Below, piece after piece: positions 1-64,000 of a stretch of 64,000 nucleotides of DNA (within the stretch, counting starts at the first letter, position 1; every line of letters begins with the position of its first letter). The DNA is from Sulfurovum sp. (GTDB lineage: Bacteria > Campylobacterota > Campylobacteria > Campylobacterales > Sulfurovaceae). The position numbers and the translations under genes were made by a program. The stretch spans positions 1 through 64,000 of the forward strand of contig JAMOSB010000009.1 in NCBI GenBank assembly GCA_027068485.1, in the 5' to 3' direction. The notes below the pieces were generated by a model. The model searched no databases. It worked only from the letters and a program-made list of their open reading frames with translations, and was not told the DNA's origin.

Positions 1-757
1 TTTTTGAAAAAATTAAAATAGATTCTTTAATATTAGTTAAACTATTAGATAAAAAGGTACCTTTTTTTTTCTTTTCCCATGTTAATTCACCTACAAAATT
101 CTCCTCCCCAAAAACCTCATCACAAAGCAGTTTAAGTTGTGCTTGTTCATTGTCATCTATGGAGATAAAAATAACCCCATCCTCTTTAAGTAACTCTCGT
201 GCTACATAAAGTCGTGGGTACATAAAAGTAAGCCATGCAGAGTGGGAGTTTGCTTTGCTTTGAGTAAAGGCTAAGATGCGTCTAGCCTCTTCTATATCTA
301 CACCAGCTAAACGACTCAACTCTTCTGATGTAAATTTTCTATCATCATTATAAACAAATCCATCAGTTCCTGTATTGTATGGTGGGTCTATATATATCAT
401 CTTTATAGATTCACTGTAAGCATTTGAGAGATGTTTTAAAACTTCAAGATTATCCCCTTTTATAAGAAGATTTTGACTCTCTTTATTTTTTTCTTGTATA
501 TTATGAAATTTGTCCTCTTTTATAAGAGTATGAGGATTTTCATTTGCTAAGAGTCTTGCATAACTTTTACCAAGCCAGTTAAGAGAGTAGCTCTCACTAC
601 TAAGTTTTAGCCCACTCTCTCCTACTATCTCCTCCATCTTATGAGAGATAAAATCACCATTTTTATCAAAACATTGCGGAAAGTTTTTTTTGAGGAGTTT
701 GAGTTGGTGGCTATTAGCCGTAATATTTGTATTGTCATTGAGAATCTCTTGTTGCAT
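1..757 (-). CDS. mod: Type III restriction-modification DNA adenine methyltransferase (Mod), partial, N-terminal part
   Basis: The ORF track omits this gene because it has no stop in the window. Reading the minus strand from the ATG at 757 gives about 252 codons open to the left edge. The protein starts MQQEILNDNT and carries the catalytic DPPYNTGTDGF motif (motif IV of N6-adenine methyltransferases) near residue 135, followed by a DDNEQAQLK stretch and an ILIFSK segment typical of type III Mod subunits. Mod transfers methyl groups from SAM to adenine, gives the recognition specificity of a type III system and normally works with a Res helicase-nuclease, which would lie beyond the left edge. 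A good ribosome site (GGGTAGGGAAGT) precedes the ATG. The gene is clearly more AT-rich than the DNA right of the tRNA, which suggests transfer. An orphan Mod or a type IIG-like enzyme cannot be excluded. Confidence 0.85.
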   Translation of the reverse strand, partial: MQQEILNDNTNITANSHQLKLLKKNFPQCFDKNGDFISHKMEEIVGESGLKLSSESYSLNWLGKSYARLLANENPHTLIKEDKFHNIQEKNKESQNLLIKGDNLEVLKHLSNAYSESIKMIYIDPPYNTGTDGFVYNDDRKFTSEELSRLAGVDIEEARRILAFTQSKANSHSAWLTFMYPRLYVARELLKEDGVIFISIDDNEQAQLKLLCDEVFGEENFVGELTWEKKKKGTFLSNSLTNIKESILIFSK

Positions 758-799
758 ACTTCCCTACCCTTGTGATATTTTAAATAAAAATGAATAATG

Positions 800-805
800 A
801 TTATA
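800..805 (-). promoter_or_regulatory. Likely -10 element for the mod gene
   Basis: A perfect TATAAT on the minus strand lies about 43 bases upstream of the mod start codon. No convincing -35 is visible, which is usual for sigma-70 promoters of Campylobacterota. Confidence 0.4.
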
Positions 806-927
806 CTCAAAGCAGACTTCGATCTTTTAGAATTTATCGCCCCTATAGAGATAAAAAAGAGCCTAATAGATGAAAACTTAGAAGGATTAAAATGTGGACA
901 ATAGTAAAAATTGTGAAAGGAGTATAA

Positions 928-1018
928 TGGCGGACAGTGAGGGATTCGAACCCTCGGTACCGTTACCAGTACGCATCCTTAGCAGGGATGTGGTTTCAGC
1001 CAACTCACCCAACTGTCC
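928..1018 (-). tRNA. tRNA-Ser (anticodon GCT)
   Basis: The reverse strand folds as a class II tRNA. The acceptor arms GGACAGT and ACTGTCC pair over 7 bp, followed by discriminator G and an encoded CCA. The anticodon stem CATCC/GGATG encloses the loop CTGCTAA with anticodon GCT (reads AGC/AGU), there is a long variable arm, and the T loop is GGTTCGAATCC. The length is 91 nt including CCA. The discriminator G and long variable arm fit serine. The AT-rich methyltransferase gene lies on the 3' side of this tRNA, a common arrangement for integrated elements. Confidence 0.96.
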
Positions 1019-1034
1019 GTGTTTTGTGAGTGAG

Positions 1035-1040
1035 ATTATA
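1035..1040 (-). promoter_or_regulatory. Likely -10 element of the tRNA-Ser promoter
   Basis: TATAAT on the minus strand sits 16 bases upstream of the mature tRNA 5' end, so transcription would start a few bases before the tRNA. An A-rich stretch precedes it on the transcribed strand. Confidence 0.5.
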
Positions 1041-1069
1041 GCTTTTTTTTCTTAAAGTTTACTTAATAG

Positions 1070-1828
1070 TTACTTCCCAAACCGTTTATCACGGATACTC
1101 ATCTGCTTGGTTTTCTCATCGACATAGACATCAAAAATATCAATCGCATCAATAAGTGAACTGAGTTTTTTGTAGCCGTAGTTGATGGGGGAGAAGGAGG
1201 TATTGTTGTTGATATACTGCCCCACCTCTGCCAAGGTCGCCCAGCCATCATCCTCCATCGTCTGCTCTGCGGCATTTTTGAGGACATGGACAAGCCAGTG
1301 ATCCCCTCGCATCTCCTTGGCACTCTTGCGTCGGGTCACGGGTGGGGTATCGCTTGGGGTCTTCTCGGTGGTGGTGCGGGTGTTGCCCATGAGCTTCTCA
1401 GTGAAGATAAACTGCGAACACGCCACCATAAAGGGCTTGGGAGTCTTCTCCTCCCCAAAGCCATAGACCTTGATCCCCTCTGCTTTGACACGCATCACCA
1501 CAGGGGTGAAGTCACTGTCACTCGTCGCAAAAGCAAAGGCATCGATCTCCTTGGTGTGGAGGAGGTCTATCGCATCGATAGTCATGAGGATATCAGTGGC
1601 ATTTTTATTGCGGGAGTAGTCAAACTGCTGGATAGGCTTGATCGCAAAGGCGAGGAGCTTGGACTCCCAGTTCTTGAGGTTGTCCTTTGTCCAGTTGCCA
1701 TAAGCTTGACGGATATTGACCACCCCATACTTACTAAGCTCATTGATAATCCCCTCAATCGCCCGATAGGAGATGTTGTCACAATCGATAAACAGAGCGA
1801 TATGGTCTTCGTTTTTACTGCGTCCCAT
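1070..1828 (-). CDS. NYN domain / OST-HTH (LOTUS) protein, LabA/DUF88 family
   Basis: The N-terminal ~150 residues are a NYN (PIN-like RNase) domain. It begins ALFIDCDNIS, continues with NATDILMTIDAIDLL, and ends FATSDSDFTPVVMRVKAEG; these keep the acidic residues of the metal site. The C-terminal part (HWLVHVLKNAAEQ...GWATLAEVGQYINN) looks like a winged-helix OST-HTH/LOTUS domain, which binds RNA in characterised proteins. Such proteins are inferred to cut or bind RNA; the substrate is unknown. The track starts at a GTG (1834), but the ATG at 1828 has an AAAGGAG ribosome site at proper spacing and overlaps the rsmD stop by one base (TAATG), so I prefer it. Coupling to rsmD, a 16S rRNA methyltransferase gene, suggests an RNA-related role. 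Confidence 0.85.
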   Translation of the reverse strand: MGRSKNEDHIALFIDCDNISYRAIEGIINELSKYGVVNIRQAYGNWTKDNLKNWESKLLAFAIKPIQQFDYSRNKNATDILMTIDAIDLLHTKEIDAFAFATSDSDFTPVVMRVKAEGIKVYGFGEEKTPKPFMVACSQFIFTEKLMGNTRTTTEKTPSDTPPVTRRKSAKEMRGDHWLVHVLKNAAEQTMEDDGWATLAEVGQYINNNTSFSPINYGYKKLSSLIDAIDIFDVYVDEKTKQMSIRDKRFGK

Positions 1829-2436
1829 TAGCACTCCTTTGGTCGGTAGTAGCTCATGGTACTTCGCCCAAACTTCTTGCGTTTGACAAACTCCATCGCA
1901 CCGATAGACTCAGGCATCTCAAGGCTACTCATATGCTCCACGATCACCATCTCACACACCTCTGGTGCTATCGTCTCGATGAGGGCAAGGCTCTTGTCGT
2001 AGATCTCATCCATCCCATCACGCGTCGAAAACGGTGGGTCAAAGTAGAAGTAGGTCTTGTGAGGGGAGGATTTGACCATACTATAGACCAGAGCAAACTT
2101 CTCAAAGCTATCCCCAAAGAAGAGCTGACAACGGCTAGGGTCAAGCTTGCGGATATTGGACTCTAGTACCCTAAAGGCAGTCTGGTTATACTCCATAAAG
2201 TAGCACGCCCCTGCCCCACGGCTCAACGCCTCTAGCCCGATAGAGCCACTCCCACTAAAGACCTCAACAAAGTTCTTATCGATGATATCAAACTGTAAGG
2301 TATTAAAGAGCGACTCTTTAAGTATCCCTTTGGAGCTTCGAGTTGTCTGGATATCAGGTATCTCTATCACTTTACCCTTAAACTCACCACTGGCTATCTG
2401 TGTCGTAAAGACTTTGATTTTTACTTTTTTTCTCAT
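1828..2436 (-). CDS. rsmD: 16S rRNA (guanine966-N2)-methyltransferase RsmD
   Basis: RsmD methylates G966 of 16S rRNA in the 30S subunit using SAM. The 202-aa protein has the family hallmarks: an N-terminal region with RSSKGILKESLFN, the SAM-binding motif VFSGSGSIGLEALSRGA near residues 58-74, and the catalytic FDPPF motif near residue 133. The length matches the family. Its ATG overlaps the ccsBA stop by 4 bases (ATGA) and its stop overlaps the start of the NYN-domain gene, so the three are probably cotranscribed. Confidence 0.93.
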   Translation of the reverse strand: MRKKVKIKVFTTQIASGEFKGKVIEIPDIQTTRSSKGILKESLFNTLQFDIIDKNFVEVFSGSGSIGLEALSRGAGACYFMEYNQTAFRVLESNIRKLDPSRCQLFFGDSFEKFALVYSMVKSSPHKTYFYFDPPFSTRDGMDEIYDKSLALIETIAPEVCEMVIVEHMSSLEMPESIGAMEFVKRKKFGRSTMSYYRPKEC

Positions 2437-5400
2437 TGGTTAATCCTTCTGTTTCGTGCTGCAAGTAGGGTGAGTGCCATCAGACCTGCCACACCATAGT
2501 AGACCCATACGGGCATAGGGATAGGGTCGCCCGCTGCGTAGGAGTGGAGTCCTGAGAGGTAGTAGTTGACCCCAAAGTAGGTCATCAATACGGTGGAGTA
2601 TGCCCAGACCGTTGCAACATTGTAGATGAAGTTAGAGCGAAGTGACGGGAGAAAACGCAGGTGAAGCACCACTGCGTAGATGAGGATCGTCACCGCTGCC
2701 CATGTCTCTTTGCTATCCCAACCCCAGTAGCGTCCCCATGACTCATTTGCCCAGACTCCCCCAAGGAAGTTACCTACCGTAAAGAGGTAGAGTCCAATAA
2801 TGAGTGCCATCTCAGAGAGATTGCTTAGCTCCTTGATCGAGCGATCGATAGAGGGAGTGCCTGCTTTACCCCGTAGGATATAGAGGATGAGTACCAACAG
2901 CGACAAGATCGAGCCAAGCCCAAAGAAACCATCACCAGAGATAATCCCTGCCACATGAATCATCAGCCAGTAGGATTTGAGTACAGGGACGAGATTGGTG
3001 ATCTCAGGGTTGATGAAGTTCATATGTGCCACCCCCATCGTGATCCCTGCGAGTATCGCTGTACCTGCCAGTGCAAAGGGGGAGTTTTTGGCAAGGAGTA
3101 TCCCCGCAAAGACTGTCGAGAGAGCGATAAAGACGATCGACTCATAGGCGTTTGACCATGGGGCGTGTCCTGCGATATACCACCGAATCCCTAGCCCAAT
3201 GAGGTGTACCACAAATCCAATACTCAATACCCCCCATGCGATACGCATCACCCACTTAAGTGAAAACGCAGGCTTGAGGACATTGACAAACGCAAAGAGT
3301 AGGAGTACCAACCCCAGTATCAAGTAGAGTGGTACAAGCTTCCCAAAGAGTCCAAGCTTGTTGTACCAGATCTCCATCTCTAGGTGCTTAGGGCTAGGGA
3401 GTACCGCAGAGCCATACCTCTTCTGATACTGCTGTATCCCAATAATCGCTTTGTTGGCATACTCCCAATTACCACTTTTGACTCCCTGTGTCACCATCAT
3501 AAAGTAGGCTTGGATACGCATCCGTACATCCTCTAGCATCTCCCCCTTGAGATCCTTAAACGCCTCCATCGGAGTGAGCCACTTGTTGTTGCTATCGTTG
3601 GGCTTAGGGAAGATACGCAAAAAACTCCCTTGGTAGGTCATATAGGCGATATTGAGTCGCTCATCGACTTTGATCAGCTCCTTGTCATACTGCGTCTGCT
3701 CCAAAGGCTTCTTACGACTCGCTTGGGTGATTGCAGTGAAGATCTTATACTCCCCTTTGCTATCAAAAAAATCCTCAAAGCTCGCATACTTCGCCCCCTT
3801 GTCTAGCCCTAAGTCTAGTGCTATCTTGGGGTGTCCTAGCTTGATCATCGCAATACTCTGATAGAGATCAGGTTGCATCATCATCCCTAAAAAAACCTGT
3901 ATCGGATCGAGTCCATAGGGGGTACTCTTGCCTGTAATCTTACGCATAATATCACGCCCCACCGTATCCATCGGCTTCATCCGTCCCATCGCATCTTGGA
4001 CAGCAAGCATCCCAAAGGCTTGGCTATGAGAGAGAGGATACGCCTCCAACTGCTTCTGTATCTGAGGGGTCACCTCTAGTGGTGCAGCGTGCAGGGTCGG
4101 GGTCACCCCCCCTAGTAGGAGAGTCACGAGAAGTGCCATCGCTCCTGCTTGGAGTTTTCTTGCCCCTTTGAGGAGCTTTTGGAAGCGTCCATTGGGGGTG
4201 AAGAGGCTCCAGAGCATCCCAATCCCCATCAAGAGATACGCCAAGTAGGTCGGGAGTGTCCCAGGGTCGTGGTTGACGGAGAGGATGGTACCCTGCTCAT
4301 CGGGATCATAAGAGGATTGAAAGAAGCGGTAGTTACGGTGGTCGAGTACATGGTTCATATAGATCCTATAGGGCATAGTGATAGCTTGCTCTTGGTCGAT
4401 AAGCACCACTTCACTCGCATAGGAGGCGGGAGTCATCGATCCAGGGTAGCGTTCGAGCTGAAAATCTGTCAACTTCACCGAAAAGGGTAGTGTTATGATC
4501 TTCGCACCGAGACGCAGACCTACCATCACACCCCCCAACTCAAACTGATGGAGTTTTCCCACCGCTCCCTTCTGTGGATGGGTGGTCACGATCTCCTCCT
4601 CCTCTCCGACACGCACCCGAAACTGCACATACTCAGGCTTACTTGAACTACTCTTGAGATCCTCTGCGATCATGGTGCGGATCGCTTTGGGGTGGGTAGC
4701 TTTGAGTACGATGGCATTATCCCCAAAGCGGTAGAGTACCCGATGGCTCAACGGGTTTCTCCCGATGCCAAGTTTTCTACTCTGCTTAGTGTCCATATTG
4801 AGTGTCTCAAGGGTATAGGGGAAGTTCACCTCCAAGGCATCAAGACTCCCCATGATCTGAAAGGTAGGCTTGGTAGATGTCGTAGCATTGGCATTATACG
4901 CCACCGCAAAATCACCAAAATCCTTCACCTCGCCCGTAGCAAGATACTCAATCTCCCCACGCTCTCCCGTAGAGATCTTCAGCTCTAGCATATCCTCACC
5001 ATCCATCCCATCGACTACCGACTCGGTCGCACTCGGGAGATAGGTGAGTAGCTCTAGCTCTACACGCTTCTGCCCCACTTGAAGGCTCTGGCTTAGGTGG
5101 TTGGGGGTCATACTAGAGAAGAAGACCTCCTGCTCTAGGGAGGCGTTCTTCTCCCCTTGTCTCGCATAGAGCTGAAGCACTTTGACATCAGAGACCATGA
5201 GGTTGCTCGATTGTCCCTCGCGGATATGCATAATCCCCTCATAGCCGACATAACGGGTGACCAACGCCCCTATCGCGACTAAAAAAAAGGCAAAATGGAA
5301 GAGAAAAACAGAGAATTTGGTTTTGTAACTCTTGTACTGAATGACTTGATAGACCAAGATCGCAGTAAAGTAAGCAAGGAAGAGTTCAAACCATTTGGCT

Positions 5401-5531
5401 TTGTAGATGAGGGCTTGGGCGGTCTGGGTACCGTAGTCATTTTCGATAAAGGTGGCACTCCCCACCAGTACACCAAAAAGAAACAGCATCAAAACTGCCA
5501 TCTGCATCGATAATAGTCGCTTGAGTATCAC
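2433..5531 (-). CDS. ccsBA: Cytochrome c biogenesis protein CcsBA (fused ResB-ResC), system II heme lyase
   Basis: This is an integral inner-membrane protein that exports heme and attaches it to CxxCH motifs of periplasmic c-type cytochromes. The N-terminal half is ResB/CcsB-like: transmembrane segments in residues 1-95 (with HFAFFLVAIGALV carrying a membrane histidine), then a large periplasmic domain and a further membrane segment near 430. The C-terminal half is CcsA-like, with many helices, conserved histidines (VVHLIG, MIHVAG) and the heme-handling tryptophan-rich segment NESWGRYWGWDSKETWA near residue 940. The one-chain fusion of about 1000 residues is known from Helicobacter, Wolinella and relatives. 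A plausible client, the CxxCH protein at 11.2 kb, lies nearby. Confidence 0.95.
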   Translation of the reverse strand: MILKRLLSMQMAVLMLFLFGVLVGSATFIENDYGTQTAQALIYKAKWFELFLAYFTAILVYQVIQYKSYKTKFSVFLFHFAFFLVAIGALVTRYVGYEGIMHIREGQSSNLMVSDVKVLQLYARQGEKNASLEQEVFFSSMTPNHLSQSLQVGQKRVELELLTYLPSATESVVDGMDGEDMLELKISTGERGEIEYLATGEVKDFGDFAVAYNANATTSTKPTFQIMGSLDALEVNFPYTLETLNMDTKQSRKLGIGRNPLSHRVLYRFGDNAIVLKATHPKAIRTMIAEDLKSSSSKPEYVQFRVRVGEEEEIVTTHPQKGAVGKLHQFELGGVMVGLRLGAKIITLPFSVKLTDFQLERYPGSMTPASYASEVVLIDQEQAITMPYRIYMNHVLDHRNYRFFQSSYDPDEQGTILSVNHDPGTLPTYLAYLLMGIGMLWSLFTPNGRFQKLLKGARKLQAGAMALLVTLLLGGVTPTLHAAPLEVTPQIQKQLEAYPLSHSQAFGMLAVQDAMGRMKPMDTVGRDIMRKITGKSTPYGLDPIQVFLGMMMQPDLYQSIAMIKLGHPKIALDLGLDKGAKYASFEDFFDSKGEYKIFTAITQASRKKPLEQTQYDKELIKVDERLNIAYMTYQGSFLRIFPKPNDSNNKWLTPMEAFKDLKGEMLEDVRMRIQAYFMMVTQGVKSGNWEYANKAIIGIQQYQKRYGSAVLPSPKHLEMEIWYNKLGLFGKLVPLYLILGLVLLLFAFVNVLKPAFSLKWVMRIAWGVLSIGFVVHLIGLGIRWYIAGHAPWSNAYESIVFIALSTVFAGILLAKNSPFALAGTAILAGITMGVAHMNFINPEITNLVPVLKSYWLMIHVAGIISGDGFFGLGSILSLLVLILYILRGKAGTPSIDRSIKELSNLSEMALIIGLYLFTVGNFLGGVWANESWGRYWGWDSKETWAAVTILIYAVVLHLRFLPSLRSNFIYNVATVWAYSTVLMTYFGVNYYLSGLHSYAAGDPIPMPVWVYYGVAGLMALTLLAARNRRINQ

Positions 5532-5596
5532 ACCAAACCCCTTGTAGTTGAATAAAAAGGATTGTAACCAATGTTTGTTAATGGGTTGCTAATTTC

Positions 5597-8290
5597 CTAC
5601 TTTAGCTCCCCCCAACACGCCCCCACACTCACACTACACACCAAGGGGACATCCAGAGGTATCACCCCCTCCATCACCGCCACAAACCGCTGGCTAATCG
5701 CCTCTACCTCTGAGGTTTTGACCTCAAATATCAGCTCATCGTGGATCTGCAACAACATCGAAGCCTCCAACTGCTCTTGGCGTATGAGGGTATCGATTTG
5801 GTTCATTGAGAGCTTAATGAGATCGGCTGCGGAGCCTTGAAATACAGTGTTGACCGACTCCCGCATAAAGGCTGCTTTTTGCATCCCATTGGCACTCTCA
5901 TAGTCGAAGATACGGCGACGCTTGAGCAGGGTCTCCACATACCCCTGCTCCTTGACACGCTCTTGGATCGTTGTCAAAAATGCCTTAACGGTAGGAAACG
6001 AATCGAAGTAGTTGGTGATAATCTCCTTGGCTTCACGCGAGGTGATCCCTAGCTCATCGGAGAGCTTTTTGGGTCCCATCCCGTAGAGGAGTCCGAAGTT
6101 GACCGATTTGGCAAAACTCCGCTTGGCATGTGCCTCCGCCTCCCCAAAGAGTATCGTAGAGGTAGCAAGGTGGATATCAACCCCCTGCTCAAACGCCTCC
6201 AACAATGCACGATCTTTGGAGAAGTGTGCGAGGAGTCGTAGCTCGATTTGGGAGTAGTCGATACTCACAAGGGTGTAGCCCTCTTTGGCGACAAACGCCT
6301 CACGCACAGAGCGTCCAAGTGCCGAACGCACGGGGATATTCTGGAGGTTTGGATCACGAGAGCTGAGTCGTCCTGTTGCTGTCCCTGTCTGCCCAAAGCT
6401 AGTATAGATACGGTGGTGGCTATCGGCATGGGCGAGTTTAAGCAGGGGGTTGACATAGGTAGAGAGGATCTTCTGATACTCACGATAGGTCAAGATCTTA
6501 GGGACAATCGCATGAGCGTCACGCAACCCCGTAAGAACTGCTTCATTGGTACTAAAGCCCGTTTTGGTGCGTTTGCCCCCCTCTAGCCCAAGGGTCTCAA
6601 AGAGGACAAATCCAAGCTGTTGGGTCGACTTGATATTAAACTCACTCCCTGCCAATGCGTAGATCTCACCTGTTAGCTCTTGGAGTGCGTCGGTTAGGTC
6701 TCTTTGAAGTGTGAGAAGCTTAGAGGGGTCGAGGGTAATCCCCAACTGCTCCATCCGCATCAAGACCCCCACAAATGGGTACTCGACACACTCCGCCTCC
6801 TCTAACAAGCTCTCCAACCCCTCCGACTCCATCTGTGTTGTAAGCGTCTCATAGAGTAGGTAGCTCATCCACGCATCCTCACCCGCATAGAAAGTCGCAT
6901 CCTCTATCGCCACACCTGAGAAATCCTCACCCTTCTTGACCATCTCCTTGAAGGGCTTCATGGTGTAGTCAAAGTAGTGCTTGGCAAGGCTATCGAGTCC
7001 TACTCGCCGTGAGGGGTTATAGAGCCATGCGAGTATCATCGTATCCCCATGGGGAATGATAGGCTCTACCCCATACTGATTGCTCAGTAGGGAGAGGTCA
7101 AACTTGAGGTTCTGCCCAACGATAGGGTACTCAAAGAGTCGCTCTATCGCCCCAATCGCATCGGCAATGGCGACCTGCTCCCCTACCCCTAGGTAGCTAT
7201 GCCCGATAGGGACATAGTAGGCACGCTCCCGCTCATAGGCAAAGGAGAAGCCCACAAGCTTGGCGACTTTGGTATCAAGCCCCGTCGTCTCCGTATCAAA
7301 CGCCACTACACTCCCTGCGGGAATCTGCTCGATACGATCACTAAGCCTCTCGATACTATCTAAGAGTATCGGCTCAAACCCTATCGTCTCCTTCACCTGC
7401 TCCTCATGATCGGCAAACTCCACCGACTCTTCTAATCCTACAGAGGCTTTTTTGATCGCCTGCTTCATCTCATACATCCGAAACTCATCGATGAGGGGGT
7501 GGAGGTAGTTCTTCTCCTCAAAGGCAAACGCCTCAAGGTCGAGATCACGGTAGACATCACTCCGCATCGTCACCAACTCACGCGACAAAAATGCCTGCTC
7601 CTTACTCTCTAGCAAGAGTTTTTGTATGCGTGGGGTGCCACAGTTTTCGATATCGTCATAGATCGCTTCGAGGGTGTGGTAGCGGTTGATAAGCTTACTC
7701 GCCCCCACCTTGCCTATCCCCTTGACCCCAGGGACATTGTCTGAGCTATCCCCAAGGATCGCTTGGAAGTTGACAAAATCCTTGGGAGCGACCCCAAACT
7801 TCTCGATACACGCACGCTCATCAATCTCCTGCTTCTTGACAGAGTCAACCATCACCACACGCCCATCCTCTATCATCTGATAGAGATCTTTATCGTGTGA
7901 GACGATGCGTACCTTTAGCCCCCGCTCCTTGGCAAACTTCGTCACGGTGGTGATAATATCATCGGCTTCAAACCCCTCACGACTCAGATTGGCAAACCCC
8001 ATCTGCTCAATCCACTCGATGGCGATAGGGAGCTGTTTGGTCAGATCCTCTGGTGGGCTGTCACGGTTAGCTTTGTAGTCGGGGTAGAGCCTATTGCGGA
8101 AACTCCCCCCCTTGCTATCAAGAGCAAAGACCAGATAGTCGGTACTATGGTCACGCCGTAGCGAGTCGACAAGGTTGATAAATCCCGTCAGTAGCCCCGT
8201 AGGAAACCCCTCTGAGTTACGCAGTGGAGGCAGGGCAAAGTAGGAGCGGAAAAAAAACCCAAAAGTATCTATAATCGTAATCGTCTTCAC
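5597..8290 (-). CDS. polA: DNA polymerase I
   Basis: PolA fills gaps and removes RNA primers during replication and repair. All three activities are visible in the 897-aa protein. There is an N-terminal 5'-3' exonuclease/FEN domain (residues 1-290, with GEDADD-like FEADDIIT and HDKDLYQ). A 3'-5' proofreading domain keeps its carboxylates (FDTETTGLD, NLKFDLSLL, YAGEDAW). The polymerase domain has motif A SIDYSQIELR, motif B KSVNFGLLYGMG and motif C IHDELIFEV. Intact proofreading residues are worth noting because some relatives have lost them. The start is GTG, overlapping the uvrA stop by 4 bases (GTGA), so translation is probably coupled to uvrA. Confidence 0.97.
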   Translation of the reverse strand: MKTITIIDTFGFFFRSYFALPPLRNSEGFPTGLLTGFINLVDSLRRDHSTDYLVFALDSKGGSFRNRLYPDYKANRDSPPEDLTKQLPIAIEWIEQMGFANLSREGFEADDIITTVTKFAKERGLKVRIVSHDKDLYQMIEDGRVVMVDSVKKQEIDERACIEKFGVAPKDFVNFQAILGDSSDNVPGVKGIGKVGASKLINRYHTLEAIYDDIENCGTPRIQKLLLESKEQAFLSRELVTMRSDVYRDLDLEAFAFEEKNYLHPLIDEFRMYEMKQAIKKASVGLEESVEFADHEEQVKETIGFEPILLDSIERLSDRIEQIPAGSVVAFDTETTGLDTKVAKLVGFSFAYERERAYYVPIGHSYLGVGEQVAIADAIGAIERLFEYPIVGQNLKFDLSLLSNQYGVEPIIPHGDTMILAWLYNPSRRVGLDSLAKHYFDYTMKPFKEMVKKGEDFSGVAIEDATFYAGEDAWMSYLLYETLTTQMESEGLESLLEEAECVEYPFVGVLMRMEQLGITLDPSKLLTLQRDLTDALQELTGEIYALAGSEFNIKSTQQLGFVLFETLGLEGGKRTKTGFSTNEAVLTGLRDAHAIVPKILTYREYQKILSTYVNPLLKLAHADSHHRIYTSFGQTGTATGRLSSRDPNLQNIPVRSALGRSVREAFVAKEGYTLVSIDYSQIELRLLAHFSKDRALLEAFEQGVDIHLATSTILFGEAEAHAKRSFAKSVNFGLLYGMGPKKLSDELGITSREAKEIITNYFDSFPTVKAFLTTIQERVKEQGYVETLLKRRRIFDYESANGMQKAAFMRESVNTVFQGSAADLIKLSMNQIDTLIRQEQLEASMLLQIHDELIFEVKTSEVEAISQRFVAVMEGVIPLDVPLVCSVSVGACWGELK

Positions 8291-11121
8291 GCCATCCCCT
8301 TAAGCTCTTTGGCGAGGTACTCACCTGTGTAGGAGCCTGTCTGCTCATAGTTTTGGGCGATACTCTCAGGCGATCCCGTCGCGATAATAGCCCCCCCTTT
8401 GTTGCCCCCTTCGGGTCCCATATCGATGATATAGTCGGCATTCTTGACCATATCAAGGTTATGCTCTATCACCACAACTGAGTTGCCATGCTCGACGAGG
8501 TGGTGGAGTACCCCCGTGAGCCGATCGACATCTGCAAAGTGTAGCCCCGTGGTTGGCTCATCGAGGATATAGAGCGTCTTACCTGTATCTTTACGGCTTA
8601 GCTCTTTGCTAAGCTTGATCCGCTGAGCCTCCCCGCCTGAGAGGGTGGTGGCGTTCTGCCCTAGGGTGATATAGTCTAGCCCCACGGCGGTAAGGGTGTT
8701 GAGCTTGGTCGCAATCGCAGGGATCGCCTTGAAAAACTCCAACGCCTCCCCTACACTCATCGCCAAGACATCGGAGATAGACTCCTCTTTGTAGAGTACC
8801 TCCCGTGTCTGGGCGTTGTAGCGTGTCCCCTCACACGCATCACACTTGACCAAAACATCAGGCAAAAAGTGCATCTCGATCTTAATCTGTCCATCCCCTT
8901 GACACTTCTCACAGCGTCCCCCCTTGACATTGAAGGAGAACCGCCCAATCTTGTAGCCACGAAGCTCCGCCTCTTTGGTCTGGGCAAAGAGCTTTCGTAT
9001 CTCATCCATAATCCCCGTATAGGTCGCAGGGTTGGAGCGTGGGGTACGCCCAATAGGACTCTGATCGAGGTAGATGACTTTGTCGAGTTGCTCTAGCCCT
9101 GTGATCTCCACCCCATCGATACGGGTGACTTTTTTGGCACGGTTGAGTAGCTCCCGTGCGACAGGGAGTAAGGTCTGTAGAATCAGTGAGGATTTACCCG
9201 ACCCACTCACCCCCGTGACACAGACAAAGTTGTGTAGTGGTATCTTTGCATCGAGCTTTTGGATATTGTTGAGGGTGACATTTTTGATCTCTATCCACGC
9301 CTCTTGGGGCTTGGTGTGGCTATAGCTAATCTGCTTGCGTCCATACATATAGTCTGCGGTGAGGGTCTTGGCTTTGGCAAGCTTCTTGGCATCCCCTGCG
9401 AAGACCACCTCCCCCCCATACGCCCCTGCTCCAGGTCCGATATCGATGATATAGTCCGCAGCAAGGATCGTCTCTTTGTCATGCTCTACGACGATGACCG
9501 AGTTGCCCTTGTCTCGTAGGGAGTTGAGGGTACGGATAAGCTTCATAGTATCTCGCTCATGCAGACCGATACTCGGCTCATCGAGGACATACATTACCCC
9601 CGTCAACCCAGAGCCAATCTGCGACGCGATACGGATACGCTGTGCCTCCCCACCTGAGATACTACGGGCATCACGGCTCAGTGTCAAGTAGCCCAACCCC
9701 ACATCATAGAGGAAGTAGAGTCGTTCATAAAGCTCCTTGAGGATCGACTCTGCGATCATTTTTTGCTGTGGGCTAAGGTGAGAGAAGCTCTCCGCATCCG
9801 CAAAGTAGGCGTAGGAGTGTTCGATAGGCATATCAATAATATCAGCGATACTCTTCCCCTCTATCTTGACCGCCAAGGAGCGGGGGCGGAGGCGATGCCC
9901 CTCACACTTATCACACACCTTCTCAGTCATATACTCAGAGAGATCCTTCTCCTCCTTGAACATATCATGGGCAAACTTCACCACCCCTGGCCACTCACGG
10001 GTGAGTTTGTGGCGTTTCCAGAGAAACTCCACCGTCCCCCCAACCCCATAGAGGATCGCTTTTTGTTCATGGGTGGCTAGCTCCCCATACGCGGTGGTGA
10101 CATCGATACCATTCTGCTCACAAAAGGCGTTGAGAAACTTCGTGTAGTAGCTCTTGTTGAAGCCATACATGATCTTGACCGCCCCCTTCTCCACACTCAG
10201 CTCAGGGTCGATCACCTTTTTAAGGTCGATCACATACCGCAATCCTAGCCCATCACACGCAGGACACGCCCCCTTGGGGGAGTTAAACGAGAAGCTCACA
10301 GGCTCTAGTGGTTCAAAGCTCAGCTTACACGCAAAGCACGCGAGGTGTTCGGAGTAGTGTATCAAACCACGATCAAGCCCAAGCTCCTCGTAGTTGATCA
10401 CCTCGATCTCCATCTCCCCATAGCTCTCCTTCAAGGCTCGCTCAACATCCTGCCCAATACGGTCACGACTCTGCTCCTTGACCACCACACGATCGACGAT
10501 AACCTTGATCGAGTGCTTTTTGGTCTTGCTCAGCTCAATCTCATCATCCAACCGCACCATCACTCCATCGATCATCGCACGCACATAGCCCTTGTGACGC
10601 AACGACTCCAACATATCACTAAAGGAGCCTTTTTTCTCCTTGACAAGGGGTGCCATAATGATGAGCTTGGCACCCTCTGGCAGAGTGAGTACCTCTTCGA
10701 TGATATCCGATGCCGACATCGAGGAGATGGGCTTACCACACTTATGGCAGTGTTGCTCCCCGACCCGAGCAAAGAGCAGACGCAAGTAGTCATAGATCTC
10801 AGTGATCGTCCCCACCGTAGATCGGGGGTTTTTGGAGGTGGTCTTCTGATCGATGGCAATGGCGGGAGTGAGTCCCTCTATCTTATCGACATCAGGCTTC
10901 CCCACACGCCCCAAAAACTGCCGTGCGTAGCTAGAGAGTGACTCAATATAGCGTCGCTGTCCCTCCGCGTAGAGCGTCGAAAACGCCAGAGTAGACTTCC
11001 CACTCCCTGAGATACCTGTCACGACGACAAGCCTGTTTTTGGGGATTTCGAGATTGATATTTTTGAGGTTGTTCTCTTTTGCACCGTAGACTTGAATAGT
11101 TGCTTTTTTTACTGCCATCAT
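8287..11121 (-). CDS. uvrA: Excinuclease ABC subunit A
   Basis: UvrA is the damage-recognition ATPase of nucleotide excision repair and works with UvrB and UvrC. The 944-aa protein shows two ABC modules: Walker [11 protein letters not shown] near residue 39 and SGSGKSSLI in the second half, with signatures [11 protein letters not shown] and [11 protein letters not shown] followed by LDEPSIGLH and LDEPTTGLH. Zinc-binding CxxC pairs are present ([30 protein letters not shown]). Two adjacent ATG codons are possible starts; the difference is one residue. It lies directly upstream of polA with a 4-base overlap, forming a repair operon. Confidence 0.98.
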
Positions 11122-11169
11122 AACCCTTTGTGTCCACGATAAGCGTGTGACATAATTTGTAGGATTATA

Positions 11170-11206
11170 GTATAAAAGGTTTTAAAGGTGAGCGTATCCG
11201 CTCCAC
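11170..11206 (-). terminator. Probable terminator downstream of the DUF3365 gene
   Basis: On the minus strand the sequence GGTGGAGCG-GATA-CGCTCACC can form a GC-rich hairpin (one bulged base), followed by a T-rich run (TTTAAAACCTTTTATAC). It lies about 30 bases past the stop of the gene at 11234, in the right orientation. The tract is interrupted, so efficiency is uncertain. Confidence 0.45.
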
Positions 11207-11233
11207 CCACGCAGGGGGAGGGAGTGTGGAGGA

Positions 11234-11815
11234 TTAGTGCTTGGCGATCTCTGCGACAATGACCCCTCTGAGGCTATTCTCAGCAAAGTCCACTGCTTTA
11301 TCTTGTGGGTAGTGCTTGGTGATCTCTGCTTGGATAGCAGGAGAGATCTTGCTCCCATGACAGAGTAGACAGACAGGCTTGGCAAGGAGAGGCTTATAGA
11401 CACGCGTTACCCCCTCATGCTCTACGACACGGATATCTTTGGGAGAGAAGCTCTTATTAGCGATCGACTCCTCATACCCCTTCATCACCTCGATATCCAA
11501 CGCATCTGCTCCATTGGCTTGTGGGTTGCGTAGCTTGAGTGCGGTGCGTCGCACGGTTGCGTAGGTAGGGAGCTTCGCATTGACCTCCTTGGTCAACGCC
11601 TCCGCCTCCTTAGCACAAAACGCCACAGCCCCTAGAGCCGTCTTGTCTGCTTTCATCTCCTTCTGGAGCTTACCCTTGAGTCTACCCCCCAAAAGCTTGA
11701 TATACTTTACCCCCTCCTGCTTAGCCGTGAGTGGGGTAGAAGCAGGCGTAGCCTCTTGAGCGAGTAGTATCCCTGTAGTGAGTAGTGAAGCCAGTAGTAG
11801 TGATGCACTCTTCAT
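11234..11815 (-). CDS. Periplasmic DUF3365 (Tll0287-like) protein with one CxxCH heme motif
   Basis: The 193-aa protein has a Sec signal peptide (MKSASLLLASLLTTGILLAQ, cut near AQEA) and matches the DUF3365/Tll0287-like fold known from heme-binding sensor proteins. A single CLLCHG near residue 150 is a c-type heme attachment motif, preceded by RVYKPLLAKPV as is usual in this family. It has no kinase or chemotaxis domain, so it would act as a free periplasmic heme protein in redox sensing or electron transfer; the exact role is unknown. CcsBA at 2.4 kb would attach the heme. It has its own terminator-like hairpin and looks monocistronic. Confidence 0.8.
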   Translation of the reverse strand: MKSASLLLASLLTTGILLAQEATPASTPLTAKQEGVKYIKLLGGRLKGKLQKEMKADKTALGAVAFCAKEAEALTKEVNAKLPTYATVRRTALKLRNPQANGADALDIEVMKGYEESIANKSFSPKDIRVVEHEGVTRVYKPLLAKPVCLLCHGSKISPAIQAEITKHYPQDKAVDFAENSLRGVIVAEIAKH

Positions 11816-11897
11816 TATTATCCTTTTGTGATTGATATGATTTGCGTGGATTATGACAAAAAAAGCTTAAGATTACCTACTACCCGCTCACCCAACC

Positions 11898-12119
11898 CTA
11901 CTTCTGCTTCATCACAAGATAGACTTTTTCCACCTTCTCTCTCGCCCATGGGGTCTTACGGAGAAACTTCAAACAGGAGTTGATAGAGGGGTTATTCTCA
12001 AAGCAGTTGATAGAGACAAACTCTGAGAGCATCTCCCAGCCATAGTGGTCAACCAGTTCGGTGAGGAGGGTTTTGAGCGTGATACCGTGGAGGGGGTTGT
12101 TGGGGTGTTCTTGAGACAT
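11898..12119 (-). CDS. Small VF530 / DUF2132 family protein
   Basis: The 73-aa protein [25 protein letters not shown]...[32 protein letters not shown] matches the VF530 (DUF2132) family over its whole length. These are small helical proteins with DNA-binding-like folds whose role is not established. The ATG is preceded by GGAGTAACCC, a reasonable ribosome site. It follows purB by about 56 bases, with a strong hairpin in the gap. Confidence 0.85.
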
Positions 12120-12143
12120 GGGTTACTCCTTGTGTCTAGGGGG

Positions 12144-12168
12144 CTACCACACCCCAAGGGTGTAGTAG
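12144..12168 (-). terminator. 11-bp hairpin between purB and the VF530 gene
   Basis: The minus-strand RNA forms CUACUACACCC-UUG-GGGUGUGGUAG, an 11-bp stem with one G-U pair. The wobble pair is allowed only in the minus transcript (it is a C-A mismatch on the other strand), which supports an RNA role in the purB direction. No U-tract follows, so it may be an attenuator or mRNA-end structure rather than a classic terminator. Confidence 0.45.
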
Positions 12169-12175
12169 AGAGAGG

Positions 12176-13507
12176 TTATTTACCAAAGACTCTCTTGAAA
12201 ATCGCATCGACATTTTTGGTGTAGTAGTCGAAGTTGAAACACTCACGAATCTGCTCTTCACTGAGTGAGGCTCTTAGCTCCTCATCCGCAAGGAGGTGGA
12301 GAAGGTAGAGTGACTCCCCTTTGTCGTTGGTGGTACTCTCTCCTGCTTGGATCTTCTCCCAGACCTTCATCGCATTTCTCTGGACGATACGGTAGGCATC
12401 TTCACGGCTCACCCCTGCGAGTGGTAGCTCAAGGAGTACGCGTTGAGAGAAGACCAACCCACCCGTAAGGTTGAGGTTTTTCATCATATTTTCAGGCATG
12501 ACGGTGAGATTGGCGATGACATTATTCATACGGTGGAGCATAAAGTCTGTGGTGATAAACGCATCAGGTAACCAAAAACGCTCCGTAGAAGAGTGGCTGA
12601 TATCTCGCTCATGCCACAACGCGACATTCTCCATCGCAGGGGTCGCATAGGCACGGATCATACGCGCTAGTCCTGTGATGTTTTCGGTGAGGATTGGATT
12701 GCGTTTGTGTGGCATTGCAGAGCTTCCCTTTTGCCCTTTGGCAAAGTACTCTTCACACTCATAGACCTCGGTGCGTTGCCAGTGTCTCACCTGTACCGCA
12801 AACTTCTCGATAGTCGAAGCCAAGAGAGCCAATGCCGTAGCCAATCGAGCATAACGATCTCTCTGGATCACTTGGTTTGAGGCAGGAGCAGGCTGAAGCC
12901 CTAGCTCTTTACAGGTCAACTCCTCTAGCTCTAGTGGAGCATGAGCAAAGTTACCCATCGCACCACTCACCTGCCCTACTGCGATCACTTTGCGTGTCTG
13001 CTTGAGGTTCTCAAGGTGTCGCTTCATCTCATCATACCACACCGCCAAGACAAGCCCAAAGGTGATAGGCTCACCGTGGATACCGTGACTTCGTCCGACC
13101 ATTAGGGTCATCTTATGCTCTTTGGCACGCTTCTTGATAGACTTCATCATCATCTTGACATCTTTGATCACAAGGTCAAGTGAAGAGGTCATCTGTAGAG
13201 CTACTGCCGTATCAACCGTATCCGAACTCGTCATCCCATAGTGAAACCATCGGCTCTCATCACCAAGGGTCTCAGAGACAGAGGTCGTAAACGCGATCAA
13301 GTCATGACGCGTCACCGCCTCAATCTCATCAATACGAGCGATATCAAACCCCGCATTTTTGACGATCTTTTTGGCATCACCCTTTGGGATCTTCCCTAGC
13401 TTCGCCCACGCCTTGACTACCGCTATCTCAACATCCAACCACGCTTGGTACTTCGCTTGGTATGTCCACTTATCCGCCATCTCTGGTCTTGAGTATCTAT
13501 CGATCAT
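12176..13507 (-). CDS. purB: Adenylosuccinate lyase
   Basis: PurB cleaves fumarate from SAICAR and from adenylosuccinate in purine synthesis. The 443-aa protein belongs to the fumarase/aspartase superfamily. It shows the signature loop GSSAMPHKRNPILTENI near residue 265, the catalytic-histidine segment SHGIHGEPITFG near 140, and MTSSDTVDTAVAL near 95. Length and N-terminus (MIDRYSRPEMADKW) match bacterial PurB. An AAGG ribosome site lies 9 bases before the ATG, and A+T-rich promoter-like sequence precedes it. Confidence 0.97.
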   Translation of the reverse strand: MIDRYSRPEMADKWTYQAKYQAWLDVEIAVVKAWAKLGKIPKGDAKKIVKNAGFDIARIDEIEAVTRHDLIAFTTSVSETLGDESRWFHYGMTSSDTVDTAVALQMTSSLDLVIKDVKMMMKSIKKRAKEHKMTLMVGRSHGIHGEPITFGLVLAVWYDEMKRHLENLKQTRKVIAVGQVSGAMGNFAHAPLELEELTCKELGLQPAPASNQVIQRDRYARLATALALLASTIEKFAVQVRHWQRTEVYECEEYFAKGQKGSSAMPHKRNPILTENITGLARMIRAYATPAMENVALWHERDISHSSTERFWLPDAFITTDFMLHRMNNVIANLTVMPENMMKNLNLTGGLVFSQRVLLELPLAGVSREDAYRIVQRNAMKVWEKIQAGESTTNDKGESLYLLHLLADEELRASLSEEQIRECFNFDYYTKNVDAIFKRVFGK

Positions 13508-13751
13508 TCTTCTACCTTGATTTTAATATAAAACCATTTTATCAAAATAGCCGTTAGGAAAAGGTGAAATGGGTTGTTATGGAGGTAGTTTATGCTCAAA
13601 TGCCCGTGTAGAGAAGTCTGCGTGGTCGAGGTGTTTGAGGTGGAGTCGCTCACGGCGGTAGGTCGATCACCGCACCTGCTTACGAGGTGAAGCAACACAC
13701 AGATCCCTCAACCTCCCCATCAGATGATGAAGTAGTGGGTTCACGCTCTCC
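13508..13751. other. Unexplained intergenic segment between purB and the glycan locus
   Basis: No confident gene is seen in these 244 bases. The plus strand holds a 32-codon ORF (MLKCPCREVC..., ATG at 13592) with GGAGG at good spacing. The minus strand holds a 64-codon ORF that meets the purB start in an ATGA overlap. The segment also has repeated GAGGTG words, a GCGGT/ACCGC hairpin and distant pairing arms (GTGAA at 13564 with TTCAC at 13740; GGAGGT at 13581 with ACCTCC at 13711). It could be a dispersed repeat, a structured RNA or decayed sequence. The purB promoter must lie at its left end. Confidence 0.3.
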
Positions 13752-14495
13752 TTAGGCACGATACTTCCACCCTAGCTTGAAGCGGAGCATATCGAGTAAG
13801 AAGAGTGGGGTAGAGATGAAGTTGCGTCGCCACATCCGTTTGGGTTCCCGAAAGAGCCGTGGCAACCACTCTAAGTGGTGGTCGATCCAAAACTGTGAAG
13901 AGCGTTGGATTGTCCCTGCATAGAAGTCAAATACCGCTCCCACACAGCACCCTATCTTGAACTCTAGTAGCTCTTGATGGGCGTGGAGCCACTTCTCCTG
14001 CTTGGGGGCGGTAAGCCCCACAAAGAGGACATCGGGCTTGAAGGCATTGACCACAGAGATGATCTCTTGGCTCTCCTCTGTGGAGAATACATCACGATAG
14101 GGGGGTGCGTAGAAGCCGACTCGTAGATTGGGGTACTCGCGTTTGAGGCGTGCCTCTATCCTCCCTAGCGTGTGATCTCTTGCCCCCATATAGAAGCACG
14201 ATCCCCCAGAGCGATCAAGCTCTTGGAGTAGATGGTGGTGGAGATCAGATCCTGCGACTTTGGTGAGGCTCTCTTGGTTGATCTGCTGTGCTGCGAGTAC
14301 CATCCCACTCCCATCAGGGAGTAGGAGATCAGATGCACGCAACGCCTTCTCAAAGGGCTGATCGCTTTTGGCCAAGATATAGGAGTGGGGGTTGAGGGTA
14401 TTGATCACCTGCTTTCGCTCTCCAATCTCAATTTTAGTAAGACTCTCCCTTAGAAGTGGATAGCCCATGACGGTTAATGTTGTTATCTCTTTCAT
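13752..14495 (-). CDS. WecG/TagA/CpsF family glycosyltransferase (GT26)
   Basis: Family members transfer a sugar such as ManNAc or ManNAcA onto an undecaprenyl-diphosphate-linked sugar at the inner face of the membrane. The protein shows the family blocks: an N-terminal part with NPHSYILAK, LLLPDGSGMVLAAQ near residue 60, FYMGARDHTLGRIEARL near 110, DVLFVGLTAPKQEKWLHAH near 165, and GVGAVFDFYAGT-like CCVGAVFDFYAGTIQRSS near 195. The track start at 14513 lies inside the upstream gene; the ATG at 14495 begins 4 bases after that gene's stop and gives a typical N-terminus (MKEITTLTV). It is the last gene of the glycan operon. Confidence 0.9.
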   Translation of the reverse strand: MKEITTLTVMGYPLLRESLTKIEIGERKQVINTLNPHSYILAKSDQPFEKALRASDLLLPDGSGMVLAAQQINQESLTKVAGSDLHHHLLQELDRSGGSCFYMGARDHTLGRIEARLKREYPNLRVGFYAPPYRDVFSTEESQEIISVVNAFKPDVLFVGLTAPKQEKWLHAHQELLEFKIGCCVGAVFDFYAGTIQRSSQFWIDHHLEWLPRLFREPKRMWRRNFISTPLFLLDMLRFKLGWKYRA

Positions 14496-14499
14496 ACGC

Positions 14500-15606
14500 T
14501 TATTGTAACACATTTAGCAGGGTCGATTCAAATACCTCAAGGGTAAAATGCTCCGCATAGCGTCTACGACACGCAGATGCCATCGGCTCACTTCGCCATC
14601 TATGATATGCCTCTTGCAGTGCCTCAGAGAGCCTCGATGCGTCAGACACCACACACCCCCCCTCACGCCCCACAATCGACCCAATCGCCCCCTGCTCTGT
14701 CGCAAGGATCGGCAGACCATACGCCAACGCCTCAAGCAGTGTCAGAGGAAACGCATCGTTACGGGTGGGGTAGCAGAGTAGATGTGCCTCTCGTAGGAGT
14801 GTCGCCTTTGCCTCTCCAGATACAAATCCATGATAGCACACCGATGCCTCTAGCCCCTCGCGTCGTACCTGCTCCACAAACCGTTGCTCCTCTACCGCAC
14901 TCCCCCAACTCCCTGCGAAGTGGTAGACGATCGCCTCCCTCTGGGTCTGCTTGGCCAGCTGAAGTACCCTATCGTACCCCTTCTCATACATCATATGGGC
15001 AAGATAGAGTACCCGCATCGGCTCACTTTGCTCCAACCGCTTGGCAACCATTGGCTCAAACTCCCCCTCACCTAGGGGGTCTTCTATCCCATTGGGCAGA
15101 TAGGCAATCCCCGCAATCCCCTCCACCTGCTCAAACTCCCCTGCTAGTTCAGGAGCAAGAAGTATCAGCTTCACCCCTCGTACAAAGAAGCGTAACATCC
15201 TACGATGGTAGCGGTGTGAGGCGATCAACTGCTTGACCCCTTGGGTATGGTAGTGGTAGTGACACACCAGAGGCGTAAGGAGTCCATACCCCTTCCAAAG
15301 CGTAGAGAGAAGTAGATCACGATAGAACGCTATCGACCCTACCGACGCAGTAAAGTAGAGCCTATCGGGACGAAACCAGACCAATGCCCACAACACCGCA
15401 CCGAAGAGCTTCACAAAAGCGAAGAGCTTCCCCACTCGAATACGCCCAATATCGGCAATACTCTCCGAGGAGTCAATGGTGATAAACCGACACGCAAACT
15501 GCTCTTGGAGTCTACGACTCTGTGCGATCCTATCCCCCACTCTCCCTGCCCCATGAGTAGGAGGAGAGCGGTGGAGGATGAGGAGGAGTTTGGGTCTACT
15601 TCGCAT
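14500..15606 (-). CDS. Glycosyltransferase family 4
   Basis: A GT-B fold retaining glycosyltransferase of the glycan locus. The C-terminal nucleotide-sugar site is visible as VLYLAHMMYEKGYDRVLQLA and the EX7E-like motif TRNDAFPLTLLEALAYGLPILAT. The donor and acceptor sugars cannot be told. Start choice is uncertain: GTG at 15618, GTG at 15609 or ATG at 15606; all overlap the end of the upstream gene. The ATG gives MRSRPKLLLILHRSPP, with the first beta strand in place. Confidence 0.85.
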   Translation of the reverse strand: MRSRPKLLLILHRSPPTHGAGRVGDRIAQSRRLQEQFACRFITIDSSESIADIGRIRVGKLFAFVKLFGAVLWALVWFRPDRLYFTASVGSIAFYRDLLLSTLWKGYGLLTPLVCHYHYHTQGVKQLIASHRYHRRMLRFFVRGVKLILLAPELAGEFEQVEGIAGIAYLPNGIEDPLGEGEFEPMVAKRLEQSEPMRVLYLAHMMYEKGYDRVLQLAKQTQREAIVYHFAGSWGSAVEEQRFVEQVRREGLEASVCYHGFVSGEAKATLLREAHLLCYPTRNDAFPLTLLEALAYGLPILATEQGAIGSIVGREGGCVVSDASRLSEALQEAYHRWRSEPMASACRRRYAEHFTLEVFESTLLNVLQ

Positions 15607-16684
15607 CACGATACTCACACGCTCTGCGTACCCCCTCTACGGCACGCTCAGAGCTATAGGGGAGGACAGAGGCAAACGCCTGCTTAGAGAGTCGCTCCCA
15701 GAGTGGCACATCACACAGTATCCTATCGACCTGCACTACCCATTGTGAAACCACTAGCGGTAGGATGAAGCCATTGATATCATCTTGTACTAGCTCATAG
15801 GCGACACCTGCATAGGGTGTAACCACCACAGGGGTACCACTAGCCAGTGCTTCATGGGCGACCATACCCCATGCGTCATGTTGCGTCGGGAAGAGTAGTA
15901 CCTTTGCCTTTTGGTAGTACGCAGGGATCTGGATCGGTTCGACAAACCCTACATACGAAACCTCCACCTCCAGATCAGCTAGAGCCAAAAGCAGAGCCTC
16001 TTTGAGCCTCCCCTCTCCGATCAGTAGCACCTTGGGGTGCCTGCCTCTCTCACAGAGAGATTTGAGTACCGCTACAAAAAAAAGCGGATTTTTAATCTCG
16101 ATAAAGTTCCCAACAAAGAGGAGATCATAGGGACGATTAGCCAATCCATTGCTATTGATAAACACTTCATTCTCTACGGTTAGGGGACTTTGAAAACACT
16201 TTTTGCTATCGATACCATAGTGGTGATAGAGTGCTAAACTACCCTGACTCGCCCCAATAAACGCATCAGAGGTTGAGAATACTACCCTGCGTACCAACCG
16301 ATGGAGCCAAGAGAGGTGCGTCTCTGAGAGGAGTGTCCCATCAGTCATTGGGATATGTCGCTTACCAAACCACTTGGCATAGCCCCACGCATAGAGATGT
16401 GTAGGGTTGAACCCTGTAGTAATCACCACATCAGGATCAAACCTCCGTAGGTATCCCACCACATCAAGATTGTTGTGGATATAGTTGAATCCATCCCGCT
16501 TGGTAGTGATACGCTCTGCTAAGAAGTGATGGGGAAAGGGAAGGGTTCCAAGTCTCCAGAGGCGGTTGGGTTCGCGTCGTGCCGCAAACAGTACCACAAA
16601 CCCCTCTCCAAATAGCCTAAAGAGGTGCGAATAGAGTGCGATACGATAGGGGGTGGGGATATTGGTCACCAGTGCTACTCTCAA
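15596..16684 (-). CDS. Glycosyltransferase family 4
   Basis: A 362-aa GT4 enzyme starting with the typical MRVALVTNIPTPYRIALYSHL. It carries LLFVGNFIEIKNPLFFVAVLK, VLLIGEG and the donor-binding segment TQHDAWGMVAHEALASGTPVVVT. The MxxxxxTNIPTPYR opening is shared by GT4 enzymes that extend lipid-linked oligosaccharides. It overlaps the GT2 gene upstream by 4 bases (ATGA) and the next GT gene by about 11 bases, so translation is likely coupled. Sugar specificity is unknown. Confidence 0.88.
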   Translation of the reverse strand: MRVALVTNIPTPYRIALYSHLFRLFGEGFVVLFAARREPNRLWRLGTLPFPHHFLAERITTKRDGFNYIHNNLDVVGYLRRFDPDVVITTGFNPTHLYAWGYAKWFGKRHIPMTDGTLLSETHLSWLHRLVRRVVFSTSDAFIGASQGSLALYHHYGIDSKKCFQSPLTVENEVFINSNGLANRPYDLLFVGNFIEIKNPLFFVAVLKSLCERGRHPKVLLIGEGRLKEALLLALADLEVEVSYVGFVEPIQIPAYYQKAKVLLFPTQHDAWGMVAHEALASGTPVVVTPYAGVAYELVQDDINGFILPLVVSQWVVQVDRILCDVPLWERLSKQAFASVLPYSSERAVEGVRRACEYRDAK

Positions 16685-17631
16685 GAGAGACTCCGTGAGG
16701 CTAAGTAACGGCGTAGTCGCATCACCCCCACACGCAGAGGAGAGGGGAGCAGTGAGAGGAGTAAGATGACATAGCTCTTATAGCGCCACTTATCATACCC
16801 AATCGCCTTGAAGAGTTCACGCCGTGTAGCGATGGGGTCGTTGTTGTTGAGGTAGAGTGTGGCACGCATACGGTGCCAAAGAGAGAGATAGGAGCGGAGT
16901 GCAGGGGCGACCTCTCCTGCGTGGGGAAGGAGTTGCTTGAGCTGGGTACCTACACGATCCTCTGCGGGTGGGAGCGGTTCCTCTGCTATGAGTTCATCAA
17001 GTGCTTTGAAGTGGTAGTAGGCCGTAGCGTTCTTACTGTAGGCGATGGGGTGAGCTATTGCGAGTTTTGCCCAAGCCAAAAGATCTTCACCCATCCCTAC
17101 CCCTAGTGGAAAACACCCCACACGACACAACGACTCTCTCTCTACCACAACCGCACCTGTCCAGAGTGGAGGAGCCATCTTACTCGCAATCAAAAAGTAG
17201 TCACACAGTACTCCCCGCTCCCCGCTAATCCCTAGTTGTGTGGTATCGATAGGGGAGCGTGTCTGACCAGAGGGATCGACGATCGTGTAGTTGGAGGCTA
17301 AGAGCTTCGCCTCAGGATAGCACACCTTGAGTCTACGCATCTCTTCGAGATGCTCTGGAGTCCACGCATCATCGGCATCCAAAAATGCGATCCACTCATA
17401 GCGTGCCATAGCGATCCCTTGGTTGCGGGCAGAGGAGACCCCTTGGTTGGGCTGAGAGAGGAGATGGATACGATGATCCTCAAACGATTGAACGACCCGC
17501 ACCCCCTCATCAGTCGATCCATCATCTACCACAATAATCTCAAACGCTTGCAGAGACTGTGCCAAGATAGAGTCAATCGCTCTAGCAATCGTCTGCTCTT
17601 TGTTGTAGAGCGGGATCACAACACTAAACAT
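16681..17631 (-). CDS. Glycosyltransferase family 2
   Basis: A 316-aa GT-A fold inverting glycosyltransferase. The N-terminus MFSVVIPLYNKEQTIARAIDSIL, the nucleotide-binding VVDDGSTD (residues 35-42), QPNQGVSSARNQGI and the metal-binding FLDADDAW (DxD) near residue 90 are intact. A basic C-terminus (RYKSYVILLLSLLPSPLRVGVMRLRRY) may bind the membrane face. It probably adds one sugar during repeat-unit assembly; specificity is unknown. Confidence 0.92.
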   Translation of the reverse strand: MFSVVIPLYNKEQTIARAIDSILAQSLQAFEIIVVDDGSTDEGVRVVQSFEDHRIHLLSQPNQGVSSARNQGIAMARYEWIAFLDADDAWTPEHLEEMRRLKVCYPEAKLLASNYTIVDPSGQTRSPIDTTQLGISGERGVLCDYFLIASKMAPPLWTGAVVVERESLCRVGCFPLGVGMGEDLLAWAKLAIAHPIAYSKNATAYYHFKALDELIAEEPLPPAEDRVGTQLKQLLPHAGEVAPALRSYLSLWHRMRATLYLNNNDPIATRRELFKAIGYDKWRYKSYVILLLSLLPSPLRVGVMRLRRYLASRSLS

Positions 17632-17644
17632 AATCGATACTCCT

Positions 17645-18943
17645 CTAGGTAGATTTACGATATGCTAACATAATCCCAATAAAGGTAAAGGGGTAGGCAT
17701 GGGTTGCAAAGGCGTAGTTGACAATATTATCAAACCCCATAGCAGGAAGCACTGCACTATAGCTTAGTAGAGAGAGCATTATGGTAGTCTGATAGGGGGT
17801 GATAGGGGGTACGGTGTAGTCTCTTCGCACAGAGAAGTAGAGCGTCACAGGAAAGAGGAGATAGAGGAGCAACCCTACCATTCCAACATCACACAGCATC
17901 TGTATATAGTCACTATGCGTCACCTTCAAGCCACCAAAGACAAAGTTCTCATACATATAGTGCTGGACACTCCCTAGCCCTGAGCCAAGCCACTCCCGCT
18001 CATCATAGAATAGCACTAAGAGATGCTCCCACATATACGACCGCATACTGGTATTGAAGTTTCCCTCCTCTTGGGCGACAAAGATATCGACAACACTCTC
18101 CACCTTGGAGGCATCATAAAACATCTTCTCCTTGATCTGAGGGACAAAGAGTATCGCACTAAGCCCTATACTCACCCCTGCCACCAAGAGAGGAAGTGAC
18201 TTCAGCCCATAGTGAAGATAACTCGCAACCATCAGTACCATCCCAATCGACAAGACCCCTGTACGGACACTCTGGAGCGTAGCAGAGAGGATAAACCACC
18301 CAATCAATAGCAGATAGCGTCGCTCCTTGGTACGCCACCACATCACCACAGAGAGTGCCGACATCACCCCAAGGTAGTCATTGAGTGTGGACATCGACCA
18401 GAAGAGATCCCCTAGATAGAAGTTCCAAAAGCCCACGATATGGGTCATCAGCCCACCAAGCAGTAGCGAAAGAACAAAGGAGACAAGAAGCATCTGACGC
18501 ATCGCCACATAGATAAACTCCCTAGAGTGGACAAAAGTCGCAGCAAAGAGCAGTGCCACCAAGGGGTAGAGGTACTTGAGAAAGACCCGTATCCCATACC
18601 CCAGACTAGGAGTCCATATCAGGGTGATGAGCAACCACCCCAAGAAAAGGAGATAGACCAGTGTAAGGCGGTTGAAGTGTGGTGAACGGCGATAGAGTAG
18701 AAATGCCCCAAGCATCATCATCATCCAGACCATCAAGCGTAAAGCAGAGAGATTTATCCCTAGACTTGCCCCACCCACACTCACCATCCCTGTCACCAGC
18801 GTCAAGAGCAGAAACTTCTCCCGACCCGTTAAGCGTACCCTCTGTGCTTTGGAGAGGGTGACATAGGAGGGCTTGGAGAACATCAAGAGGACGGCATAGC
18901 CTGTCAGTAGGAGAAAGACCAGAATATTAAGCACTACATACAT
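17645..18943 (-). CDS. O-antigen polymerase/ligase family membrane protein (Wzy/WaaL-like)
   Basis: The 432-aa protein is almost entirely hydrophobic helices (about 10-12 membrane segments) with a larger periplasmic loop near residues 270-330. The loop and following segment read WLGSGLGSVQHYMYENFVFGG...THSDYIQMLCDVGMVGLLLYL, the pattern of the Wzy_C/O-antigen ligase family. It would polymerise lipid-linked repeat units or ligate the glycan to lipid A-core in the periplasm; sequence alone does not separate the two. It abuts the GT4 gene upstream without a gap (18943/18944). Confidence 0.82.
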   Translation of the reverse strand: MYVVLNILVFLLLTGYAVLLMFSKPSYVTLSKAQRVRLTGREKFLLLTLVTGMVSVGGASLGINLSALRLMVWMMMMLGAFLLYRRSPHFNRLTLVYLLFLGWLLITLIWTPSLGYGIRVFLKYLYPLVALLFAATFVHSREFIYVAMRQMLLVSFVLSLLLGGLMTHIVGFWNFYLGDLFWSMSTLNDYLGVMSALSVVMWWRTKERRYLLLIGWFILSATLQSVRTGVLSIGMVLMVASYLHYGLKSLPLLVAGVSIGLSAILFVPQIKEKMFYDASKVESVVDIFVAQEEGNFNTSMRSYMWEHLLVLFYDEREWLGSGLGSVQHYMYENFVFGGLKVTHSDYIQMLCDVGMVGLLLYLLFPVTLYFSVRRDYTVPPITPYQTTIMLSLLSYSAVLPAMGFDNIVNYAFATHAYPFTFIGIMLAYRKST

Positions 18944-20086
18944 CTAAGACCCCTCCGCTAAGAGCATACGATAGAGAGTGAGCGTAGCCTCTTGGTAGCG
19001 TGCTAGACTAAAGTGTGAAGCGACTCGCTCACGCCCTGCCACCCCAAGCCTCTGTCGCCTCGATCTATCCACTCCAAGGGTCGTAATGGCTTGGGCTAAA
19101 GAGGCACTATCCTCAGGCGTAAAGCAGACCCCAGAGACCCCCAACTCAACCACCTCTTGGAGTCCATCCACCGCAGAGACAATCACAGGGATCCCCAAGC
19201 TCATCGCCTCCAAAGCAGTGAGTCCAAACCCCTCAAAACGAGAGGGGACAATCACTATATTCATCTGCCCATAGTAGTGGATCAACTTCGCTTTTGGCTG
19301 GAGACCAACCCAGTGGATTGAGGCACAAATCCCCAAAGCGTCGGCTAGTGCTTCGAGTCGCTTTCGCTCTCTCCCCTCCCCAACAATCAATAGGCGTGCG
19401 GTAGGAATCTCTCGCAAAACCTTAGGCATCGCCTCAAGCAAGATATCGATCCCCTTCTCATAACTAAGTCGTGAGACAACGCCTAGCGTCAAAGGGGGTC
19501 GCCAATGGGGAGAGGGGAGTGGTGGCAGGGTGATACCGTTGTAGAGGGTGAAGTGTCTGCGTCCACGCTCAAAAGCCTCCAGAGAAAACAAAGCAGGCTC
19601 CCCACCAAAAAAGCCAACCTCAGCAGAGCGTGAGACCGTAAGGAAACTCTTGGTAGCGTAGCGGGAGATGAGACGCACGATCCACTTGTGTGAGTAGATA
19701 TGAGCAGGGGTATGTACCGTAGCGAGGATAGACTTCACCCCCAAGAGCTTCAACACCCCCATCAACAACACCGCAGGGGTCATATACTGCACATGTACCA
19801 CTCTAGGGTGTACCTCTTGTAGTGTACTTCTCAGACCGTTAAAGAGTGCGATACCGATCCTCAAGAGTCCCGTAGGACGCAGACCACTAGGAGTCATCAG
19901 CCTCACCTCTGCCCCCGCCTCACCCATCTGCTCTACCATCACGCTATCATACTCAAAGAGTACCAAGACCACAGGGTGATACCCCGCCCCATGTAGAACA
20001 TTGACTAGCTGAAGGGTCTGATACTCTGTCCCTCCGTGTAACAAACAGGGGATGGTGATGAGGATTGGGATAGGTTGCTCTCTCAT
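18944..20086 (-). CDS. Glycosyltransferase family 4
   Basis: A 380-aa GT4 enzyme. The N-terminal acceptor domain begins ILITIPCLLHGGTEYQTLQLVNVLH, with the glycine-rich loop after the first strand. The donor domain has LGVVSRLSYEKGIDILLEAMPKV, LLIVGEGRERKRLEALAD and the EX7E motif SRFEGFGLTALEAMSLGIPVIVS. It overlaps the acyltransferase gene upstream by 4 bases (ATGA). Specificity is unknown. Confidence 0.9.
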   Translation of the reverse strand: MREQPIPILITIPCLLHGGTEYQTLQLVNVLHGAGYHPVVLVLFEYDSVMVEQMGEAGAEVRLMTPSGLRPTGLLRIGIALFNGLRSTLQEVHPRVVHVQYMTPAVLLMGVLKLLGVKSILATVHTPAHIYSHKWIVRLISRYATKSFLTVSRSAEVGFFGGEPALFSLEAFERGRRHFTLYNGITLPPLPSPHWRPPLTLGVVSRLSYEKGIDILLEAMPKVLREIPTARLLIVGEGRERKRLEALADALGICASIHWVGLQPKAKLIHYYGQMNIVIVPSRFEGFGLTALEAMSLGIPVIVSAVDGLQEVVELGVSGVCFTPEDSASLAQAITTLGVDRSRRQRLGVAGRERVASHFSLARYQEATLTLYRMLLAEGS

Positions 20087-21144
20087 CGGTATGCCTTGAT
20101 ACGCTCTTTGAGCTTAAGCAGTCTCGATTTGAGTCGTGTCTCTAGGCGTGGAGTATCATACGATAGCGTGTAGAGGCTCTGGCTACTTGTAGCGATCTTC
20201 TCCTTATACGCCTCTGCCCCACGCAGTAGATCAAACACCCCTACCCCCTCACCAAAGAGTGCTTCAATCGTCAAAAACATCATCATCTTCCCCACCCCAT
20301 AAGCTCGATAGCACTCATCATACGCAGGCATATAGTAGGCATACCGCCCCTTATAGACAAACCCCAAACTCCAACTAATAGGCTTTCCATCTAGGCAGAG
20401 GTGGGCAAAGTGAAGCACCCCCGCCTCCATCGCCTCTGTGATCAGATTGGTATGAAAGTGAGGAGCTTTATAGGCATCTTGCCATCGGCGTGTATGGTGG
20501 TAAAGCATCACCGATAAGCTCTCTAAGGCTTCAGGAAGCTCCGTAGAGGTAAAGCGATGATAGGAGAGCTCTCCTAACTCTTGGAGGGCGTGTCGCTCCT
20601 TGTATAGACTACGACGCATCTTGGGTTTGAGTCGCAACACAAATGCCTCATAGGAGTCAAACTGCCCCAGTGTGACAGAGAGGCTGACATCCTCCACCAT
20701 CCACGAACGCCCCTTACCACACATCTCCGTAGAGAGTCCAGCTATTGAGACCTGATCATACCCCCCTTGTCTATCCCTAGCAAGAGCCATAGCAAACTCC
20801 TCCCAAAAGGAGTCGGGTAGTTGTGGGCTTGCTCCAACCACAATCGGGTCATGGTAGTCAAAGTCCGCATACCCTACAGGGATAACCATCCGCATCCAAG
20901 CCCCCCTCCACGCTCTTTGCCAGACGACAAGAGGCAAGAAGATCGTTTGATCCTCACTCTGTACGATACAGAAAAGTGGCTGAAGATGACGCAAGGGCAG
21001 ATAGGTCTTGACCCATGCCCGTACCATCGCAGGATGGAAGAAGATATGAGCAGTGGGTGACACATCCATCCACCCCTCCCACTCTGCCATAAAATCCTCA
21101 GACCAGACCTCATCCCATGAGGTAATCCACTTAAACTCCAGCAT
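20083..21144 (-). CDS. CelD/BcsL-type (FemAB-like GNAT) acyltransferase
   Basis: The 353-aa protein resembles the Acetyltransf_6 / CelD-BcsL family, which has a GNAT-type fold. Visible features are an aromatic N-terminal part (FMAEWEGWMDVSPTAHIFFHPAMVRAW), MRRSLYKERHALQELG near residue 190 and the C-terminal core LCLDGKPISWSLGFVYKGRYAYYMPAYDECYRAYGVGKMMM with AYKEKIA. Such enzymes acylate amino groups on sugars or peptidoglycan precursors. Its ORF overlaps the end of the PIG-L deacetylase by 14 bases, so the pair may deacetylate and then re-acylate an amino sugar. This is inference from gene order. Confidence 0.75.
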   Translation of the reverse strand: MLEFKWITSWDEVWSEDFMAEWEGWMDVSPTAHIFFHPAMVRAWVKTYLPLRHLQPLFCIVQSEDQTIFLPLVVWQRAWRGAWMRMVIPVGYADFDYHDPIVVGASPQLPDSFWEEFAMALARDRQGGYDQVSIAGLSTEMCGKGRSWMVEDVSLSVTLGQFDSYEAFVLRLKPKMRRSLYKERHALQELGELSYHRFTSTELPEALESLSVMLYHHTRRWQDAYKAPHFHTNLITEAMEAGVLHFAHLCLDGKPISWSLGFVYKGRYAYYMPAYDECYRAYGVGKMMMFLTIEALFGEGVGVFDLLRGAEAYKEKIATSSQSLYTLSYDTPRLETRLKSRLLKLKERIKAYR

Positions 21145-21880
21145 ACTTCACCTCCTCAAATACCTCATACTCCCACGCAAAAGCACGCAAAAATCCATCG
21201 GGTAGGATACCACAATAGGGTGTACCACTAGGTGTATGGTGTGAGAGGTAGTGTCTGAGTACCGCGTGTTTGGTAGAGGCGACCCCTGCAAGAGAGAGCC
21301 TCTGGGTATGAGACCACTCCAACGCACCAAAGGTACGAAACGGGAGGCTATACCATATCCAGACCCAATAGTAGTAGCATCTTGGCTCTTTGGGGTAGCG
21401 TCTCAACGCTTCAGTGACCAGTGTAGCCGTCGCGGTATGGTCAGACCAGCCATCAAGCGGATGGGTTACATAGATCTCTTCTGGAGCATACTGCGTGATC
21501 ACCTCCAGAAGCATCGCCACCCCCTCCTCAAAGCCCTCTTCTCCCACTTGCGGGATCGCTCCATCGTCTAATCCCATACTCACAGACTGCTCTACTCCAA
21601 GAAGGGAGAGTACTGTGTGGGCATCTGCCATACGATTGGTAGCAACCTGCTCAGGAGGGGTATCCACAAGGCTCTGCTCTCCGCGTGTCACAAACACCAC
21701 TACCACCTCTGCTCCACGCAGTCGCTTAAGGCGGATAAGTCCACCACACCCAAAACTCTCATCATCAGGATGGGGTGCGATGATGAGTGTCGAGGCGGAT
21801 GTCACCTCAAAGTGTCTGCGTGATAGCACCATACCTCGCAACACCCACTGTCGAACCCTACGAAAACGCTCTCGTATCAC
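21131..21880 (-). CDS. PIG-L family (LmbE-like) deacetylase
   Basis: Zinc-dependent deacetylases of this family remove N-acetyl groups from GlcNAc-containing lipids or small molecules. The 249-aa protein has the zinc motif IAPHPDDESFGCGG near residue 33, with the second histidine-bearing block YVTHPLDGWSDHTATATLV near residue 135. Length is normal for the family. The start overlaps the stop of the upstream GT4 gene by 4 bases (ATGA). The substrate is probably an N-acetylated sugar of the local glycan. Confidence 0.9.
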   Translation of the reverse strand: MIRERFRRVRQWVLRGMVLSRRHFEVTSASTLIIAPHPDDESFGCGGLIRLKRLRGAEVVVVFVTRGEQSLVDTPPEQVATNRMADAHTVLSLLGVEQSVSMGLDDGAIPQVGEEGFEEGVAMLLEVITQYAPEEIYVTHPLDGWSDHTATATLVTEALRRYPKEPRCYYYWVWIWYSLPFRTFGALEWSHTQRLSLAGVASTKHAVLRHYLSHHTPSGTPYCGILPDGFLRAFAWEYEVFEEVKYAGV

Positions 21881-23109
21881 CCCACTACCTCCTCAAACAT
21901 ACTCTCATACGCCTCTATAATCCTCTCCTCGGAGAAGTATTCAGTGAGTTGTTCACTCCAAAGGGAGCATAGGCTACGATCTTGTCTCCAGAGATGATAG
22001 AGTTGCTCAATCCCCTTAAAGATCGCATCACAAGAGGAGACATCCACACAGATACCCCCACCATACGACTCAATCAGCTCTGCCACACAACTCCCCTTGG
22101 GCGTAATCGCAAAGATAGGGCGTGTAAGCCCACTATAGTCTGCCATCTTACTAGGGAGAAATATCCCCTCTTTTAGATCCGCTTCAATCAACAAAAGAAG
22201 ATCATAGCGTGCCATCACCTCTAGTGATCTATGATAGGAGAGACTCCCACAAAATCGTACATACGGCTCAAGCCCATAATAGGAGACCAAACTACGGCTA
22301 ACCTCATCCTCCCTTCCCATAAAATCGATTCGGATAGGTACACCACGATAGCGTCTGACAAAGAGGGAAATCGCTTCAAAAAGGCTCTTGGGGCTTCGCT
22401 CTATCGAGAGGTTACCTATATGACACCATGAGAACGACTCTGCTATCTCCGCGGTATGAGGTCTCTGGCGTGGGGAAGCGATATGGGGAACCACACGCCA
22501 CGCTATCGTATGAGACGAGGGGATGTGGCGTAGGAGATAGGTACCTAAGCGTTGGGAGGGGAAGGTATTGTAGTGGGCATAGGACATCATACGCTTCATA
22601 AAATACCCATAGAGCCTTCGCTTCCACCCTTGTAGGGGTAGCGTATAGGGGGAGGGCCAGAGGTGTGCAACGGGGTCATTCCAGTTGGCGATCCACGGGA
22701 TAGATCGTGCTTTGGCAAAGTGATAGGCGGGGAGATGGGAGATATCATTGGGAGAGCGAGAGAGTACCACATCATAGGGATGTTGATCATGCAGGAGCAG
22801 TGCGTGACGATAGGCACGCCTTGCCCAGCGTACCCCATCGAGAGGAAACCCCATCACGAGACTACTTCGTATCGTATCCCACCACCGCACAAGGGGACCC
22901 CCTACAGGATAGGAGAGTTCATGAATCAGAGGCTTAAGTACGCCCCACTCCTCCTCTAGGTGTGTCGTGTAGGTAGCCCCCTCATCCTTCTTGGAGATGA
23001 CATCGACCTCCCACCCCTTAGCTAAAAATGCCATAACCAATTTGCTATTGACAATATTTTCCGAAAAAGTATATGGGGCAAACCCTGTAGCAATAAAAAG
23101 AATCCTCAT
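21877..23109 (-). CDS. Glycosyltransferase, GT4-like
   Basis: The protein starts MRILFIATGFAPYTFSENIVNSKLVMAFLAKGWEVDVIS, the usual first Rossmann strand and acceptor loop of GT4 enzymes. The C-terminal domain has CHIGNLSIERSPKSLFEAIS, a segment of RYDLLLLIEADLKEGIFLPSKMADYSG and RPIFAITPKGSCVAELIES. The donor site is more divergent than in its neighbours. The track begins at 23142, but the ATG at 23109 overlaps the upstream stop in ATGA and begins exactly at the conserved strand, so I use it. Confidence 0.8.
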   Translation of the reverse strand: MRILFIATGFAPYTFSENIVNSKLVMAFLAKGWEVDVISKKDEGATYTTHLEEEWGVLKPLIHELSYPVGGPLVRWWDTIRSSLVMGFPLDGVRWARRAYRHALLLHDQHPYDVVLSRSPNDISHLPAYHFAKARSIPWIANWNDPVAHLWPSPYTLPLQGWKRRLYGYFMKRMMSYAHYNTFPSQRLGTYLLRHIPSSHTIAWRVVPHIASPRQRPHTAEIAESFSWCHIGNLSIERSPKSLFEAISLFVRRYRGVPIRIDFMGREDEVSRSLVSYYGLEPYVRFCGSLSYHRSLEVMARYDLLLLIEADLKEGIFLPSKMADYSGLTRPIFAITPKGSCVAELIESYGGGICVDVSSCDAIFKGIEQLYHLWRQDRSLCSLWSEQLTEYFSEERIIEAYESMFEEVVG

Positions 23110-24317
23110 AATCGTACCAGATGCTCCCATACGCCTAACCATCGTGCTATCTTACGCACAGGTCTCACAAGCAGATGCCAAAGCCAAGGGAGATCTCCAA
23201 GCAGAGAGAGAACAACCTCTCCACTGCGTGGTCTTGGGGAGCTACCCACGCCCTCGATCAGCTCAAGGTAGGCTCTACCCATCTCATCGGCACTAAAGTG
23301 TGTAGCGATCTGCTTCCAAGCCTGATAGGCGTTGTGTTGGAGTAGTAGCGGATTGCCCTGCAACGCAATAATCCGATCGGCAAACCCATCGGGTAGCCTC
23401 TCTAACGGAAAGAGGTATCCACTCTCCCCCTCCTCTACCACATGATCTGTATGCCCCGTGAGTCGTGTCACAAGAGGCACCATACCCTGTGCCATCGCCT
23501 CCATCAAGACAATAGGATGCCCCTCATAGTGTGAGGGCATCAATACAATATGGTGATGCTCCATCATCGCAATCACCTCGCTATGCTCCCGACTCCCTAG
23601 CAGTGAGATATGAGCAGTGAGCTGAAGTCGTTGGATCTCCTCCCGTAACGACTCCATAGACTCCCCATCTCCTATCACACTGAGGTGTATCGCTTCTCCC
23701 CCTTGTGCTAGCACCTGCTCTATAATCGTAGGCAGATACTCTACCCCCTTTTGGTGATGCTCCACCCTCCCTACATAGAGTAGTTTAAGCTCCTCTCCTA
23801 CCTGATATACCCTATTGGCTCTAGAGTAATTTTGCGGTGTTACGACCCCATTGGCGATGGTTGTGACACCAAGAGATGCCTCTCCAATACTACGCTCTAT
23901 CTCCTCTTGCAGTGCGGGACTCACCGCGACAATCTGATGTAACGCCTCTAGGTTGGCTATCGCATTACGCACCATGGAGGGGAGGGCATTATGCACAATA
24001 GCCATCACAACACTACGAGGAGGTAGTAACCCTACAATACTCTGAGCAAACGGGGCATCATTGAGGAGTATGACATCATACGATTGTAGATGGTGTGCGA
24101 TACGCTTGACATGGTGGAGCCTCGACTCCCATGGAGAGATAAGGATCGAGACGACAGACTCCCCTTCTCTTGTGAGATACTCTGACCATACACCTTTGGT
24201 AGAGGTCTCTACCAATACCACCTCATGATGCTTCGCTCGAAAGTAGCCAGAGAGTAGATGAAGCATCGATTCGACCCCTCCTATCTCTAGGGCGTAAGTG
24301 ACCAAAGCGATTTTCAT
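23106..24317 (-). CDS. Glycosyltransferase family 4
   Basis: A 403-aa GT4 enzyme: MKIALVTYALEIGGVESMLHLLSGYF with the GGVE acceptor loop, KLLYVGRVEHHQKGVEYLPTII, LSVIGDGESMESLREEI and the EX7E motif SHYEGHPIVLMEAMAQGMVPLVT. It overlaps the flippase stop by 4 bases (ATGA). The C-terminal tail after residue 360 contains a long hydrophobic/basic segment that may sit on the membrane. Sugar specificity is unknown. Confidence 0.92.
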   Translation of the reverse strand: MKIALVTYALEIGGVESMLHLLSGYFRAKHHEVVLVETSTKGVWSEYLTREGESVVSILISPWESRLHHVKRIAHHLQSYDVILLNDAPFAQSIVGLLPPRSVVMAIVHNALPSMVRNAIANLEALHQIVAVSPALQEEIERSIGEASLGVTTIANGVVTPQNYSRANRVYQVGEELKLLYVGRVEHHQKGVEYLPTIIEQVLAQGGEAIHLSVIGDGESMESLREEIQRLQLTAHISLLGSREHSEVIAMMEHHHIVLMPSHYEGHPIVLMEAMAQGMVPLVTRLTGHTDHVVEEGESGYLFPLERLPDGFADRIIALQGNPLLLQHNAYQAWKQIATHFSADEMGRAYLELIEGVGSSPRPRSGEVVLSLLGDLPWLWHLLVRPVRKIARWLGVWEHLVRL

Positions 24318-25783
24318 TGTTGCTCCTTATAACGCACACTATGAATCAAGGCAATAATCTCTTGATAGGTTTGATTAAACAGGAGTAAAAAAGTTAGAAA
24401 GTAGATCAGCATTCCCACAAGGATAGAGAGGATAAATGCAAATAGAAGGGGGAGTAACGCGTGTAAAAAATACTCTACCCAAAAAGCCCCTATCCCTGTC
24501 AAGAGTGACGCAATAATAATAGGCATAATCTCTCTTAGTAAGAGGCTTATACGCATTTTAATCAGTCTAAACGCGATCAACAAAGAGAGCCAAAAAGTCA
24601 ATATAGCACTCAGAGACATCCCCATCGCCACCCCCACAATTCCATAAGCATACCCCAATAGGCTTACAGAGACAACCGTAATAGAAAGCTTAAAAAACTC
24701 TATTTTGAAGAGTAGTTCTGGTCGCTCTTTTACCAAAAAAATTGTCCCAATAGAGACAGACAAAATATAAATCATAGGAGATATAGAGATGATTTGCAAG
24801 GGAAGTACGATCATACTCCACTGTGTACCCCAAAAGAGTAACACCATCGGTTCGGCCAAAAAGATAATTCCAAAGAGTATTGGATAGGTAATAAAAGTGA
24901 TATATTTGGTCATACGAATATAGCTCTCTCCCAATAGCAGTCTACCCATTTGACGCTTTTTAATCATATAGGGTAGTAGTACAGAACTAGCAGGAATGGC
25001 TAACTTAGTATAGACAAGATTGGGAATACGGTAGGCAAAGGAGTAGAATCCTAGCTCCCGACTACCAAGAAGCTTTCCAATAATAAGATAGTCAACATTG
25101 TGTCGTATATAGTTGAGTACTCTCTCCCCTGTTAGATGAAATCCAAACCGTAAAAAGTAGCGTAAGAAGCTAACATCAAAGGAGAGACTCGGTCGCCATC
25201 TCGCAAAGAGCATATAGCACAAGGACATCACAACTTCTGAACACAGAATGCCAATAACAACCCCCCAATAGTCAAACCCATAATAGACCACTAAGATAAT
25301 AGCGATCAGTGTCTCTATCACCATTCCCACTAGTGTAATGGCATTGAGGACTTTAAACTGCATCTCTTTGTTGAGGAGTGCTTTAGAGACAGAGGCAAAT
25401 CCTAGTGGAATAAAAAGAAGGGCATAGAGAGGGAGTAGCGATGCCAGTGGCGTTACATCAAAAAAATCGGATAGTATCTTGGCACTTATAGCCGTAAGCA
25501 TCCCCAAAAAAGCAAACCAGAAGAGATTAAACCAAAATGCGGTAGAGAGTTCTCTTTGGCTAATCTGCTCTCGTGTCACAATAACCATCGAAGCACCAAA
25601 TTCACTCAGATGTGAAAAAAGACTATAGACTAATGAAGCGTAAGCGATAATGCCAAAATCTTCAGGGAGAAGGATGCGTGCTAGTACAAAAGTTGCTACG
25701 AGTCGGATCAAAACCTGTACCATACCTGTAAGAATATTGATGATGCTTCCCACCCCTGCACGCTTTCTCAATACGCTACTCAT
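24314..25783 (-). CDS. Wzx-type oligosaccharide flippase (MOP superfamily)
   Basis: The 489-aa protein has about 12-14 hydrophobic segments and the MOP/polysaccharide-transporter layout: an N-terminal block GSIINILTGMVQVLIRLVATFVLARILLPEDFGIIAYASLVYS and a repeated pattern in the second half (GYAYGIVGVAMGMSLSAIL). It resembles WzxC-type flippases. It would move lipid-linked repeat units to the periplasmic face for the polymerase at 17.6 kb. Base composition is more AT-rich than the GT genes to its left, as in the two HprK-like genes upstream. Confidence 0.9.
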   Translation of the reverse strand: MSSVLRKRAGVGSIINILTGMVQVLIRLVATFVLARILLPEDFGIIAYASLVYSLFSHLSEFGASMVIVTREQISQRELSTAFWFNLFWFAFLGMLTAISAKILSDFFDVTPLASLLPLYALLFIPLGFASVSKALLNKEMQFKVLNAITLVGMVIETLIAIILVVYYGFDYWGVVIGILCSEVVMSLCYMLFARWRPSLSFDVSFLRYFLRFGFHLTGERVLNYIRHNVDYLIIGKLLGSRELGFYSFAYRIPNLVYTKLAIPASSVLLPYMIKKRQMGRLLLGESYIRMTKYITFITYPILFGIIFLAEPMVLLFWGTQWSMIVLPLQIISISPMIYILSVSIGTIFLVKERPELLFKIEFFKLSITVVSVSLLGYAYGIVGVAMGMSLSAILTFWLSLLIAFRLIKMRISLLLREIMPIIIASLLTGIGAFWVEYFLHALLPLLFAFILSILVGMLIYFLTFLLLFNQTYQEIIALIHSVRYKEQQ

Positions 25784-25787
25784 TACC

Positions 25788-26855
25788 CTACTTTGTAAAG
25801 CTATCTATGAGATGGAAGAGACCCTGTTCATCCCCTGTCTGCTTCTTCACACCACTAAACTCATACGCTACGAGTAGTGCATCGATCATCTTACTTTGTC
25901 TCTTTTGGTAGTAGCTAAAGTCTGAGGAGACTAGACTAAAATACCCATCAAAATCAAGAAATGTTCTATTTTCCAACGCTAAACAGAGTTTCAACCTAGG
26001 AAGAAGATATCCTCTCTCAACCTCAAAAAATCCCGTCTTTGCCTCAGTGCGTTCAAGCCAGATAAAGTGCGTCGTATCAGGGAGTTTCGCTACACTACAA
26101 GAGGGGTAGAGTAGACGATAATCAACCTTTTGATCTATCACTCTTCTAAGTCGCCACTCTATCCGAAAGAGTAAAAAACGATAGAGAAACGCACTATGCT
26201 TGGACGCTTGAATCTTCATAAGCAGTTTTAATCTCCATTGAGAGACTCGGGTCTTTTTCAATAATAATGGCTTGTAGTGAAAGTTGTAATAGAGTAGATT
26301 GATACGCTTGCGATAGGGGTAGATCACTCCATTTTGGTCTACTACGGTCAAGTCATCGGCAAGATACTCCCCCCCTCTCTCCAATATATCAAGGAGTAGA
26401 TTGGTCTTACCTGTACCACCAAACGCATTGATAACATAACACGCTCCCTGATAAGAAAAAGCTGACGCATGTAGGAAGAGTAGCCCAAATGCTGTCGCAT
26501 AATACCGCATCAATACCTCATGAAGATAGAAGAGCGTAAAGGGATCAAATCCCTCTTCAACACATAAAACATAACAATCTCGTGCCATGACAATAGAGAG
26601 ATGAAACCCCTCTTGTACAAAGTAGATCGACTCCCCTTGATAATACAATGTCTGATCTATCAACACACTACTATCCTGAGGAATAACAATCTTCTCTACC
26701 ACCTCAACCAAAGAGATCCTAGGAAGGATACGCTCTGCCTCATAAGGGTGATGTGTATACTCCTCTTTAAAATAGGCAAGAATAGCAGAGGGTACAGAGG
26801 CGTGTAGTGCAATCGTAAATTTACCAAAAAAACTAAACTGCTCGTTGATCATCAT
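25788..26855 (-). CDS. HPr kinase-like P-loop protein (HprK-related), copy 1
   Basis: I see an HprK-type core in the middle of a ~355-aa protein: LHASAFSYQGACYVINAFGGTGKTNLLLDIL, with a Walker A FGGTGKT near residues 145-151, followed by GGEYLADDLTVVD, which keeps the HprK-like paired aspartates. True HprK phosphorylates HPr on serine; related proteins in polysaccharide and peptide clusters act on other, mostly unknown, targets. The N-terminal part (antiparallel-looking, VLIDQTLYYQGESIYFVQEGFHLSIV) and the C-terminal half are divergent. The track start 26873 is passed over for the ATG at 26855, which has an AAAAGG ribosome site; it overlaps copy 2 by 23 bases. No HPr gene is in the window. 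Confidence 0.72.
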   Translation of the reverse strand: MMINEQFSFFGKFTIALHASVPSAILAYFKEEYTHHPYEAERILPRISLVEVVEKIVIPQDSSVLIDQTLYYQGESIYFVQEGFHLSIVMARDCYVLCVEEGFDPFTLFYLHEVLMRYYATAFGLLFLHASAFSYQGACYVINAFGGTGKTNLLLDILERGGEYLADDLTVVDQNGVIYPYRKRINLLYYNFHYKPLLLKKTRVSQWRLKLLMKIQASKHSAFLYRFLLFRIEWRLRRVIDQKVDYRLLYPSCSVAKLPDTTHFIWLERTEAKTGFFEVERGYLLPRLKLCLALENRTFLDFDGYFSLVSSDFSYYQKRQSKMIDALLVAYEFSGVKKQTGDEQGLFHLIDSFTK

Positions 26856-27822
26856 AAAGCCTTTTATTATCACTCATAGTTGCACGCATACATTCGTAAT
26901 ACACGATATCCTCCCCCTCTTCACACTCTAGTAGATTAAGATCCAACTGATCATTGACAAGAGCCAAAAAAGTTAAGTAGCGTCGTAGATCTAAAAACTC
27001 TGGTAAAAAATCCCAAAAGAGCTGATGATATCTCTCTAATCGATTGGCTACACCTCGCTTAAAGTAATAGCGTTCACCCAAGTAAGTATAGATAAAACGA
27101 GGCGTATTGACTTTTTGAAGGGCTACCCTAATCTTCTCATACTTCTTTCCATACGCATCACCCTGACCATTGGTGTAGAGGCGTAGAGGATCAGGCACAA
27201 AGAAAAGTGACCTCTTAGAGTAGAGAATAAAGTTATCAGAGAGTAGTGTAGCTCCCTCTGTCTGGGCAAGAAGGGCTAAACTACTCTTACCAATACCATC
27301 AAACCCAATCATAGCAACACTCTGCCCTTCTTGAAAAAAAGCTGAACCATGAGAGAGTGCAACCGACTCTATTTGGTTAAGCATAATAAAATAGGGGTAT
27401 AAAATAGCGTGTCGTAGGGCTTGGACTATACTATGTTGCCTTGCTCTCATCACCTGCTCTCTTCTTCTACTACTCAAAAGATTGCGTAGTGTGGTAGTGC
27501 AGGAGAGAGGTTTTTTCAATATCTCTATTTCAGAAACAATTTTATGAGACGCTAGCTCTAGTATGCTAATGCGTAGGGTTTGATCAAAAAGATAGTAGCT
27601 TTTCTCACCACCCTTGTAGAGATCATTTGAGATTTTAGTCCGATAAACGGTACGATCAAACTCCTCAACAAACCGTATCGTACTCACAATATGATACTGC
27701 GCTACAGTATCCATAGGCTCTAAAGTATAATACTCAAGGTACTCCGAAAGCTCACTAGGGGCTTCAATAGAAAAAGCGATACCATTGAGTAGAAACCTCC
27801 TACACTGCATTAGCATACCCAT
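26833..27822 (-). CDS. HPr kinase-like P-loop protein (HprK-related), copy 2
   Basis: A 329-aa protein with the same plan as its downstream neighbour: an N-terminal sensory-like domain, then ALSHGSAFFQEGQSVAMIGFDGIGKSSLALLA with Walker A GFDGIGKSS near residues 173-181, and ATLLSDNFILYSK. Here the second aspartate of the HprK pair is asparagine (SDN instead of ADD), so the two copies may differ in activity. It overlaps the galE stop by 23 bases; three ATGs (27822, 27816, 27810) are possible starts. Sequence identity between the two copies looks low outside the core, so they are old duplicates or separately acquired. Function in glycan assembly is unknown. Confidence 0.7.
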   Translation of the reverse strand: MGMLMQCRRFLLNGIAFSIEAPSELSEYLEYYTLEPMDTVAQYHIVSTIRFVEEFDRTVYRTKISNDLYKGGEKSYYLFDQTLRISILELASHKIVSEIEILKKPLSCTTTLRNLLSSRRREQVMRARQHSIVQALRHAILYPYFIMLNQIESVALSHGSAFFQEGQSVAMIGFDGIGKSSLALLAQTEGATLLSDNFILYSKRSLFFVPDPLRLYTNGQGDAYGKKYEKIRVALQKVNTPRFIYTYLGERYYFKRGVANRLERYHQLFWDFLPEFLDLRRYLTFLALVNDQLDLNLLECEEGEDIVYYECMRATMSDNKRLYDDQRAV

Positions 27823-28819
27823 GAGGGTTCTGCTCTTGCCATCGCCAGCTATCTTGACACATCTCCTCTAGACCTCGTGTCGCTTCCCAGCCCAAGACTT
27901 CCTTGGCATAGGAGGGGTCAGCATAACAGCTAGCGATATCACCACTGCGTCGTGGAGCGATGGTATAGGGGATTGCTCTACCTGAGACCTTCTCAAAGGC
28001 TTTGATCATCTCTAGTACCGAGTAGCCTCGACCTGTACCAAGGTTGACACTCAAGACCCCCGCAAGTGAGGTGATCTTCTCGACGGCTTTGAGGTGTCCT
28101 AGTGCGAGATCGACAACATGGATATAGTCTCGCACTCCCGTCCCATCAGTAGTGGGGTAGTCACCCCCAAAGACACTGAGGCTCTCGCGTTTTCCTACGG
28201 CTGTTTGAGTGATAAAGGGCATTAGATTATTGGGGATACCGTTAGGGTCTTCTCCTATCAGTCCTGAGTGGTGTGCCCCTACAGGATTGAAGTAACGCAA
28301 CAGTACCACTCGCCACGCCTTATCTGAGGTACTCACATCACGCAACATCTCTTCGATAAAGAGCTTGGTTCTACCATAAGGGTTGGTTGCACAGAGTGGG
28401 AACTCCTCTTTGATAGGGACAGTATGGGGGTCTCCATAGACTGTCGCAGAGGAGCTAAAGACCATCGCTTTACAGCCATACTCCGCCATCACTTCACATA
28501 GGAGTGTCGTACCGTGGAGATTGTTATCATAGTATTTGAGTGGATGAGCGACCGACTCCCCGACTGCTTTGAGCCCTGCAAAGTGAATCACCACATCGAT
28601 AGTGTATGCTTCAAAGAGACGCTGAAGATCCTCACGACTTCGGATATCTCCCGTTACCAAAGGGATCTTCTCTCCTACAATCTGCTCTACCCGACGGATA
28701 CTCTCTGGAGAGCTGTTGGAGAAGTTGTCAAATATCACCACTTCATACCCTGCTTCTATTAAGACGATTGCAGTATGTGAACCAATATACCCCGCCCCAC
28801 CTGTTAGTAGTACTCTCAT
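27800..28819 (-). CDS. galE: UDP-glucose 4-epimerase
   Basis: GalE interconverts UDP-glucose and UDP-galactose (or the GlcNAc/GalNAc forms) with bound NAD. The 339-aa short-chain dehydrogenase-type protein begins VLLTGGAGYIGSHTAIVL (NAD-binding), has MVFSSSATVYG and the catalytic YGRTK (Tyr-x3-Lys) near residue 148, and ends with DPSYAKEVLGWEATRGLEEMCQDSWRWQ, the GalE C-terminal pattern. It is the first gene of the glycan operon, behind AAGGAGAGA and a TGCTATAAT promoter. Confidence 0.95.
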   Translation of the reverse strand: MRVLLTGGAGYIGSHTAIVLIEAGYEVVIFDNFSNSSPESIRRVEQIVGEKIPLVTGDIRSREDLQRLFEAYTIDVVIHFAGLKAVGESVAHPLKYYDNNLHGTTLLCEVMAEYGCKAMVFSSSATVYGDPHTVPIKEEFPLCATNPYGRTKLFIEEMLRDVSTSDKAWRVVLLRYFNPVGAHHSGLIGEDPNGIPNNLMPFITQTAVGKRESLSVFGGDYPTTDGTGVRDYIHVVDLALGHLKAVEKITSLAGVLSVNLGTGRGYSVLEMIKAFEKVSGRAIPYTIAPRRSGDIASCYADPSYAKEVLGWEATRGLEEMCQDSWRWQEQNPHGYANAV

Positions 28820-28843
28820 AAACTCTCTCCTTCAAATAAGTAG

Positions 28844-28849
28844 ATTATA
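28844..28849 (-). promoter_or_regulatory. -10 element of the glycan operon promoter (galE)
   Basis: TATAAT on the minus strand is preceded by TGC, giving an extended -10 (TGCTATAAT), 25 bases upstream of the galE start. All genes from galE down to the WecG-type gene run the same way with overlaps or very short gaps, so this is probably the main promoter for about 15 kb. Confidence 0.55.
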
Positions 28850-28896
28850 GCATACTAAAAGGGAAGAGTGGAGGGGTTAAAGAGAAAAAGCACCCC

Positions 28897-29556
28897 CTAA
28901 TAGGAGAACTTATAGCCTCGTCTTCGCACCGTATGAATTACTTGAAATCCAAGGATACTTTTAAGTCGTTTGCGTATCTGATTGATTGCGACCTCTACGG
29001 TGTTGTCGCTGACATACTCAGGCTCTTCCCAGAGTGCATTGATGATCTCATCTTTGGAGAAGACACGCTGTTTTCTCAACGCTAAATAGGCGAGGATGTC
29101 AAAGGTCTTTCCGTTAAGTGAGACGATCTTTTGATCATACTCTATCTTTTTGTTAGCGATATCGATCACTAGCTTATCGATATTGACCTGTGTACCAAAG
29201 AGGTGTCGCATATTGGCAAGTACCCGTGCAGCGATAAGATCTGGCTTGTCACAGTGCTGGTAGATGACATCATCAACACCCAAGGCAAAAAAGCCCATCT
29301 GTCGCTGTGGCTTATCGGTGAGTATCATAATCTTTGTCTCACTCTTCTTGCGTTTGACCTCATTGACATACCGCTCTAGGGAAAACTTCACACCCTCATC
29401 GACAATGACGACAAGTTCATAGTGTCTAAAGTCTGTAAAATTGGTCGCATCATACATATCTTTGGCATTATCAACAATGCAGATAAAATACTTCTCTAAC
29501 TCTTCTTCAAACTCTCTGACATACTCATCTCTGAACCCTACGGTTAATATTCTCAT
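28897..29556 (-). CDS. hsrA: HsrA/HP1043-type atypical OmpR-family response regulator
   Basis: A 219-aa OmpR/PhoB-type regulator with a receiver domain (1-115) and a winged-helix DNA-binding domain (125-219: LNGKTFDILAYLALRKQRVFSKDEIINALW, DNTVEVAINQIRKRLKSIL, VIHTVRRRGYKFSY). The usual phosphoacceptor position at the end of beta-3 is not Asp: YELVVIVDEG places the Asp one residue late, as in HP1043 of Helicobacter pylori (YDLVMVSD). That family is phosphorylation-independent, essential, and controls central metabolism and redox genes in Helicobacter and Campylobacter. There is no partner kinase gene next to it, consistent with an orphan regulator. The symbol is given by similarity to HsrA. 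Confidence 0.85.
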   Translation of the reverse strand: MRILTVGFRDEYVREFEEELEKYFICIVDNAKDMYDATNFTDFRHYELVVIVDEGVKFSLERYVNEVKRKKSETKIMILTDKPQRQMGFFALGVDDVIYQHCDKPDLIAARVLANMRHLFGTQVNIDKLVIDIANKKIEYDQKIVSLNGKTFDILAYLALRKQRVFSKDEIINALWEEPEYVSDNTVEVAINQIRKRLKSILGFQVIHTVRRRGYKFSY

Positions 29557-29591
29557 CTTATATGGCTATCCAATCTACTCAAAAAGCAGAC

Positions 29592-29684
29592 AAACCTTAA
29601 GTTTTATCTACTTCTCTCTTTTATTAGCGTATTTATAGCGAAACATAGCTTATTTAAAAATAAAAGCAAGTTTTTTTAAGGTTT
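29592..29684. promoter_or_regulatory. AT-rich regulatory region of hsrA with a 9-bp inverted repeat
   Basis: AAACCTTAA at 29592-29600 and TTAAGGTTT at 29676-29684 form a perfect 9-bp inverted repeat spaced by 75 bases. The segment between them contains candidate -10 sequences on the minus strand (TATAAA, TATGTT). It lies between cmoB and hsrA and may hold regulator sites, possibly for autoregulation. Confidence 0.35.
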
Positions 29685-29694
29685 ATATGCTATT

Positions 29695-30597
29695 TTATTC
29701 TCTCATGGCTTTAATATAGACGCGTTTGGGTGCAGGATAGCCCTCTACGGTCTTCTCTGGATCATCAGGATCAAGAAAATCCTCCAAGCTTTGTGCATCA
29801 ACCCATTGGGTTTTTCGCTGTTCATGTGACTCAGTCTTCATTATCTCCAACACCTCTACAGACTTAAACCCCGCACGATAGCACCAGTTTTTGAGTGCAT
29901 TGACGGTAGGAATGAAGTAGATATTGGGGATTTTGGAGTAGCGGTCGCGTGGGGTCAATGCCACCTCCTCCTCCCCATCGATCATAAAGGTATCCAAGAT
30001 CAGCTCTCCCCCTCGGTTGAGTCCCTTGAAGAGAGACTTCAGTGTCCCCACAGGATCGGGTCGATGGTAGAGTACCCCTAGACAGAAGAGGGTATCGAAG
30101 CGATGCTCATAAAACTCCACATGCTCTACCCCTAGTAGCTCATAGATGATAGGGGTCTTAGCAAAGTGGTTGATAAACTGAAACTGTGAGTAGAAGATAG
30201 CCGAAGGGTCAAAGCCCACCAATCGCTTAGGCTTTTGGGCAAGCATACGGAAGAGGTAGTAGCCATTGTTACACCCGATATCCCCCACAATCTTATCGGT
30301 AAGATCAAAGTGTTTAGCCAAAAGATTATACTTAATCTGACTCTGCCACTCCGAGTCAATAAAGAGTTCATTGATCTCAAAGGGACCCTTACGCCACGGC
30401 TGTATTACCTTGGCAGTCTGCGCTATACGCTTGGCATCTTTATCTGAGAGATTGGCGATCTCCACGCGTATCCTATCCCCTAGTACGACACGCACCTCCT
30501 CAAACTCAGGGAGTGCATGGATCGCATCTTGACGCGGTTGGATATTTTTCCAAGTGAGCCACTTGCGTCGCTCCTCTCTTAGGCTATCGAGATTCAT
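29695..30597 (-). CDS. cmoB: tRNA U34 carboxymethyltransferase CmoB
   Basis: CmoB uses carboxy-SAM to convert 5-hydroxyuridine at tRNA position 34 into cmo5U, widening wobble decoding. The 300-aa protein has the family N-terminus (EERRKWLTWKNIQP), WRKGPFEINELFIDSEWQSQIKY, the SAM site IVGDIGCNNGYYLFRM near residue 107, FDPSAIFYSQFQ and CLGVLYHRPDP. Length is slightly under the E. coli protein, as in other Campylobacterota. Its ATG directly follows the stop of the PPIase gene. Confidence 0.95.
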   Translation of the reverse strand: MNLDSLREERRKWLTWKNIQPRQDAIHALPEFEEVRVVLGDRIRVEIANLSDKDAKRIAQTAKVIQPWRKGPFEINELFIDSEWQSQIKYNLLAKHFDLTDKIVGDIGCNNGYYLFRMLAQKPKRLVGFDPSAIFYSQFQFINHFAKTPIIYELLGVEHVEFYEHRFDTLFCLGVLYHRPDPVGTLKSLFKGLNRGGELILDTFMIDGEEEVALTPRDRYSKIPNIYFIPTVNALKNWCYRAGFKSVEVLEIMKTESHEQRKTQWVDAQSLEDFLDPDDPEKTVEGYPAPKRVYIKAMRE

Positions 30598-31137
30598 CTA
30601 GGGCTTTTTGATATAGGCTTTTTTGATCACTTGGTCAAAGAGTGGTCGAGACCCCGCTCCAACAGAGACACCCTCAATCCGCTTCACAGATTCTTCCCCC
30701 TTAATCACCTCACCAAAGATCGTATAGCCACCATTGAGGTGTGGTGTAGGTACCGTTGTGATAAAGAACTGACTCCCATTGGTATTGGGTCCACGGTTTG
30801 CCATGGCTAGAAGGAATGGTCTATCAAAGACAAGATTAGGAGCATACTCATTTTTGAAGACCTTTTTCCAGATAGACTCTCCCCCACGACCTGTACCCGT
30901 AGGATCTCCCCCTTGGATCATAAAGCCCTTGATAACACGGTGAAAGATAATCCCATCATAGTAGCCATTTTTGACATGGGTTACAAAGTTCTCAACAGCC
31001 AAAGGAGCTACTTTTGGATACATCTTTAGTTCAATTGCCCCCGCATTGGTCTCAAGTACCACAACAGGTGCTTGAGGTGTAGATGCGTGCAACACAACGC
31101 TCAAAAGAAGGGTCAAGGTGAGTACTATACGCTTCAT
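30598..31137 (-). CDS. Periplasmic cyclophilin-type peptidyl-prolyl cis-trans isomerase
   Basis: After a signal peptide (MKRIVLTLTLLLSVVLHAS) the protein is a compact cyclophilin domain: VVLETNAGAIELKMYPKVAPLAVENF, the catalytic FHRVIKGFMIQGGDPTGTG, and LAMANRGPNTNGSQFFITT. It would help fold periplasmic proteins. The track start at 31287 reads through the upstream gene; the ATG at 31137 begins a clean signal peptide and follows the upstream stop by one base, so the mature gene is 179 codons. Confidence 0.93.
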   Translation of the reverse strand: MKRIVLTLTLLLSVVLHASTPQAPVVVLETNAGAIELKMYPKVAPLAVENFVTHVKNGYYDGIIFHRVIKGFMIQGGDPTGTGRGGESIWKKVFKNEYAPNLVFDRPFLLAMANRGPNTNGSQFFITTVPTPHLNGGYTIFGEVIKGEESVKRIEGVSVGAGSRPLFDQVIKKAYIKKP

Positions 31138-31138
31138 A

Positions 31139-31441
31139 CTACGCCCCCACCACATCATTTTCACACTTATCGATCTTGAGCTCTTTGAGTACCAGCTCAA
31201 AAAATGCTCCACTCTCCCGCTGTACCTCATCACTAAACTCAATATAGAGTGCCTGCTTGGCTTCATGATGATCTTTAGAGTTGTCAAAAATCAGTGGATT
31301 GAGTCCTGTCTGCTTCTTGGTAGCCTCAATCGCCTCCTCTATCTCTGCTCTAAGTGACTCCTCACCCTTAAAGACAAGGCTCAACCCCGCGTAACGCTCT
31401 TCCATTCTTACATTTGCTGTGATTTCGTGACATCTGTTCAT
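31139..31441 (-). CDS. Conserved hypothetical protein, 100 aa
   Basis: A soluble acidic protein (MNRCHEITANVRMEERYAGL...FELVLKELKIDKCENDVVGA) with no signal peptide, membrane segment or recognised motif. Predicted helices are rich in Glu and Lys (EESLRAEIEEAIEATKKQ). It has good spacing between rny and the PPIase gene and looks like a real member of the fau-rny-ppi-cmoB operon. I do not recognise a family. Confidence 0.7.
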   Translation of the reverse strand: MNRCHEITANVRMEERYAGLSLVFKGEESLRAEIEEAIEATKKQTGLNPLIFDNSKDHHEAKQALYIEFSDEVQRESGAFFELVLKELKIDKCENDVVGA

Positions 31442-31462
31442 TTATTTCCTTTGTAGTAGATT

Positions 31463-32989
31463 TTATTTTGCATAGCTCATCGCACGCATTTCCCTAATAA
31501 CATTCACCTTAATTTCTCCAGGATATTGTACCCGCTTCTCTATCTCTTTGGCAATCTCTTTGCTAAGAAGTACCACCTCATTGTCACTCATCTGCTGTGC
31601 ATTGACAAAGACGCGGATCTCCCGCCCTGCATTGATCGCATAGGCACGCTCCACTGAGGGCTTGGAGAGGGCGATCTCTTCGATCTCCTTGACACGCTGT
31701 GTAAAGCTCTCTAGCACCTCTCGTCTCGCCCCTGGTCGAGCCGCAGAAAGGGCATCTGCCGCACAGACCGCCGCACTCTCTACAGAGTCTGGCTCTTCGT
31801 GTCCATGGTGGGCATAGATAGCGTTAATGACGGTGGGGTGTTCATTGTGTCGACGACACAACTCCGCCCCTAGCTCTACATGAGATCCCCCCCTATCTTG
31901 CGTGAGTGCCTTACCGATATCGTGGAGAAGCCCCGCACGCAATGCCAGCTTCTCATCACCTCCCATCTCAGCTGCCATCACCTTGGCAAGGCGTGCCACC
32001 TCGAGGGTGTGTGCCAAGGCATTCTGCCCATAACTAGCACGATACTTTAGCCTCCCAAGGAGTCTCACAAGCTCTTCGTGCATCGGGAAGAGTCCTAGAT
32101 CGATAAGGATATTCTCCCCCGCCTCATAGGTGCGTTGCTCAAACTCCGCTTCGACCTTGGCGTGTACCTCTTCGATACGCCCAGGGTGGATGCGTCCATC
32201 TTCGACTAGTAGCTCAATCACCCGTGTCGCGATTGCTCTACGGTAGAGGTTGAAGCTACTTACCAGTATCACACCAGGGGTCTCATCAATGACGATATCC
32301 ACACCTAAAAGCATCTCAAGGCTCTTGATATTGCGTCCCTCTTTTCCGATGATACGCCCCTTATGCTCATCGCTTGGCAGGGTGATAAGATTGATGAGTC
32401 GTTCTCCCGCAAACTCCCCTGCGTAGCGACTCACCGCTTGGGCTAGGATATAGTTAGCACGCTTCTGCCCCTCCTCTTTGGCACGCTGTTCATAGCGACG
32501 CACAATCGCTGCGACCTCTTGGCGACTCTGCTCCTCGACCTTCTCCAAGACATAGGCTCTCGCCTCCTCTTGGGTCAAGGAGGCAACACTCTCCATCTTC
32601 CCTACCGCACTGGCTATCTCTTGGACTTTGCGTGCCTCTAGGGTTGCGAGTTTCTCCACCCGATACCTCGCTGTCTGCTCTAACGCATCGAGCTGTTGCT
32701 GATGGACTTTGAGTGCTTTTTGCTCCACAACAAGCTCACGGTGCTGATCCTCTATACTCTGGGTTCGTTCACGCAGTCGGGCATTGAGCTTGATCTCTTT
32801 GGTCTTAAGGCGTGACTGCGTCTCCTCTAGCAGAAGCTCTGCCTCTTGTGCGATCGCTTTGGCTTTGGCTCTCGCCTCGACCTCTAGGTAGGCAAAGCGA
32901 TTTTTGGTACTCGCTTGCAACCAGAGGTAACAGACCCCTGCTCCAACTACTACTCCAGCGACACTGGAGACTCCGATAATTTCTAACAT
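31463..32989 (-). CDS. rny: Ribonuclease Y
   Basis: RNase Y is a membrane-anchored endoribonuclease that starts mRNA decay. The 508-aa protein has an N-terminal membrane helix (IIGVSSVAGVVVGAGVCYLWL), a long coiled coil (about residues 30-180), a KH domain (HKGRIIGKEGRNIKSLEMLLGVDIVIDETPG) and an HD phosphohydrolase domain (NALAHTLEVARLAKVMAAEMG ... AGLLHDIGKAL, CRRHNEHPTVINAIYAHHG). The layout is the family's standard. It starts 7 bases after the 5-formyl-THF cyclo-ligase gene. Confidence 0.96.
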   Translation of the reverse strand: MLEIIGVSSVAGVVVGAGVCYLWLQASTKNRFAYLEVEARAKAKAIAQEAELLLEETQSRLKTKEIKLNARLRERTQSIEDQHRELVVEQKALKVHQQQLDALEQTARYRVEKLATLEARKVQEIASAVGKMESVASLTQEEARAYVLEKVEEQSRQEVAAIVRRYEQRAKEEGQKRANYILAQAVSRYAGEFAGERLINLITLPSDEHKGRIIGKEGRNIKSLEMLLGVDIVIDETPGVILVSSFNLYRRAIATRVIELLVEDGRIHPGRIEEVHAKVEAEFEQRTYEAGENILIDLGLFPMHEELVRLLGRLKYRASYGQNALAHTLEVARLAKVMAAEMGGDEKLALRAGLLHDIGKALTQDRGGSHVELGAELCRRHNEHPTVINAIYAHHGHEEPDSVESAAVCAADALSAARPGARREVLESFTQRVKEIEEIALSKPSVERAYAINAGREIRVFVNAQQMSDNEVVLLSKEIAKEIEKRVQYPGEIKVNVIREMRAMSYAK

Positions 32990-32996
32990 CTTGTCC

Positions 32997-33560
32997 TTAC
33001 TTAGGTGGCAAAAAAGTACATATACCCTCTGGTACTATAATCGTATCGGCACGCACATCGTAGTCATCGGTCACAACCGTAGGACTATAGCAGAGTGTCC
33101 GTGCTACAAATATAATCTTATCTATATATTGTCGCTCTTTCTCAAAGAATCTATCGTACATCCCTTTGCCAAAGCCGATGCGTCGCTGTGTCACATCGAC
33201 TCCAACAATCGGCACGATAGCCACATCTAATTTTCTATTTCTATATTTTTTTGAATTTTTTGGTTCTCTAATACCAAAAGACTTCTTCTCTAATGGATAC
33301 CTATATTTTACCACTCTAAAACTTTTACCTTCCATAAAGGGGACATAGAGTGTACGCTTTTCGCGTCGTAACTGCTTGATAAGGGGGGTGAGGTTGACCT
33401 CACTCTTGAGTGGGAGGTAGAGCATAATCTGCTGGGCATTCATCTCTCTGATGACCCCATAGAGTGCTAATAGCACCTGTTTATCTTTTTTGTAGACACC
33501 AAGGGAGCTGATGCGTCGCAAACGCTTCAAACACCCTGCTCTAAAGCACTGTTTATTCAT
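32997..33560 (-). CDS. 5-formyltetrahydrofolate cyclo-ligase family protein
   Basis: The enzyme turns 5-formyl-THF into 5,10-methenyl-THF using ATP. The 187-aa protein shows the family pattern: an arginine-rich N-terminal helix (RAGCLKRLRRIS), IMLYLPLKSEVNLTPLI, YVPFMEGKSFRVVKY and the ATP-binding GVDVTQRRIGFGKGMYDRFF. It heads the operon running to cmoB and is divergent from the lipoprotein-ftsY genes. Part of the middle (KKSFGIREPKNSKKYRNRK) is unusually lysine-rich and AT-rich compared with its flanks. Confidence 0.9.
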   Translation of the reverse strand: MNKQCFRAGCLKRLRRISSLGVYKKDKQVLLALYGVIREMNAQQIMLYLPLKSEVNLTPLIKQLRREKRTLYVPFMEGKSFRVVKYRYPLEKKSFGIREPKNSKKYRNRKLDVAIVPIVGVDVTQRRIGFGKGMYDRFFEKERQYIDKIIFVARTLCYSPTVVTDDYDVRADTIIVPEGICTFLPPK

Positions 33561-33577
33561 GGCTATAACTTTATTTT

Positions 33578-33600
33578 GGTATAATTCACGCTATTATACC
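33578..33600. promoter_or_regulatory. Symmetrical divergent promoter region
   Basis: Perfect 8-bp arms GGTATAAT and ATTATACC are separated by 7 bases. Each arm contains a TATAAT -10: 33580-33585 for the plus strand (lipoprotein-ftsY) and 33593-33598 for the minus strand (fau-rny operon). The two promoters face across one another, so their transcription starts would overlap the opposing -10. Confidence 0.5.
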
Positions 33601-33612
33601 CAAAGGAATCTA

Positions 33613-34374
33613 GTGATAAAAAGACTACGACTGTTTGAGAGTGTACGCGTGCTTTGCCTCCTTCTACTTCTCAGTGGCTGTGAAAAGGAACCTTCCCAAG
33701 AGGAGGAGAGACTCACTCCAATCCCAATACCCCAATCCCAACCCAAAGAGGGGCTATCTGATGCGGAGTTGATGGAGGTGATGCTACAAGCTAGACACGC
33801 TATTGACAACGCCCCAGTGGTACAGACTAGCACCAAGCCTACACCACCTAAGCCTACGACAACACACCCGACTCCCCCCTCACCCACAACACCATCCCCA
33901 GCAGAGAGTCCCGTAGTCACCACCACACCGCCTCTCTCTACTCCCCCCGTAGCACCACAGATCCTACAAGAGCAGTTTAGCTTCAAAAGTAGCACAGGAG
34001 AGGAGTACAATCTCACACTCAAACCACAGAGCCTTCAGCTTCAAGCAGGAGCCAAACCCCTCATTGTGCTACATCTCTTTGACAAACACCACGGAATGGA
34101 TACCTATCTCCCCTCACTCCAAAAACGCTATGCCAAAGTCATGACACTCCTCACCCTGCCACTCCAACAAGAGCCTAAGCCCAAAGCTCACTGGATCAGC
34201 TATAGTCCACAAACCCACACCCTACTCCATACGCTTCAATCGCATCTAGCCATAGAGCAAAGCCCTCTACCACTTACCCTACTCTACTACAACGGTACCT
34301 ACCGTAGTGACTATAAGGGTGAAGTGCCTATTGAGATGCTCACACACGATATCGAAATGATTATCAAACACTAA
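33613..34374 (+). CDS. Lipoprotein with proline/threonine-rich linker and thioredoxin-like C-terminal domain
   Basis: The start is GTG at 33613 behind AAAGGA; the longer track ORF begins inside the opposing gene. The protein has a lipoprotein signal (VRVLCLLLLLSGCEKEP, lipobox LSGC), then a Pro/Thr-rich stretch (about residues 75-120), then a region that looks like a thioredoxin fold: PLIVLHLFDKHHGMDTYLPSLQKRYAKVMTLLTL and PLTLLYYNGTYRSDYKGEVPIEML. The CxxC active site is absent (FDKHHG at its place), so it cannot be a normal oxidoreductase. It is anchored in the periplasm and cotranscribed with ftsY, 12 bases apart. Confidence 0.75.
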   Translation: MIKRLRLFESVRVLCLLLLLSGCEKEPSQEEERLTPIPIPQSQPKEGLSDAELMEVMLQARHAIDNAPVVQTSTKPTPPKPTTTHPTPPSPTTPSPAESPVVTTTPPLSTPPVAPQILQEQFSFKSSTGEEYNLTLKPQSLQLQAGAKPLIVLHLFDKHHGMDTYLPSLQKRYAKVMTLLTLPLQQEPKPKAHWISYSPQTHTLLHTLQSHLAIEQSPLPLTLLYYNGTYRSDYKGEVPIEMLTHDIEMIIKH

Positions 34375-34386
34375 CAAGGAACCCAT

Positions 34387-35253
34387 ATGTTTAATCTATT
34401 TAAAAAAGTCCTCGGTCGCACCAGTAAAGCGATCAAAGGGGTAGTCCCCACCAAGAAAAAGAGTATCTCCAAAGAGGAGTTTGAGGATATACTGCTAGAG
34501 GCTGATGTCAACTACGCATTGGTAGAGAGGCTCTTGAAGTCACTCCCCAACACCATCAACCGTATCCAAGCCTTCAACTCCCTCATCTCTGTCTTTCAGT
34601 ACAAAGCCAACTGGAAAGAGCCAGAGACAACCCCCTTTGTGGAGATGATCATCGGGGTCAATGGAGCAGGTAAAACCACCACCATCGCCAAACTCGCCCA
34701 CCGCTACCAGAGCCAAGGCAAGGGGGTGATACTCGGAGCGGGTGATACCTTTAGAGCTGCAGCGATAGAGCAACTGAGCCGATGGGCAACCAAGCTCAAC
34801 CTCCCTATCGTCGCAACACAACAGGGGCATGATCCCTCCGCAGTCGTCTATGATACCATCGAGTCAGCCAAAGCCAAGGGGCTTGAGCATGTCATCATCG
34901 ACACCGCAGGGCGACTCCATACCCAAACCAACCTCTCAGAAGAGCTCAAAAAGATGATACGCATCGCCCATAAAGCCCAAGAGGGAGCCCCCCACCGTAA
35001 ACTACTCATACTCGATGGGACACAGGGAAGCTCCGCTATCAACCAAGCCAAGGCGTTTCATGAGATGATAGAGATTGATGGGATTATCATCACCAAGCTC
35101 GATGGGACAGCCAAAGGGGGGGCACTCCTCAGTATCGCCGATGAGCTTCAGATGCCGATCTTCTACATCGGGACAGGTGAACAGCCCAAAGACCTCATCG
35201 ACTTCAAGGCAAACGCCTATATCAATACCATCTTAGATGAGATCTTCGTCTAA
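34387..35253 (+). CDS. ftsY: Signal recognition particle receptor FtsY
   Basis: FtsY is the membrane-associated GTPase that docks SRP-ribosome complexes at the translocon. The 288-aa protein is the NG core without the long acidic A domain, typical of Campylobacterota. GTPase motifs are intact: GVNGAGKTTTIAKLA (G1), DTFRAAAIEQLSRWA, DTAGR (G3) and TKLDGTAKGG (G4). The ribosome site AACAAGGAACCC precedes the ATG. It is downstream of the thioredoxin-like lipoprotein gene in one operon. Confidence 0.96.
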   Translation: MFNLFKKVLGRTSKAIKGVVPTKKKSISKEEFEDILLEADVNYALVERLLKSLPNTINRIQAFNSLISVFQYKANWKEPETTPFVEMIIGVNGAGKTTTIAKLAHRYQSQGKGVILGAGDTFRAAAIEQLSRWATKLNLPIVATQQGHDPSAVVYDTIESAKAKGLEHVIIDTAGRLHTQTNLSEELKKMIRIAHKAQEGAPHRKLLILDGTQGSSAINQAKAFHEMIEIDGIIITKLDGTAKGGALLSIADELQMPIFYIGTGEQPKDLIDFKANAYINTILDEIFV

Positions 35254-35256
35254 CCC

Positions 35257-35937
35257 CTAGAGAGCAAACCGCTCTTTGTAGACCTCTTCAAGGGGTCGCT
35301 TCTCTCGATAGTCGATCAACTCCCCAATCACCACTGTAATCTCTTGTGCGACACTACTATCTTTGAGTGATTTAGAGAGTACGGCTCCTGCATTACCACG
35401 GATATGCACAGGGAGTATCGGCAGACGGTTTTTCAGGGCGATGATACGCGCCCCCTCCTTGAAGGGGATAAGTGAATGGTCTGTCTTGTTGCGTGTACCT
35501 TCAGGAAAGATAAAGATAGAACTTCCCTCCTTGACCCCCGCTTTGACATCGGCAAAAAATCCACTCATCTGCTCTTTTTCTCTATCGAGTAGGATCGTCC
35601 CTGCATTGCGTACAAAGAGTCCAAAGAAGAAGGAGTTGTAGAGCTCTTTTTTGGAGATCCAGAGTCCAAAGATATTTGTCTTCTCTAACATCATCTCGAT
35701 AATAGGCGGATCGATAATCGTACGGTGGTTACTCACCAGTAGATACTGCCCATCTAGCGGAAGTCTCTCCTCATGCTCTACTTTGATGGTGATATTGAGT
35801 GCCTTGAGTTGGGCTTTGGAGTAGGCTAGACGAATCCTCTTCTTCTCCAATGGATCAGAGGTCTGCTTGAGCCTCCACCCAAAACTATTGGTCAGATAGA
35901 GTGCGTAGCCTAGTTGCTTGATTTGGTTCCAGTTCAT
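35257..35937 (-). CDS. plsC: 1-acyl-sn-glycerol-3-phosphate acyltransferase (PlsC family)
   Basis: PlsC acylates lysophosphatidic acid to phosphatidic acid at the inner membrane. The protein has the catalytic HX4D box (VSNHRTIIDPP), a glycine/arginine block (NAGTILLDREKEQ) and motif III (IFPEGTRNK), followed by FKEGARIIALKNRLPILPVHI. The track start at 36111 overlaps radA; the ATG at 35937 has GAGGGG at good spacing and gives 226 residues, the normal size. It is convergent with ftsY (3-base gap) and divergent from radA. Confidence 0.92.
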   Translation of the reverse strand: MNWNQIKQLGYALYLTNSFGWRLKQTSDPLEKKRIRLAYSKAQLKALNITIKVEHEERLPLDGQYLLVSNHRTIIDPPIIEMMLEKTNIFGLWISKKELYNSFFFGLFVRNAGTILLDREKEQMSGFFADVKAGVKEGSSIFIFPEGTRNKTDHSLIPFKEGARIIALKNRLPILPVHIRGNAGAVLSKSLKDSSVAQEITVVIGELIDYREKRPLEEVYKERFAL

Positions 35938-35965
35938 AAAATCCCCTCTGATAAAATAGAGTTGG

Positions 35966-35971
35966 ATTATA
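35966..35971 (-). promoter_or_regulatory. Likely -10 element for plsC
   Basis: TATAAT on the minus strand (GGTTATAATCC), 29 bases upstream of the chosen plsC start. It supports the short start. Confidence 0.45.
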
Positions 35972-36030
35972 ACCAAAAGAGCTAAAAGCACCAATCTGTC
36001 ACACTTTGATAACTCTAGGAGATTTTTGAC

Positions 36031-36036
36031 TATACT
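36031..36036 (+). promoter_or_regulatory. Likely -10 element for radA
   Basis: TATACT preceded by TTTTTGAC lies 20 bases upstream of the radA ATG, with an AAAAGG ribosome site in between. Confidence 0.4.
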
Positions 36037-36056
36037 TTCATAAAAAGGTATCGACA

Positions 36057-37403
36057 ATGGCAAAGAAAAAAACCCTCTTTGAGTGTCAAGCGTGTGGCTT
36101 TCAGTCCCCACGATGGATGGGGAAGTGTACCTCCTGTAATCAGTGGGAGACGATGATAGAGCTTAGTGCTGAGCAGATTAAGTTTCTCAAGAGTGAGACG
36201 ACAACCAGACAAAGCACCCCCTCCAAGGCGATTCCTATTACTGAAGTGGGAGAGGATAATATCACCCGTTTCTCCTCAGGTAGTAAGGAGCTAGATTTGG
36301 TGCTTGGAGGTGGAGTGGTACCAGGGTCACTCACGCTGATTGGGGGGAGTCCAGGGATTGGTAAATCGACCCTACTCCTCAAGATAGCAGGTAACCTAGC
36401 CCAACAAGATAGACGCGTCTTGTATGTCTCAGGGGAGGAGTCCGCAGGGCAGATCAAACTACGCGCCAATCGTCTCGATGCTAACCACCCCAAGCTCTAT
36501 CTCCTCGCAGAGATCAACCTCGGCAGTGTCTTGGCAGAAGTTGCCAAAACCTCCTATGACTTTATCGTCATCGACTCCATCCAGACCCTCTACTCTGATG
36601 AGACCCCCTCTGCTCCAGGCTCTGTCACACAGGTACGCACCATCACTTTTGAGCTAATGCGTATCGCCAAGAGCCTCCATATCCCGATCTTTATCATCGG
36701 GCATATCACCAAAGATGGCTCGATCGCAGGTCCTAGAGTCCTAGAGCATATGGTCGATACCGTACTCTACTTTGAGGGTGATAGTAACTCAGAGCTACGA
36801 CTACTACGAGGATTCAAAAACCGTTTTGGCTCAACCAATGAGGTGGGGATATTTGAGATGAGTGCGGGAGGACTCAACGATGCCAAGAGTATGGCGGGGC
36901 GGTTCTTTGATAAGGAGCATCTCCAGTCAGGCTCTGCGTTGACGGTCATTATGGAGGGGAGTCGCCCCATCATCATCGAGGTTGAAGCCCTCGTCTCCGA
37001 GGCCTATGGACACCCCAAACGAAGCTCTACGGGATTTGACAACAACCGTCTAGGGATGCTTCTGGCACTACTAGAGAAGAAGCTCGACCTTCCATTGGGT
37101 ACCTATGATGTCTTTATCAATATCTCAGGGGGCATCAAGGTCACTGAACCCTCAGCCGATCTTGCTGTCATCGCTGCGATACTCAGTAGCTACCGCGAAC
37201 GCAAACTCAGTGCCAATACCCTCTTCTTGGGGGAGGTGAGCCTCACAGGAGAGATACGAGAGATCCCCGCCCTCACCCAACGCCTCAAAGAGATGGAGAC
37301 CCAAGGCTTTACCAAAGCAATCATCCCTAACACCCCACTAGAGAAGAGTAGCATCAAGTGCTTTGTCGCAAGTGAGGTCTCCAAAGTCGTGGAGTGGATG
37401 TAG
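36057..37403 (+). CDS. radA: DNA repair protein RadA
   Basis: RadA (Sms) is a RecA-like branch-migration helicase used in recombination and natural transformation. The 448-aa protein has the N-terminal zinc finger (CQACGFQSPRWMGKCTSC), Walker A GGSPGIGKSTLLL near residue 98, the RadA-specific KNRFGSTNE near residue 258, and the C-terminal Lon-like domain (ISGGIKVTEPSADLAVIAAILSS, FLGEVSLTGEIREIP). It is convergent with the hybrid kinase gene; only 3 bases separate them. Confidence 0.97.
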   Translation: MAKKKTLFECQACGFQSPRWMGKCTSCNQWETMIELSAEQIKFLKSETTTRQSTPSKAIPITEVGEDNITRFSSGSKELDLVLGGGVVPGSLTLIGGSPGIGKSTLLLKIAGNLAQQDRRVLYVSGEESAGQIKLRANRLDANHPKLYLLAEINLGSVLAEVAKTSYDFIVIDSIQTLYSDETPSAPGSVTQVRTITFELMRIAKSLHIPIFIIGHITKDGSIAGPRVLEHMVDTVLYFEGDSNSELRLLRGFKNRFGSTNEVGIFEMSAGGLNDAKSMAGRFFDKEHLQSGSALTVIMEGSRPIIIEVEALVSEAYGHPKRSSTGFDNNRLGMLLALLEKKLDLPLGTYDVFINISGGIKVTEPSADLAVIAAILSSYRERKLSANTLFLGEVSLTGEIREIPALTQRLKEMETQGFTKAIIPNTPLEKSSIKCFVASEVSKVVEWM

Positions 37404-37406
37404 CCC

Positions 37407-40400
37407 CTATAGCTCAAAATCCTCTACGGGGTTGAGCTTGATAATCAGTGTCCGCAGGAGGTTGATATTGGGGACATTAGGGGCGACTATACTGTAGTGA
37501 GCATGGTCGTGTGAGGTCGCATTACGCATATTGTCTACAAACATTATACTCTTAACCTGTAGACGATCAAGCAGTTGACCAAACTCCTCCTCCTTGTCTC
37601 TATCGATCTCTAGTATCTCTTTATCAAAGAGGGCATACTTCACATGGTGAGCAAGGAGTAGAGACTTCATCTCTTCAAAATCTTTTGCCACCTTCACAGT
37701 GTAGCCTATCTTATGTAGCAATACCTCAAAGATTCTAGCATCATGTGTTGAATACTTACACAAAACAACATTAAAGGACTCCGTAGGTTCCGCTTTGAGT
37801 GGTTCTTTGATTTTGATGCTTTTGGGTTGCTTGGCTACACGCTCCCCATCAACCTTATCAGGGAAGTAGGTCGCAAGGAGGTCACGCAGTACCTCTATCT
37901 TGATGGGCTTAGACATATAGTCATCCATCCCTTCAGCCAAGAAGCGTTCTCTATCTCCCTTGAGGGCATTGGCAGTGAGTGCAACAATAGGGATATGGGG
38001 GATACCATACTCCGCCTCATAGCTCAGTATCGCCTCAGTCGCCTCGATACCATTCATCACGGGCATCTGCACATCCATAAAGATGATATCAAACCCATCA
38101 CTCATGCGTCGATCTAGTGCAACCTTACCATTATCCACCAAGGAGACCTCAGCACCTATCCCTTCGAGTGTCTGTTTGATAAGCTTCTGGTTGATACTAT
38201 TATCTTCAGCTACCAAGATACGAAGATTTTTAAACTGTATGACCTTCTGCTTCTCCTCACTCACACCAACACCTTGAGAGAGCAGAAGTGTACTCTCTAT
38301 CTTGGTGAGGTTAAAGGGTGCGTAGAGTACCCTAAAGAGTTGAGGCTCTTGATTTTGTACCTCTTGTTTCTGATAGACTTCCGTAAGTAGCACGACTTTA
38401 GAGTCGAGTTGTTCCAATAGCTCAAAATCCCCCTCCTCTAAAAGAGCATAACGAACAAAGAGAAGATCAGGGTGGAGGCTACTATTTTGCTCCGCAAGCA
38501 GTGCAAGATCACTAACCACCTCATACCCACTACTCAACGCATCGATATAGGTCTGGACATTTCTATCTTCTGTGGTTGCGGTATGGATAGAGGGGAGATA
38601 GTAGAGGATATGAAGATCCCCAAAATTATTGGTTTTTTGGATCTGCATACTGCGTTCCATCTCTAGCTCGAAAAAGAAGCGTGTCCCCTCTCCCTCTTGA
38701 CTCTCGAGATCGAGTACCCCACCCATAAACTCAACCAACCGTCCAGAGATCGTCAATCCTAGTCCTGTACCACCAAACTCACGACTGGTACTACTATCGG
38801 CTTGCGTAAAGGCCTCAAAGATCTTACTCTTCTGCTCAGGAGTGACACCAATCCCTGTATCTTTGACACTAAAGCGTACTCTATCATGGGTACTTCCACC
38901 TACCCGCTCGATACGCACATCCACCGTCCCATACTCAGGCGTAAACTTGATCGCATTACTGATGAGATTGACGAGGACTTGTTTGATCTTGTTGGGGTCA
39001 CCTTTGAGCTGATGGGTCGCTAATGCTGGATCGATATAGAGCGTAAAGGTGATCTGCTTCTCTGATGCTTTGGCACCATACGCCTCAATCCCACTCTCAA
39101 ACTCCTCGATAGGATTAAAGTCGATATGCTCTATCTCTATCTTCTCACTCTCAATCTTGGAGAGGTCAAGGATATCATTGATAACCGAGAGGAGGTTCTC
39201 TGAACTCTTCTTGATAATCTGCACAAACTCTTTTTGTTCACTATCAAGATGGGTCTCTTTGAGTAGATCAGTAAATCCAACCACCCCATTAAGCGGGGTG
39301 CGTATCTCATGAGACATATTGGCAAGGAAGAGACTCTTGGCACTGTTTGCCTCCTCTGCTAGCCTCTTACTCTCTTTGGCATCGAGTACGGTATGCTCCA
39401 AAAACTCATACATCTGTCTCTTATCTTTCTGCTGTACCATCTCAATCAGTGCCATCTCACTCTCGATATCAGAGTCACTTGCGATATTTTTGATAATCTT
39501 CTCAAGGTTCTTTGTATCACTCTCCATATGCTCAAAGATACTTCGTACAATAAAGAGTAGTATCACAAAAAAGAGGAATACCCCTATGGCTATCCACATC
39601 TGACGACTATAGTCTGTCAACTCCTCTTCAACTGTTGCTTGTGACGCACCCAAAAGCACCTTTTTTGCCCGCTCTAGCAGGGCTATTTTGGCACTCTGTT
39701 GATCGACCCAAAGTGACGCTTTAATCGTGTATCGCCCACACATAGACTCACCAATCAGTGTCGTACGATAACTAAAAAGCTTGGTCTCTATCCGCTCGTA
39801 AGAGTGTTTTCCTAAGATACTCTCTAGCTTCAAACTCTGCTCTAGAGAGAGTAGATGATGGTAATCCACAAGGTCGTTACCTGCTAAGACCCTATCCCAC
39901 ACCTCCAACTCCTCTGTACTGATGGGGGTTTTACGCAGAAGAAAGAGAGAGACTAACGCACGCTCTGTATAGCTATTGGCTTGGAGTGCTACAATCGACT
40001 GATAGACCCTAGAGAGGGCATGATCACCAAGGTGTACATCAGTCTCATACCCCGCTATGATTTGTGCTACACTCTCTACAATATAGGTATCAAAGTAGTT
40101 TTTGATCAGATCACCATTGAGGGTTTGGATATTGATCCGCTCCTGTTTGAGTCCCTCTAGCTGTGTGAGGATGGGAGTGATTTTATACCTATAGCGTCTA
40201 TTCTGCTCCCCTAGCTCTTGAAGTCTCTTGATCGCCTTATCGGTCTTGTCCCACTGAGACTCAACCGTATGGAAGTCCGACTTCCCCCCCTTGCCGATAT
40301 AGGTCGCAACCACCCCCTGCTCTTCACCTAGCTCCATCAATACACGACTCAACTGATTTTTATAGGCGAGTGCAACACCCTCTTCTCTACTCTGTTTATA

Positions 40401-40502
40401 GCCCTCATAGGCATGATAAAAATAGTACACAGAGGCCAATAATATGGCGATAATGGGTAAGACGACCGCGGTATAGGAAAAACGATTTTTTAATAGTTTC
40501 AT
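37407..40502 (-). CDS. Hybrid sensor histidine kinase with NIT-like periplasmic domain and several receiver domains
   Basis: A 1031-aa inner-membrane kinase. Membrane helices lie near residues 10-30 and 310-330. Between them is a ~280-residue helical region (LMELGEEQGVVATYIGKGG, ALQANSYTERALVSLFLLRKTP) that resembles the NIT nitrate/nitrite-sensing fold. Then come HisKA (FLANMSHEIRTPLNGVVGF), HATPase (QVLVNLISNAIKFTPEYG, FGGTGLGLTIS), a degenerate receiver, a full receiver (LVAEDNSINQ, IIFMDVQMPVMNG, VALTANA) and a C-terminal degenerate receiver (VVLCKYSTHDARIFEVLLHKIG) in which the Asp position is hard to place. It is 10 bases downstream of the PilJ-like gene and likely cotranscribed with it. 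The signal sensed is inferred only. Confidence 0.85.
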   Translation of the reverse strand: MKLLKNRFSYTAVVLPIIAILLASVYYFYHAYEGYKQSREEGVALAYKNQLSRVLMELGEEQGVVATYIGKGGKSDFHTVESQWDKTDKAIKRLQELGEQNRRYRYKITPILTQLEGLKQERINIQTLNGDLIKNYFDTYIVESVAQIIAGYETDVHLGDHALSRVYQSIVALQANSYTERALVSLFLLRKTPISTEELEVWDRVLAGNDLVDYHHLLSLEQSLKLESILGKHSYERIETKLFSYRTTLIGESMCGRYTIKASLWVDQQSAKIALLERAKKVLLGASQATVEEELTDYSRQMWIAIGVFLFFVILLFIVRSIFEHMESDTKNLEKIIKNIASDSDIESEMALIEMVQQKDKRQMYEFLEHTVLDAKESKRLAEEANSAKSLFLANMSHEIRTPLNGVVGFTDLLKETHLDSEQKEFVQIIKKSSENLLSVINDILDLSKIESEKIEIEHIDFNPIEEFESGIEAYGAKASEKQITFTLYIDPALATHQLKGDPNKIKQVLVNLISNAIKFTPEYGTVDVRIERVGGSTHDRVRFSVKDTGIGVTPEQKSKIFEAFTQADSSTSREFGGTGLGLTISGRLVEFMGGVLDLESQEGEGTRFFFELEMERSMQIQKTNNFGDLHILYYLPSIHTATTEDRNVQTYIDALSSGYEVVSDLALLAEQNSSLHPDLLFVRYALLEEGDFELLEQLDSKVVLLTEVYQKQEVQNQEPQLFRVLYAPFNLTKIESTLLLSQGVGVSEEKQKVIQFKNLRILVAEDNSINQKLIKQTLEGIGAEVSLVDNGKVALDRRMSDGFDIIFMDVQMPVMNGIEATEAILSYEAEYGIPHIPIVALTANALKGDRERFLAEGMDDYMSKPIKIEVLRDLLATYFPDKVDGERVAKQPKSIKIKEPLKAEPTESFNVVLCKYSTHDARIFEVLLHKIGYTVKVAKDFEEMKSLLLAHHVKYALFDKEILEIDRDKEEEFGQLLDRLQVKSIMFVDNMRNATSHDHAHYSIVAPNVPNINLLRTLIIKLNPVEDFEL

Positions 40503-40512
40503 ACTCTACTCC

Positions 40513-41280
40513 CTATTGGTTTTTACTATGGAAAAGTGCTAAATCTGCCAAGACACTCTCTAGGTGCAGTGTAGAGAGATAGAGGATATTGGGTAGTGTG
40601 TGCTTTTTGATTGAGACATAAAAGACCCGTACCACCCGCCAATACTGACGAATCATCTCTAGCTCTTTGAGTAGACTCCCCTCATATGAGTAGGTAAATA
40701 ACACTGCCAACTCCGTATCAAACTGATCAATCGCTCCATAGAGTGCCTTGAGTGTATGCTTGGTGACAAATCCTGCGTGATAGGCTAGATAGTATTTATT
40801 GATGCGTTCAAGGAGATACTCCATATTTTTGATACGAATAAACATCTGCTCCTCTAGTGAAAAGTCATAGGCATGCTCTTGGGTGAGAGATGTTGCCCCC
40901 TCTAAGAGGGTTTCACTATAATCTATCATCAACGCTGCACGCTCCATACTATAGGGTTGTACGACAATCTCCCCTATCTGCTCACTACTTAACGACAGAA
41001 AACTCAAAAGGTTTCGAGCATCTTTACTACGGGTAGCCGTAGCAATCAGTCGAAGCTTCTCATCAAGCTGAGAGACAATAGCTTGTAACTTCCGCTCTCC
41101 ACGCTTTGCAACATTGGCTCTTTTGGCTTGATAGAAGTACTCTTTGACAATCTTCTGACTCATAAACTTAATCTCTTCAGAGGCTTCCAAAATCTTTACA
41201 TCACTTCGTGTCGTAGCCGCACCAAGCCAAGTAGCGATCAGTTGCCAGACTATCAAGTGTATCAACATAGCTCTTTTCAT
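40513..41280 (-). CDS. Periplasmic PilJ/NarX-like four-helix sensory protein
   Basis: The 255-aa protein has a signal peptide (MKRAMLIHLIVWQLIATWLGAA) and is otherwise helical. The segment ILEASEEIKFMSQKIVKEYFY resembles the PilJ/NarX N-terminal sensor motif (RMLSQR-type), where nitrate or other small ligands bind in NarX. There is no membrane anchor or output domain after the signal, so it would act as a periplasmic ligand-binding partner for the kinase encoded immediately downstream. A TATAGT promoter and AAAAGGAG ribosome site precede it. Family assignment is moderately sure; the ligand is unknown. Confidence 0.65.
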   Translation of the reverse strand: MKRAMLIHLIVWQLIATWLGAATTRSDVKILEASEEIKFMSQKIVKEYFYQAKRANVAKRGERKLQAIVSQLDEKLRLIATATRSKDARNLLSFLSLSSEQIGEIVVQPYSMERAALMIDYSETLLEGATSLTQEHAYDFSLEEQMFIRIKNMEYLLERINKYYLAYHAGFVTKHTLKALYGAIDQFDTELAVLFTYSYEGSLLKELEMIRQYWRVVRVFYVSIKKHTLPNILYLSTLHLESVLADLALFHSKNQ

Positions 41281-41311
41281 CGTTTGTACTCCTTTTAAAA
41301 CCCCTTATTGT

Positions 41312-41317
41312 ACTATA
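41312..41317 (-). promoter_or_regulatory. Likely -10 element for the PilJ-like / hybrid kinase operon
   Basis: TATAGT on the minus strand in an A+T-rich context (CAATTTTATAGTACAATAAGG), about 31 bases upstream of the ATG at 41280. Confidence 0.4.
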
Positions 41318-41374
41318 AAATTGGTCATAATTGATATAAGTCATCGCCTACATACACTCAAAGTACCATTACGA

Positions 41375-41380
41375 TATAAT
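41375..41380 (+). promoter_or_regulatory. Likely -10 element for the small plus-strand ORF
   Basis: A perfect TATAAT 40 bases upstream of the small ORF start at 41421, correctly placed with an AAAGGA ribosome site between. Confidence 0.4.
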
Positions 41381-41420
41381 AATTTCACGATCTCAAAATA
41401 TAGATTTAAAGGATTGATGA

Positions 41421-41519
41421 ATGAATGAAAATATAATGAAGGCACTCCAAGATATCAGTGGGTATATGGGGGGTGCGATCAGTAACTATAGAGGAGAGTG
41501 TCTCATCCAACTATTGTAA
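41421..41519 (+). pseudogene. 32-codon ORF, probable truncated remnant or small protein
   Basis: The ORF is too short for the track. It reads MNENIMKALQDISGYMGGAI and continues with SNYRGECLIQLL before TAA. It has both a TATAAT promoter and AAAGGA ribosome site. The sequence looks like the first helix and strand of a roadblock/LC7-like small regulatory protein, cut off after about 30 residues; nothing after the stop continues it. It sits between two signalling operons. It may be a remnant of a signalling gene or a genuine small protein. Confidence 0.4.
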
Positions 41520-41548
41520 CAGAAAAAAGCGATAATTAAGGCGTACTC

Positions 41549-42181
41549 CTAATCCTTCACGGGGTGCAAGAGTGCAAACGCGACCAACTGCTCCGTTGTA
41601 CTCAAAGAGAGTTTCTCTAGGATGCGTGTCCGATAGGTGGAGACGGTCTTGGGGCTGATATTGAGCTTTTGGGCGATTTTACTAAAACAGACTCCTTCAC
41701 TCAACGCACTATAGACCTCATACTCTCGCTGAGAGAGACTATCGAGTAGTCTATCTTTACACTTGGTAAACTTGGTACCAAAGGGGAGTGTCTCCTGATA
41801 CTCTTTGGTTAGATAGGTCGCACCACTTGAGACCCGCTTCACCGCCTCTATGAGATTTTCAGGGAGTACCGTCTTGTTGAGGTACCCCTTCGCCCCTGCT
41901 TGGATAGACTGAATGGCATAGGGGTTCTCAGGGTGCATACTCAAGACAAGGGTCGGGAGGTCGGGATAGAGATGGTTCACCTCTTGTATCGTATAGATAC
42001 CATTTTTATCTCCAAGATTGAGATCGAGAATAAGCAGATCATAGTGACTACGGCTCAGCTTCTCTTGTAGCATAGCAAAGGAGGAGGACTCCGCTATCTC
42101 AACCCTCTCCCCTAGGGAGCCTAGTATCAACCCTACGCCTGCACGCACAATCTGATGATCATCCGCTATCATCACACGCAT
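41549..42181 (-). CDS. NarL/LuxR-family response regulator
   Basis: A 210-aa regulator with a complete receiver domain (RVMIADDHQIVRAGV; phosphoacceptor in LLILDLNLGDKNG; VLSMHPE; LNKTVLPENL) and a LuxR-type helix-turn-helix (LSQREYEVYSALSEGVCFSKIAQKLNISPKTVSTYRTRILEKL). It is the likely output of the FIST-kinase-Hpt relay encoded immediately upstream, with a 4-base gap to the Hpt gene. LuxR-type regulators are relatively uncommon in Campylobacterota. Confidence 0.93.
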   Translation of the reverse strand: MRVMIADDHQIVRAGVGLILGSLGERVEIAESSSFAMLQEKLSRSHYDLLILDLNLGDKNGIYTIQEVNHLYPDLPTLVLSMHPENPYAIQSIQAGAKGYLNKTVLPENLIEAVKRVSSGATYLTKEYQETLPFGTKFTKCKDRLLDSLSQREYEVYSALSEGVCFSKIAQKLNISPKTVSTYRTRILEKLSLSTTEQLVAFALLHPVKD

Positions 42182-42185
42182 CAGA

Positions 42186-42500
42186 CTACTCCGTGAGTAG
42201 AAGAGCCGTAATCATAGCGATACTCTCAGGAGAGTCGATATCCATACGAAGCTCTTTTATCTCTTCAGCTACAGAGCTATTACCTAGTTGAAACAGTAGC
42301 CCTTTGAGTGCATGAAGCGTACCACTCACCGCTTCTCTATCTACCACACTAGATGCTAGTTGCTCTTGAAGTCTAGCAAGGTTCTCCTCCAAATCCTTTG
42401 TCGCTTGTGTAATGAGTGGACGGATATCCTCCTCCTCAAATCCAAATGACTTCAAGTGCTTCTTGGCAATCTCTTGTGAACGATTAATGATCTTGTACAT
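42186..42500 (-). CDS. Histidine phosphotransfer (Hpt) protein
   Basis: A small helical protein with the Hpt phosphohistidine motif SGTLHALKGLLFQLGN (HxxKG). It would pass phosphate from the hybrid kinase receiver to the NarL-type regulator. The track start at 42515 is replaced by the ATG at 42500 (MYKIINRSQEIAKKH), which has a GAGGAGAGAGGGA ribosome site and overlaps the kinase stop by 17 bases, giving 104 residues. Confidence 0.88.
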   Translation of the reverse strand: MYKIINRSQEIAKKHLKSFGFEEEDIRPLITQATKDLEENLARLQEQLASSVVDREAVSGTLHALKGLLFQLGNSSVAEEIKELRMDIDSPESIAMITALLLTE

Positions 42501-44376
42501 TCCCTCTCTCCTCAATAATCTGATAGAGTCGATCCACTACCAAGGGTTTGGTGAGTATCCCATCAAACCCCGTCTCAGCTACCCGCTCATGGGTCTGCTT
42601 ATAGGCATCCGCGGTCAAAGCATAGGTCGCAGGGAGGGGTTTGATCTCCTTGAGCAACGCATAGAGTTTAAACCCATCAATCTCAGGCATCTTGAGATCA
42701 AGAAGCAGTAGATCATACGCCTCTTTCTCATAGTATGCTATCGCCTCCTTGGCTCCAAGTGCCAAATCCAATATCACATCAGGGTAGCGTTTTTTGACAA
42801 AGAGTCGCAAAAGATCAAGATTGGTTGCGATATCATCAACTGCCAATATCCTCGTAGTAATCTTCCTTGTTTTAGTACTTTTTCGTATTTTTGCTTTTGC
42901 TAAGCTTATGTAGTAGGAGAGTGGAGCTTGCTGTGTAAAGATACGGTCAAAATTACTCAGTGCCTCTTCCGATAGTCGCTCAACCCCCTCTGCGATAAAG
43001 GCTGTCTGCTCATAGCGTCCAAAGTGTTTGACATAGCCGATAAGCTCATCATACCCTTTGTAGTGTGCCTCTTGCCCTGTCACAATAGTAACCACATCAG
43101 GATGCTCTGTGGAGCTATTACGCTGGATAAAAAGCTCATTAGAGAACTTCTCCCCCACGCTAAATTTTTTGATATCTGCCCCCAAAGACTTAAACAACTC
43201 AAAACGCTCCATCGCATGGTGCTGATACTTCTCACTCTGGTACTCCTCTAGAAAACAGAAGTTGAGTCCTTGAAGGATAGTCGTATCAAGCGGATGACGC
43301 TTAAGCACTACCACAAACGCAAAGCGACTCCCCTGACCTTTTTGACTCTTGACGGTGAGTTCTCCTCCCATACGCTGAGCGAGCTGTTTGGAGATATAGA
43401 GTCCTAGCCCTAGCCCCTCTTCGGTATTGTTGTGACGGACATAGGACTCAAAGATACTCTCCTGCTCCTCCTCAGAGAGTCCCACCCCACTATCTTCAAC
43501 CGCAAAAGTAAACTCTACCAACTGCGGATCAATCATATTTTTAATCACTTCCAAAGAGACACTCCCTTTGGGGGTATACTTGACTGCATTACTGAGAAGA
43601 TTGCTCACGATCTCAAAGATACGATGCCCATCCCCATAAAACTGTGAGGAGAACATCGGGATATCATACTGAAACTTCAGCCCTTTGAGATGGGCTTTTT
43701 GGATAACGCTATCGATAGCCTGTATCATCACCTCATCGATCCAGAAGGGCTGTTTCTCTATCTCTAGCTGTCCTGAGTTGAGCTTACTAATCGAGAGGAT
43801 ATCCCCTACGAGTGCGGTGAGGCTCTTCGTGGCAGTCTGGATCTTATCGAGGTAGTTTTTAGTCCCTTGGGGGGAGATATTCTTCTCCTCTTGTACGATA
43901 TTGCCATACCCCTCAATCGCTGCGAGAGAGGTACGCATCTCATGAGAGACATTGGCGATCATTAGCTGATGGGTATGCAGTACCTTCTCTTGGTGCATCG
44001 AGAGGTGCCTGAGGACACGCTGTGCTGTCTGAGCTCTCTCTTGGGCTTTGATCGACTCCATACTCTTGACGACATAGGTCTTAAAAAAGAACTCCAAGAA
44101 GAAGCGATCGAGAAACTTATTGGGGGCTTCACTACGATAGTATCGTGCGAGACTACGATAGACAGAGTGAATCGTCTCAAAGAGCTGATGAGAGAAGAGC
44201 GGATCGTTTTGCATCGAGATACGATAACACAGTGCCAAGAAAAAACGCTGATCCTCCAGATCGAGTAACACCGCTTCAAGAAAACCCAAAAGCTCCTCAT
44301 GCTCCATAGGATCACTCTCAACACACTTAAGGGCTTCACTCACCACCTCTCGTATGGTACTATCTAAGACAATCAT
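42484..44376 (-). CDS. Cytosolic hybrid histidine kinase (HisKA-HATPase-REC)
   Basis: A 630-aa kinase without membrane segments. An N-terminal helical region of ~130 residues (MIVLDSTIREVVSEALKCVESDP...) leads into HisKA (LMIANVSHEMRTSLAAIEGYG), HATPase (FEIVSNLLSNAVKYTPKG, EGLGLGLYISKQLA), a divergent receiver-like spacer and a C-terminal receiver (ILAVDDIATNLDLLRLF, LLLLDLKMPEIDG, YALTADA, LTKPLVV). It is preceded and overlapped by a FIST gene (ATGA), so the FIST protein is the likely input module. Similar FIST-kinase pairs are known, including NosP-NahK in Pseudomonas and relatives. Confidence 0.92.
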   Translation of the reverse strand: MIVLDSTIREVVSEALKCVESDPMEHEELLGFLEAVLLDLEDQRFFLALCYRISMQNDPLFSHQLFETIHSVYRSLARYYRSEAPNKFLDRFFLEFFFKTYVVKSMESIKAQERAQTAQRVLRHLSMHQEKVLHTHQLMIANVSHEMRTSLAAIEGYGNIVQEEKNISPQGTKNYLDKIQTATKSLTALVGDILSISKLNSGQLEIEKQPFWIDEVMIQAIDSVIQKAHLKGLKFQYDIPMFSSQFYGDGHRIFEIVSNLLSNAVKYTPKGSVSLEVIKNMIDPQLVEFTFAVEDSGVGLSEEEQESIFESYVRHNNTEEGLGLGLYISKQLAQRMGGELTVKSQKGQGSRFAFVVVLKRHPLDTTILQGLNFCFLEEYQSEKYQHHAMERFELFKSLGADIKKFSVGEKFSNELFIQRNSSTEHPDVVTIVTGQEAHYKGYDELIGYVKHFGRYEQTAFIAEGVERLSEEALSNFDRIFTQQAPLSYYISLAKAKIRKSTKTRKITTRILAVDDIATNLDLLRLFVKKRYPDVILDLALGAKEAIAYYEKEAYDLLLLDLKMPEIDGFKLYALLKEIKPLPATYALTADAYKQTHERVAETGFDGILTKPLVVDRLYQIIEERGNVQDH

Positions 44377-45485
44377 ACCATCTCCTTTTCACAGAGTGAA
44401 CAGAGCGTAAAGGTCTGGTTTTGGAGCTGTGAGGATACCTCTGAGATCGAGGTACCTATCTCACCAAACGCATGTGCCCCAATAAAGGGGTGATTGAGAT
44501 GCTTCGCTAGGGTAATGAGCCACATATGCTCCCGTGTCCCCAAAAACTGCTTCATCCCAATACACGCAAACAAAAAGAGAACCCCACAATTGAGCTGAGG
44601 GTCAAAGAGTCTCTGGAAGCGTTTCTTCTCCTCAGTCACTCCTAACGGAGTCGAGATCTTGATCTCTCGGTAGGAGTCATCGATCTCTTTGTAGAGGAGG
44701 ATGCTCCCTTGCTCCCTATCGATACTCTTAATCGAAGAGAGGACACTAGATTCACTAATCGAATCGTTTTTATGAAAGAGAAAGAGCGGATGCTCAAAGG
44801 AGTTGATCCCCTCTTGGTGTATCTCCCCGATAATCTCCTCGATCACCTCAAGAGCAGGACGCCCCTCTAGTGCATAGAGTCTGTGTCCTTTGGCTTTGGT
44901 AATCTCAAGCCGTAACCCAATCGGCTCAAAGTTGTGTATGGCTATCCCTTGCATCTCATAGTAACGGCTATCGATAGAGCAGATGAGGGCTTGATGGTGG
45001 ATAAAGCGACCATTGTAGAAGAGTGTAGGCATCACTGCCTCCTCTGGGCTTCCTGCTATCATACCATAGAGCTTCCCACCCACCCCTAGACGCTTTTGAG
45101 TCACCTCAATCGTCTGCTCAGAACAGGACTCAGGCAGTTCAAACAAAAAAGCATGAGCAGAAGCAAACTTAGGCGTACACTTCTCCCACGCCTCCAACTC
45201 ACTACAACCAATCGTTTCAATGTGGTAGGCATCCTTACGAATCTCTAGTAGCATAAAGATACAGGTGTGATTACTGTTATCGATATGAGGTAGGGTATGG
45301 TAGATATTGGACTCTGAGCTACACCCAATAAACTCTAGTTCAGGATAGAGTGCATGGGCATACCCACAATGCTCTATCACCTCCGCCTCCTTACCTGCCA
45401 CATAAAACCCAATCGCAACAGTAGGAACAAACCCTATAGCACACACCGATGCAGGGGAAAAGTCTGAGACAATCTTATAGTTCAT
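44373..45485 (-). CDS. FIST domain signalling protein
   Basis: The 370-aa protein spans a FIST_N domain (TVAIGFYVAGKEAEVIEHCGYAHALYPELEFIGCSSESNIY) and a FIST_C domain (GHRLYALEGRPALEVIEEIIGE, CGVLFLFACIGMKQFLGTREHMW, PFIGAHAFGEIG). FIST proteins are cytosolic sensory modules; the NosP group binds heme and senses nitric oxide, but other members may bind amino acids. Heme ligands cannot be assigned by eye here. It lies first in the FIST-kinase-Hpt-NarL operon, with an ATGA overlap to the kinase gene, and is probably its sensor. Confidence 0.85.
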   Translation of the reverse strand: MNYKIVSDFSPASVCAIGFVPTVAIGFYVAGKEAEVIEHCGYAHALYPELEFIGCSSESNIYHTLPHIDNSNHTCIFMLLEIRKDAYHIETIGCSELEAWEKCTPKFASAHAFLFELPESCSEQTIEVTQKRLGVGGKLYGMIAGSPEEAVMPTLFYNGRFIHHQALICSIDSRYYEMQGIAIHNFEPIGLRLEITKAKGHRLYALEGRPALEVIEEIIGEIHQEGINSFEHPLFLFHKNDSISESSVLSSIKSIDREQGSILLYKEIDDSYREIKISTPLGVTEEKKRFQRLFDPQLNCGVLFLFACIGMKQFLGTREHMWLITLAKHLNHPFIGAHAFGEIGTSISEVSSQLQNQTFTLCSLCEKEMV

Positions 45486-45525
45486 CTATACTCCTAACAG
45501 TCCAATAGAAAATTGAACTTTGCAT

Positions 45526-45531
45526 ATTATA
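45526..45531 (-). promoter_or_regulatory. Likely -10 element of the FIST relay operon
   Basis: TATAAT on the minus strand (GGCTATAATATG), 40 bases upstream of the FIST start codon. Confidence 0.45.
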
Positions 45532-45566
45532 GCCACTACTCTTTTAAACTGCATCCCTATCACCTC

Positions 45567-45588
45567 TCTGTAGGTCTCTTCCTACAGA
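45567..45588. promoter_or_regulatory. Dyad in the divergent FIST / receiver promoter region, possible operator
   Basis: Perfect 8-bp arms TCTGTAGG and CCTACAGA flank 6 bases. The centre is about 42 bases upstream of the expected start of the plus-strand transcript (from the TATACT at 45608) and about 58 upstream of the minus-strand one. That is a usual place for an activator or repressor site. The binding protein is unknown; the NarL-type regulator is a candidate. Confidence 0.4.
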
Positions 45589-45607
45589 CTTTTGAGTCAA
45601 ATTATCC

Positions 45608-45613
45608 TATACT
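45608..45613 (+). promoter_or_regulatory. Likely -10 element for the receiver protein gene
   Basis: TATACT lies 23 bases upstream of the ATG at 45637, followed by a TTTAGGAG ribosome site. Confidence 0.4.
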
Positions 45614-45636
45614 CTGCAAAAATTTAGGAGTAAGTC

Positions 45637-46011
45637 ATGAACAAGAGAGTACTTTTTGTGGATGATGTACAGTATAACATTGAGTTTGAGAGTAAAGTCG
45701 TCAAGACACTCGAGAAAGAGCTAGGGATCACCATCGAAGTCGATAGTGCCAATACCCTACAAGATGCCAAAAAAATCATCGAAAACAGTATGCCCTATGA
45801 TGCGATGATTGTCGACATGAATCTCCCTGATGGTTCAGGTGTTGATGTAGCAAAAGCGGCATTTCACAAATCTGAGATTACACGCCTTGCCGCACTCACC
45901 ATCTACCCTAGTAAGTACCAAGAGTATGCTGCTTTTTTTGACCTCTTTCTACGCAAACCTATCATGCCTACAGATTTCAAAGAGGCACTTATGCGTCTTT
46001 TGAAGATTTAA
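45637..46011 (+). CDS. Single-domain response regulator (CheY-like receiver)
   Basis: A 124-aa stand-alone receiver. The acidic pocket (LFVDDVQ), phosphoacceptor (MIVDMNLPDGSG), Thr switch (AALTIYP) and Lys (FLRKPI) are all present. With no output domain, it would act through protein contacts or as a phosphate sink. It is divergent from the FIST-kinase relay and may belong to it. acpS follows after a short gap. Confidence 0.9.
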   Translation: MNKRVLFVDDVQYNIEFESKVVKTLEKELGITIEVDSANTLQDAKKIIENSMPYDAMIVDMNLPDGSGVDVAKAAFHKSEITRLAALTIYPSKYQEYAAFFDLFLRKPIMPTDFKEALMRLLKI

Positions 46012-46029
46012 TTGGTTACACTCCACTCC

Positions 46030-46407
46030 ATGAAAATAGGGACAGATATTATTGAAATCAGACGAATAGAGAAGCTTATAGACCGCTATGGGATTAAGTT
46101 TAAGGAGCGATACCTCTCCCCCAAAGAGATCGCTATGGCTCGCAAGATAGAGACCCTCGCAGGTCTCTGGGCTGCCAAAGAGGCGATCGCCAAAGCCTTG
46201 GGGTGTGGTATCGGTGCGGAGTTGTCCTTTTTGGATATCATCATCGCCAAGAACCACAAAGGTGCTCCCTTCTTCACCCTCACCCATGAGGCACAACAAG
46301 TACATCAACTTCATAACACTTCACTCTCTATCAGCCATGATGGTGGGTTTGCCATCGCGGTGGTAGCACTAAGCCACAAACCATACACTCAGGAGTCCTA
46401 CAGATGA
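46030..46407 (+). CDS. acpS: Holo-[acyl-carrier-protein] synthase
   Basis: AcpS attaches phosphopantetheine from CoA to acyl carrier protein. The protein has MKIGTDIIEIRRIEKLI (Mg-binding Asp in GTDI), RYLSPKEIAMA, the catalytic LAGLWAAKEAIAKALG and LSISHDGGFAIAVV. The track start (46012) is a TTG; the ATG at 46030 starts exactly at the conserved strand and gives 125 residues, the usual size. Confidence 0.95.
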   Translation: MKIGTDIIEIRRIEKLIDRYGIKFKERYLSPKEIAMARKIETLAGLWAAKEAIAKALGCGIGAELSFLDIIIAKNHKGAPFFTLTHEAQQVHQLHNTSLSISHDGGFAIAVVALSHKPYTQESYR

Positions 46408-46841
46408 AATCCCTTACACTACTCACACTTACCACTCTACTAATGGTCGGATGTACTCAAGAGCCTCAGACGCTTAGCAAAAGTAGACACGCCACCTCAC
46501 CCCTCATACTCGAAGATGAACCTACCGTCACACCTCTGCATGTAGCCCAACAACCACGCAGACGCTTCATCCCAAAAAAAGTCGATGATAGCAACTACAA
46601 CAGTGACTACGCCTACCCAGACAACCCCACCCAAAAACCCAAACCCACGCTAGCAGTCGCCTCCAAAACGATGCAGTATGGCGAGAAAAACAGTACACAA
46701 CCTACCCCCATTGCGATGAGCAAAGAGGCGTGTATCGGGATGATTGGAGAGGCGAAGTTTGCGAAGTATACAAAGATGCTAGGAAGCGAAGGCTCTGCCA
46801 TCAAACGATGTGTCATGCTCAAAGCGATGCGACAACGCTAA
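46404..46841 (+). CDS. Lipoprotein of unknown function
   Basis: A 145-aa protein with a lipoprotein signal (MKSLTLLTLTTLLMVGCTQEP, lipobox MVGC) and a Pro/Ser/Thr-rich middle. A conserved-looking C-terminus with two cysteines follows (KEACIGMIGEAKFAKYTKMLGSEGSAIKRCVML). It overlaps acpS by 4 bases (ATGA) and is convergent with the GspF-like gene. I do not recognise the family. Confidence 0.7.
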   Translation: MKSLTLLTLTTLLMVGCTQEPQTLSKSRHATSPLILEDEPTVTPLHVAQQPRRRFIPKKVDDSNYNSDYAYPDNPTQKPKPTLAVASKTMQYGEKNSTQPTPIAMSKEACIGMIGEAKFAKYTKMLGSEGSAIKRCVMLKAMRQR

Positions 46842-46852
46842 AAGAGGTGTTC

Positions 46853-47935
46853 CTATAAGCTTTGTTGAGCCCACATCGCCATCATCCCAATGAGCAAGCT
46901 CATCGCAATCATCCCCACAATCCCCCCAATAAGTAGCGTCATAATCGGGGGAATGAGCCTCTGAAGGATAGCGATCCTCTCATCGGCCTCTTCACGGTAG
47001 ATAAGGGCTAACTCCCTAAAGGAGTCATCGAGACGACCACTCTCCTCCCCTGCAATCAGCAGATCCCCATAGATAAGCGGGACAATCGACGCCTTCTCGA
47101 AAGCCAAGGAGAGTGATCCCCCCGCAATAATCCCCTCCATAGAGCGATCAATAACGGCTTGAAGCGGAAGTGACTTCACCCCCTCTTTGGCGATCTCCAG
47201 ACTCTCTACCAACCCCACACCACTTCCAAAGAGCTTCTCCATAGAGTTGGAGAAGAGTGAGAGCATACTAAACAGTGAGATCGTACCGAATAGAGGTGTT
47301 GCTAGCCATAGACGCTGTACCCCGTAGCGAAACGGACGGATGAGCTTATAGGCGATGAGCCACACCCCAACCCCTAGCCCAATACTCTGAGCTATCAGCT
47401 CCCAGTGCTGTTGCATATAGCCAGAGAAGTCGAGTAGGTACTGTGTCGTGGTGGGTAGCTCACCCCCCATACTCTCGATAAACCGACTAAACTCAGGTAC
47501 CACCTTGATACTCAGATAGAAGACCACCCCAACGGCAAAGAGCAGGGTCAACAACGGCACAAGCATCGCCCCCTTCAGACGCTTTTTAAAGGTCTCGTTG
47601 ATCTCAAGGTTATGGTGTATCTCCCGAAAAATCATCTGGATATTACCACTCTCTTCACCCGCTTCAAGCATAGAGCAGATAGTCTTATCAAAAAAGACCG
47701 TATAGTACTGCCCGATAGTCGAGAAGCGACCTCCCTGCTCGATGAGATTAATCGTATCTCCTATCAGGTATTTGAGGTTGCCTTTAGATTGTCGATGAAG
47801 CATCTCTAGTGCCTTAATCAACGTAATCCCCGCACCCGTAAGCACCGCCATCTGTCGAAAAAAGTTGATCCGTACCTTAGGGGAGATCCCTCGCACATGG
47901 TTGCGGATAAAGTGTCTAACACCCGTTGTTTGCAT
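46853..47935 (-). CDS. Type II secretion / type IV pilus inner-membrane protein (GspF/PilC family)
   Basis: A 360-aa protein with two GspF-type halves, each with an amphipathic helical domain and membrane helices. The first reads FFRQMAVLTGAGITLIKALEML...SMLEAGEESGNIQMIFREI; the second FSMLLSLFSNSMEKLFGSGVGLVESLEIA...GDLLIAGEESGRLDDSFRELA and LIGGIVGMIAMSLLIGMMAMW. It forms the platform in the membrane that works with the GspE-like ATPase. It is the last gene of the pilus/secretion cluster, 8 bases after the ATPase gene. Confidence 0.92.
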   Translation of the reverse strand: MQTTGVRHFIRNHVRGISPKVRINFFRQMAVLTGAGITLIKALEMLHRQSKGNLKYLIGDTINLIEQGGRFSTIGQYYTVFFDKTICSMLEAGEESGNIQMIFREIHHNLEINETFKKRLKGAMLVPLLTLLFAVGVVFYLSIKVVPEFSRFIESMGGELPTTTQYLLDFSGYMQQHWELIAQSIGLGVGVWLIAYKLIRPFRYGVQRLWLATPLFGTISLFSMLSLFSNSMEKLFGSGVGLVESLEIAKEGVKSLPLQAVIDRSMEGIIAGGSLSLAFEKASIVPLIYGDLLIAGEESGRLDDSFRELALIYREEADERIAILQRLIPPIMTLLIGGIVGMIAMSLLIGMMAMWAQQSL

Positions 47936-47943
47936 GGTTGTTC

Positions 47944-49605
47944 CTATTGGACAATGATCTTCTTAAACTCATCAAGTGAGGTCTCTCCATCGAGTACCTT
48001 CTGACGCGTCGCACTAAAGAGTGTGGGCATATGGAGCGTCTCCATCGCATAGGCTTTGATCTGGGTATCATTCTCTCCACTATTGATCATGCGTCGTATC
48101 GTCTCATCAAGGACGAGGAGTTCATAGACACCGATGCGTGAGCTGTAACCACTATTGATACACGCTTTACACCCTCTAGGTGTATAGATCTTCTGAGGGG
48201 TATCGATGCTCAGTAGGTGCATCTCCTCAGGGGTAGTGAGCTTGGCAGACTTACACACAGGACAGAGTACCCGTACGAGTCGCTGAGCCAATACCGCCAC
48301 CAGTGTAGAGGAGATTGCAAATGGCTCTATCCCCATATCAAGAAGCCGTGTGATGGTGCTAGGGGCATCATTGGTATGGATAGTAGAGTAGACCATATGC
48401 CCCGTCAATGCCGCCCGCAAGGAGACTTTAGCGGTCTCACTATCGCGTATCTCCCCCACCATCAAGAGATCAGGGTCTTGTCGGAGTACCCCACGCAACA
48501 CCTCCGCAAAGGAGACCTTATAACTATCGATCTCTACCTGCGTAATCCCTGGGATTTTTGCCTCGACGGGATCTTCAACGGTCAAGATATTGATGGCATC
48601 TGATTTGATCTCCCCAATCGCAGCCCGCAGGGTGGTTGACTTACCACACCCCGTAGGACCAGAGACCAAAATCATCCCATAGGGCTTAGCGATAATCTCC
48701 TTCCACTGCGTCAAGATATCCCCATCCATTCCCAGATCACGCAACCCAAGGGAGATCTCATAGTGGTTGAGCTTCCGCAGGACGATCTTCTCTCCATAGA
48801 CGGTAGGAATGACTGCCACACGAAAGGGGACATCATACCCCTCCCCCTCCTCCTCTTGGGTATGGTAGACCAAGGCACCATCTTGCATATCGCGTTTTTG
48901 AGCGATATCGAGATGGGCGATGAGCTTGACCCGAGAGCTAAAGGAGTGGAAAAACGCCATAGGATACTCCCCAAAAACCTGTAGTACCCCATTGATCCGC
49001 ATCCGAATCCTAAAGCGTAGTTTTTGTGGCTCGATATGGATATCTGATGCCCCAAGCTCTACACACCGCTGAAGGATCTCCTCTGCAAACGCAATCGCTC
49101 GTTGCTCTTTGGGGAGACGCTCCAAATCCTGCTGTGTACTAATCGCAAAATACTCCCGCACTTCAATCGCATCTTCCATCACGGAGGCGAGTCGCTGAAA
49201 CTGCTCATAGGGTACGACCACCTTTCGTAGTGTCCGCTCCTCTAGGGAGTGGGTGATATCCCCCCACGCCTGCCACGAGAGAGGAGAGGCAAAGTAGACT
49301 GTCGCAGTATGCTCATCACGAATATCGACAAGGACACGGTATGCCTTAAAGAGGGTATCCGTCATGGGGGTCTGATGAGGCGTGACCCGCTCACCCTGCC
49401 CTAGAACCTCCACTTGGGCATACTTTGCAATAAACGACGCAATCACCTCACTACTTACCACCTCATGCTTGATAAGCCGTGCGATTAGACTCTCTTGTGT
49501 CGTATCCACACTCCGCACAATCTGTGTGCGTTGAGTCGTATCGATAAACCCCTCATGCAGAAGGTACCGTAACAGTGCGGACTCAAACTCTCGTTGACTT
49601 TTCAT
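47944..49605 (-). CDS. Type II secretion / type IV pilus assembly ATPase (GspE/PilB family)
   Basis: The 553-aa hexameric motor powers pilus or pseudopilus growth. It has an N-terminal GspE_N domain, a QRCVELGASDIHIEPQ segment, Walker A LVSGPTGCGKSTTLRAAIG, the Asp box LTVEDPVE, Walker B RQDPDLLMVGEIRDSETA, the His box LTGHMVYSTIHTNDAPSTITRLLDMG, and a zinc tetracysteine (CPVCKSAKL...CKACINSG). All motifs are intact. It follows the large pseudopilin gene by 4 bases. Confidence 0.95.
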   Translation of the reverse strand: MKSQREFESALLRYLLHEGFIDTTQRTQIVRSVDTTQESLIARLIKHEVVSSEVIASFIAKYAQVEVLGQGERVTPHQTPMTDTLFKAYRVLVDIRDEHTATVYFASPLSWQAWGDITHSLEERTLRKVVVPYEQFQRLASVMEDAIEVREYFAISTQQDLERLPKEQRAIAFAEEILQRCVELGASDIHIEPQKLRFRIRMRINGVLQVFGEYPMAFFHSFSSRVKLIAHLDIAQKRDMQDGALVYHTQEEEGEGYDVPFRVAVIPTVYGEKIVLRKLNHYEISLGLRDLGMDGDILTQWKEIIAKPYGMILVSGPTGCGKSTTLRAAIGEIKSDAINILTVEDPVEAKIPGITQVEIDSYKVSFAEVLRGVLRQDPDLLMVGEIRDSETAKVSLRAALTGHMVYSTIHTNDAPSTITRLLDMGIEPFAISSTLVAVLAQRLVRVLCPVCKSAKLTTPEEMHLLSIDTPQKIYTPRGCKACINSGYSSRIGVYELLVLDETIRRMINSGENDTQIKAYAMETLHMPTLFSATRQKVLDGETSLDEFKKIIVQ

Positions 49606-49609
49606 AACC

Positions 49610-50851
49610 CTACCTTGGATAGACTATTGCTATTTTTTTATTGGGGAGGAAGTGGGCGGTATAGGCATCTCGATACTCCCAAGTCTGCCCCCCATCCAGA
49701 CTTCGCAAGATCACCACCACCTTCTCCCCCGCACTCATATAAAACGGGTTGTTCTCATCCCCTGCACCTGTCCAGAGTGATGCCCCATGGATCCGTATCG
49801 ACTCAAAAAAGCTAGAGCCTTTGAGACTCGCACTACTACTCCCTGCAAAGTGGTAGGGGTGGTTATTGATAGAGAGATTCCCATCGGTGGTATTGAGATC
49901 AAAGCAGTACTTTGCCACCCCAACATGCCAACTCATATTGTGATCGGCTACTGCTGTATCAAACGCCTCTACATGGGGGATATAGGGGATATAGCGACGC
50001 ATATCCCCATCACAATCAGCATGGGTGCTGTTCTCCTCACTACACACAACTCCTGAGGAGTCCTCTGCATAGTAGAGCATCGGTGAGTAGATCACAATGC
50101 GTGTACGGTTACTCTCCGTATCAACATCGATCATCATCTCTGTTGGGGTAAATGCCTCCTCATCATAGAGGGTCGTGATATCAGAAGCATAGAGTCCTTG
50201 GAGACTTTTGGGGTCACGATAGGGGTCAAACTCCTCCTTGAGGTAGCTTGGCTCACCCCCCTCAAATCGCCCGTCACTCCCCGCAGAGTAGAGGGTCAAA
50301 AAGTCGTGAGGTGCGTGTGAGGAGATATTGAGATCGACTACCCCCTTGACCCCAACACCCCAACCATCATGCAGGAGACTACTCTCCTCTTCACGCTCTA
50401 CCCCCTGCCCGATATAGCCCCCATGGTAGCCGATATAGAGTGCAGGAGTGGTATAGGTAGAGAGGGCGATCTGACTATCGACAAACGCCCCACTATCCTC
50501 CCCATCTAAAAAAGGCATCGCAGGCATCTTCTCCCCCTGATCGCGACGCAGAAGGTTGGTGATGCGGTAGCGTCCTAGTGTGCCATTGACATAGGAGAGG
50601 TTCCCTTCACGGTTGAGGAGGCAGGAGAGGTGTGGTGGCATGGTACCAAAGTCATTGAGAAAGCCTGTGATACTCTCTCCCTCCTCCACAGAGGCGATCC
50701 CCTCTTTGATCGATTTGAGTAGCTCAGTGGTGTAGCGTTTGGCGTGGATCTCACCTGTATCTTTGAGTGTAACCAACCCCAAAGAGGCGACTAGGGAGAT
50801 GATCGTAATCACCGTGAGAAGCTCGATTAGACTAAAGGCTCTTCGCAACAC
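49610..50851 (-). CDS. Unusually large pseudopilin (413 aa)
   Basis: The N-terminus has a prepilin signal: RRAFSLIELLTVITIISLVASLGLV, with the processing site before Phe and Glu at mature position 5. The remainder is a ~380-residue globular domain, about twice the size of standard pseudopilins. It includes a GspG-like calcium-site motif LYSAGSDGRFEGGE and several Cys residues (LSCLLNR, VVCSEENSTHADCDG, KYCFDLNT). It starts with GTG overlapping the upstream stop by one base (TAGTG), with AGGAGG in front. It would be a minor pilin or pilus-tip component. Confidence 0.85.
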   Translation of the reverse strand: MLRRAFSLIELLTVITIISLVASLGLVTLKDTGEIHAKRYTTELLKSIKEGIASVEEGESITGFLNDFGTMPPHLSCLLNREGNLSYVNGTLGRYRITNLLRRDQGEKMPAMPFLDGEDSGAFVDSQIALSTYTTPALYIGYHGGYIGQGVEREEESSLLHDGWGVGVKGVVDLNISSHAPHDFLTLYSAGSDGRFEGGEPSYLKEEFDPYRDPKSLQGLYASDITTLYDEEAFTPTEMMIDVDTESNRTRIVIYSPMLYYAEDSSGVVCSEENSTHADCDGDMRRYIPYIPHVEAFDTAVADHNMSWHVGVAKYCFDLNTTDGNLSINNHPYHFAGSSSASLKGSSFFESIRIHGASLWTGAGDENNPFYMSAGEKVVVILRSLDGGQTWEYRDAYTAHFLPNKKIAIVYPR

Positions 50852-51861
50852 TACTCCACCTCCTGATGGAAGTAGTTGGTGTGGTTGCCATCAAAGAGGT
50901 AGAGGACAGAGTCATCATACCCCTTCGCATCATAATCGATAGCCAAGCGATCAATCTGCGTATCGCGTCGTCTATTGGCTCCAAAAGAGACGATACGGGC
51001 ATAGTTGGTACGGTTCTGGTTGCCTACGCTTGATTTGGTAGGTATCTGTAGCTCATAGGGGGTACCGTAGGGGTCGATTATCGTCATCGCTCCGATAAGG
51101 TTGTGACGATACTTAGCATTTTGGTAGAGGGCATCCATCTCAATCACCCTCCCACTACTCTGTAGATTTTGAGAACCATTGAAGTCACTACTTGCGATGA
51201 CATAGAGTTCCCTGTTGGCATGGGGAGCATCCCAGTGTGGATTGACCTCATAGAGAGGGGTTGTAGCGGAGACTCCTGCACTGTAGTAGTGTTGGAGATC
51301 AAGATCACTCAGATAGTAGAGGTTCTCCTCCTCATCACTCCCATCTCCTAGCTTTTTGATATGCTCTTGCCCCAATACCCCATTGCCTCCGAGATACTCC
51401 CCTCGCCATCCCCCTCGCTTGGGGTCAAGCTTCTGCTCGATAGGGTCAATGAGCTTGGAGAGTCTGCGTGTCCCTGCACCACTATCCCCCTCATCACTAC
51501 TCCCGTCACGCAGTGCGGGGTTGCTATCGGTAAACTTATAGTGTCCATCTAAAAAGGCTATCATACGCTTACAAGTACGACTATCGCTATCACTATCGAG
51601 GGCATTGGTCACCCCCACTTCACACGACTCAAAGGGGTAGATCAGCAACGAAAGCGTATCGGGGACAAATCCGACATCCTCATAAAACTGTAGTGTTGCA
51701 CGCTTGATATGTTGCATTTGAGAGTGGTTGAGTGTATCTTTGGAGTGTTGTATCGTACCACTCAAACGCGGTGCCACCAAAGTAGCCAACACCCCCAAGA
51801 TACTGATAACAACCAGTATCTCTATGAGGGTAAAGGCATCTCTTTGGTGGGGGTGACTCAT
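50851..51861 (-). CDS. Large pseudopilin (336 aa)
   Basis: A prepilin-type N-terminus QRDAFTLIEILVVISILGVLATLVAPRLSGTIQ (Glu-5 present), with a longer leader than usual (MSHPHQRDA). The globular domain contains two cysteines (SCEVGVTN, RTCKRM), DLQHYYSAGVSATTPLYEVNPHW and a C-terminal IVSFGANRRRDTQIDRLAIDYDAKG, reminiscent of GspG-type ends. It is translationally coupled to the 413-aa pseudopilin downstream and to the small gene upstream (ATGA). It is probably a minor pilin. Confidence 0.85.
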   Translation of the reverse strand: MSHPHQRDAFTLIEILVVISILGVLATLVAPRLSGTIQHSKDTLNHSQMQHIKRATLQFYEDVGFVPDTLSLLIYPFESCEVGVTNALDSDSDSRTCKRMIAFLDGHYKFTDSNPALRDGSSDEGDSGAGTRRLSKLIDPIEQKLDPKRGGWRGEYLGGNGVLGQEHIKKLGDGSDEEENLYYLSDLDLQHYYSAGVSATTPLYEVNPHWDAPHANRELYVIASSDFNGSQNLQSSGRVIEMDALYQNAKYRHNLIGAMTIIDPYGTPYELQIPTKSSVGNQNRTNYARIVSFGANRRRDTQIDRLAIDYDAKGYDDSVLYLFDGNHTNYFHQEVE

Positions 51862-52199
51862 ACCATCTTCTCGATAAGCTTGAGGTATTTAGGATCGACT
51901 TTGATACGCTTATCTGCATGAAAGCCTTTGAGCATCGACTTGAGGTAGCCCTCTTTGTGAATGGTATCAAAGATCAGATAGGCATCTTTTCCCTCATACT
52001 CAATCCCATACCCCTCGATTGTCAAGCTGGCCTTCTCTATCCCCTTGGCAAAGGTTACAAAGAGGTGCTGAGCCTCTCGATCGACAGAGATATCGATCAC
52101 CTCACCTAAGTTATTAGGTACCATTTTATTGATGGTGAGCAGAAGATAGGTCTTAGAGCTAAACGCCTTCTTCGCAAGTTTTTTCAATTTTTTAAACAT
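51858..52199 (-). CDS. Hypothetical protein, 113 aa, in the pilus cluster
   Basis: A soluble basic protein (MFKKLKKLAKKAFSSKTYLLL...) with a mixed alpha/beta look (VIDISVDREAQHLFVTFAKGIEKASLTIEGYGIEYEG). There is no signal peptide or membrane helix and no recognised domain. It has tight overlaps with its neighbours, so it is probably part of the machine or a cytosolic helper. Confidence 0.65.
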   Translation of the reverse strand: MFKKLKKLAKKAFSSKTYLLLTINKMVPNNLGEVIDISVDREAQHLFVTFAKGIEKASLTIEGYGIEYEGKDAYLIFDTIHKEGYLKSMLKGFHADKRIKVDPKYLKLIEKMV

Positions 52200-52202
52200 A
52201 CA

Positions 52203-52649
52203 CTACTCCTCTTTTGTAATCGCACTACCATGGATCCATGCGGTGGTGCCTTTGTGTTTGATCTTGTACCAATTGGTATCGGTCTTATCAATGACGACAA
52301 AACTCTCTCCACGACTCGCAGTACCATAGATACGACTACTCACAGAGGGTTTGCTACGGACATTGACCCGAGGAACCCCTACTTTGACGCTGTAGTCATG
52401 CTTGGGCTTCTCTGAGACAAACTTCTTGATACTCTTGCTTGATTTATCCATACTTCGTAACGCTCTCTCATGGCGTTGTACCCTAGCATCGAGACGCTTA
52501 TACTCCCGTATCAACTTCACCACGGCTCGTTTGAGCATGGGGTCATCTGCAGTGGTGTAAGCACTACTATAGGGGGAGGGTTGGGGGGGAGGGACACACC
52601 CTACAAGTAGTAGTCCTATAAGACCTAGGTAGATAACTTTAGGTATCAT
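52203..52649 (-). CDS. SH3-domain lipoprotein
   Basis: A 148-aa protein with a lipobox (LIGLLLVGCVPPP), a Pro/Ser-rich and then coiled-coil-like region (RAVVKLIREYKRLDARVQRHERALRSM), and a C-terminal bacterial SH3 domain (VGVPRVNVRSKPSVSSRIYGTASRGESFVVIDKTDTNWYKIK). Bacterial SH3 domains often bind peptidoglycan, so it may anchor the secretin or act as its pilotin-like partner. It overlaps the secretin gene by 4 bases (ATGA). Confidence 0.83.
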   Translation of the reverse strand: MIPKVIYLGLIGLLLVGCVPPPQPSPYSSAYTTADDPMLKRAVVKLIREYKRLDARVQRHERALRSMDKSSKSIKKFVSEKPKHDYSVKVGVPRVNVRSKPSVSSRIYGTASRGESFVVIDKTDTNWYKIKHKGTTAWIHGSAITKEE

Positions 52650-54352
52650 CGTAAAAACTCCTCTATCTCTTGATTATAAATAGCATCGACACTACGCGTT
52701 TTGGGTTGGGTACGGGGTTTAGGTCTTGCAGTCGACTTGACAACAGGCTTTTTGATCTGATAACTTTTAGGGCGGTTGACACTATGTATCCCTTGGCGTA
52801 CCCCTTGGATACTCTGCATCATATTAGGATTTTTGGGATCGACGATCGTAGGAGTCAAGATAATAATCAGCTCCTTCTTCTCCGTAGAGTTCTCTATCTT
52901 CCTAAAGGGGATACCCAATATCGGAATATCTCCCAAGAGTGGTGTCTTCTTCTCATCTTTAGAGGTAAACTCACGGATCAACCCCCCAAAGACGATACTC
53001 TTTTTATTGGCGGTATTGAGTAGTGTCTCGATCTTGGACTCGGTGATACTATCCACCGTATAGCTCTCTGTCCCCCCATTGGCCGTAGGGACTTTGATCG
53101 TCTGAGATTTACCACTGAGGGAGGAGATATTGATCTTGACTTTGAGTAGTATCTCATTTTTGTGGTTGATATAGGGGGTGATCTCTAGCTGAGTCCCTAG
53201 CTTCTTACTCTGGTAGATGGGTGTAGGAGGCACGACCACCACCCCACTATCATAGGTCGAGGTAGACCCCTCTTTGACCCCTGTGACGATCGAGACATCT
53301 TCGGTCATATCAAGTGTCGCAGAGACACGGTTCATCGTCAAGAGCATCGGAGAGGAGACAAAGGAGGCACGCCCCTCATTTTGGGCGATATCGATACTTG
53401 CGAGTAGATTGCTATCTAAAAACGCATACTTTAGATTCCCTATCCCTACACTACTCTGGACACTACTTGCAAGAGAGCTTACCTTGGAGCTTTTACCCGC
53501 AAAATCAAAGATAGACTTATAGCCATTGCCTACGGTAAACTCCAAGATCTTCCCCTGTATCAACACCTGCTTAGAGGGCTGGTCTATCTCTTGGAGGAGC
53601 GATTTTGCCTCCGCGATCAACGCACGACTTGTTGAGACAAGGTAGACCCGATTGGCATCAAAGAAGGGGACGATATAGAGGATATTTTTGGGGACATTCT
53701 CGCGTCTCTCATTACGCATACCCCCACCATAGTAGCGTTGAAGCCTGCGTCTCTCCTCCTCGGTGAGGTCTGCTCTGACTTCACTCCCTCCATTGAGCAT
53801 TGCTGTTTGTGGATAGATGAGGCTATTTTCTTGCCCTTGATTTCTGAGTGTATCAGGTAGCAACATAGTTGGTGTAGCATTATAAAGATTAGAGTAGAGA
53901 TGATTTTTTGTTGATGAGCGAATAACTGCCTGCCCTGGCATCATATCGTGTAAAAAGGTGATGGCATCTTGGACAGAGGCGTGCTGGAGGGTGACACGAC
54001 TGCGTCGGTAGCCCCCATCCATATACTTATCGATAAGGTTTTGTTGACGACTGGTGATGTAGATGATATTGTTTTTGAGATGGTAGAGTAGCTTACTATC
54101 ATGTGTCACCGCCTCAAGCAGATCATGCATGTTAGAGTGACGCAGATGGATCGAGACGGTACGGGACTTATGCTTAGGGTTGATACTAAAGTTGAGTCCA
54201 TACTCCTTACCCAAAAATCCCAGTAGATTGTCGAGTCGTATATCATTGAAGTTAATATACTCCACCTTAATGGTGCGTAGATTGAGTGGCTGGGCATACA
54301 CCACCACACTCCATAGCATCATCAGTAGTAGAAAAACTCTATTTGAGTTCAT
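52646..54352 (-). CDS. Secretin (PilQ/GspD/MshL-like outer-membrane channel)
   Basis: It forms the outer-membrane ring of the pilus or secretion machine. The start at 54352 (MNSNRVFLLLMMLWSVVVYAQ) gives a clean signal peptide; the longer track start is in the gene before. An STN-like N-terminal domain (LDNLLGFLGKEYGLNFSINPKHKSRTVSIHLRH) is followed by N-domains (ILYIVPFFDANRVYLVSTSRALIAEAKSLLQEIDQPSKQVLIQGKILEF). The secretin domain follows (LEITPYINHKNEILLKVKINISSLSG, PLLGDIPILGIPFRKIENSTEKKELIIILTPTIVDP). The tail after residue 510 is basic and low complexity. It resembles MshL-type secretins. Confidence 0.93.
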   Translation of the reverse strand: MNSNRVFLLLMMLWSVVVYAQPLNLRTIKVEYINFNDIRLDNLLGFLGKEYGLNFSINPKHKSRTVSIHLRHSNMHDLLEAVTHDSKLLYHLKNNIIYITSRQQNLIDKYMDGGYRRSRVTLQHASVQDAITFLHDMMPGQAVIRSSTKNHLYSNLYNATPTMLLPDTLRNQGQENSLIYPQTAMLNGGSEVRADLTEEERRRLQRYYGGGMRNERRENVPKNILYIVPFFDANRVYLVSTSRALIAEAKSLLQEIDQPSKQVLIQGKILEFTVGNGYKSIFDFAGKSSKVSSLASSVQSSVGIGNLKYAFLDSNLLASIDIAQNEGRASFVSSPMLLTMNRVSATLDMTEDVSIVTGVKEGSTSTYDSGVVVVPPTPIYQSKKLGTQLEITPYINHKNEILLKVKINISSLSGKSQTIKVPTANGGTESYTVDSITESKIETLLNTANKKSIVFGGLIREFTSKDEKKTPLLGDIPILGIPFRKIENSTEKKELIIILTPTIVDPKNPNMMQSIQGVRQGIHSVNRPKSYQIKKPVVKSTARPKPRTQPKTRSVDAIYNQEIEEFLR

Positions 54353-54701
54353 ATCGTGTCGCCTCTGCACCATTGATAGAGATCAGAACATAACGCTGTG
54401 TAATCTTCTCTGCTTTGATGGTACTCATAATATCTGCTGTATCTATCTGCACTGACTCTCCCTCTGCTACGGTGATAAACCCCCGCTCTTTTAGATCCAA
54501 AAGCACCCGTCTAATCCCATCTTTAAAAAAGACTCCCCGTGCAGAGATATCCAAAAAAGCGTAGGTATCTTTGGGGAGCAAGTAGTGTTTTCCCGTACTA
54601 TCCATATAGACTTTACTCACGACAAAAGGGTTGCGTTTGATATGCCACTCTCGCCCAAACACCCCCACAGAGATCAAAAGGATAACTATCACAACTCTCA
54701 T
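54339..54701 (-). CDS. Small periplasmic protein of the pilus cluster (PilP-like position)
   Basis: A 120-aa protein with a signal peptide (MRVVIVILLISVGVFGREW) and no lipobox. It lies between the PilO-like and secretin genes, where PilP/GspC-type linkers are normally encoded, and overlaps both. The sequence does not show a clear PilP fold, so the function is inferred from position. It may bind the secretin periplasmic domain. Confidence 0.65.
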   Translation of the reverse strand: MRVVIVILLISVGVFGREWHIKRNPFVVSKVYMDSTGKHYLLPKDTYAFLDISARGVFFKDGIRRVLLDLKERGFITVAEGESVQIDTADIMSTIKAEKITQRYVLISINGAEATRYELK

Positions 54702-55228
54702 ATCTTTATCAATCCTATCTTGAGTGTTATTGCAATTAGCATTTTACCATCTATTAGCTCAATCTTATACGAGTTGATCGTGATATTTGCTTTGATGGTC
54801 TGGAGATAATCAAAAAACTTAATCAAGTTAAGGTAGGAGCCATTAAACTGTAGCGTTAACAACTCATAACTACTATTGAGCTTATAGCGATAGAGATTGA
54901 AAAACGAACGATTCACCTGCTCTAAGATATCGACTGCCACACTGTACTTATCGGTGTAGAGTCCACGGTTATCCATTTTACTCTGCTCAAGGGCTTTACG
55001 ATACGCTGCCTGCTTACTCTTTTGAAGTCTACGATAACCTTCCAACTCCGCTTCAAGCTCTTGGCGATCGATCATCGTGATATTGTTGCGTATCGCATCG
55101 ATCTGATCGAGCGTCTGACGGATATGAAACGCATAGGCGTAGTAGAGTATCCCTAGGCTCAAGACCCCTACCAGTAGATAGCTTACAATCGTATGGCGTA
55201 ACACCCAATCACGATAGCGTCTATGCAC
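54698..55228 (-). CDS. PilO/GspM-like inner-membrane protein
   Basis: The 176-aa protein has one N-terminal membrane helix (IVSYLLVGVLSLGILYYAYAF), a coiled coil (RQTLDQIDAIRNNITMIDRQELEAELEGYRRLQ) and a C-terminal ferredoxin-like domain (YRYKLNSSYELLTLQFNGSYLNLIKFFDYLQTI). This is the PilO plan. It starts with GTG overlapping the upstream stop by one base (TAGTG). It would form the inner-membrane alignment complex with the PilM/N-like protein. Confidence 0.82.
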   Translation of the reverse strand: MHRRYRDWVLRHTIVSYLLVGVLSLGILYYAYAFHIRQTLDQIDAIRNNITMIDRQELEAELEGYRRLQKSKQAAYRKALEQSKMDNRGLYTDKYSVAVDILEQVNRSFFNLYRYKLNSSYELLTLQFNGSYLNLIKFFDYLQTIKANITINSYKIELIDGKMLIAITLKIGLIKI

Positions 55229-57045
55229 TACTTTATCTCCAGTACAAAGGTATTGTTGATTGTATCAGCGAAATAGACCTCTTGCTTTTGAGATGCCATA
55301 ATCTCCATCTGTCGTATCATCTCTTTGACCTCTTTACTCTCTTTAGCTCTCCCCTCTTTGGGTACAAAGTTTTCCAAAAAATTTGCATAGATCGACGCAC
55401 TACTCTTGCTATTGACACGCTGTGATGCCACCTTGCGTGAGTCGACAAGACTCGTCAAGAAGACCTTCTTATCTCTAAACTTCAACGCCTTGATATACTC
55501 CAACAACGAGCGTTCCTGAAAACACTTCCCCGTGATATGGATCACAGAGCCTTTAGCCCCTTTGAGCTTTTTGGAGATATGGGTCAAGATGATATCATCA
55601 GGGATCTTCTGTGCGATCTCATGGAGGATCAAGGCATCTTCCGATTCTAGCCGACTAGCCAGAAGATCATCAAGCCGTTTGGTACGGCTCAAAATACGCT
55701 GGATATCCTTCTCTCTACGCTTAATCGCCTCTTGGAGTTTCTCTTTTTGACGCAGGAGCCTAGAGAGCTCTTTGTTCTCTTCATGTATCTGCTCATAGCG
55801 GTACTCGACCCAACGGTCTGCACCATACGCACCCAGTATGACCAAGAGCAGGAGGGCAAAAGGAAGCAGATGGAGATTGTCTCGGAGTCGTTCATAGCCT
55901 GTAGGGAGCAGTGTCACCCCCAAGCGTAGTGTCTTGAAGTTGACACCAAAAAGTTCATAGTACCCCACCCCAATCAGCAGTGCGAAGCTATTGTCCAGAA
56001 CCAACCCCTTCTCTAGTCGTATAATCGCCTTGGGTAGATCATCGATATAGTTAAAGGTACGCAAATTAACCTGAGCAGTTTGGAGATTTTGCTTGAGTTG
56101 CTCATAGGCTACACCCCCTCCACTCACAATCACTTCATCCATACGGTAGGTGACCAGCTCCAACCCCTCATACTCATAGCTTAGATCATACTCATGCGTC
56201 TCAAACGCCCCATTGGTATGGCGTTGGAGACAGTAGGCGGTACGCTCTACCACATGGATACGCATCTGTGTGCCTTGCGATCTGTTAGCTAGCGTACTAT
56301 AGAGTGCCGAGTAGAGTGCATGGAGTTTTTTGATCTCATACCCCAATACCCCTACACCCCTAGAGAGGCTATCGACTGCCTCTTTTTGGGCTATGGAGAA
56401 CAGATAGACCCTATCCTCATGGGGAGCATTAGCCTTTGAGGGGTTGGGGTATAGCGTACGTGTTTCATAGACCTCATGAGGCGGATAGCCAGAGAGTATC
56501 TGAAACTCCTTAGAAGAGATAGGCGACCCATCACTCGGTGAAGCGGTGGGGGCTTTGCTTATCCCATAAAACTGTGTGATGGTATCATCGATGACGACCA
56601 TACGGTGAGGTAGCCGATAGATCGCCTCATAAGCGATGATATTGAGGATCATCTCCAAAGAACGATAGGTATCCGCTACATAGGGGATCGTCTCTTGTGT
56701 AATGCGTTCGTGGGCTTGATGGAGAGCCTCATAGGTGTAGTGTTCGAGGTACTTGATCTCCATCAAAACCGATCGCTTCGCTACGATCGCTACGGAGATA
56801 GCGGTGGGGAGTATCTCGATAAGGAGTAGGGCATTGGCAACCAGAGCGGTCTTGAGACTATCGACTACCTCAAGGGGTGTACCACGACTCTTGCGTAGCT
56901 GAGCATACCATGAGCTTGAGGGTGCCTTGAAGGTATCCTCGATAGAGATAGGATAGGCTCCCGATTTCCCCTGAAGGGTTGTCGTAAGGTTTTTGACAAT
57001 AGTATCTTTTCGCTTTCTACTAGAGCCTCTCAGCACAATCCCCAC
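55228..57045 (-). CDS. PilM/PilN-like (GspL-like) inner-membrane protein
   Basis: The 605-aa protein combines a ~375-residue cytosolic region with a C-terminal PilN-like part. The latter has a membrane helix (NLHLLPFALLLLVILGAYGA), a coiled coil (NKELSRLLRQKEKLQEAIKRREKDIQRIL) and IAQKIPDDIILTHISKKLKG...KCFQERSLLEYIKALK. The N-terminal part fits a divergent actin-like PilM/GspL domain (TAISVAIVAKRSVLMEIKYLEHYTYEAL, RMVVIDDTITQFYG), but the nucleotide motifs are hard to place. Such fusion matches GspL organisation. The start is GTG at 57045, or a second GTG at 57036. Confidence 0.78.
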   Translation of the reverse strand: MGIVLRGSSRKRKDTIVKNLTTTLQGKSGAYPISIEDTFKAPSSSWYAQLRKSRGTPLEVVDSLKTALVANALLLIEILPTAISVAIVAKRSVLMEIKYLEHYTYEALHQAHERITQETIPYVADTYRSLEMILNIIAYEAIYRLPHRMVVIDDTITQFYGISKAPTASPSDGSPISSKEFQILSGYPPHEVYETRTLYPNPSKANAPHEDRVYLFSIAQKEAVDSLSRGVGVLGYEIKKLHALYSALYSTLANRSQGTQMRIHVVERTAYCLQRHTNGAFETHEYDLSYEYEGLELVTYRMDEVIVSGGGVAYEQLKQNLQTAQVNLRTFNYIDDLPKAIIRLEKGLVLDNSFALLIGVGYYELFGVNFKTLRLGVTLLPTGYERLRDNLHLLPFALLLLVILGAYGADRWVEYRYEQIHEENKELSRLLRQKEKLQEAIKRREKDIQRILSRTKRLDDLLASRLESEDALILHEIAQKIPDDIILTHISKKLKGAKGSVIHITGKCFQERSLLEYIKALKFRDKKVFLTSLVDSRKVASQRVNSKSSASIYANFLENFVPKEGRAKESKEVKEMIRQMEIMASQKQEVYFADTINNTFVLEIK

Positions 57046-57101
57046 CCTTTATAAAAATTTGTGATAGTTTACCATAAAATCCACGCACCCTACCCCACGG
57101 A

Positions 57102-57623
57102 CTATTTGAGATACGACACAACCTCATCATAGTCTACCTCTCCCATAAATCGTGCCTTGACCGCTAGGCTCTTGGTATCGACTAGATAGCTCACAGGGAC
57201 ACGCACAGGGTTGAAGAGTTCAAAGTAGTGGAGGCTTGTCTGACAGAGGGTATAGGCTACCCCCTTCGCCTTGGCATACTCAAGTACGGGCTTGGGATTG
57301 GCTTGAGCATACCCAATGACCGAGAGTTTGGGGTGTCTATTGAGTCGGTTAAGTGTAGGGATGCTCTTTTGGCAGTAGCGACAAGAGAGAGAGAAGAACT
57401 CCAACAAAACATAGGGCTTGGCTACGATCTCCTGAGGTGTAGCACTCCCCTCATTGCCAAAACGATGCAACTCAATCTGATGAAGCTGTGTCACCTCACT
57501 GGGGGTATGGGTATGGTGAGGGGCTGGACTCATCACTACCTGCACAATCTTGGCGGTAACAACAAGAGCAAGTAGCACAAGAAGTCCAACAAGTCGCTTA
57601 TTGCCTGCTATCCATGCCCTCAC
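57102..57623 (-). CDS. Membrane-anchored thioredoxin-like protein (TlpA/DsbE type)
   Basis: A 173-aa protein with an N-terminal signal anchor (KRLVGLLVLLALVVTAKIVQVVM) and a thioredoxin fold with active site FFSLSCRYCQKSIPTL (CxxC = CRYC). The cis-Pro loop (VRVPVSYLVD) is present. It acts in the periplasm on thiols. It overlaps the TPR gene upstream by 4 bases (GTGA) and lies inside the pilus cluster beside a pilin with five cysteines, so it may handle disulfides of pilus parts; that is inference. Confidence 0.85.
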   Translation of the reverse strand: MRAWIAGNKRLVGLLVLLALVVTAKIVQVVMSPAPHHTHTPSEVTQLHQIELHRFGNEGSATPQEIVAKPYVLLEFFSLSCRYCQKSIPTLNRLNRHPKLSVIGYAQANPKPVLEYAKAKGVAYTLCQTSLHYFELFNPVRVPVSYLVDTKSLAVKARFMGEVDYDEVVSYLK

Positions 57624-58750
57624 TTCACACCTCCTATCTCATAGAGTCTATCTACCAAGAGATACCACGCAGTCTGCCATGGGGTATGCTTTATCTTAGC
57701 ATTGATCTCCAACGCATAGCGTAGCTTATGGGCAAGTCGTGGTGCCATCTCCTCCAACTGATTGAGGTACTCAAAGGCTCGCTTCCCATCACGAAGCTTC
57801 AACGCACAGACAACCATCGCCCGTAGCGTATCAGGCTCGCGAGAGAGAGCCAATCCCTTCTCATACGCTGAAAGTGCTTTATCATAGACTTTTTGTTTCT
57901 GATAAGCTCCTCCAAGTAGTACCCATGATTTCGCGGTATGGTGCTGGACTTTAAGCAGATGGGGCAAGGCACTCTTGAGGGCTTTATGGTTGGCTAAAAG
58001 TGTGGCGATGGCAAGATGGGCATAGTCACTCGTCGGCTCTAGCATGAGAAGTTTGCGAGCAGTCGCAAGGGCTTTGAGATCTTTACCCTCTTGGATATAA
58101 CGATCGATGATCTTTTTGAGCCCTTGAGGATCATCCGTCTGCTCATACGCAAACACAAAGGGCGTAGGCGTGGGCTTGGAGTCGAGTGCATCATACGCCT
58201 CCCACACGGGTTTGAGTAGGGCATTGTCACGGTAGCGTCCCTCTGCATCAAGGAGTGCTAGATACCCAAACGCCTTAGCGTTCTCCCCTAGCTTGAAGTA
58301 GTTAGCGACCAAAAGCTTGTAGTAGGCACTATCTTTTTTGTGTTGGTCGACTAGGTGGAGTATCTTAGCGATACTCTCTCTGTATGCCCCCTGCGCATAG
58401 TCACAGAGTGCAGCATTGTAGTAGGCAGTCGTCTCATCAGGCTTGGCGTGGTATGCCTTGGTGTAGAGCTCCCCTGCACGCTTCATATCTCCTGCCTCTT
58501 GGTAGATATCGGCTAGGGCAGTGAGAGTAGAACTCTCCTTATCATAGAGCGCCACTGCCTTCTCATACGCCTCTTGTGCTTGTTGTTTCTGACCATGTGC
58601 TATCGCACTATATCCCTCAAATGCAAGAGCGTGATAGCTTCGAACACGCGACTGTTCATCTTGATACTGATCATAACTATACCCCATAAAGCCAAAGAGC
58701 AGAAGTAGCAAAAGTGATATAAAAAGTAGAGTATATTTGAGAAGTTTCAT
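57620..58750 (-). CDS. Membrane-anchored tetratricopeptide repeat protein
   Basis: The 376-aa protein starts with a signal/anchor helix (LLKYTLLFISLLLLLLFGFMGYSY). It contains many TPR units (FEGYSAIAHGQKQQAQEAYEKAVALY, LTALADIYQEAGDMKRAGELYTKAYHAKPDETTAYYNAALCDYAQGAYRESIAKIL, ALSAYEKGLALSREPDTLRAMVVCALKL). TPRs mediate protein contacts. PilF/PilW-type TPR proteins assist secretin assembly, which is a possible role here but not shown by sequence. It is the first gene after the pilin and its hairpin. Confidence 0.82.
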   Translation of the reverse strand: MKLLKYTLLFISLLLLLLFGFMGYSYDQYQDEQSRVRSYHALAFEGYSAIAHGQKQQAQEAYEKAVALYDKESSTLTALADIYQEAGDMKRAGELYTKAYHAKPDETTAYYNAALCDYAQGAYRESIAKILHLVDQHKKDSAYYKLLVANYFKLGENAKAFGYLALLDAEGRYRDNALLKPVWEAYDALDSKPTPTPFVFAYEQTDDPQGLKKIIDRYIQEGKDLKALATARKLLMLEPTSDYAHLAIATLLANHKALKSALPHLLKVQHHTAKSWVLLGGAYQKQKVYDKALSAYEKGLALSREPDTLRAMVVCALKLRDGKRAFEYLNQLEEMAPRLAHKLRYALEINAKIKHTPWQTAWYLLVDRLYEIGGVK

Positions 58751-58803
58751 TCGTATTATCTTTAAGTGGAATTTGGAAGTAGAAAATATAACATGGCTAG
58801 GTA

Positions 58804-58843
58804 AATCACTGGTAAATAGAGTCTTCTCTACTTACCAGTGATT
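58804..58843 (-). terminator. Strong 18-bp hairpin downstream of the pilin gene, likely attenuator or partial terminator
   Basis: Perfect 12-bp outer arms (AATCACTGGTAA / TTACCAGTGATT) enclose a G-U pair and a 5-bp inner stem (TAGAG/CTCTA) with loop AAGA on the minus transcript. The inner closing pair is G-U only on this strand and A-C on the other, which supports function in minus-strand RNA. No U-tract follows. A hairpin here would let the pilin mRNA accumulate above the machine genes downstream. Confidence 0.55.
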
Positions 58844-58882
58844 AACACCCCCACCCAAAGGTGGAGGCTATATCAAGGTAAA

Positions 58883-59980
58883 CTACGATCTCTCACCTTC
58901 AATAGAGACAAGGTAGCTATCGGCTATATCACCCCAAACATGTCCATTGGGACAGGCGATCTCAAAGTCAGACTCTTTTTGAGCTGAGAAGTCCCCTTTT
59001 GTTCCCTCTGTTTTCAAGATAATTGGGTGTTTACCAATTGTCTTATCATCATTGACATTAACCCCAAAATAGTGAAGTTTTGCAGGTGTATCAACTGCTG
59101 CACTAACTCTCTTAATTGTCTCTTCCAATCGTGGTACAATTAAGAGGTAGTTCCCCCAGCTATATTGGTTACGGCTTAAGATCTGATCAGGACAGGTCCC
59201 TGCACTATCGAGCATCTCACTTTTAACAAGTTCAAAGGTCGCATCTCCTACACCCAAAACAAGTCTACCGATAAATTTTCCCTCTTCCATACGCATCCAC
59301 TTATCACTATTACTTTCAGTCGTAGTTCCATCAGTTGCATTAAGTGCAACTGATGGAGCTTCCAACTCTAATGATGAGGTACTTGCAGTAAATTTATACT
59401 GTTCACCAGAACTATAATTTGTCTCATTTGAATCTACAGTTGAACACCCTAGACCAATCATTAACATCCCAAGCTTGTCTGCTACATCACGACGGACATT
59501 TCGCTCAACAATATTATTTTCTGCATCAGGTTTCTCACCTGACCCATCAGAAGTCTTAGCCAGATCATAGACCTCGGCAATACCAAGATCCTCTAGTTCA
59601 TCTGCTTCTGTCGCATTGATATAGTGTAGTATTGGCTTAAAGCGTTTATAGAACTCTTTGGAGACCTCTTCAGCACCATTGCGTTTATTACCATCTTCTG
59701 GTCTTACCCGGATAGCTACATCTCCTGGATTATTTGAGATAACCATATTGGTCAATCCTGAAGGGAGCTCATTGTTTTGGTAGACATGCATCATGACATA
59801 CTTCTGTAGTCTCTCTTGGTTAGTCTGACAACTTCCACACGATGCCTCTTCAGCAAATCCTGCTAGCTTTGGTGCAACCAGTGAGGCTAAGAACCCCATA
59901 ATCACAATAACAACCAATAGTTCAACCAGCGTAAACGCGCCTCTTTTTCTCTGATTTGAGAATATTGTTTTCATTTTCAT
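58883..59980 (-). CDS. Large prepilin-like protein, candidate major pilin/pseudopilin (365 aa)
   Basis: A type IV prepilin: leader MKMKTIFSNQRKRG, then AFTLVELLVVIVIMGFLASLVAPKLAGFAEEA, with the Gly-Ala processing site and Glu-5. The globular domain is very long for a pilin and acidic. Five cysteines are seen: CGSC right after the N-terminal helix (ASCGSCQTNQ), GLGCSTVDSN, AGTCPDQ and ACPNGHVW near the end. It is more AT-rich than neighbouring genes. It has its own promoter-like region and a strong hairpin after the stop, and heads the cluster, fitting a highly expressed structural subunit. Confidence 0.82.
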   Translation of the reverse strand: MKMKTIFSNQRKRGAFTLVELLVVIVIMGFLASLVAPKLAGFAEEASCGSCQTNQERLQKYVMMHVYQNNELPSGLTNMVISNNPGDVAIRVRPEDGNKRNGAEEVSKEFYKRFKPILHYINATEADELEDLGIAEVYDLAKTSDGSGEKPDAENNIVERNVRRDVADKLGMLMIGLGCSTVDSNETNYSSGEQYKFTASTSSLELEAPSVALNATDGTTTESNSDKWMRMEEGKFIGRLVLGVGDATFELVKSEMLDSAGTCPDQILSRNQYSWGNYLLIVPRLEETIKRVSAAVDTPAKLHYFGVNVNDDKTIGKHPIILKTEGTKGDFSAQKESDFEIACPNGHVWGDIADSYLVSIEGERS

Positions 59981-60045
59981 ACTCCTTTTGATTAGTAAAA
60001 CTCTGAACTTTAGCCTATCTCAATAGATAAACTAAAAATCCCTTT

Positions 60046-60051
60046 ATCTTA
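60046..60051 (-). promoter_or_regulatory. Likely extended -10 element for the pilin gene
   Basis: TGCTAAGAT on the minus strand (TG, one base, then TAAGAT), 66 bases upstream of the pilin start. A short inverted repeat (TATCT/AGATA) lies in the leader, and AAAAGGAGT just before the ATG is a strong ribosome site. Confidence 0.35.
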
Positions 60052-60084
60052 GCATATTACTTCTTAAAAACAATTAAGATATGG

Positions 60085-60090
60085 TATGAT
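60085..60090 (+). promoter_or_regulatory. Possible -10 element for the NlpC/P60 gene, implying a leaderless mRNA
   Basis: TATGAT ends 6 bases before the ATG at 60097, so a normal start site would coincide with the start codon. No ribosome site is visible. An alternative TAAGAT at 60075-60080 would still leave a leader of only about 10 bases. Confidence 0.3.
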
Positions 60091-60096
60091 TCGTCC

Positions 60097-60888
60097 ATGA
60101 AAAAAGTGACCTACTCTCCTACTACACGCTATGCTACACTGGGACTCCTCATCGGGGGTGGTGTGGTGATCACACTACTCTGGTATATCCAGCACCTTCA
60201 GACAGAGATCGACCAGCTCAAGCAGACCTACCATGCCCAAAGCATAGAGCAGACCCAAACCATCACCACGCTCCAGACCCAGAAATCCACCCTAGAGGGG
60301 CTTCTCACACGCAAGCTCTCTCACTCACTCTGCCACCCCTCAGACAACACCCTTGTGAGACAACCCAACCACCACCTAGCGACCCTACCCACCCCTACTC
60401 ACACCACGCAGACACCACCTCCTGCTCCCACGACTCTAGCCGTGCCTCCACTTCCACCTCTCTACCAAGAGGCTCCACTCCCCGCACCCCCACCACCAAG
60501 TACAAGCTACGCCCAACAACTCATCACGCAAGTCGCCAAATCCAAGCTTGACCTCCCCTATGTCTGGGGGGCAGAGGGTCCCAACTGTTATGACTGCTCA
60601 GGCTTCACCTCTCAGGTCTTCAAGGAGCTAGGAGTCTGGATACCGCGTACCTCTCGCTCCCAATCGAGCTACGGGCGTGCCATCTCCAAATCCAAGCTAC
60701 AAAGCGGTGATCTACTCTTCTTTGCTACCGCTAAAAAAGATCGAAATCGGGTCAATCATGTGGGGATTTATCTAGGAGATGGACGCTTTATCCATGCAAG
60801 TTCAGCCAAAAAAGGGGTGGTCATCACCCCCTTTGATACCCCCTTCTATCAAGCCTGCTACAAGGGAGCTAGACGCATCATCAACTAA
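60097..60888 (+). CDS. NlpC/P60 family cell-wall hydrolase
   Basis: A 263-aa protein anchored by an N-terminal membrane helix (LGLLIGGGVVITLLWYI), then a coiled coil (LQTEIDQLKQTYHAQSIEQTQTITTLQTQKSTLEGLL), a Pro-rich linker and a C-terminal NlpC/P60 cysteine-peptidase domain. Catalytic residues are present: Cys in CYDCSGFTSQVF, His in NHVGIYLGDG, and a third polar position in FIHASS. Such enzymes cut peptidoglycan stem peptides. It is the only plus-strand gene here, between the pilus cluster and MidA, and ends overlapping MidA (convergent) by 4 bases. Confidence 0.9.
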   Translation: MKKVTYSPTTRYATLGLLIGGGVVITLLWYIQHLQTEIDQLKQTYHAQSIEQTQTITTLQTQKSTLEGLLTRKLSHSLCHPSDNTLVRQPNHHLATLPTPTHTTQTPPPAPTTLAVPPLPPLYQEAPLPAPPPPSTSYAQQLITQVAKSKLDLPYVWGAEGPNCYDCSGFTSQVFKELGVWIPRTSRSQSSYGRAISKSKLQSGDLLFFATAKKDRNRVNHVGIYLGDGRFIHASSAKKGVVITPFDTPFYQACYKGARRIIN

Positions 60889-61871
60889 CGCCTAAAGTGT
60901 ACCATCTTAAAGCGATCACCCATCATGGTCGGGGCGATAAGGGTTTTGACTTTGTCCGCTTCTCGTGCATAGCGTGCTTGGGTGGTCTGCTTGGCAAAGG
61001 CTTCGAGTATCTCAATCAACCCAAAGCGTATCAAGGCGCGTGCCTGTGTCTCATAGGCAACCTCCTCAAACCCTTCGGCTTCAAAGATCTCTTTGAGGTG
61101 TCCAAAGTTGACATCATAGGTGATATCATCGTGTTGATAGGAGTCTGCCAATGTAAGTGCCTCATCAAAGAGCGGGAAGGTCTCATGGGTACGGTAGACA
61201 CGGATAGAGAAGTCATTACGGACATACCTCTCGCCATAATCAAAGCTCACAAAATCACACCGCTCAATCGCATGGCACATCTCTTGAGCAAAGGTATCAT
61301 ACCCAACCGCAATCTCCCCTTGGGTAAGGTGGTGTTGTCTTGCCCAGCTCAGTAGTGAAGCGGGAGCCTCCTCCCAATAGATCGTATGCTCTTTAACCCG
61401 TGCGATCTTCTCCTCTTTGAGTAGCTCACACGGAAAGGCATCGAAGATCTCATTGGCGACGATAAAGGCATAGGAGGCTTCAACCTCCGCTAAACTACTA
61501 AAGTGGTGTACCGTCACATCCTTACCAAAACGCTCTTGGATATAGGCTTTTTGAGCCTCTTGTACCTCAGGCTGTCGCTCTACGATACCAAACTTCAAGC
61601 TCCCAATCAATGTAGGGTCACAACTATAGAGCCACTGTATCATATCGCACAAGAGGTAGCCTTGGTGTGCCCCTACTTCGATGAGCCACCCATCCCTAGG
61701 GACTTGCTCTGACTTAAGAAGTCCATAGAAGTAGTTGGCGATACTCGCCCCAAAAAAGCGACTCGTACTTACTGCGGTATAGAAATCCCCCGACTTCCCA
61801 ATCGCCTTAAACTGCTTGTAGTAGCCCCCCTCACCATAGAGCCACTGCTCCATATAGTCACTAAACTGCAT
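60885..61871 (-). CDS. MidA/NDUFAF7-type SAM-dependent methyltransferase (DUF185)
   Basis: A 328-aa protein with the family N-terminus (SDYMEQWLYGEGGYYKQ), FYTAVSTSRFFGASIANY, the SAM site WLIEVGAHQGYLLCDMIQWL and IVANEIFDAFPCELL. Mitochondrial NDUFAF7 dimethylates an arginine of complex I; the bacterial substrate is not firmly known. It overlaps the TolC gene end by about 11 bases, so the two are coupled. Confidence 0.88.
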   Translation of the reverse strand: MQFSDYMEQWLYGEGGYYKQFKAIGKSGDFYTAVSTSRFFGASIANYFYGLLKSEQVPRDGWLIEVGAHQGYLLCDMIQWLYSCDPTLIGSLKFGIVERQPEVQEAQKAYIQERFGKDVTVHHFSSLAEVEASYAFIVANEIFDAFPCELLKEEKIARVKEHTIYWEEAPASLLSWARQHHLTQGEIAVGYDTFAQEMCHAIERCDFVSFDYGERYVRNDFSIRVYRTHETFPLFDEALTLADSYQHDDITYDVNFGHLKEIFEAEGFEEVAYETQARALIRFGLIEILEAFAKQTTQARYAREADKVKTLIAPTMMGDRFKMVHFRR

Positions 61872-63087
61872 TACTCACCTTTGTATAGAGTCCAAGAAGC
61901 TCTATCTGTTTTTCTAAGTTGTAGATCTGGATATTGAGCTTCCGAATCTGCAACGAGTTTCGCATGATTGCCACATCACTGCTCGTCTTCTCTCCTGCTT
62001 GGGCAAGATTCTTCGTCGTCGTATAGAGGTTTTGGTAGAGGGCTTTATCTCTGCGTGCAAGGGCAATCTTACGATCGATAAACCCCAGTCGCTTCTTGAG
62101 TAGTGCATACTCTAACCCAATCGCCTCTTGTTGCTCTATAAAGGTACTTTGGGCTTTGAGATGTGCGACCTTACTCGCCTCTACATCTGCCAATGCATTG
62201 AAGCTTAGTGGCATCGAGATCGTAAAGCCGTAGGTGTTATACCGCTCCTCAAGTCCTGGTCGTGCAAAGAGTGGATTGAGATCGGCATCGGTATAGCGTC
62301 CCTGCACCGAGACCGTGGGGAGGTACTTTGTCCATGCCATCTTGGCACTGTAGTGCTTCTCCTCGATGCGTAGGCGATCGCGTTGGAGTGCGAGGTTGTT
62401 TTTGCGGTAGGTCTCTAAGGAGATGAGCTTAAGGGTGGGGAGCTTAAGGGTATGGGGATTGCTATCACTCAAGAGTGCAAACTGCTTCTCTAGCTCTAGG
62501 GATGAGATCTCAAGCTGTAACTTCTGTATCTCATCTTGATTGGCTTTGAGGATCGCTTGGTCAAGCAGACTACTATCACTCACCCCTGCATGGTAACGCT
62601 CTTTTTTTTGGATGATGTCAAGCTTATCATTTTGGATAAGGAGGGCTATTTTGCGTTGTTCTAACTTGAGCTTCTTCATCTCAAAGAGTAGCTCGACCCC
62701 TCGCCCTATCATCTCTCGTTTCTTTAAGGTGATCTCTGCCTCATTGGCTCCACGCAGTGCTTCTGCATACTTAATGGCAAAGTAGATCCCCCCCGACTTA
62801 AAGATCGGCTGATCGATCCCAATAGAGAAACTCCCCGTCTGAGTCCTCTCTCCTCTCATCTGCTCTGAGTAACTTCGTGTATACTGCACCATCACAGGGT
62901 TGATCCAACTCTTCTGAAGTATATCACTCTGGAGTGCATTGTTCTGATACTCATACCCAAAGAGGTGCTGTTTCTCCTCAGAGAGAAAATCACGCAGTTC
63001 ATCCCCAAGCACCCCCAAAGAGAGTCCCCAAAGGAGAAGACTAGAGCGTAGCAATAGCTTTTTCAAAACGCATAAACCCTTCATCAA
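61861..63087 (-). CDS. TolC-family outer-membrane efflux protein
   Basis: The 408-aa protein has a signal peptide (LKKLLLRSSLLLWGLSLGVLG) and two OEP repeats with long coiled-coil helices. Examples are YAEALRGANEAEITLKKREMIGRGVELLFEMKKLKLEQRKIAL and KVAHLKAQSTFIEQQEAIGLEYALLKKRLGFIDRKIALARRDKALYQNLY. Strand-like SVQGRYTDADLNPLF lies between. It forms an outer-membrane channel for an efflux or type I system, but no pump gene is in the window. The ORF overlaps argD by 47 bases from the ATG at 63087; a TTG at 63066 (LKKLLL) with AAGGG upstream gives a shorter, typical signal peptide. Confidence 0.85.
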   Translation of the reverse strand: MMKGLCVLKKLLLRSSLLLWGLSLGVLGDELRDFLSEEKQHLFGYEYQNNALQSDILQKSWINPVMVQYTRSYSEQMRGERTQTGSFSIGIDQPIFKSGGIYFAIKYAEALRGANEAEITLKKREMIGRGVELLFEMKKLKLEQRKIALLIQNDKLDIIQKKERYHAGVSDSSLLDQAILKANQDEIQKLQLEISSLELEKQFALLSDSNPHTLKLPTLKLISLETYRKNNLALQRDRLRIEEKHYSAKMAWTKYLPTVSVQGRYTDADLNPLFARPGLEERYNTYGFTISMPLSFNALADVEASKVAHLKAQSTFIEQQEAIGLEYALLKKRLGFIDRKIALARRDKALYQNLYTTTKNLAQAGEKTSSDVAIMRNSLQIRKLNIQIYNLEKQIELLGLYTKVSNAV

Positions 63088-64000
63088 TCTCTACTTTACT
63101 AATGGTGATACTAGGAAGGAAGCGTACAGTATTGCGTCCTGCTTTGAGTACCACAAGCCCCTCTTGCATACTTTGGGTGACGGTGGCTTTCTGTATCGCA
63201 CTACTCTTGGCACGCAATCCCCGCATCAACCCTAAGCCTACCTCTCTCTCAAAGAGATGAGGATAAGAGGCGACAATAGCCTGAAGCTTCTGCTCAAAGT
63301 AGAGATGACTCTCCGCCACTGCCCCTGAGTCATAGAGTCCTTGAAGCACCTCCAGTACCGCTAGTCCCGCACGACTACTGAGGTAGTTCCCCCCAAAGGT
63401 ACTTCCGTGATCGCCTGCGTGTAGTATGCTCTTGTGGCGTGTCATCACCGCACCGATAGGGACACCACCCCCCAAGCCCTTGGCAAGGGTGATAATGTCA
63501 GGCTCAATCTCATAGAGGTTAGAGGCGAGAAACTCTCCCGTACGATAGACCCCTGTCTGTACCTCATCGACAATCAGTAAAATCCCCTCCGATTTGAGGT
63601 GGCGTGCGAGTTGCTGTATCGCCTCTTTGTCAAATGGCTCTACACCCCCCTCACCCTGTACGAGTTCGATCAATACTGCCACCGTCTCCTCATCAATCGC
63701 ATCATAGACCGCCTCGATAGACTTCTCATAGGAGAACCCATCAGGATAGGGAGCGAAGTGTGGGGTGTGGAAACTCTCCTGCCCCGTCGCCTTTACTGTC
63801 GTGATGGTACGCCCATGAAAGGAGTGTTCAAGGGTGATGACCTTGTAGCGTTTGGTCTCAAACTGTGTCTCCCCATACTTACGGGCTATCTTGATCGCCC
63901 CTTCATTCGCCTCTGCTCCCGAGTTGGCAAAGAAGACCCCCATATCATATCCACTTAGCGTGACGATCTTCTCCGCTAGCTCCGCTTGGGGTGCGATGAT
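63041..64000 (-). CDS. argD: Acetylornithine aminotransferase, partial (5' end beyond right edge)
   Basis: ArgD is a PLP enzyme that makes N-acetylornithine in arginine synthesis (and can serve lysine synthesis). The reading frame does not begin at 63943; it stays open to the window end (…PQAELAEKIVTLSGYDMGVFFANSGAEANEGAIK), so the N-terminus is missing. Visible marks are FFANSGAEANEGAIKIARKY, FHGRTITTVKATGQ, LLIVDEVQTGVYRTGEF, and the PLP lysine in TLAKGLGGGVPIGAVM. Class III aminotransferase; ArgD is the most likely member by these motifs. It is coupled to the TolC-like gene. Confidence 0.9.
   Translation of the reverse strand: MIAPQAELAEKIVTLSGYDMGVFFANSGAEANEGAIKIARKYGETQFETKRYKVITLEHSFHGRTITTVKATGQESFHTPHFAPYPDGFSYEKSIEAVYDAIDEETVAVLIELVQGEGGVEPFDKEAIQQLARHLKSEGILLIVDEVQTGVYRTGEFLASNLYEIEPDIITLAKGLGGGVPIGAVMTRHKSILHAGDHGSTFGGNYLSSRAGLAVLEVLQGLYDSGAVAESHLYFEQKLQAIVASYPHLFEREVGLGLMRGLRAKSSAIQKATVTQSMQEGLVVLKAGRNTVRFLPSITISKVEIDEGFMRFEKAIATL

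Follow-up and report, generated by a model that had tools for sequence, protein, structure and literature searches.

A FIST protein, hybrid kinase and Hpt protein of Sulfurovum sp. as parts of a putative GacA-like multistep phosphorelay with two sensor kinases

Four neighboring genes of Sulfurovum sp. (1.73-Mb genome, 98% complete) encode a FIST protein, a hybrid histidine kinase, an Hpt phosphotransfer protein and a LuxR/NarL-type response regulator, which raises the question of what such a relay senses and whether the four genes are the whole of it. The original prediction read them as a complete phosphorelay with the FIST protein as its likely input and as a candidate for responding to nitric oxide (NO) in the manner of NosP. 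We analyzed the window, that is, the whole stretch of 64,000 nucleotides (positions 1 to 64,000 of contig JAMOSB010000009.1), and the features concerned are as follows:

44373-45485, minus strand: FIST protein, 370 aa (Pfam FIST and FIST_C above cut-off, FBXO22 fold match, 11 orthologues, conserved residues)
42484-44376, minus strand: cytosolic hybrid histidine kinase (N-terminal helical domain at about residues 1-115, HisKA/HATPase, linker region without a Pfam match, receiver)
42186-42500, minus strand: Hpt phosphotransfer protein (HxxKG invariant in 10 orthologues; Pfam Hpt sub-threshold)
41549-42181, minus strand: LuxR/NarL-type response regulator (receiver and GerE by Pfam; D7, D8, D53 and K103 conserved)
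45637-46011, plus strand: stand-alone receiver protein, divergent from the FIST gene (D9, D10, D60, T88 and K107 conserved)
40513-41280, minus strand: PilJ-like protein, presumably periplasmic, whose sensor motif is degenerate; it opens the NIT-kinase operon (homologue L037:5296-6063)
37407-40502, minus strand: membrane hybrid histidine kinase with a NIT sensor domain and a C-terminal receiver (Pfam NIT, 31.0 bits)
45569-45586, no strand: TGTAGGTCTCTTCCTACA, putative site of the regulator, at distances of 84 bp (FIST start) and 51 bp (receiver start)
41335-41352, no strand: TATAAGTCATCGCCTACA, putative site of the regulator, lying 55 bp ahead of the PilJ-like/NIT-kinase operon
41421-41519, plus strand: 32-codon gene remnant (phmmer E 5.7e-9 to L190)

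The four genes were confirmed as real and intact. The FIST protein scored 45.6 bits for FIST and 35 bits for FIST_C, the kinase carried Pfam matches to HisKA, HATPase and receiver, and the Hpt protein, at 18.7 bits against the Pfam Hpt (PF01627) cut-off of 24.6, has its phosphoacceptor motif at H63-x2-K66-G67. Alignment of the orthologues showed that the phospho-sites of the kinase (H145 and D560) are conserved, as are those of the regulator listed above. The FIST and kinase genes overlap by 4 bp and the kinase and Hpt genes by 17 bp (the Hpt start was taken at an ATG; the list of open reading frames instead opens at TTG 42515), while 4 bp lie between Hpt and regulator; the original description of four overlapping genes was right about their presence and intactness and slightly imprecise at this last junction. 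The gene set was found again in 11 relatives and is thus not a product of chance.

We then considered the FIST protein, the presumed cytosolic sensor of the relay. Its membership of the FIST domain family (Pfam PF08495/PF10442) was supported both by the thresholds and by the fold, the predicted structure (pLDDT 77) matching the FIST fold of FBXO22 with a probability of 1.00; a sequence search of the PDB returned no FIST relative, and a search of the named genomes with the window FIST protein as the sole query gave no match. The orthogroup was present in 12 of the 61 genomes of the genus and, at E ≤ 1e-25, absent from all other genera among 68 sampled in the phylum. The protein carries the FIST-wide C308 and two histidines (H184 and H338) that are invariant within this orthogroup, and with two invariant histidines of its own it may therefore bind a cofactor. 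Two arginines common to NosP and to other Campylobacterota FIST proteins are absent from the orthogroup, a divergence that would suit a sensor of some other small molecule, with the relay reporting metabolic state, and FIST has been proposed earlier as a ligand-binding domain. The prospects of this explanation are about even; no positive sign of any particular ligand was found, and it fits alongside the two-kinase relay set out below.

A possible route from the FIST protein to the kinase was suggested by the kinase N terminus. A kinase-alignment search of the 61 genomes yielded 14 orthologues, and the N-terminal domain was present in every orthologue from a FIST-bearing genome whose start lies on a contig. 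In G056 and G058, which have no FIST gene, the kinase and Hpt protein are kept and the kinase does not start until model position 95-107 (approximately 105 N-terminal residues missing), although the two kinases are sisters in the tree (99/99) and this loss is thus a single evolutionary event. Because the kinase is without the domain where FIST is missing, the N-terminal helical domain is probably the FIST docking site, and this joint presence and absence bears out the view that the relay is complete and that FIST is its likely input to the kinase. In a predicted model of moderate confidence the domain consists of helices only; it showed no similarity to the NahK N terminus (hhalign probability 0.1) and no convincing match in Pfam, and its best counterpart among solved folds was ApcE/globin-like and not significant (E 0.23).

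The unit extends beyond the four genes: the conserved stand-alone receiver and the PilJ-like/NIT-kinase operon are also part of it. In relatives, the regulator and the stand-alone receiver stay together with FIST, kinase and Hpt, often joined by a GGDEF-EAL protein, and the stand-alone receiver is the best-conserved part of the module (52-63% identity). The stretch to which the original prediction applied leaves out this receiver (45637-46011) and both putative regulator sites. The NIT domain of the membrane kinase exceeded the Pfam cut-off (31.0 against 24.9 bits), and this kinase has no Hpt of its own; the PilJ-like protein itself had no Pfam match, and its homologue (L037:5296-6063) adjoins canonical PilJ genes. 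As in the window, the PilJ-like/NIT-kinase operon lies in the module neighborhood in G009, G015, G049 and G059, and the NIT kinase abuts the same regulator in G059. In G058, where no FIST gene is found, a NIT-kinase orthologue that is without the NIT domain directly adjoins the regulator and receiver. PilJ proteins were detected in 11 of 12 module genomes compared to 14 of 49 others (P = 1e-4). Most PilJ/NIT cassettes of the genus are located elsewhere, and the window's genome has one such cassette too, which would suit independent systems that are neighbors by chance; this is unlikely in view of the PilJ association, the adjacency of the NIT-kinase orthologue to the regulator in G058, which has no FIST gene, the rare putative regulator site common to both operons, and the putative sites that precede PilJ arrays unlinked to the module in G056 and G058. 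The link to the neighboring NIT/PilJ operon drawn at the outset was thus strengthened by conserved adjacency in relatives and by the shared putative site.

The regulator is the only GerE (LuxR-type) protein in the genome, and among 150 genomes of the order 38 had a GerE match above cut-off, in agreement with the earlier remark that a relay ending in a LuxR-type regulator is unusual in Campylobacterota. By score it is closest to the GacA/UvrY/SirA model (NF007018; 116.8 bits against a cut-off of 280 bits), and it fell below all cut-offs for membership of the NarL or GacA family. NarL heptamers upstream of the module genes were scattered, with no consistent pattern. The upstream regions of the module genes contain an 18-bp inverted repeat, TRTARG-N6-CYTAYA, that is similar to the GacA/UvrY box TGTAAGN6CTTACA (PMC3171408). 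It occurs exactly twice in the 1.73-Mb genome, at 45569 and 41335, both in intergenic DNA of the module (control pattern, 0), with a first-order model giving approximately 0.09 sites per 64 kb and about two expected by chance genome-wide; the chance of both lying inside the 419 bp of module intergenic DNA is approximately 6e-8. The remnant at 41421-41519 has a full-length counterpart of about 121-134 aa downstream of a site of the same type in relatives (e.g., L190:648-1013).

Across genomes, the module loci (122 kb) held seven sites and the FIST-less loci (42 kb) six (0.05 expected for each), and module, FIST-less and related loci together held 19 (approximately 0.1 expected), compared to none in the control loci (240 kb), an enrichment that is partly circular for the module loci because the motif was first recognized there. 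This circularity does not touch the genome-wide rarity or the sites in G056 and G058 that lie ahead of unlinked PilJ arrays and were found without prior selection. Further sites found in this unselected way, in G020 and G050, lie close to Wzz/tyrosine-kinase, polysaccharide-export, ManC and Polysacc_synt_2 genes. Strict-form site counts were higher in the 15 genomes that have the regulator family than in the 13 that do not (P = 9e-6), the site P values overstating independence because the compared rows are related. Such sites were present in 12 of 14 loci whose regulator has an STYR-type recognition helix and in one of five loci with the SAHH type. That the repeat serves another regulator rather than the LuxR-type protein is distinctly improbable, as the site count tracks the presence of the LuxR-type family, the recognition-helix type tracks the site, and the form of the repeat matches the GacA box.

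Collectively, the locus probably encodes a genus-restricted, GacA-like, self-regulating multistep phosphorelay with two sensor kinases. The FIST protein, as a separate cytosolic sensor, would dock on the N-terminal helical domain of the kinase and set kinase activity, and phosphate would pass from the kinase histidine to the aspartate of the kinase receiver, on to the Hpt histidine, and from there to the aspartate of the LuxR-type regulator and/or of the stand-alone receiver. The membrane NIT kinase, together with its PilJ-like periplasmic partners, may feed the same Hpt or regulator; as its last domain is a receiver and it carries no Hpt, it probably uses the Hpt of the module. Once phosphorylated, the regulator would bind the TRTARG-N6-CYTAYA sites and control the operons of its own receiver and FIST as well as the PilJ/NIT-kinase operon, which amounts to a feedback layout, and in relatives it may also control PilJ arrays and exopolysaccharide genes. 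Several observations count against the two-kinase relay. The window's genome has three further Hpt proteins, and we infer the sharing of one Hpt between the kinases; G024, a closed genome of the same genus (2,562,277 bases), has a FIST-kinase-Hpt locus without a linked regulator. The single event behind the N-domain loss, the regulator score below the GacA cut-off (116.8 against 280 bits) and the partial circularity of the site enrichment weigh in the same direction.

The nitric-oxide reading, in which the FIST protein would be a heme-based NosP-type NO sensor and the module a NosP-NahK pathway, draws on the position of FIST beside a cytosolic hybrid kinase and a LuxR-type regulator, as in the regulator-NosP-NahK operons of Sulfitobacter, Sinorhizobium and Ruegeria, on the presence of nirS in the host genome, which makes NO production possible, and on the two invariant histidines. 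Heme binding has moreover been reported for a FIST protein beyond NosP, V. cholerae CdpA (PMC8846402), so a FIST protein outside NosP may still bind heme. However, the window FIST protein had no match at E ≤ 0.01 to the NosP model (NCBIfam NF041558; cut-off 450 bits), on which its orthologue L042 scored 28.6 bits and the true NosPs of alphaproteobacterial regulator-FIST-kinase operons scored 347-374 bits. The comparison set comprised 83 NosPs gathered from named genomes, Pseudomonas included. In the tree, the sampled NosPs formed one clade (100/100, 27 rows) and the window orthogroup a separate one (100/99), so the protein falls outside NosP, a placement that the original prediction had itself named, together with a lack of heme binding, as speaking against it. 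The two NosP histidine columns, occupied by His in 83/83 and 79/83 NosPs, are not His in the window orthogroup; H184 lies one alignment column off the second NosP histidine (DHF motif) and for this reason may play an equivalent role. On model, tree placement and residues, the name NosP was thus rejected for the protein. The kinase, for its part, was rejected as NahK/ErcS' (NF041832; 123.5 bits against a cut-off of 400 bits) and is a generic hybrid kinase, only the eighth-best match to the NahK model within its own genome, and the module showed no significant association with nirS (9/12 vs 24/49 genomes, P = 0.12). On these sequence comparisons, the nitric-oxide reading of the module is not supported, and the NosP-NahK pathway is a very unlikely explanation.

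The two-kinase relay may have a more far-reaching form, which we put forward tentatively and regard as rather doubtful: a FIST sensor of a new class, marked by an invariant histidine pair of its own (H184 and H338), a lineage-specific helical docking domain on the kinase, and a dual-input phosphorelay that would carry cytosolic FIST and periplasmic PilJ/NIT signals to one GacA-like regulator controlling mainly its own sensors, plus exopolysaccharide in relatives. Campylobacterota are without the conserved electron-acceptor regulators of other proteobacteria, e.g., NarPL (PMC6682613), and the compact module offers an entry point to how vent-type denitrifiers sense their surroundings. Its pathway is directly testable, because it comes with a natural loss of FIST and the putative docking domain and with predictions of both the DNA site and the regulon. 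The locus is also a warning that not every FIST-kinase pair should be read as a nitric-oxide sensor.

Compared with known systems, the module resembles the NosP-NahK(-ErdR-like) operons of Alpha- and Gammaproteobacteria in that a stand-alone FIST gene immediately precedes the gene of a hybrid kinase and a LuxR-type regulator is adjacent, whereas its FIST protein lies outside the NosP clade and is without the NosP-invariant histidines, its kinase has no PAS domain and is not NahK, and it adds a separate Hpt, a solo receiver and a NIT kinase. In the NahK-HptB branch of the GacS multikinase network of P. aeruginosa (PMC11784011), a FIST-controlled hybrid kinase passes phosphate to a separate Hpt, as would be the case here; the module differs in that its Hpt and the LuxR-type output regulator lie in one operon, and the convergence of kinases is one that we infer here. 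B. pseudomallei NosRPK (PMC12570481) includes a kinase (NosK) that is regulated by a FIST partner and has an N-terminal sequence of approximately 130 aa without assignment, comparable to the putative docking domain, although the output there is an HD-GYP regulator and an Hpt is not mentioned. The best equivalog scores, UvrY/SirA/GacA for the regulator and BarA for the kinase, point to BarA/UvrY (GacS/GacA), as does the resemblance of the putative site to the GacA box, but these scores are below the cut-offs and the putative sites precede the protein operons of the module itself. The module is thus a variant of known FIST-kinase and GacA-type relays.

The 18-bp inverted repeat TRTARG-N6-CYTAYA, the putative site of the module's LuxR-type regulator, is also borne by a paralogous relay without FIST, and in the relative G050 it lies 86 bp from another, different stand-alone FIST gene (L179:2990-4108). 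No copy at full consensus was detected inside the window's polysaccharide cluster. The features concerned are as follows.

Loci L162, L164, L165, L167 and L171: FIST-less relay of PAS protein, GAF hybrid kinase, receiver-kinase-receiver, Hpt, LuxR regulator, solo receiver and GGDEF-EAL protein
Window ~12000-29000, minus strand: polysaccharide cluster with glycosyltransferases, flippase, Wzy-like and GDP-mannose dehydratase-like genes
Window 41421-41519, plus strand: 32-codon ORF, a truncated gene copy (full-length counterparts in relatives, ~121-134 aa)
L170:4315-12298, in the window's own genome (C21): NIT kinase and six PilJ-like genes

The counterparts of the truncated ORF, a family with no Pfam match, lie downstream of the 18-bp site in relatives, beside PAS and GAF-kinase genes. 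Two PilJ genes of the L170 cassette appear to be recent, near-identical duplicates. For the N-terminal domain of the module's hybrid kinase (43987-44376, minus strand), the fold matches were weak and non-significant: ApcE and globins were hit, at E values no better than 0.23.

A repeat unlike the 18-bp site, TTACA-N8-TGTAA, was present at L039, L040 and L043, all with an SAHH-type regulator helix; the DNA site may change together with the recognition helix.
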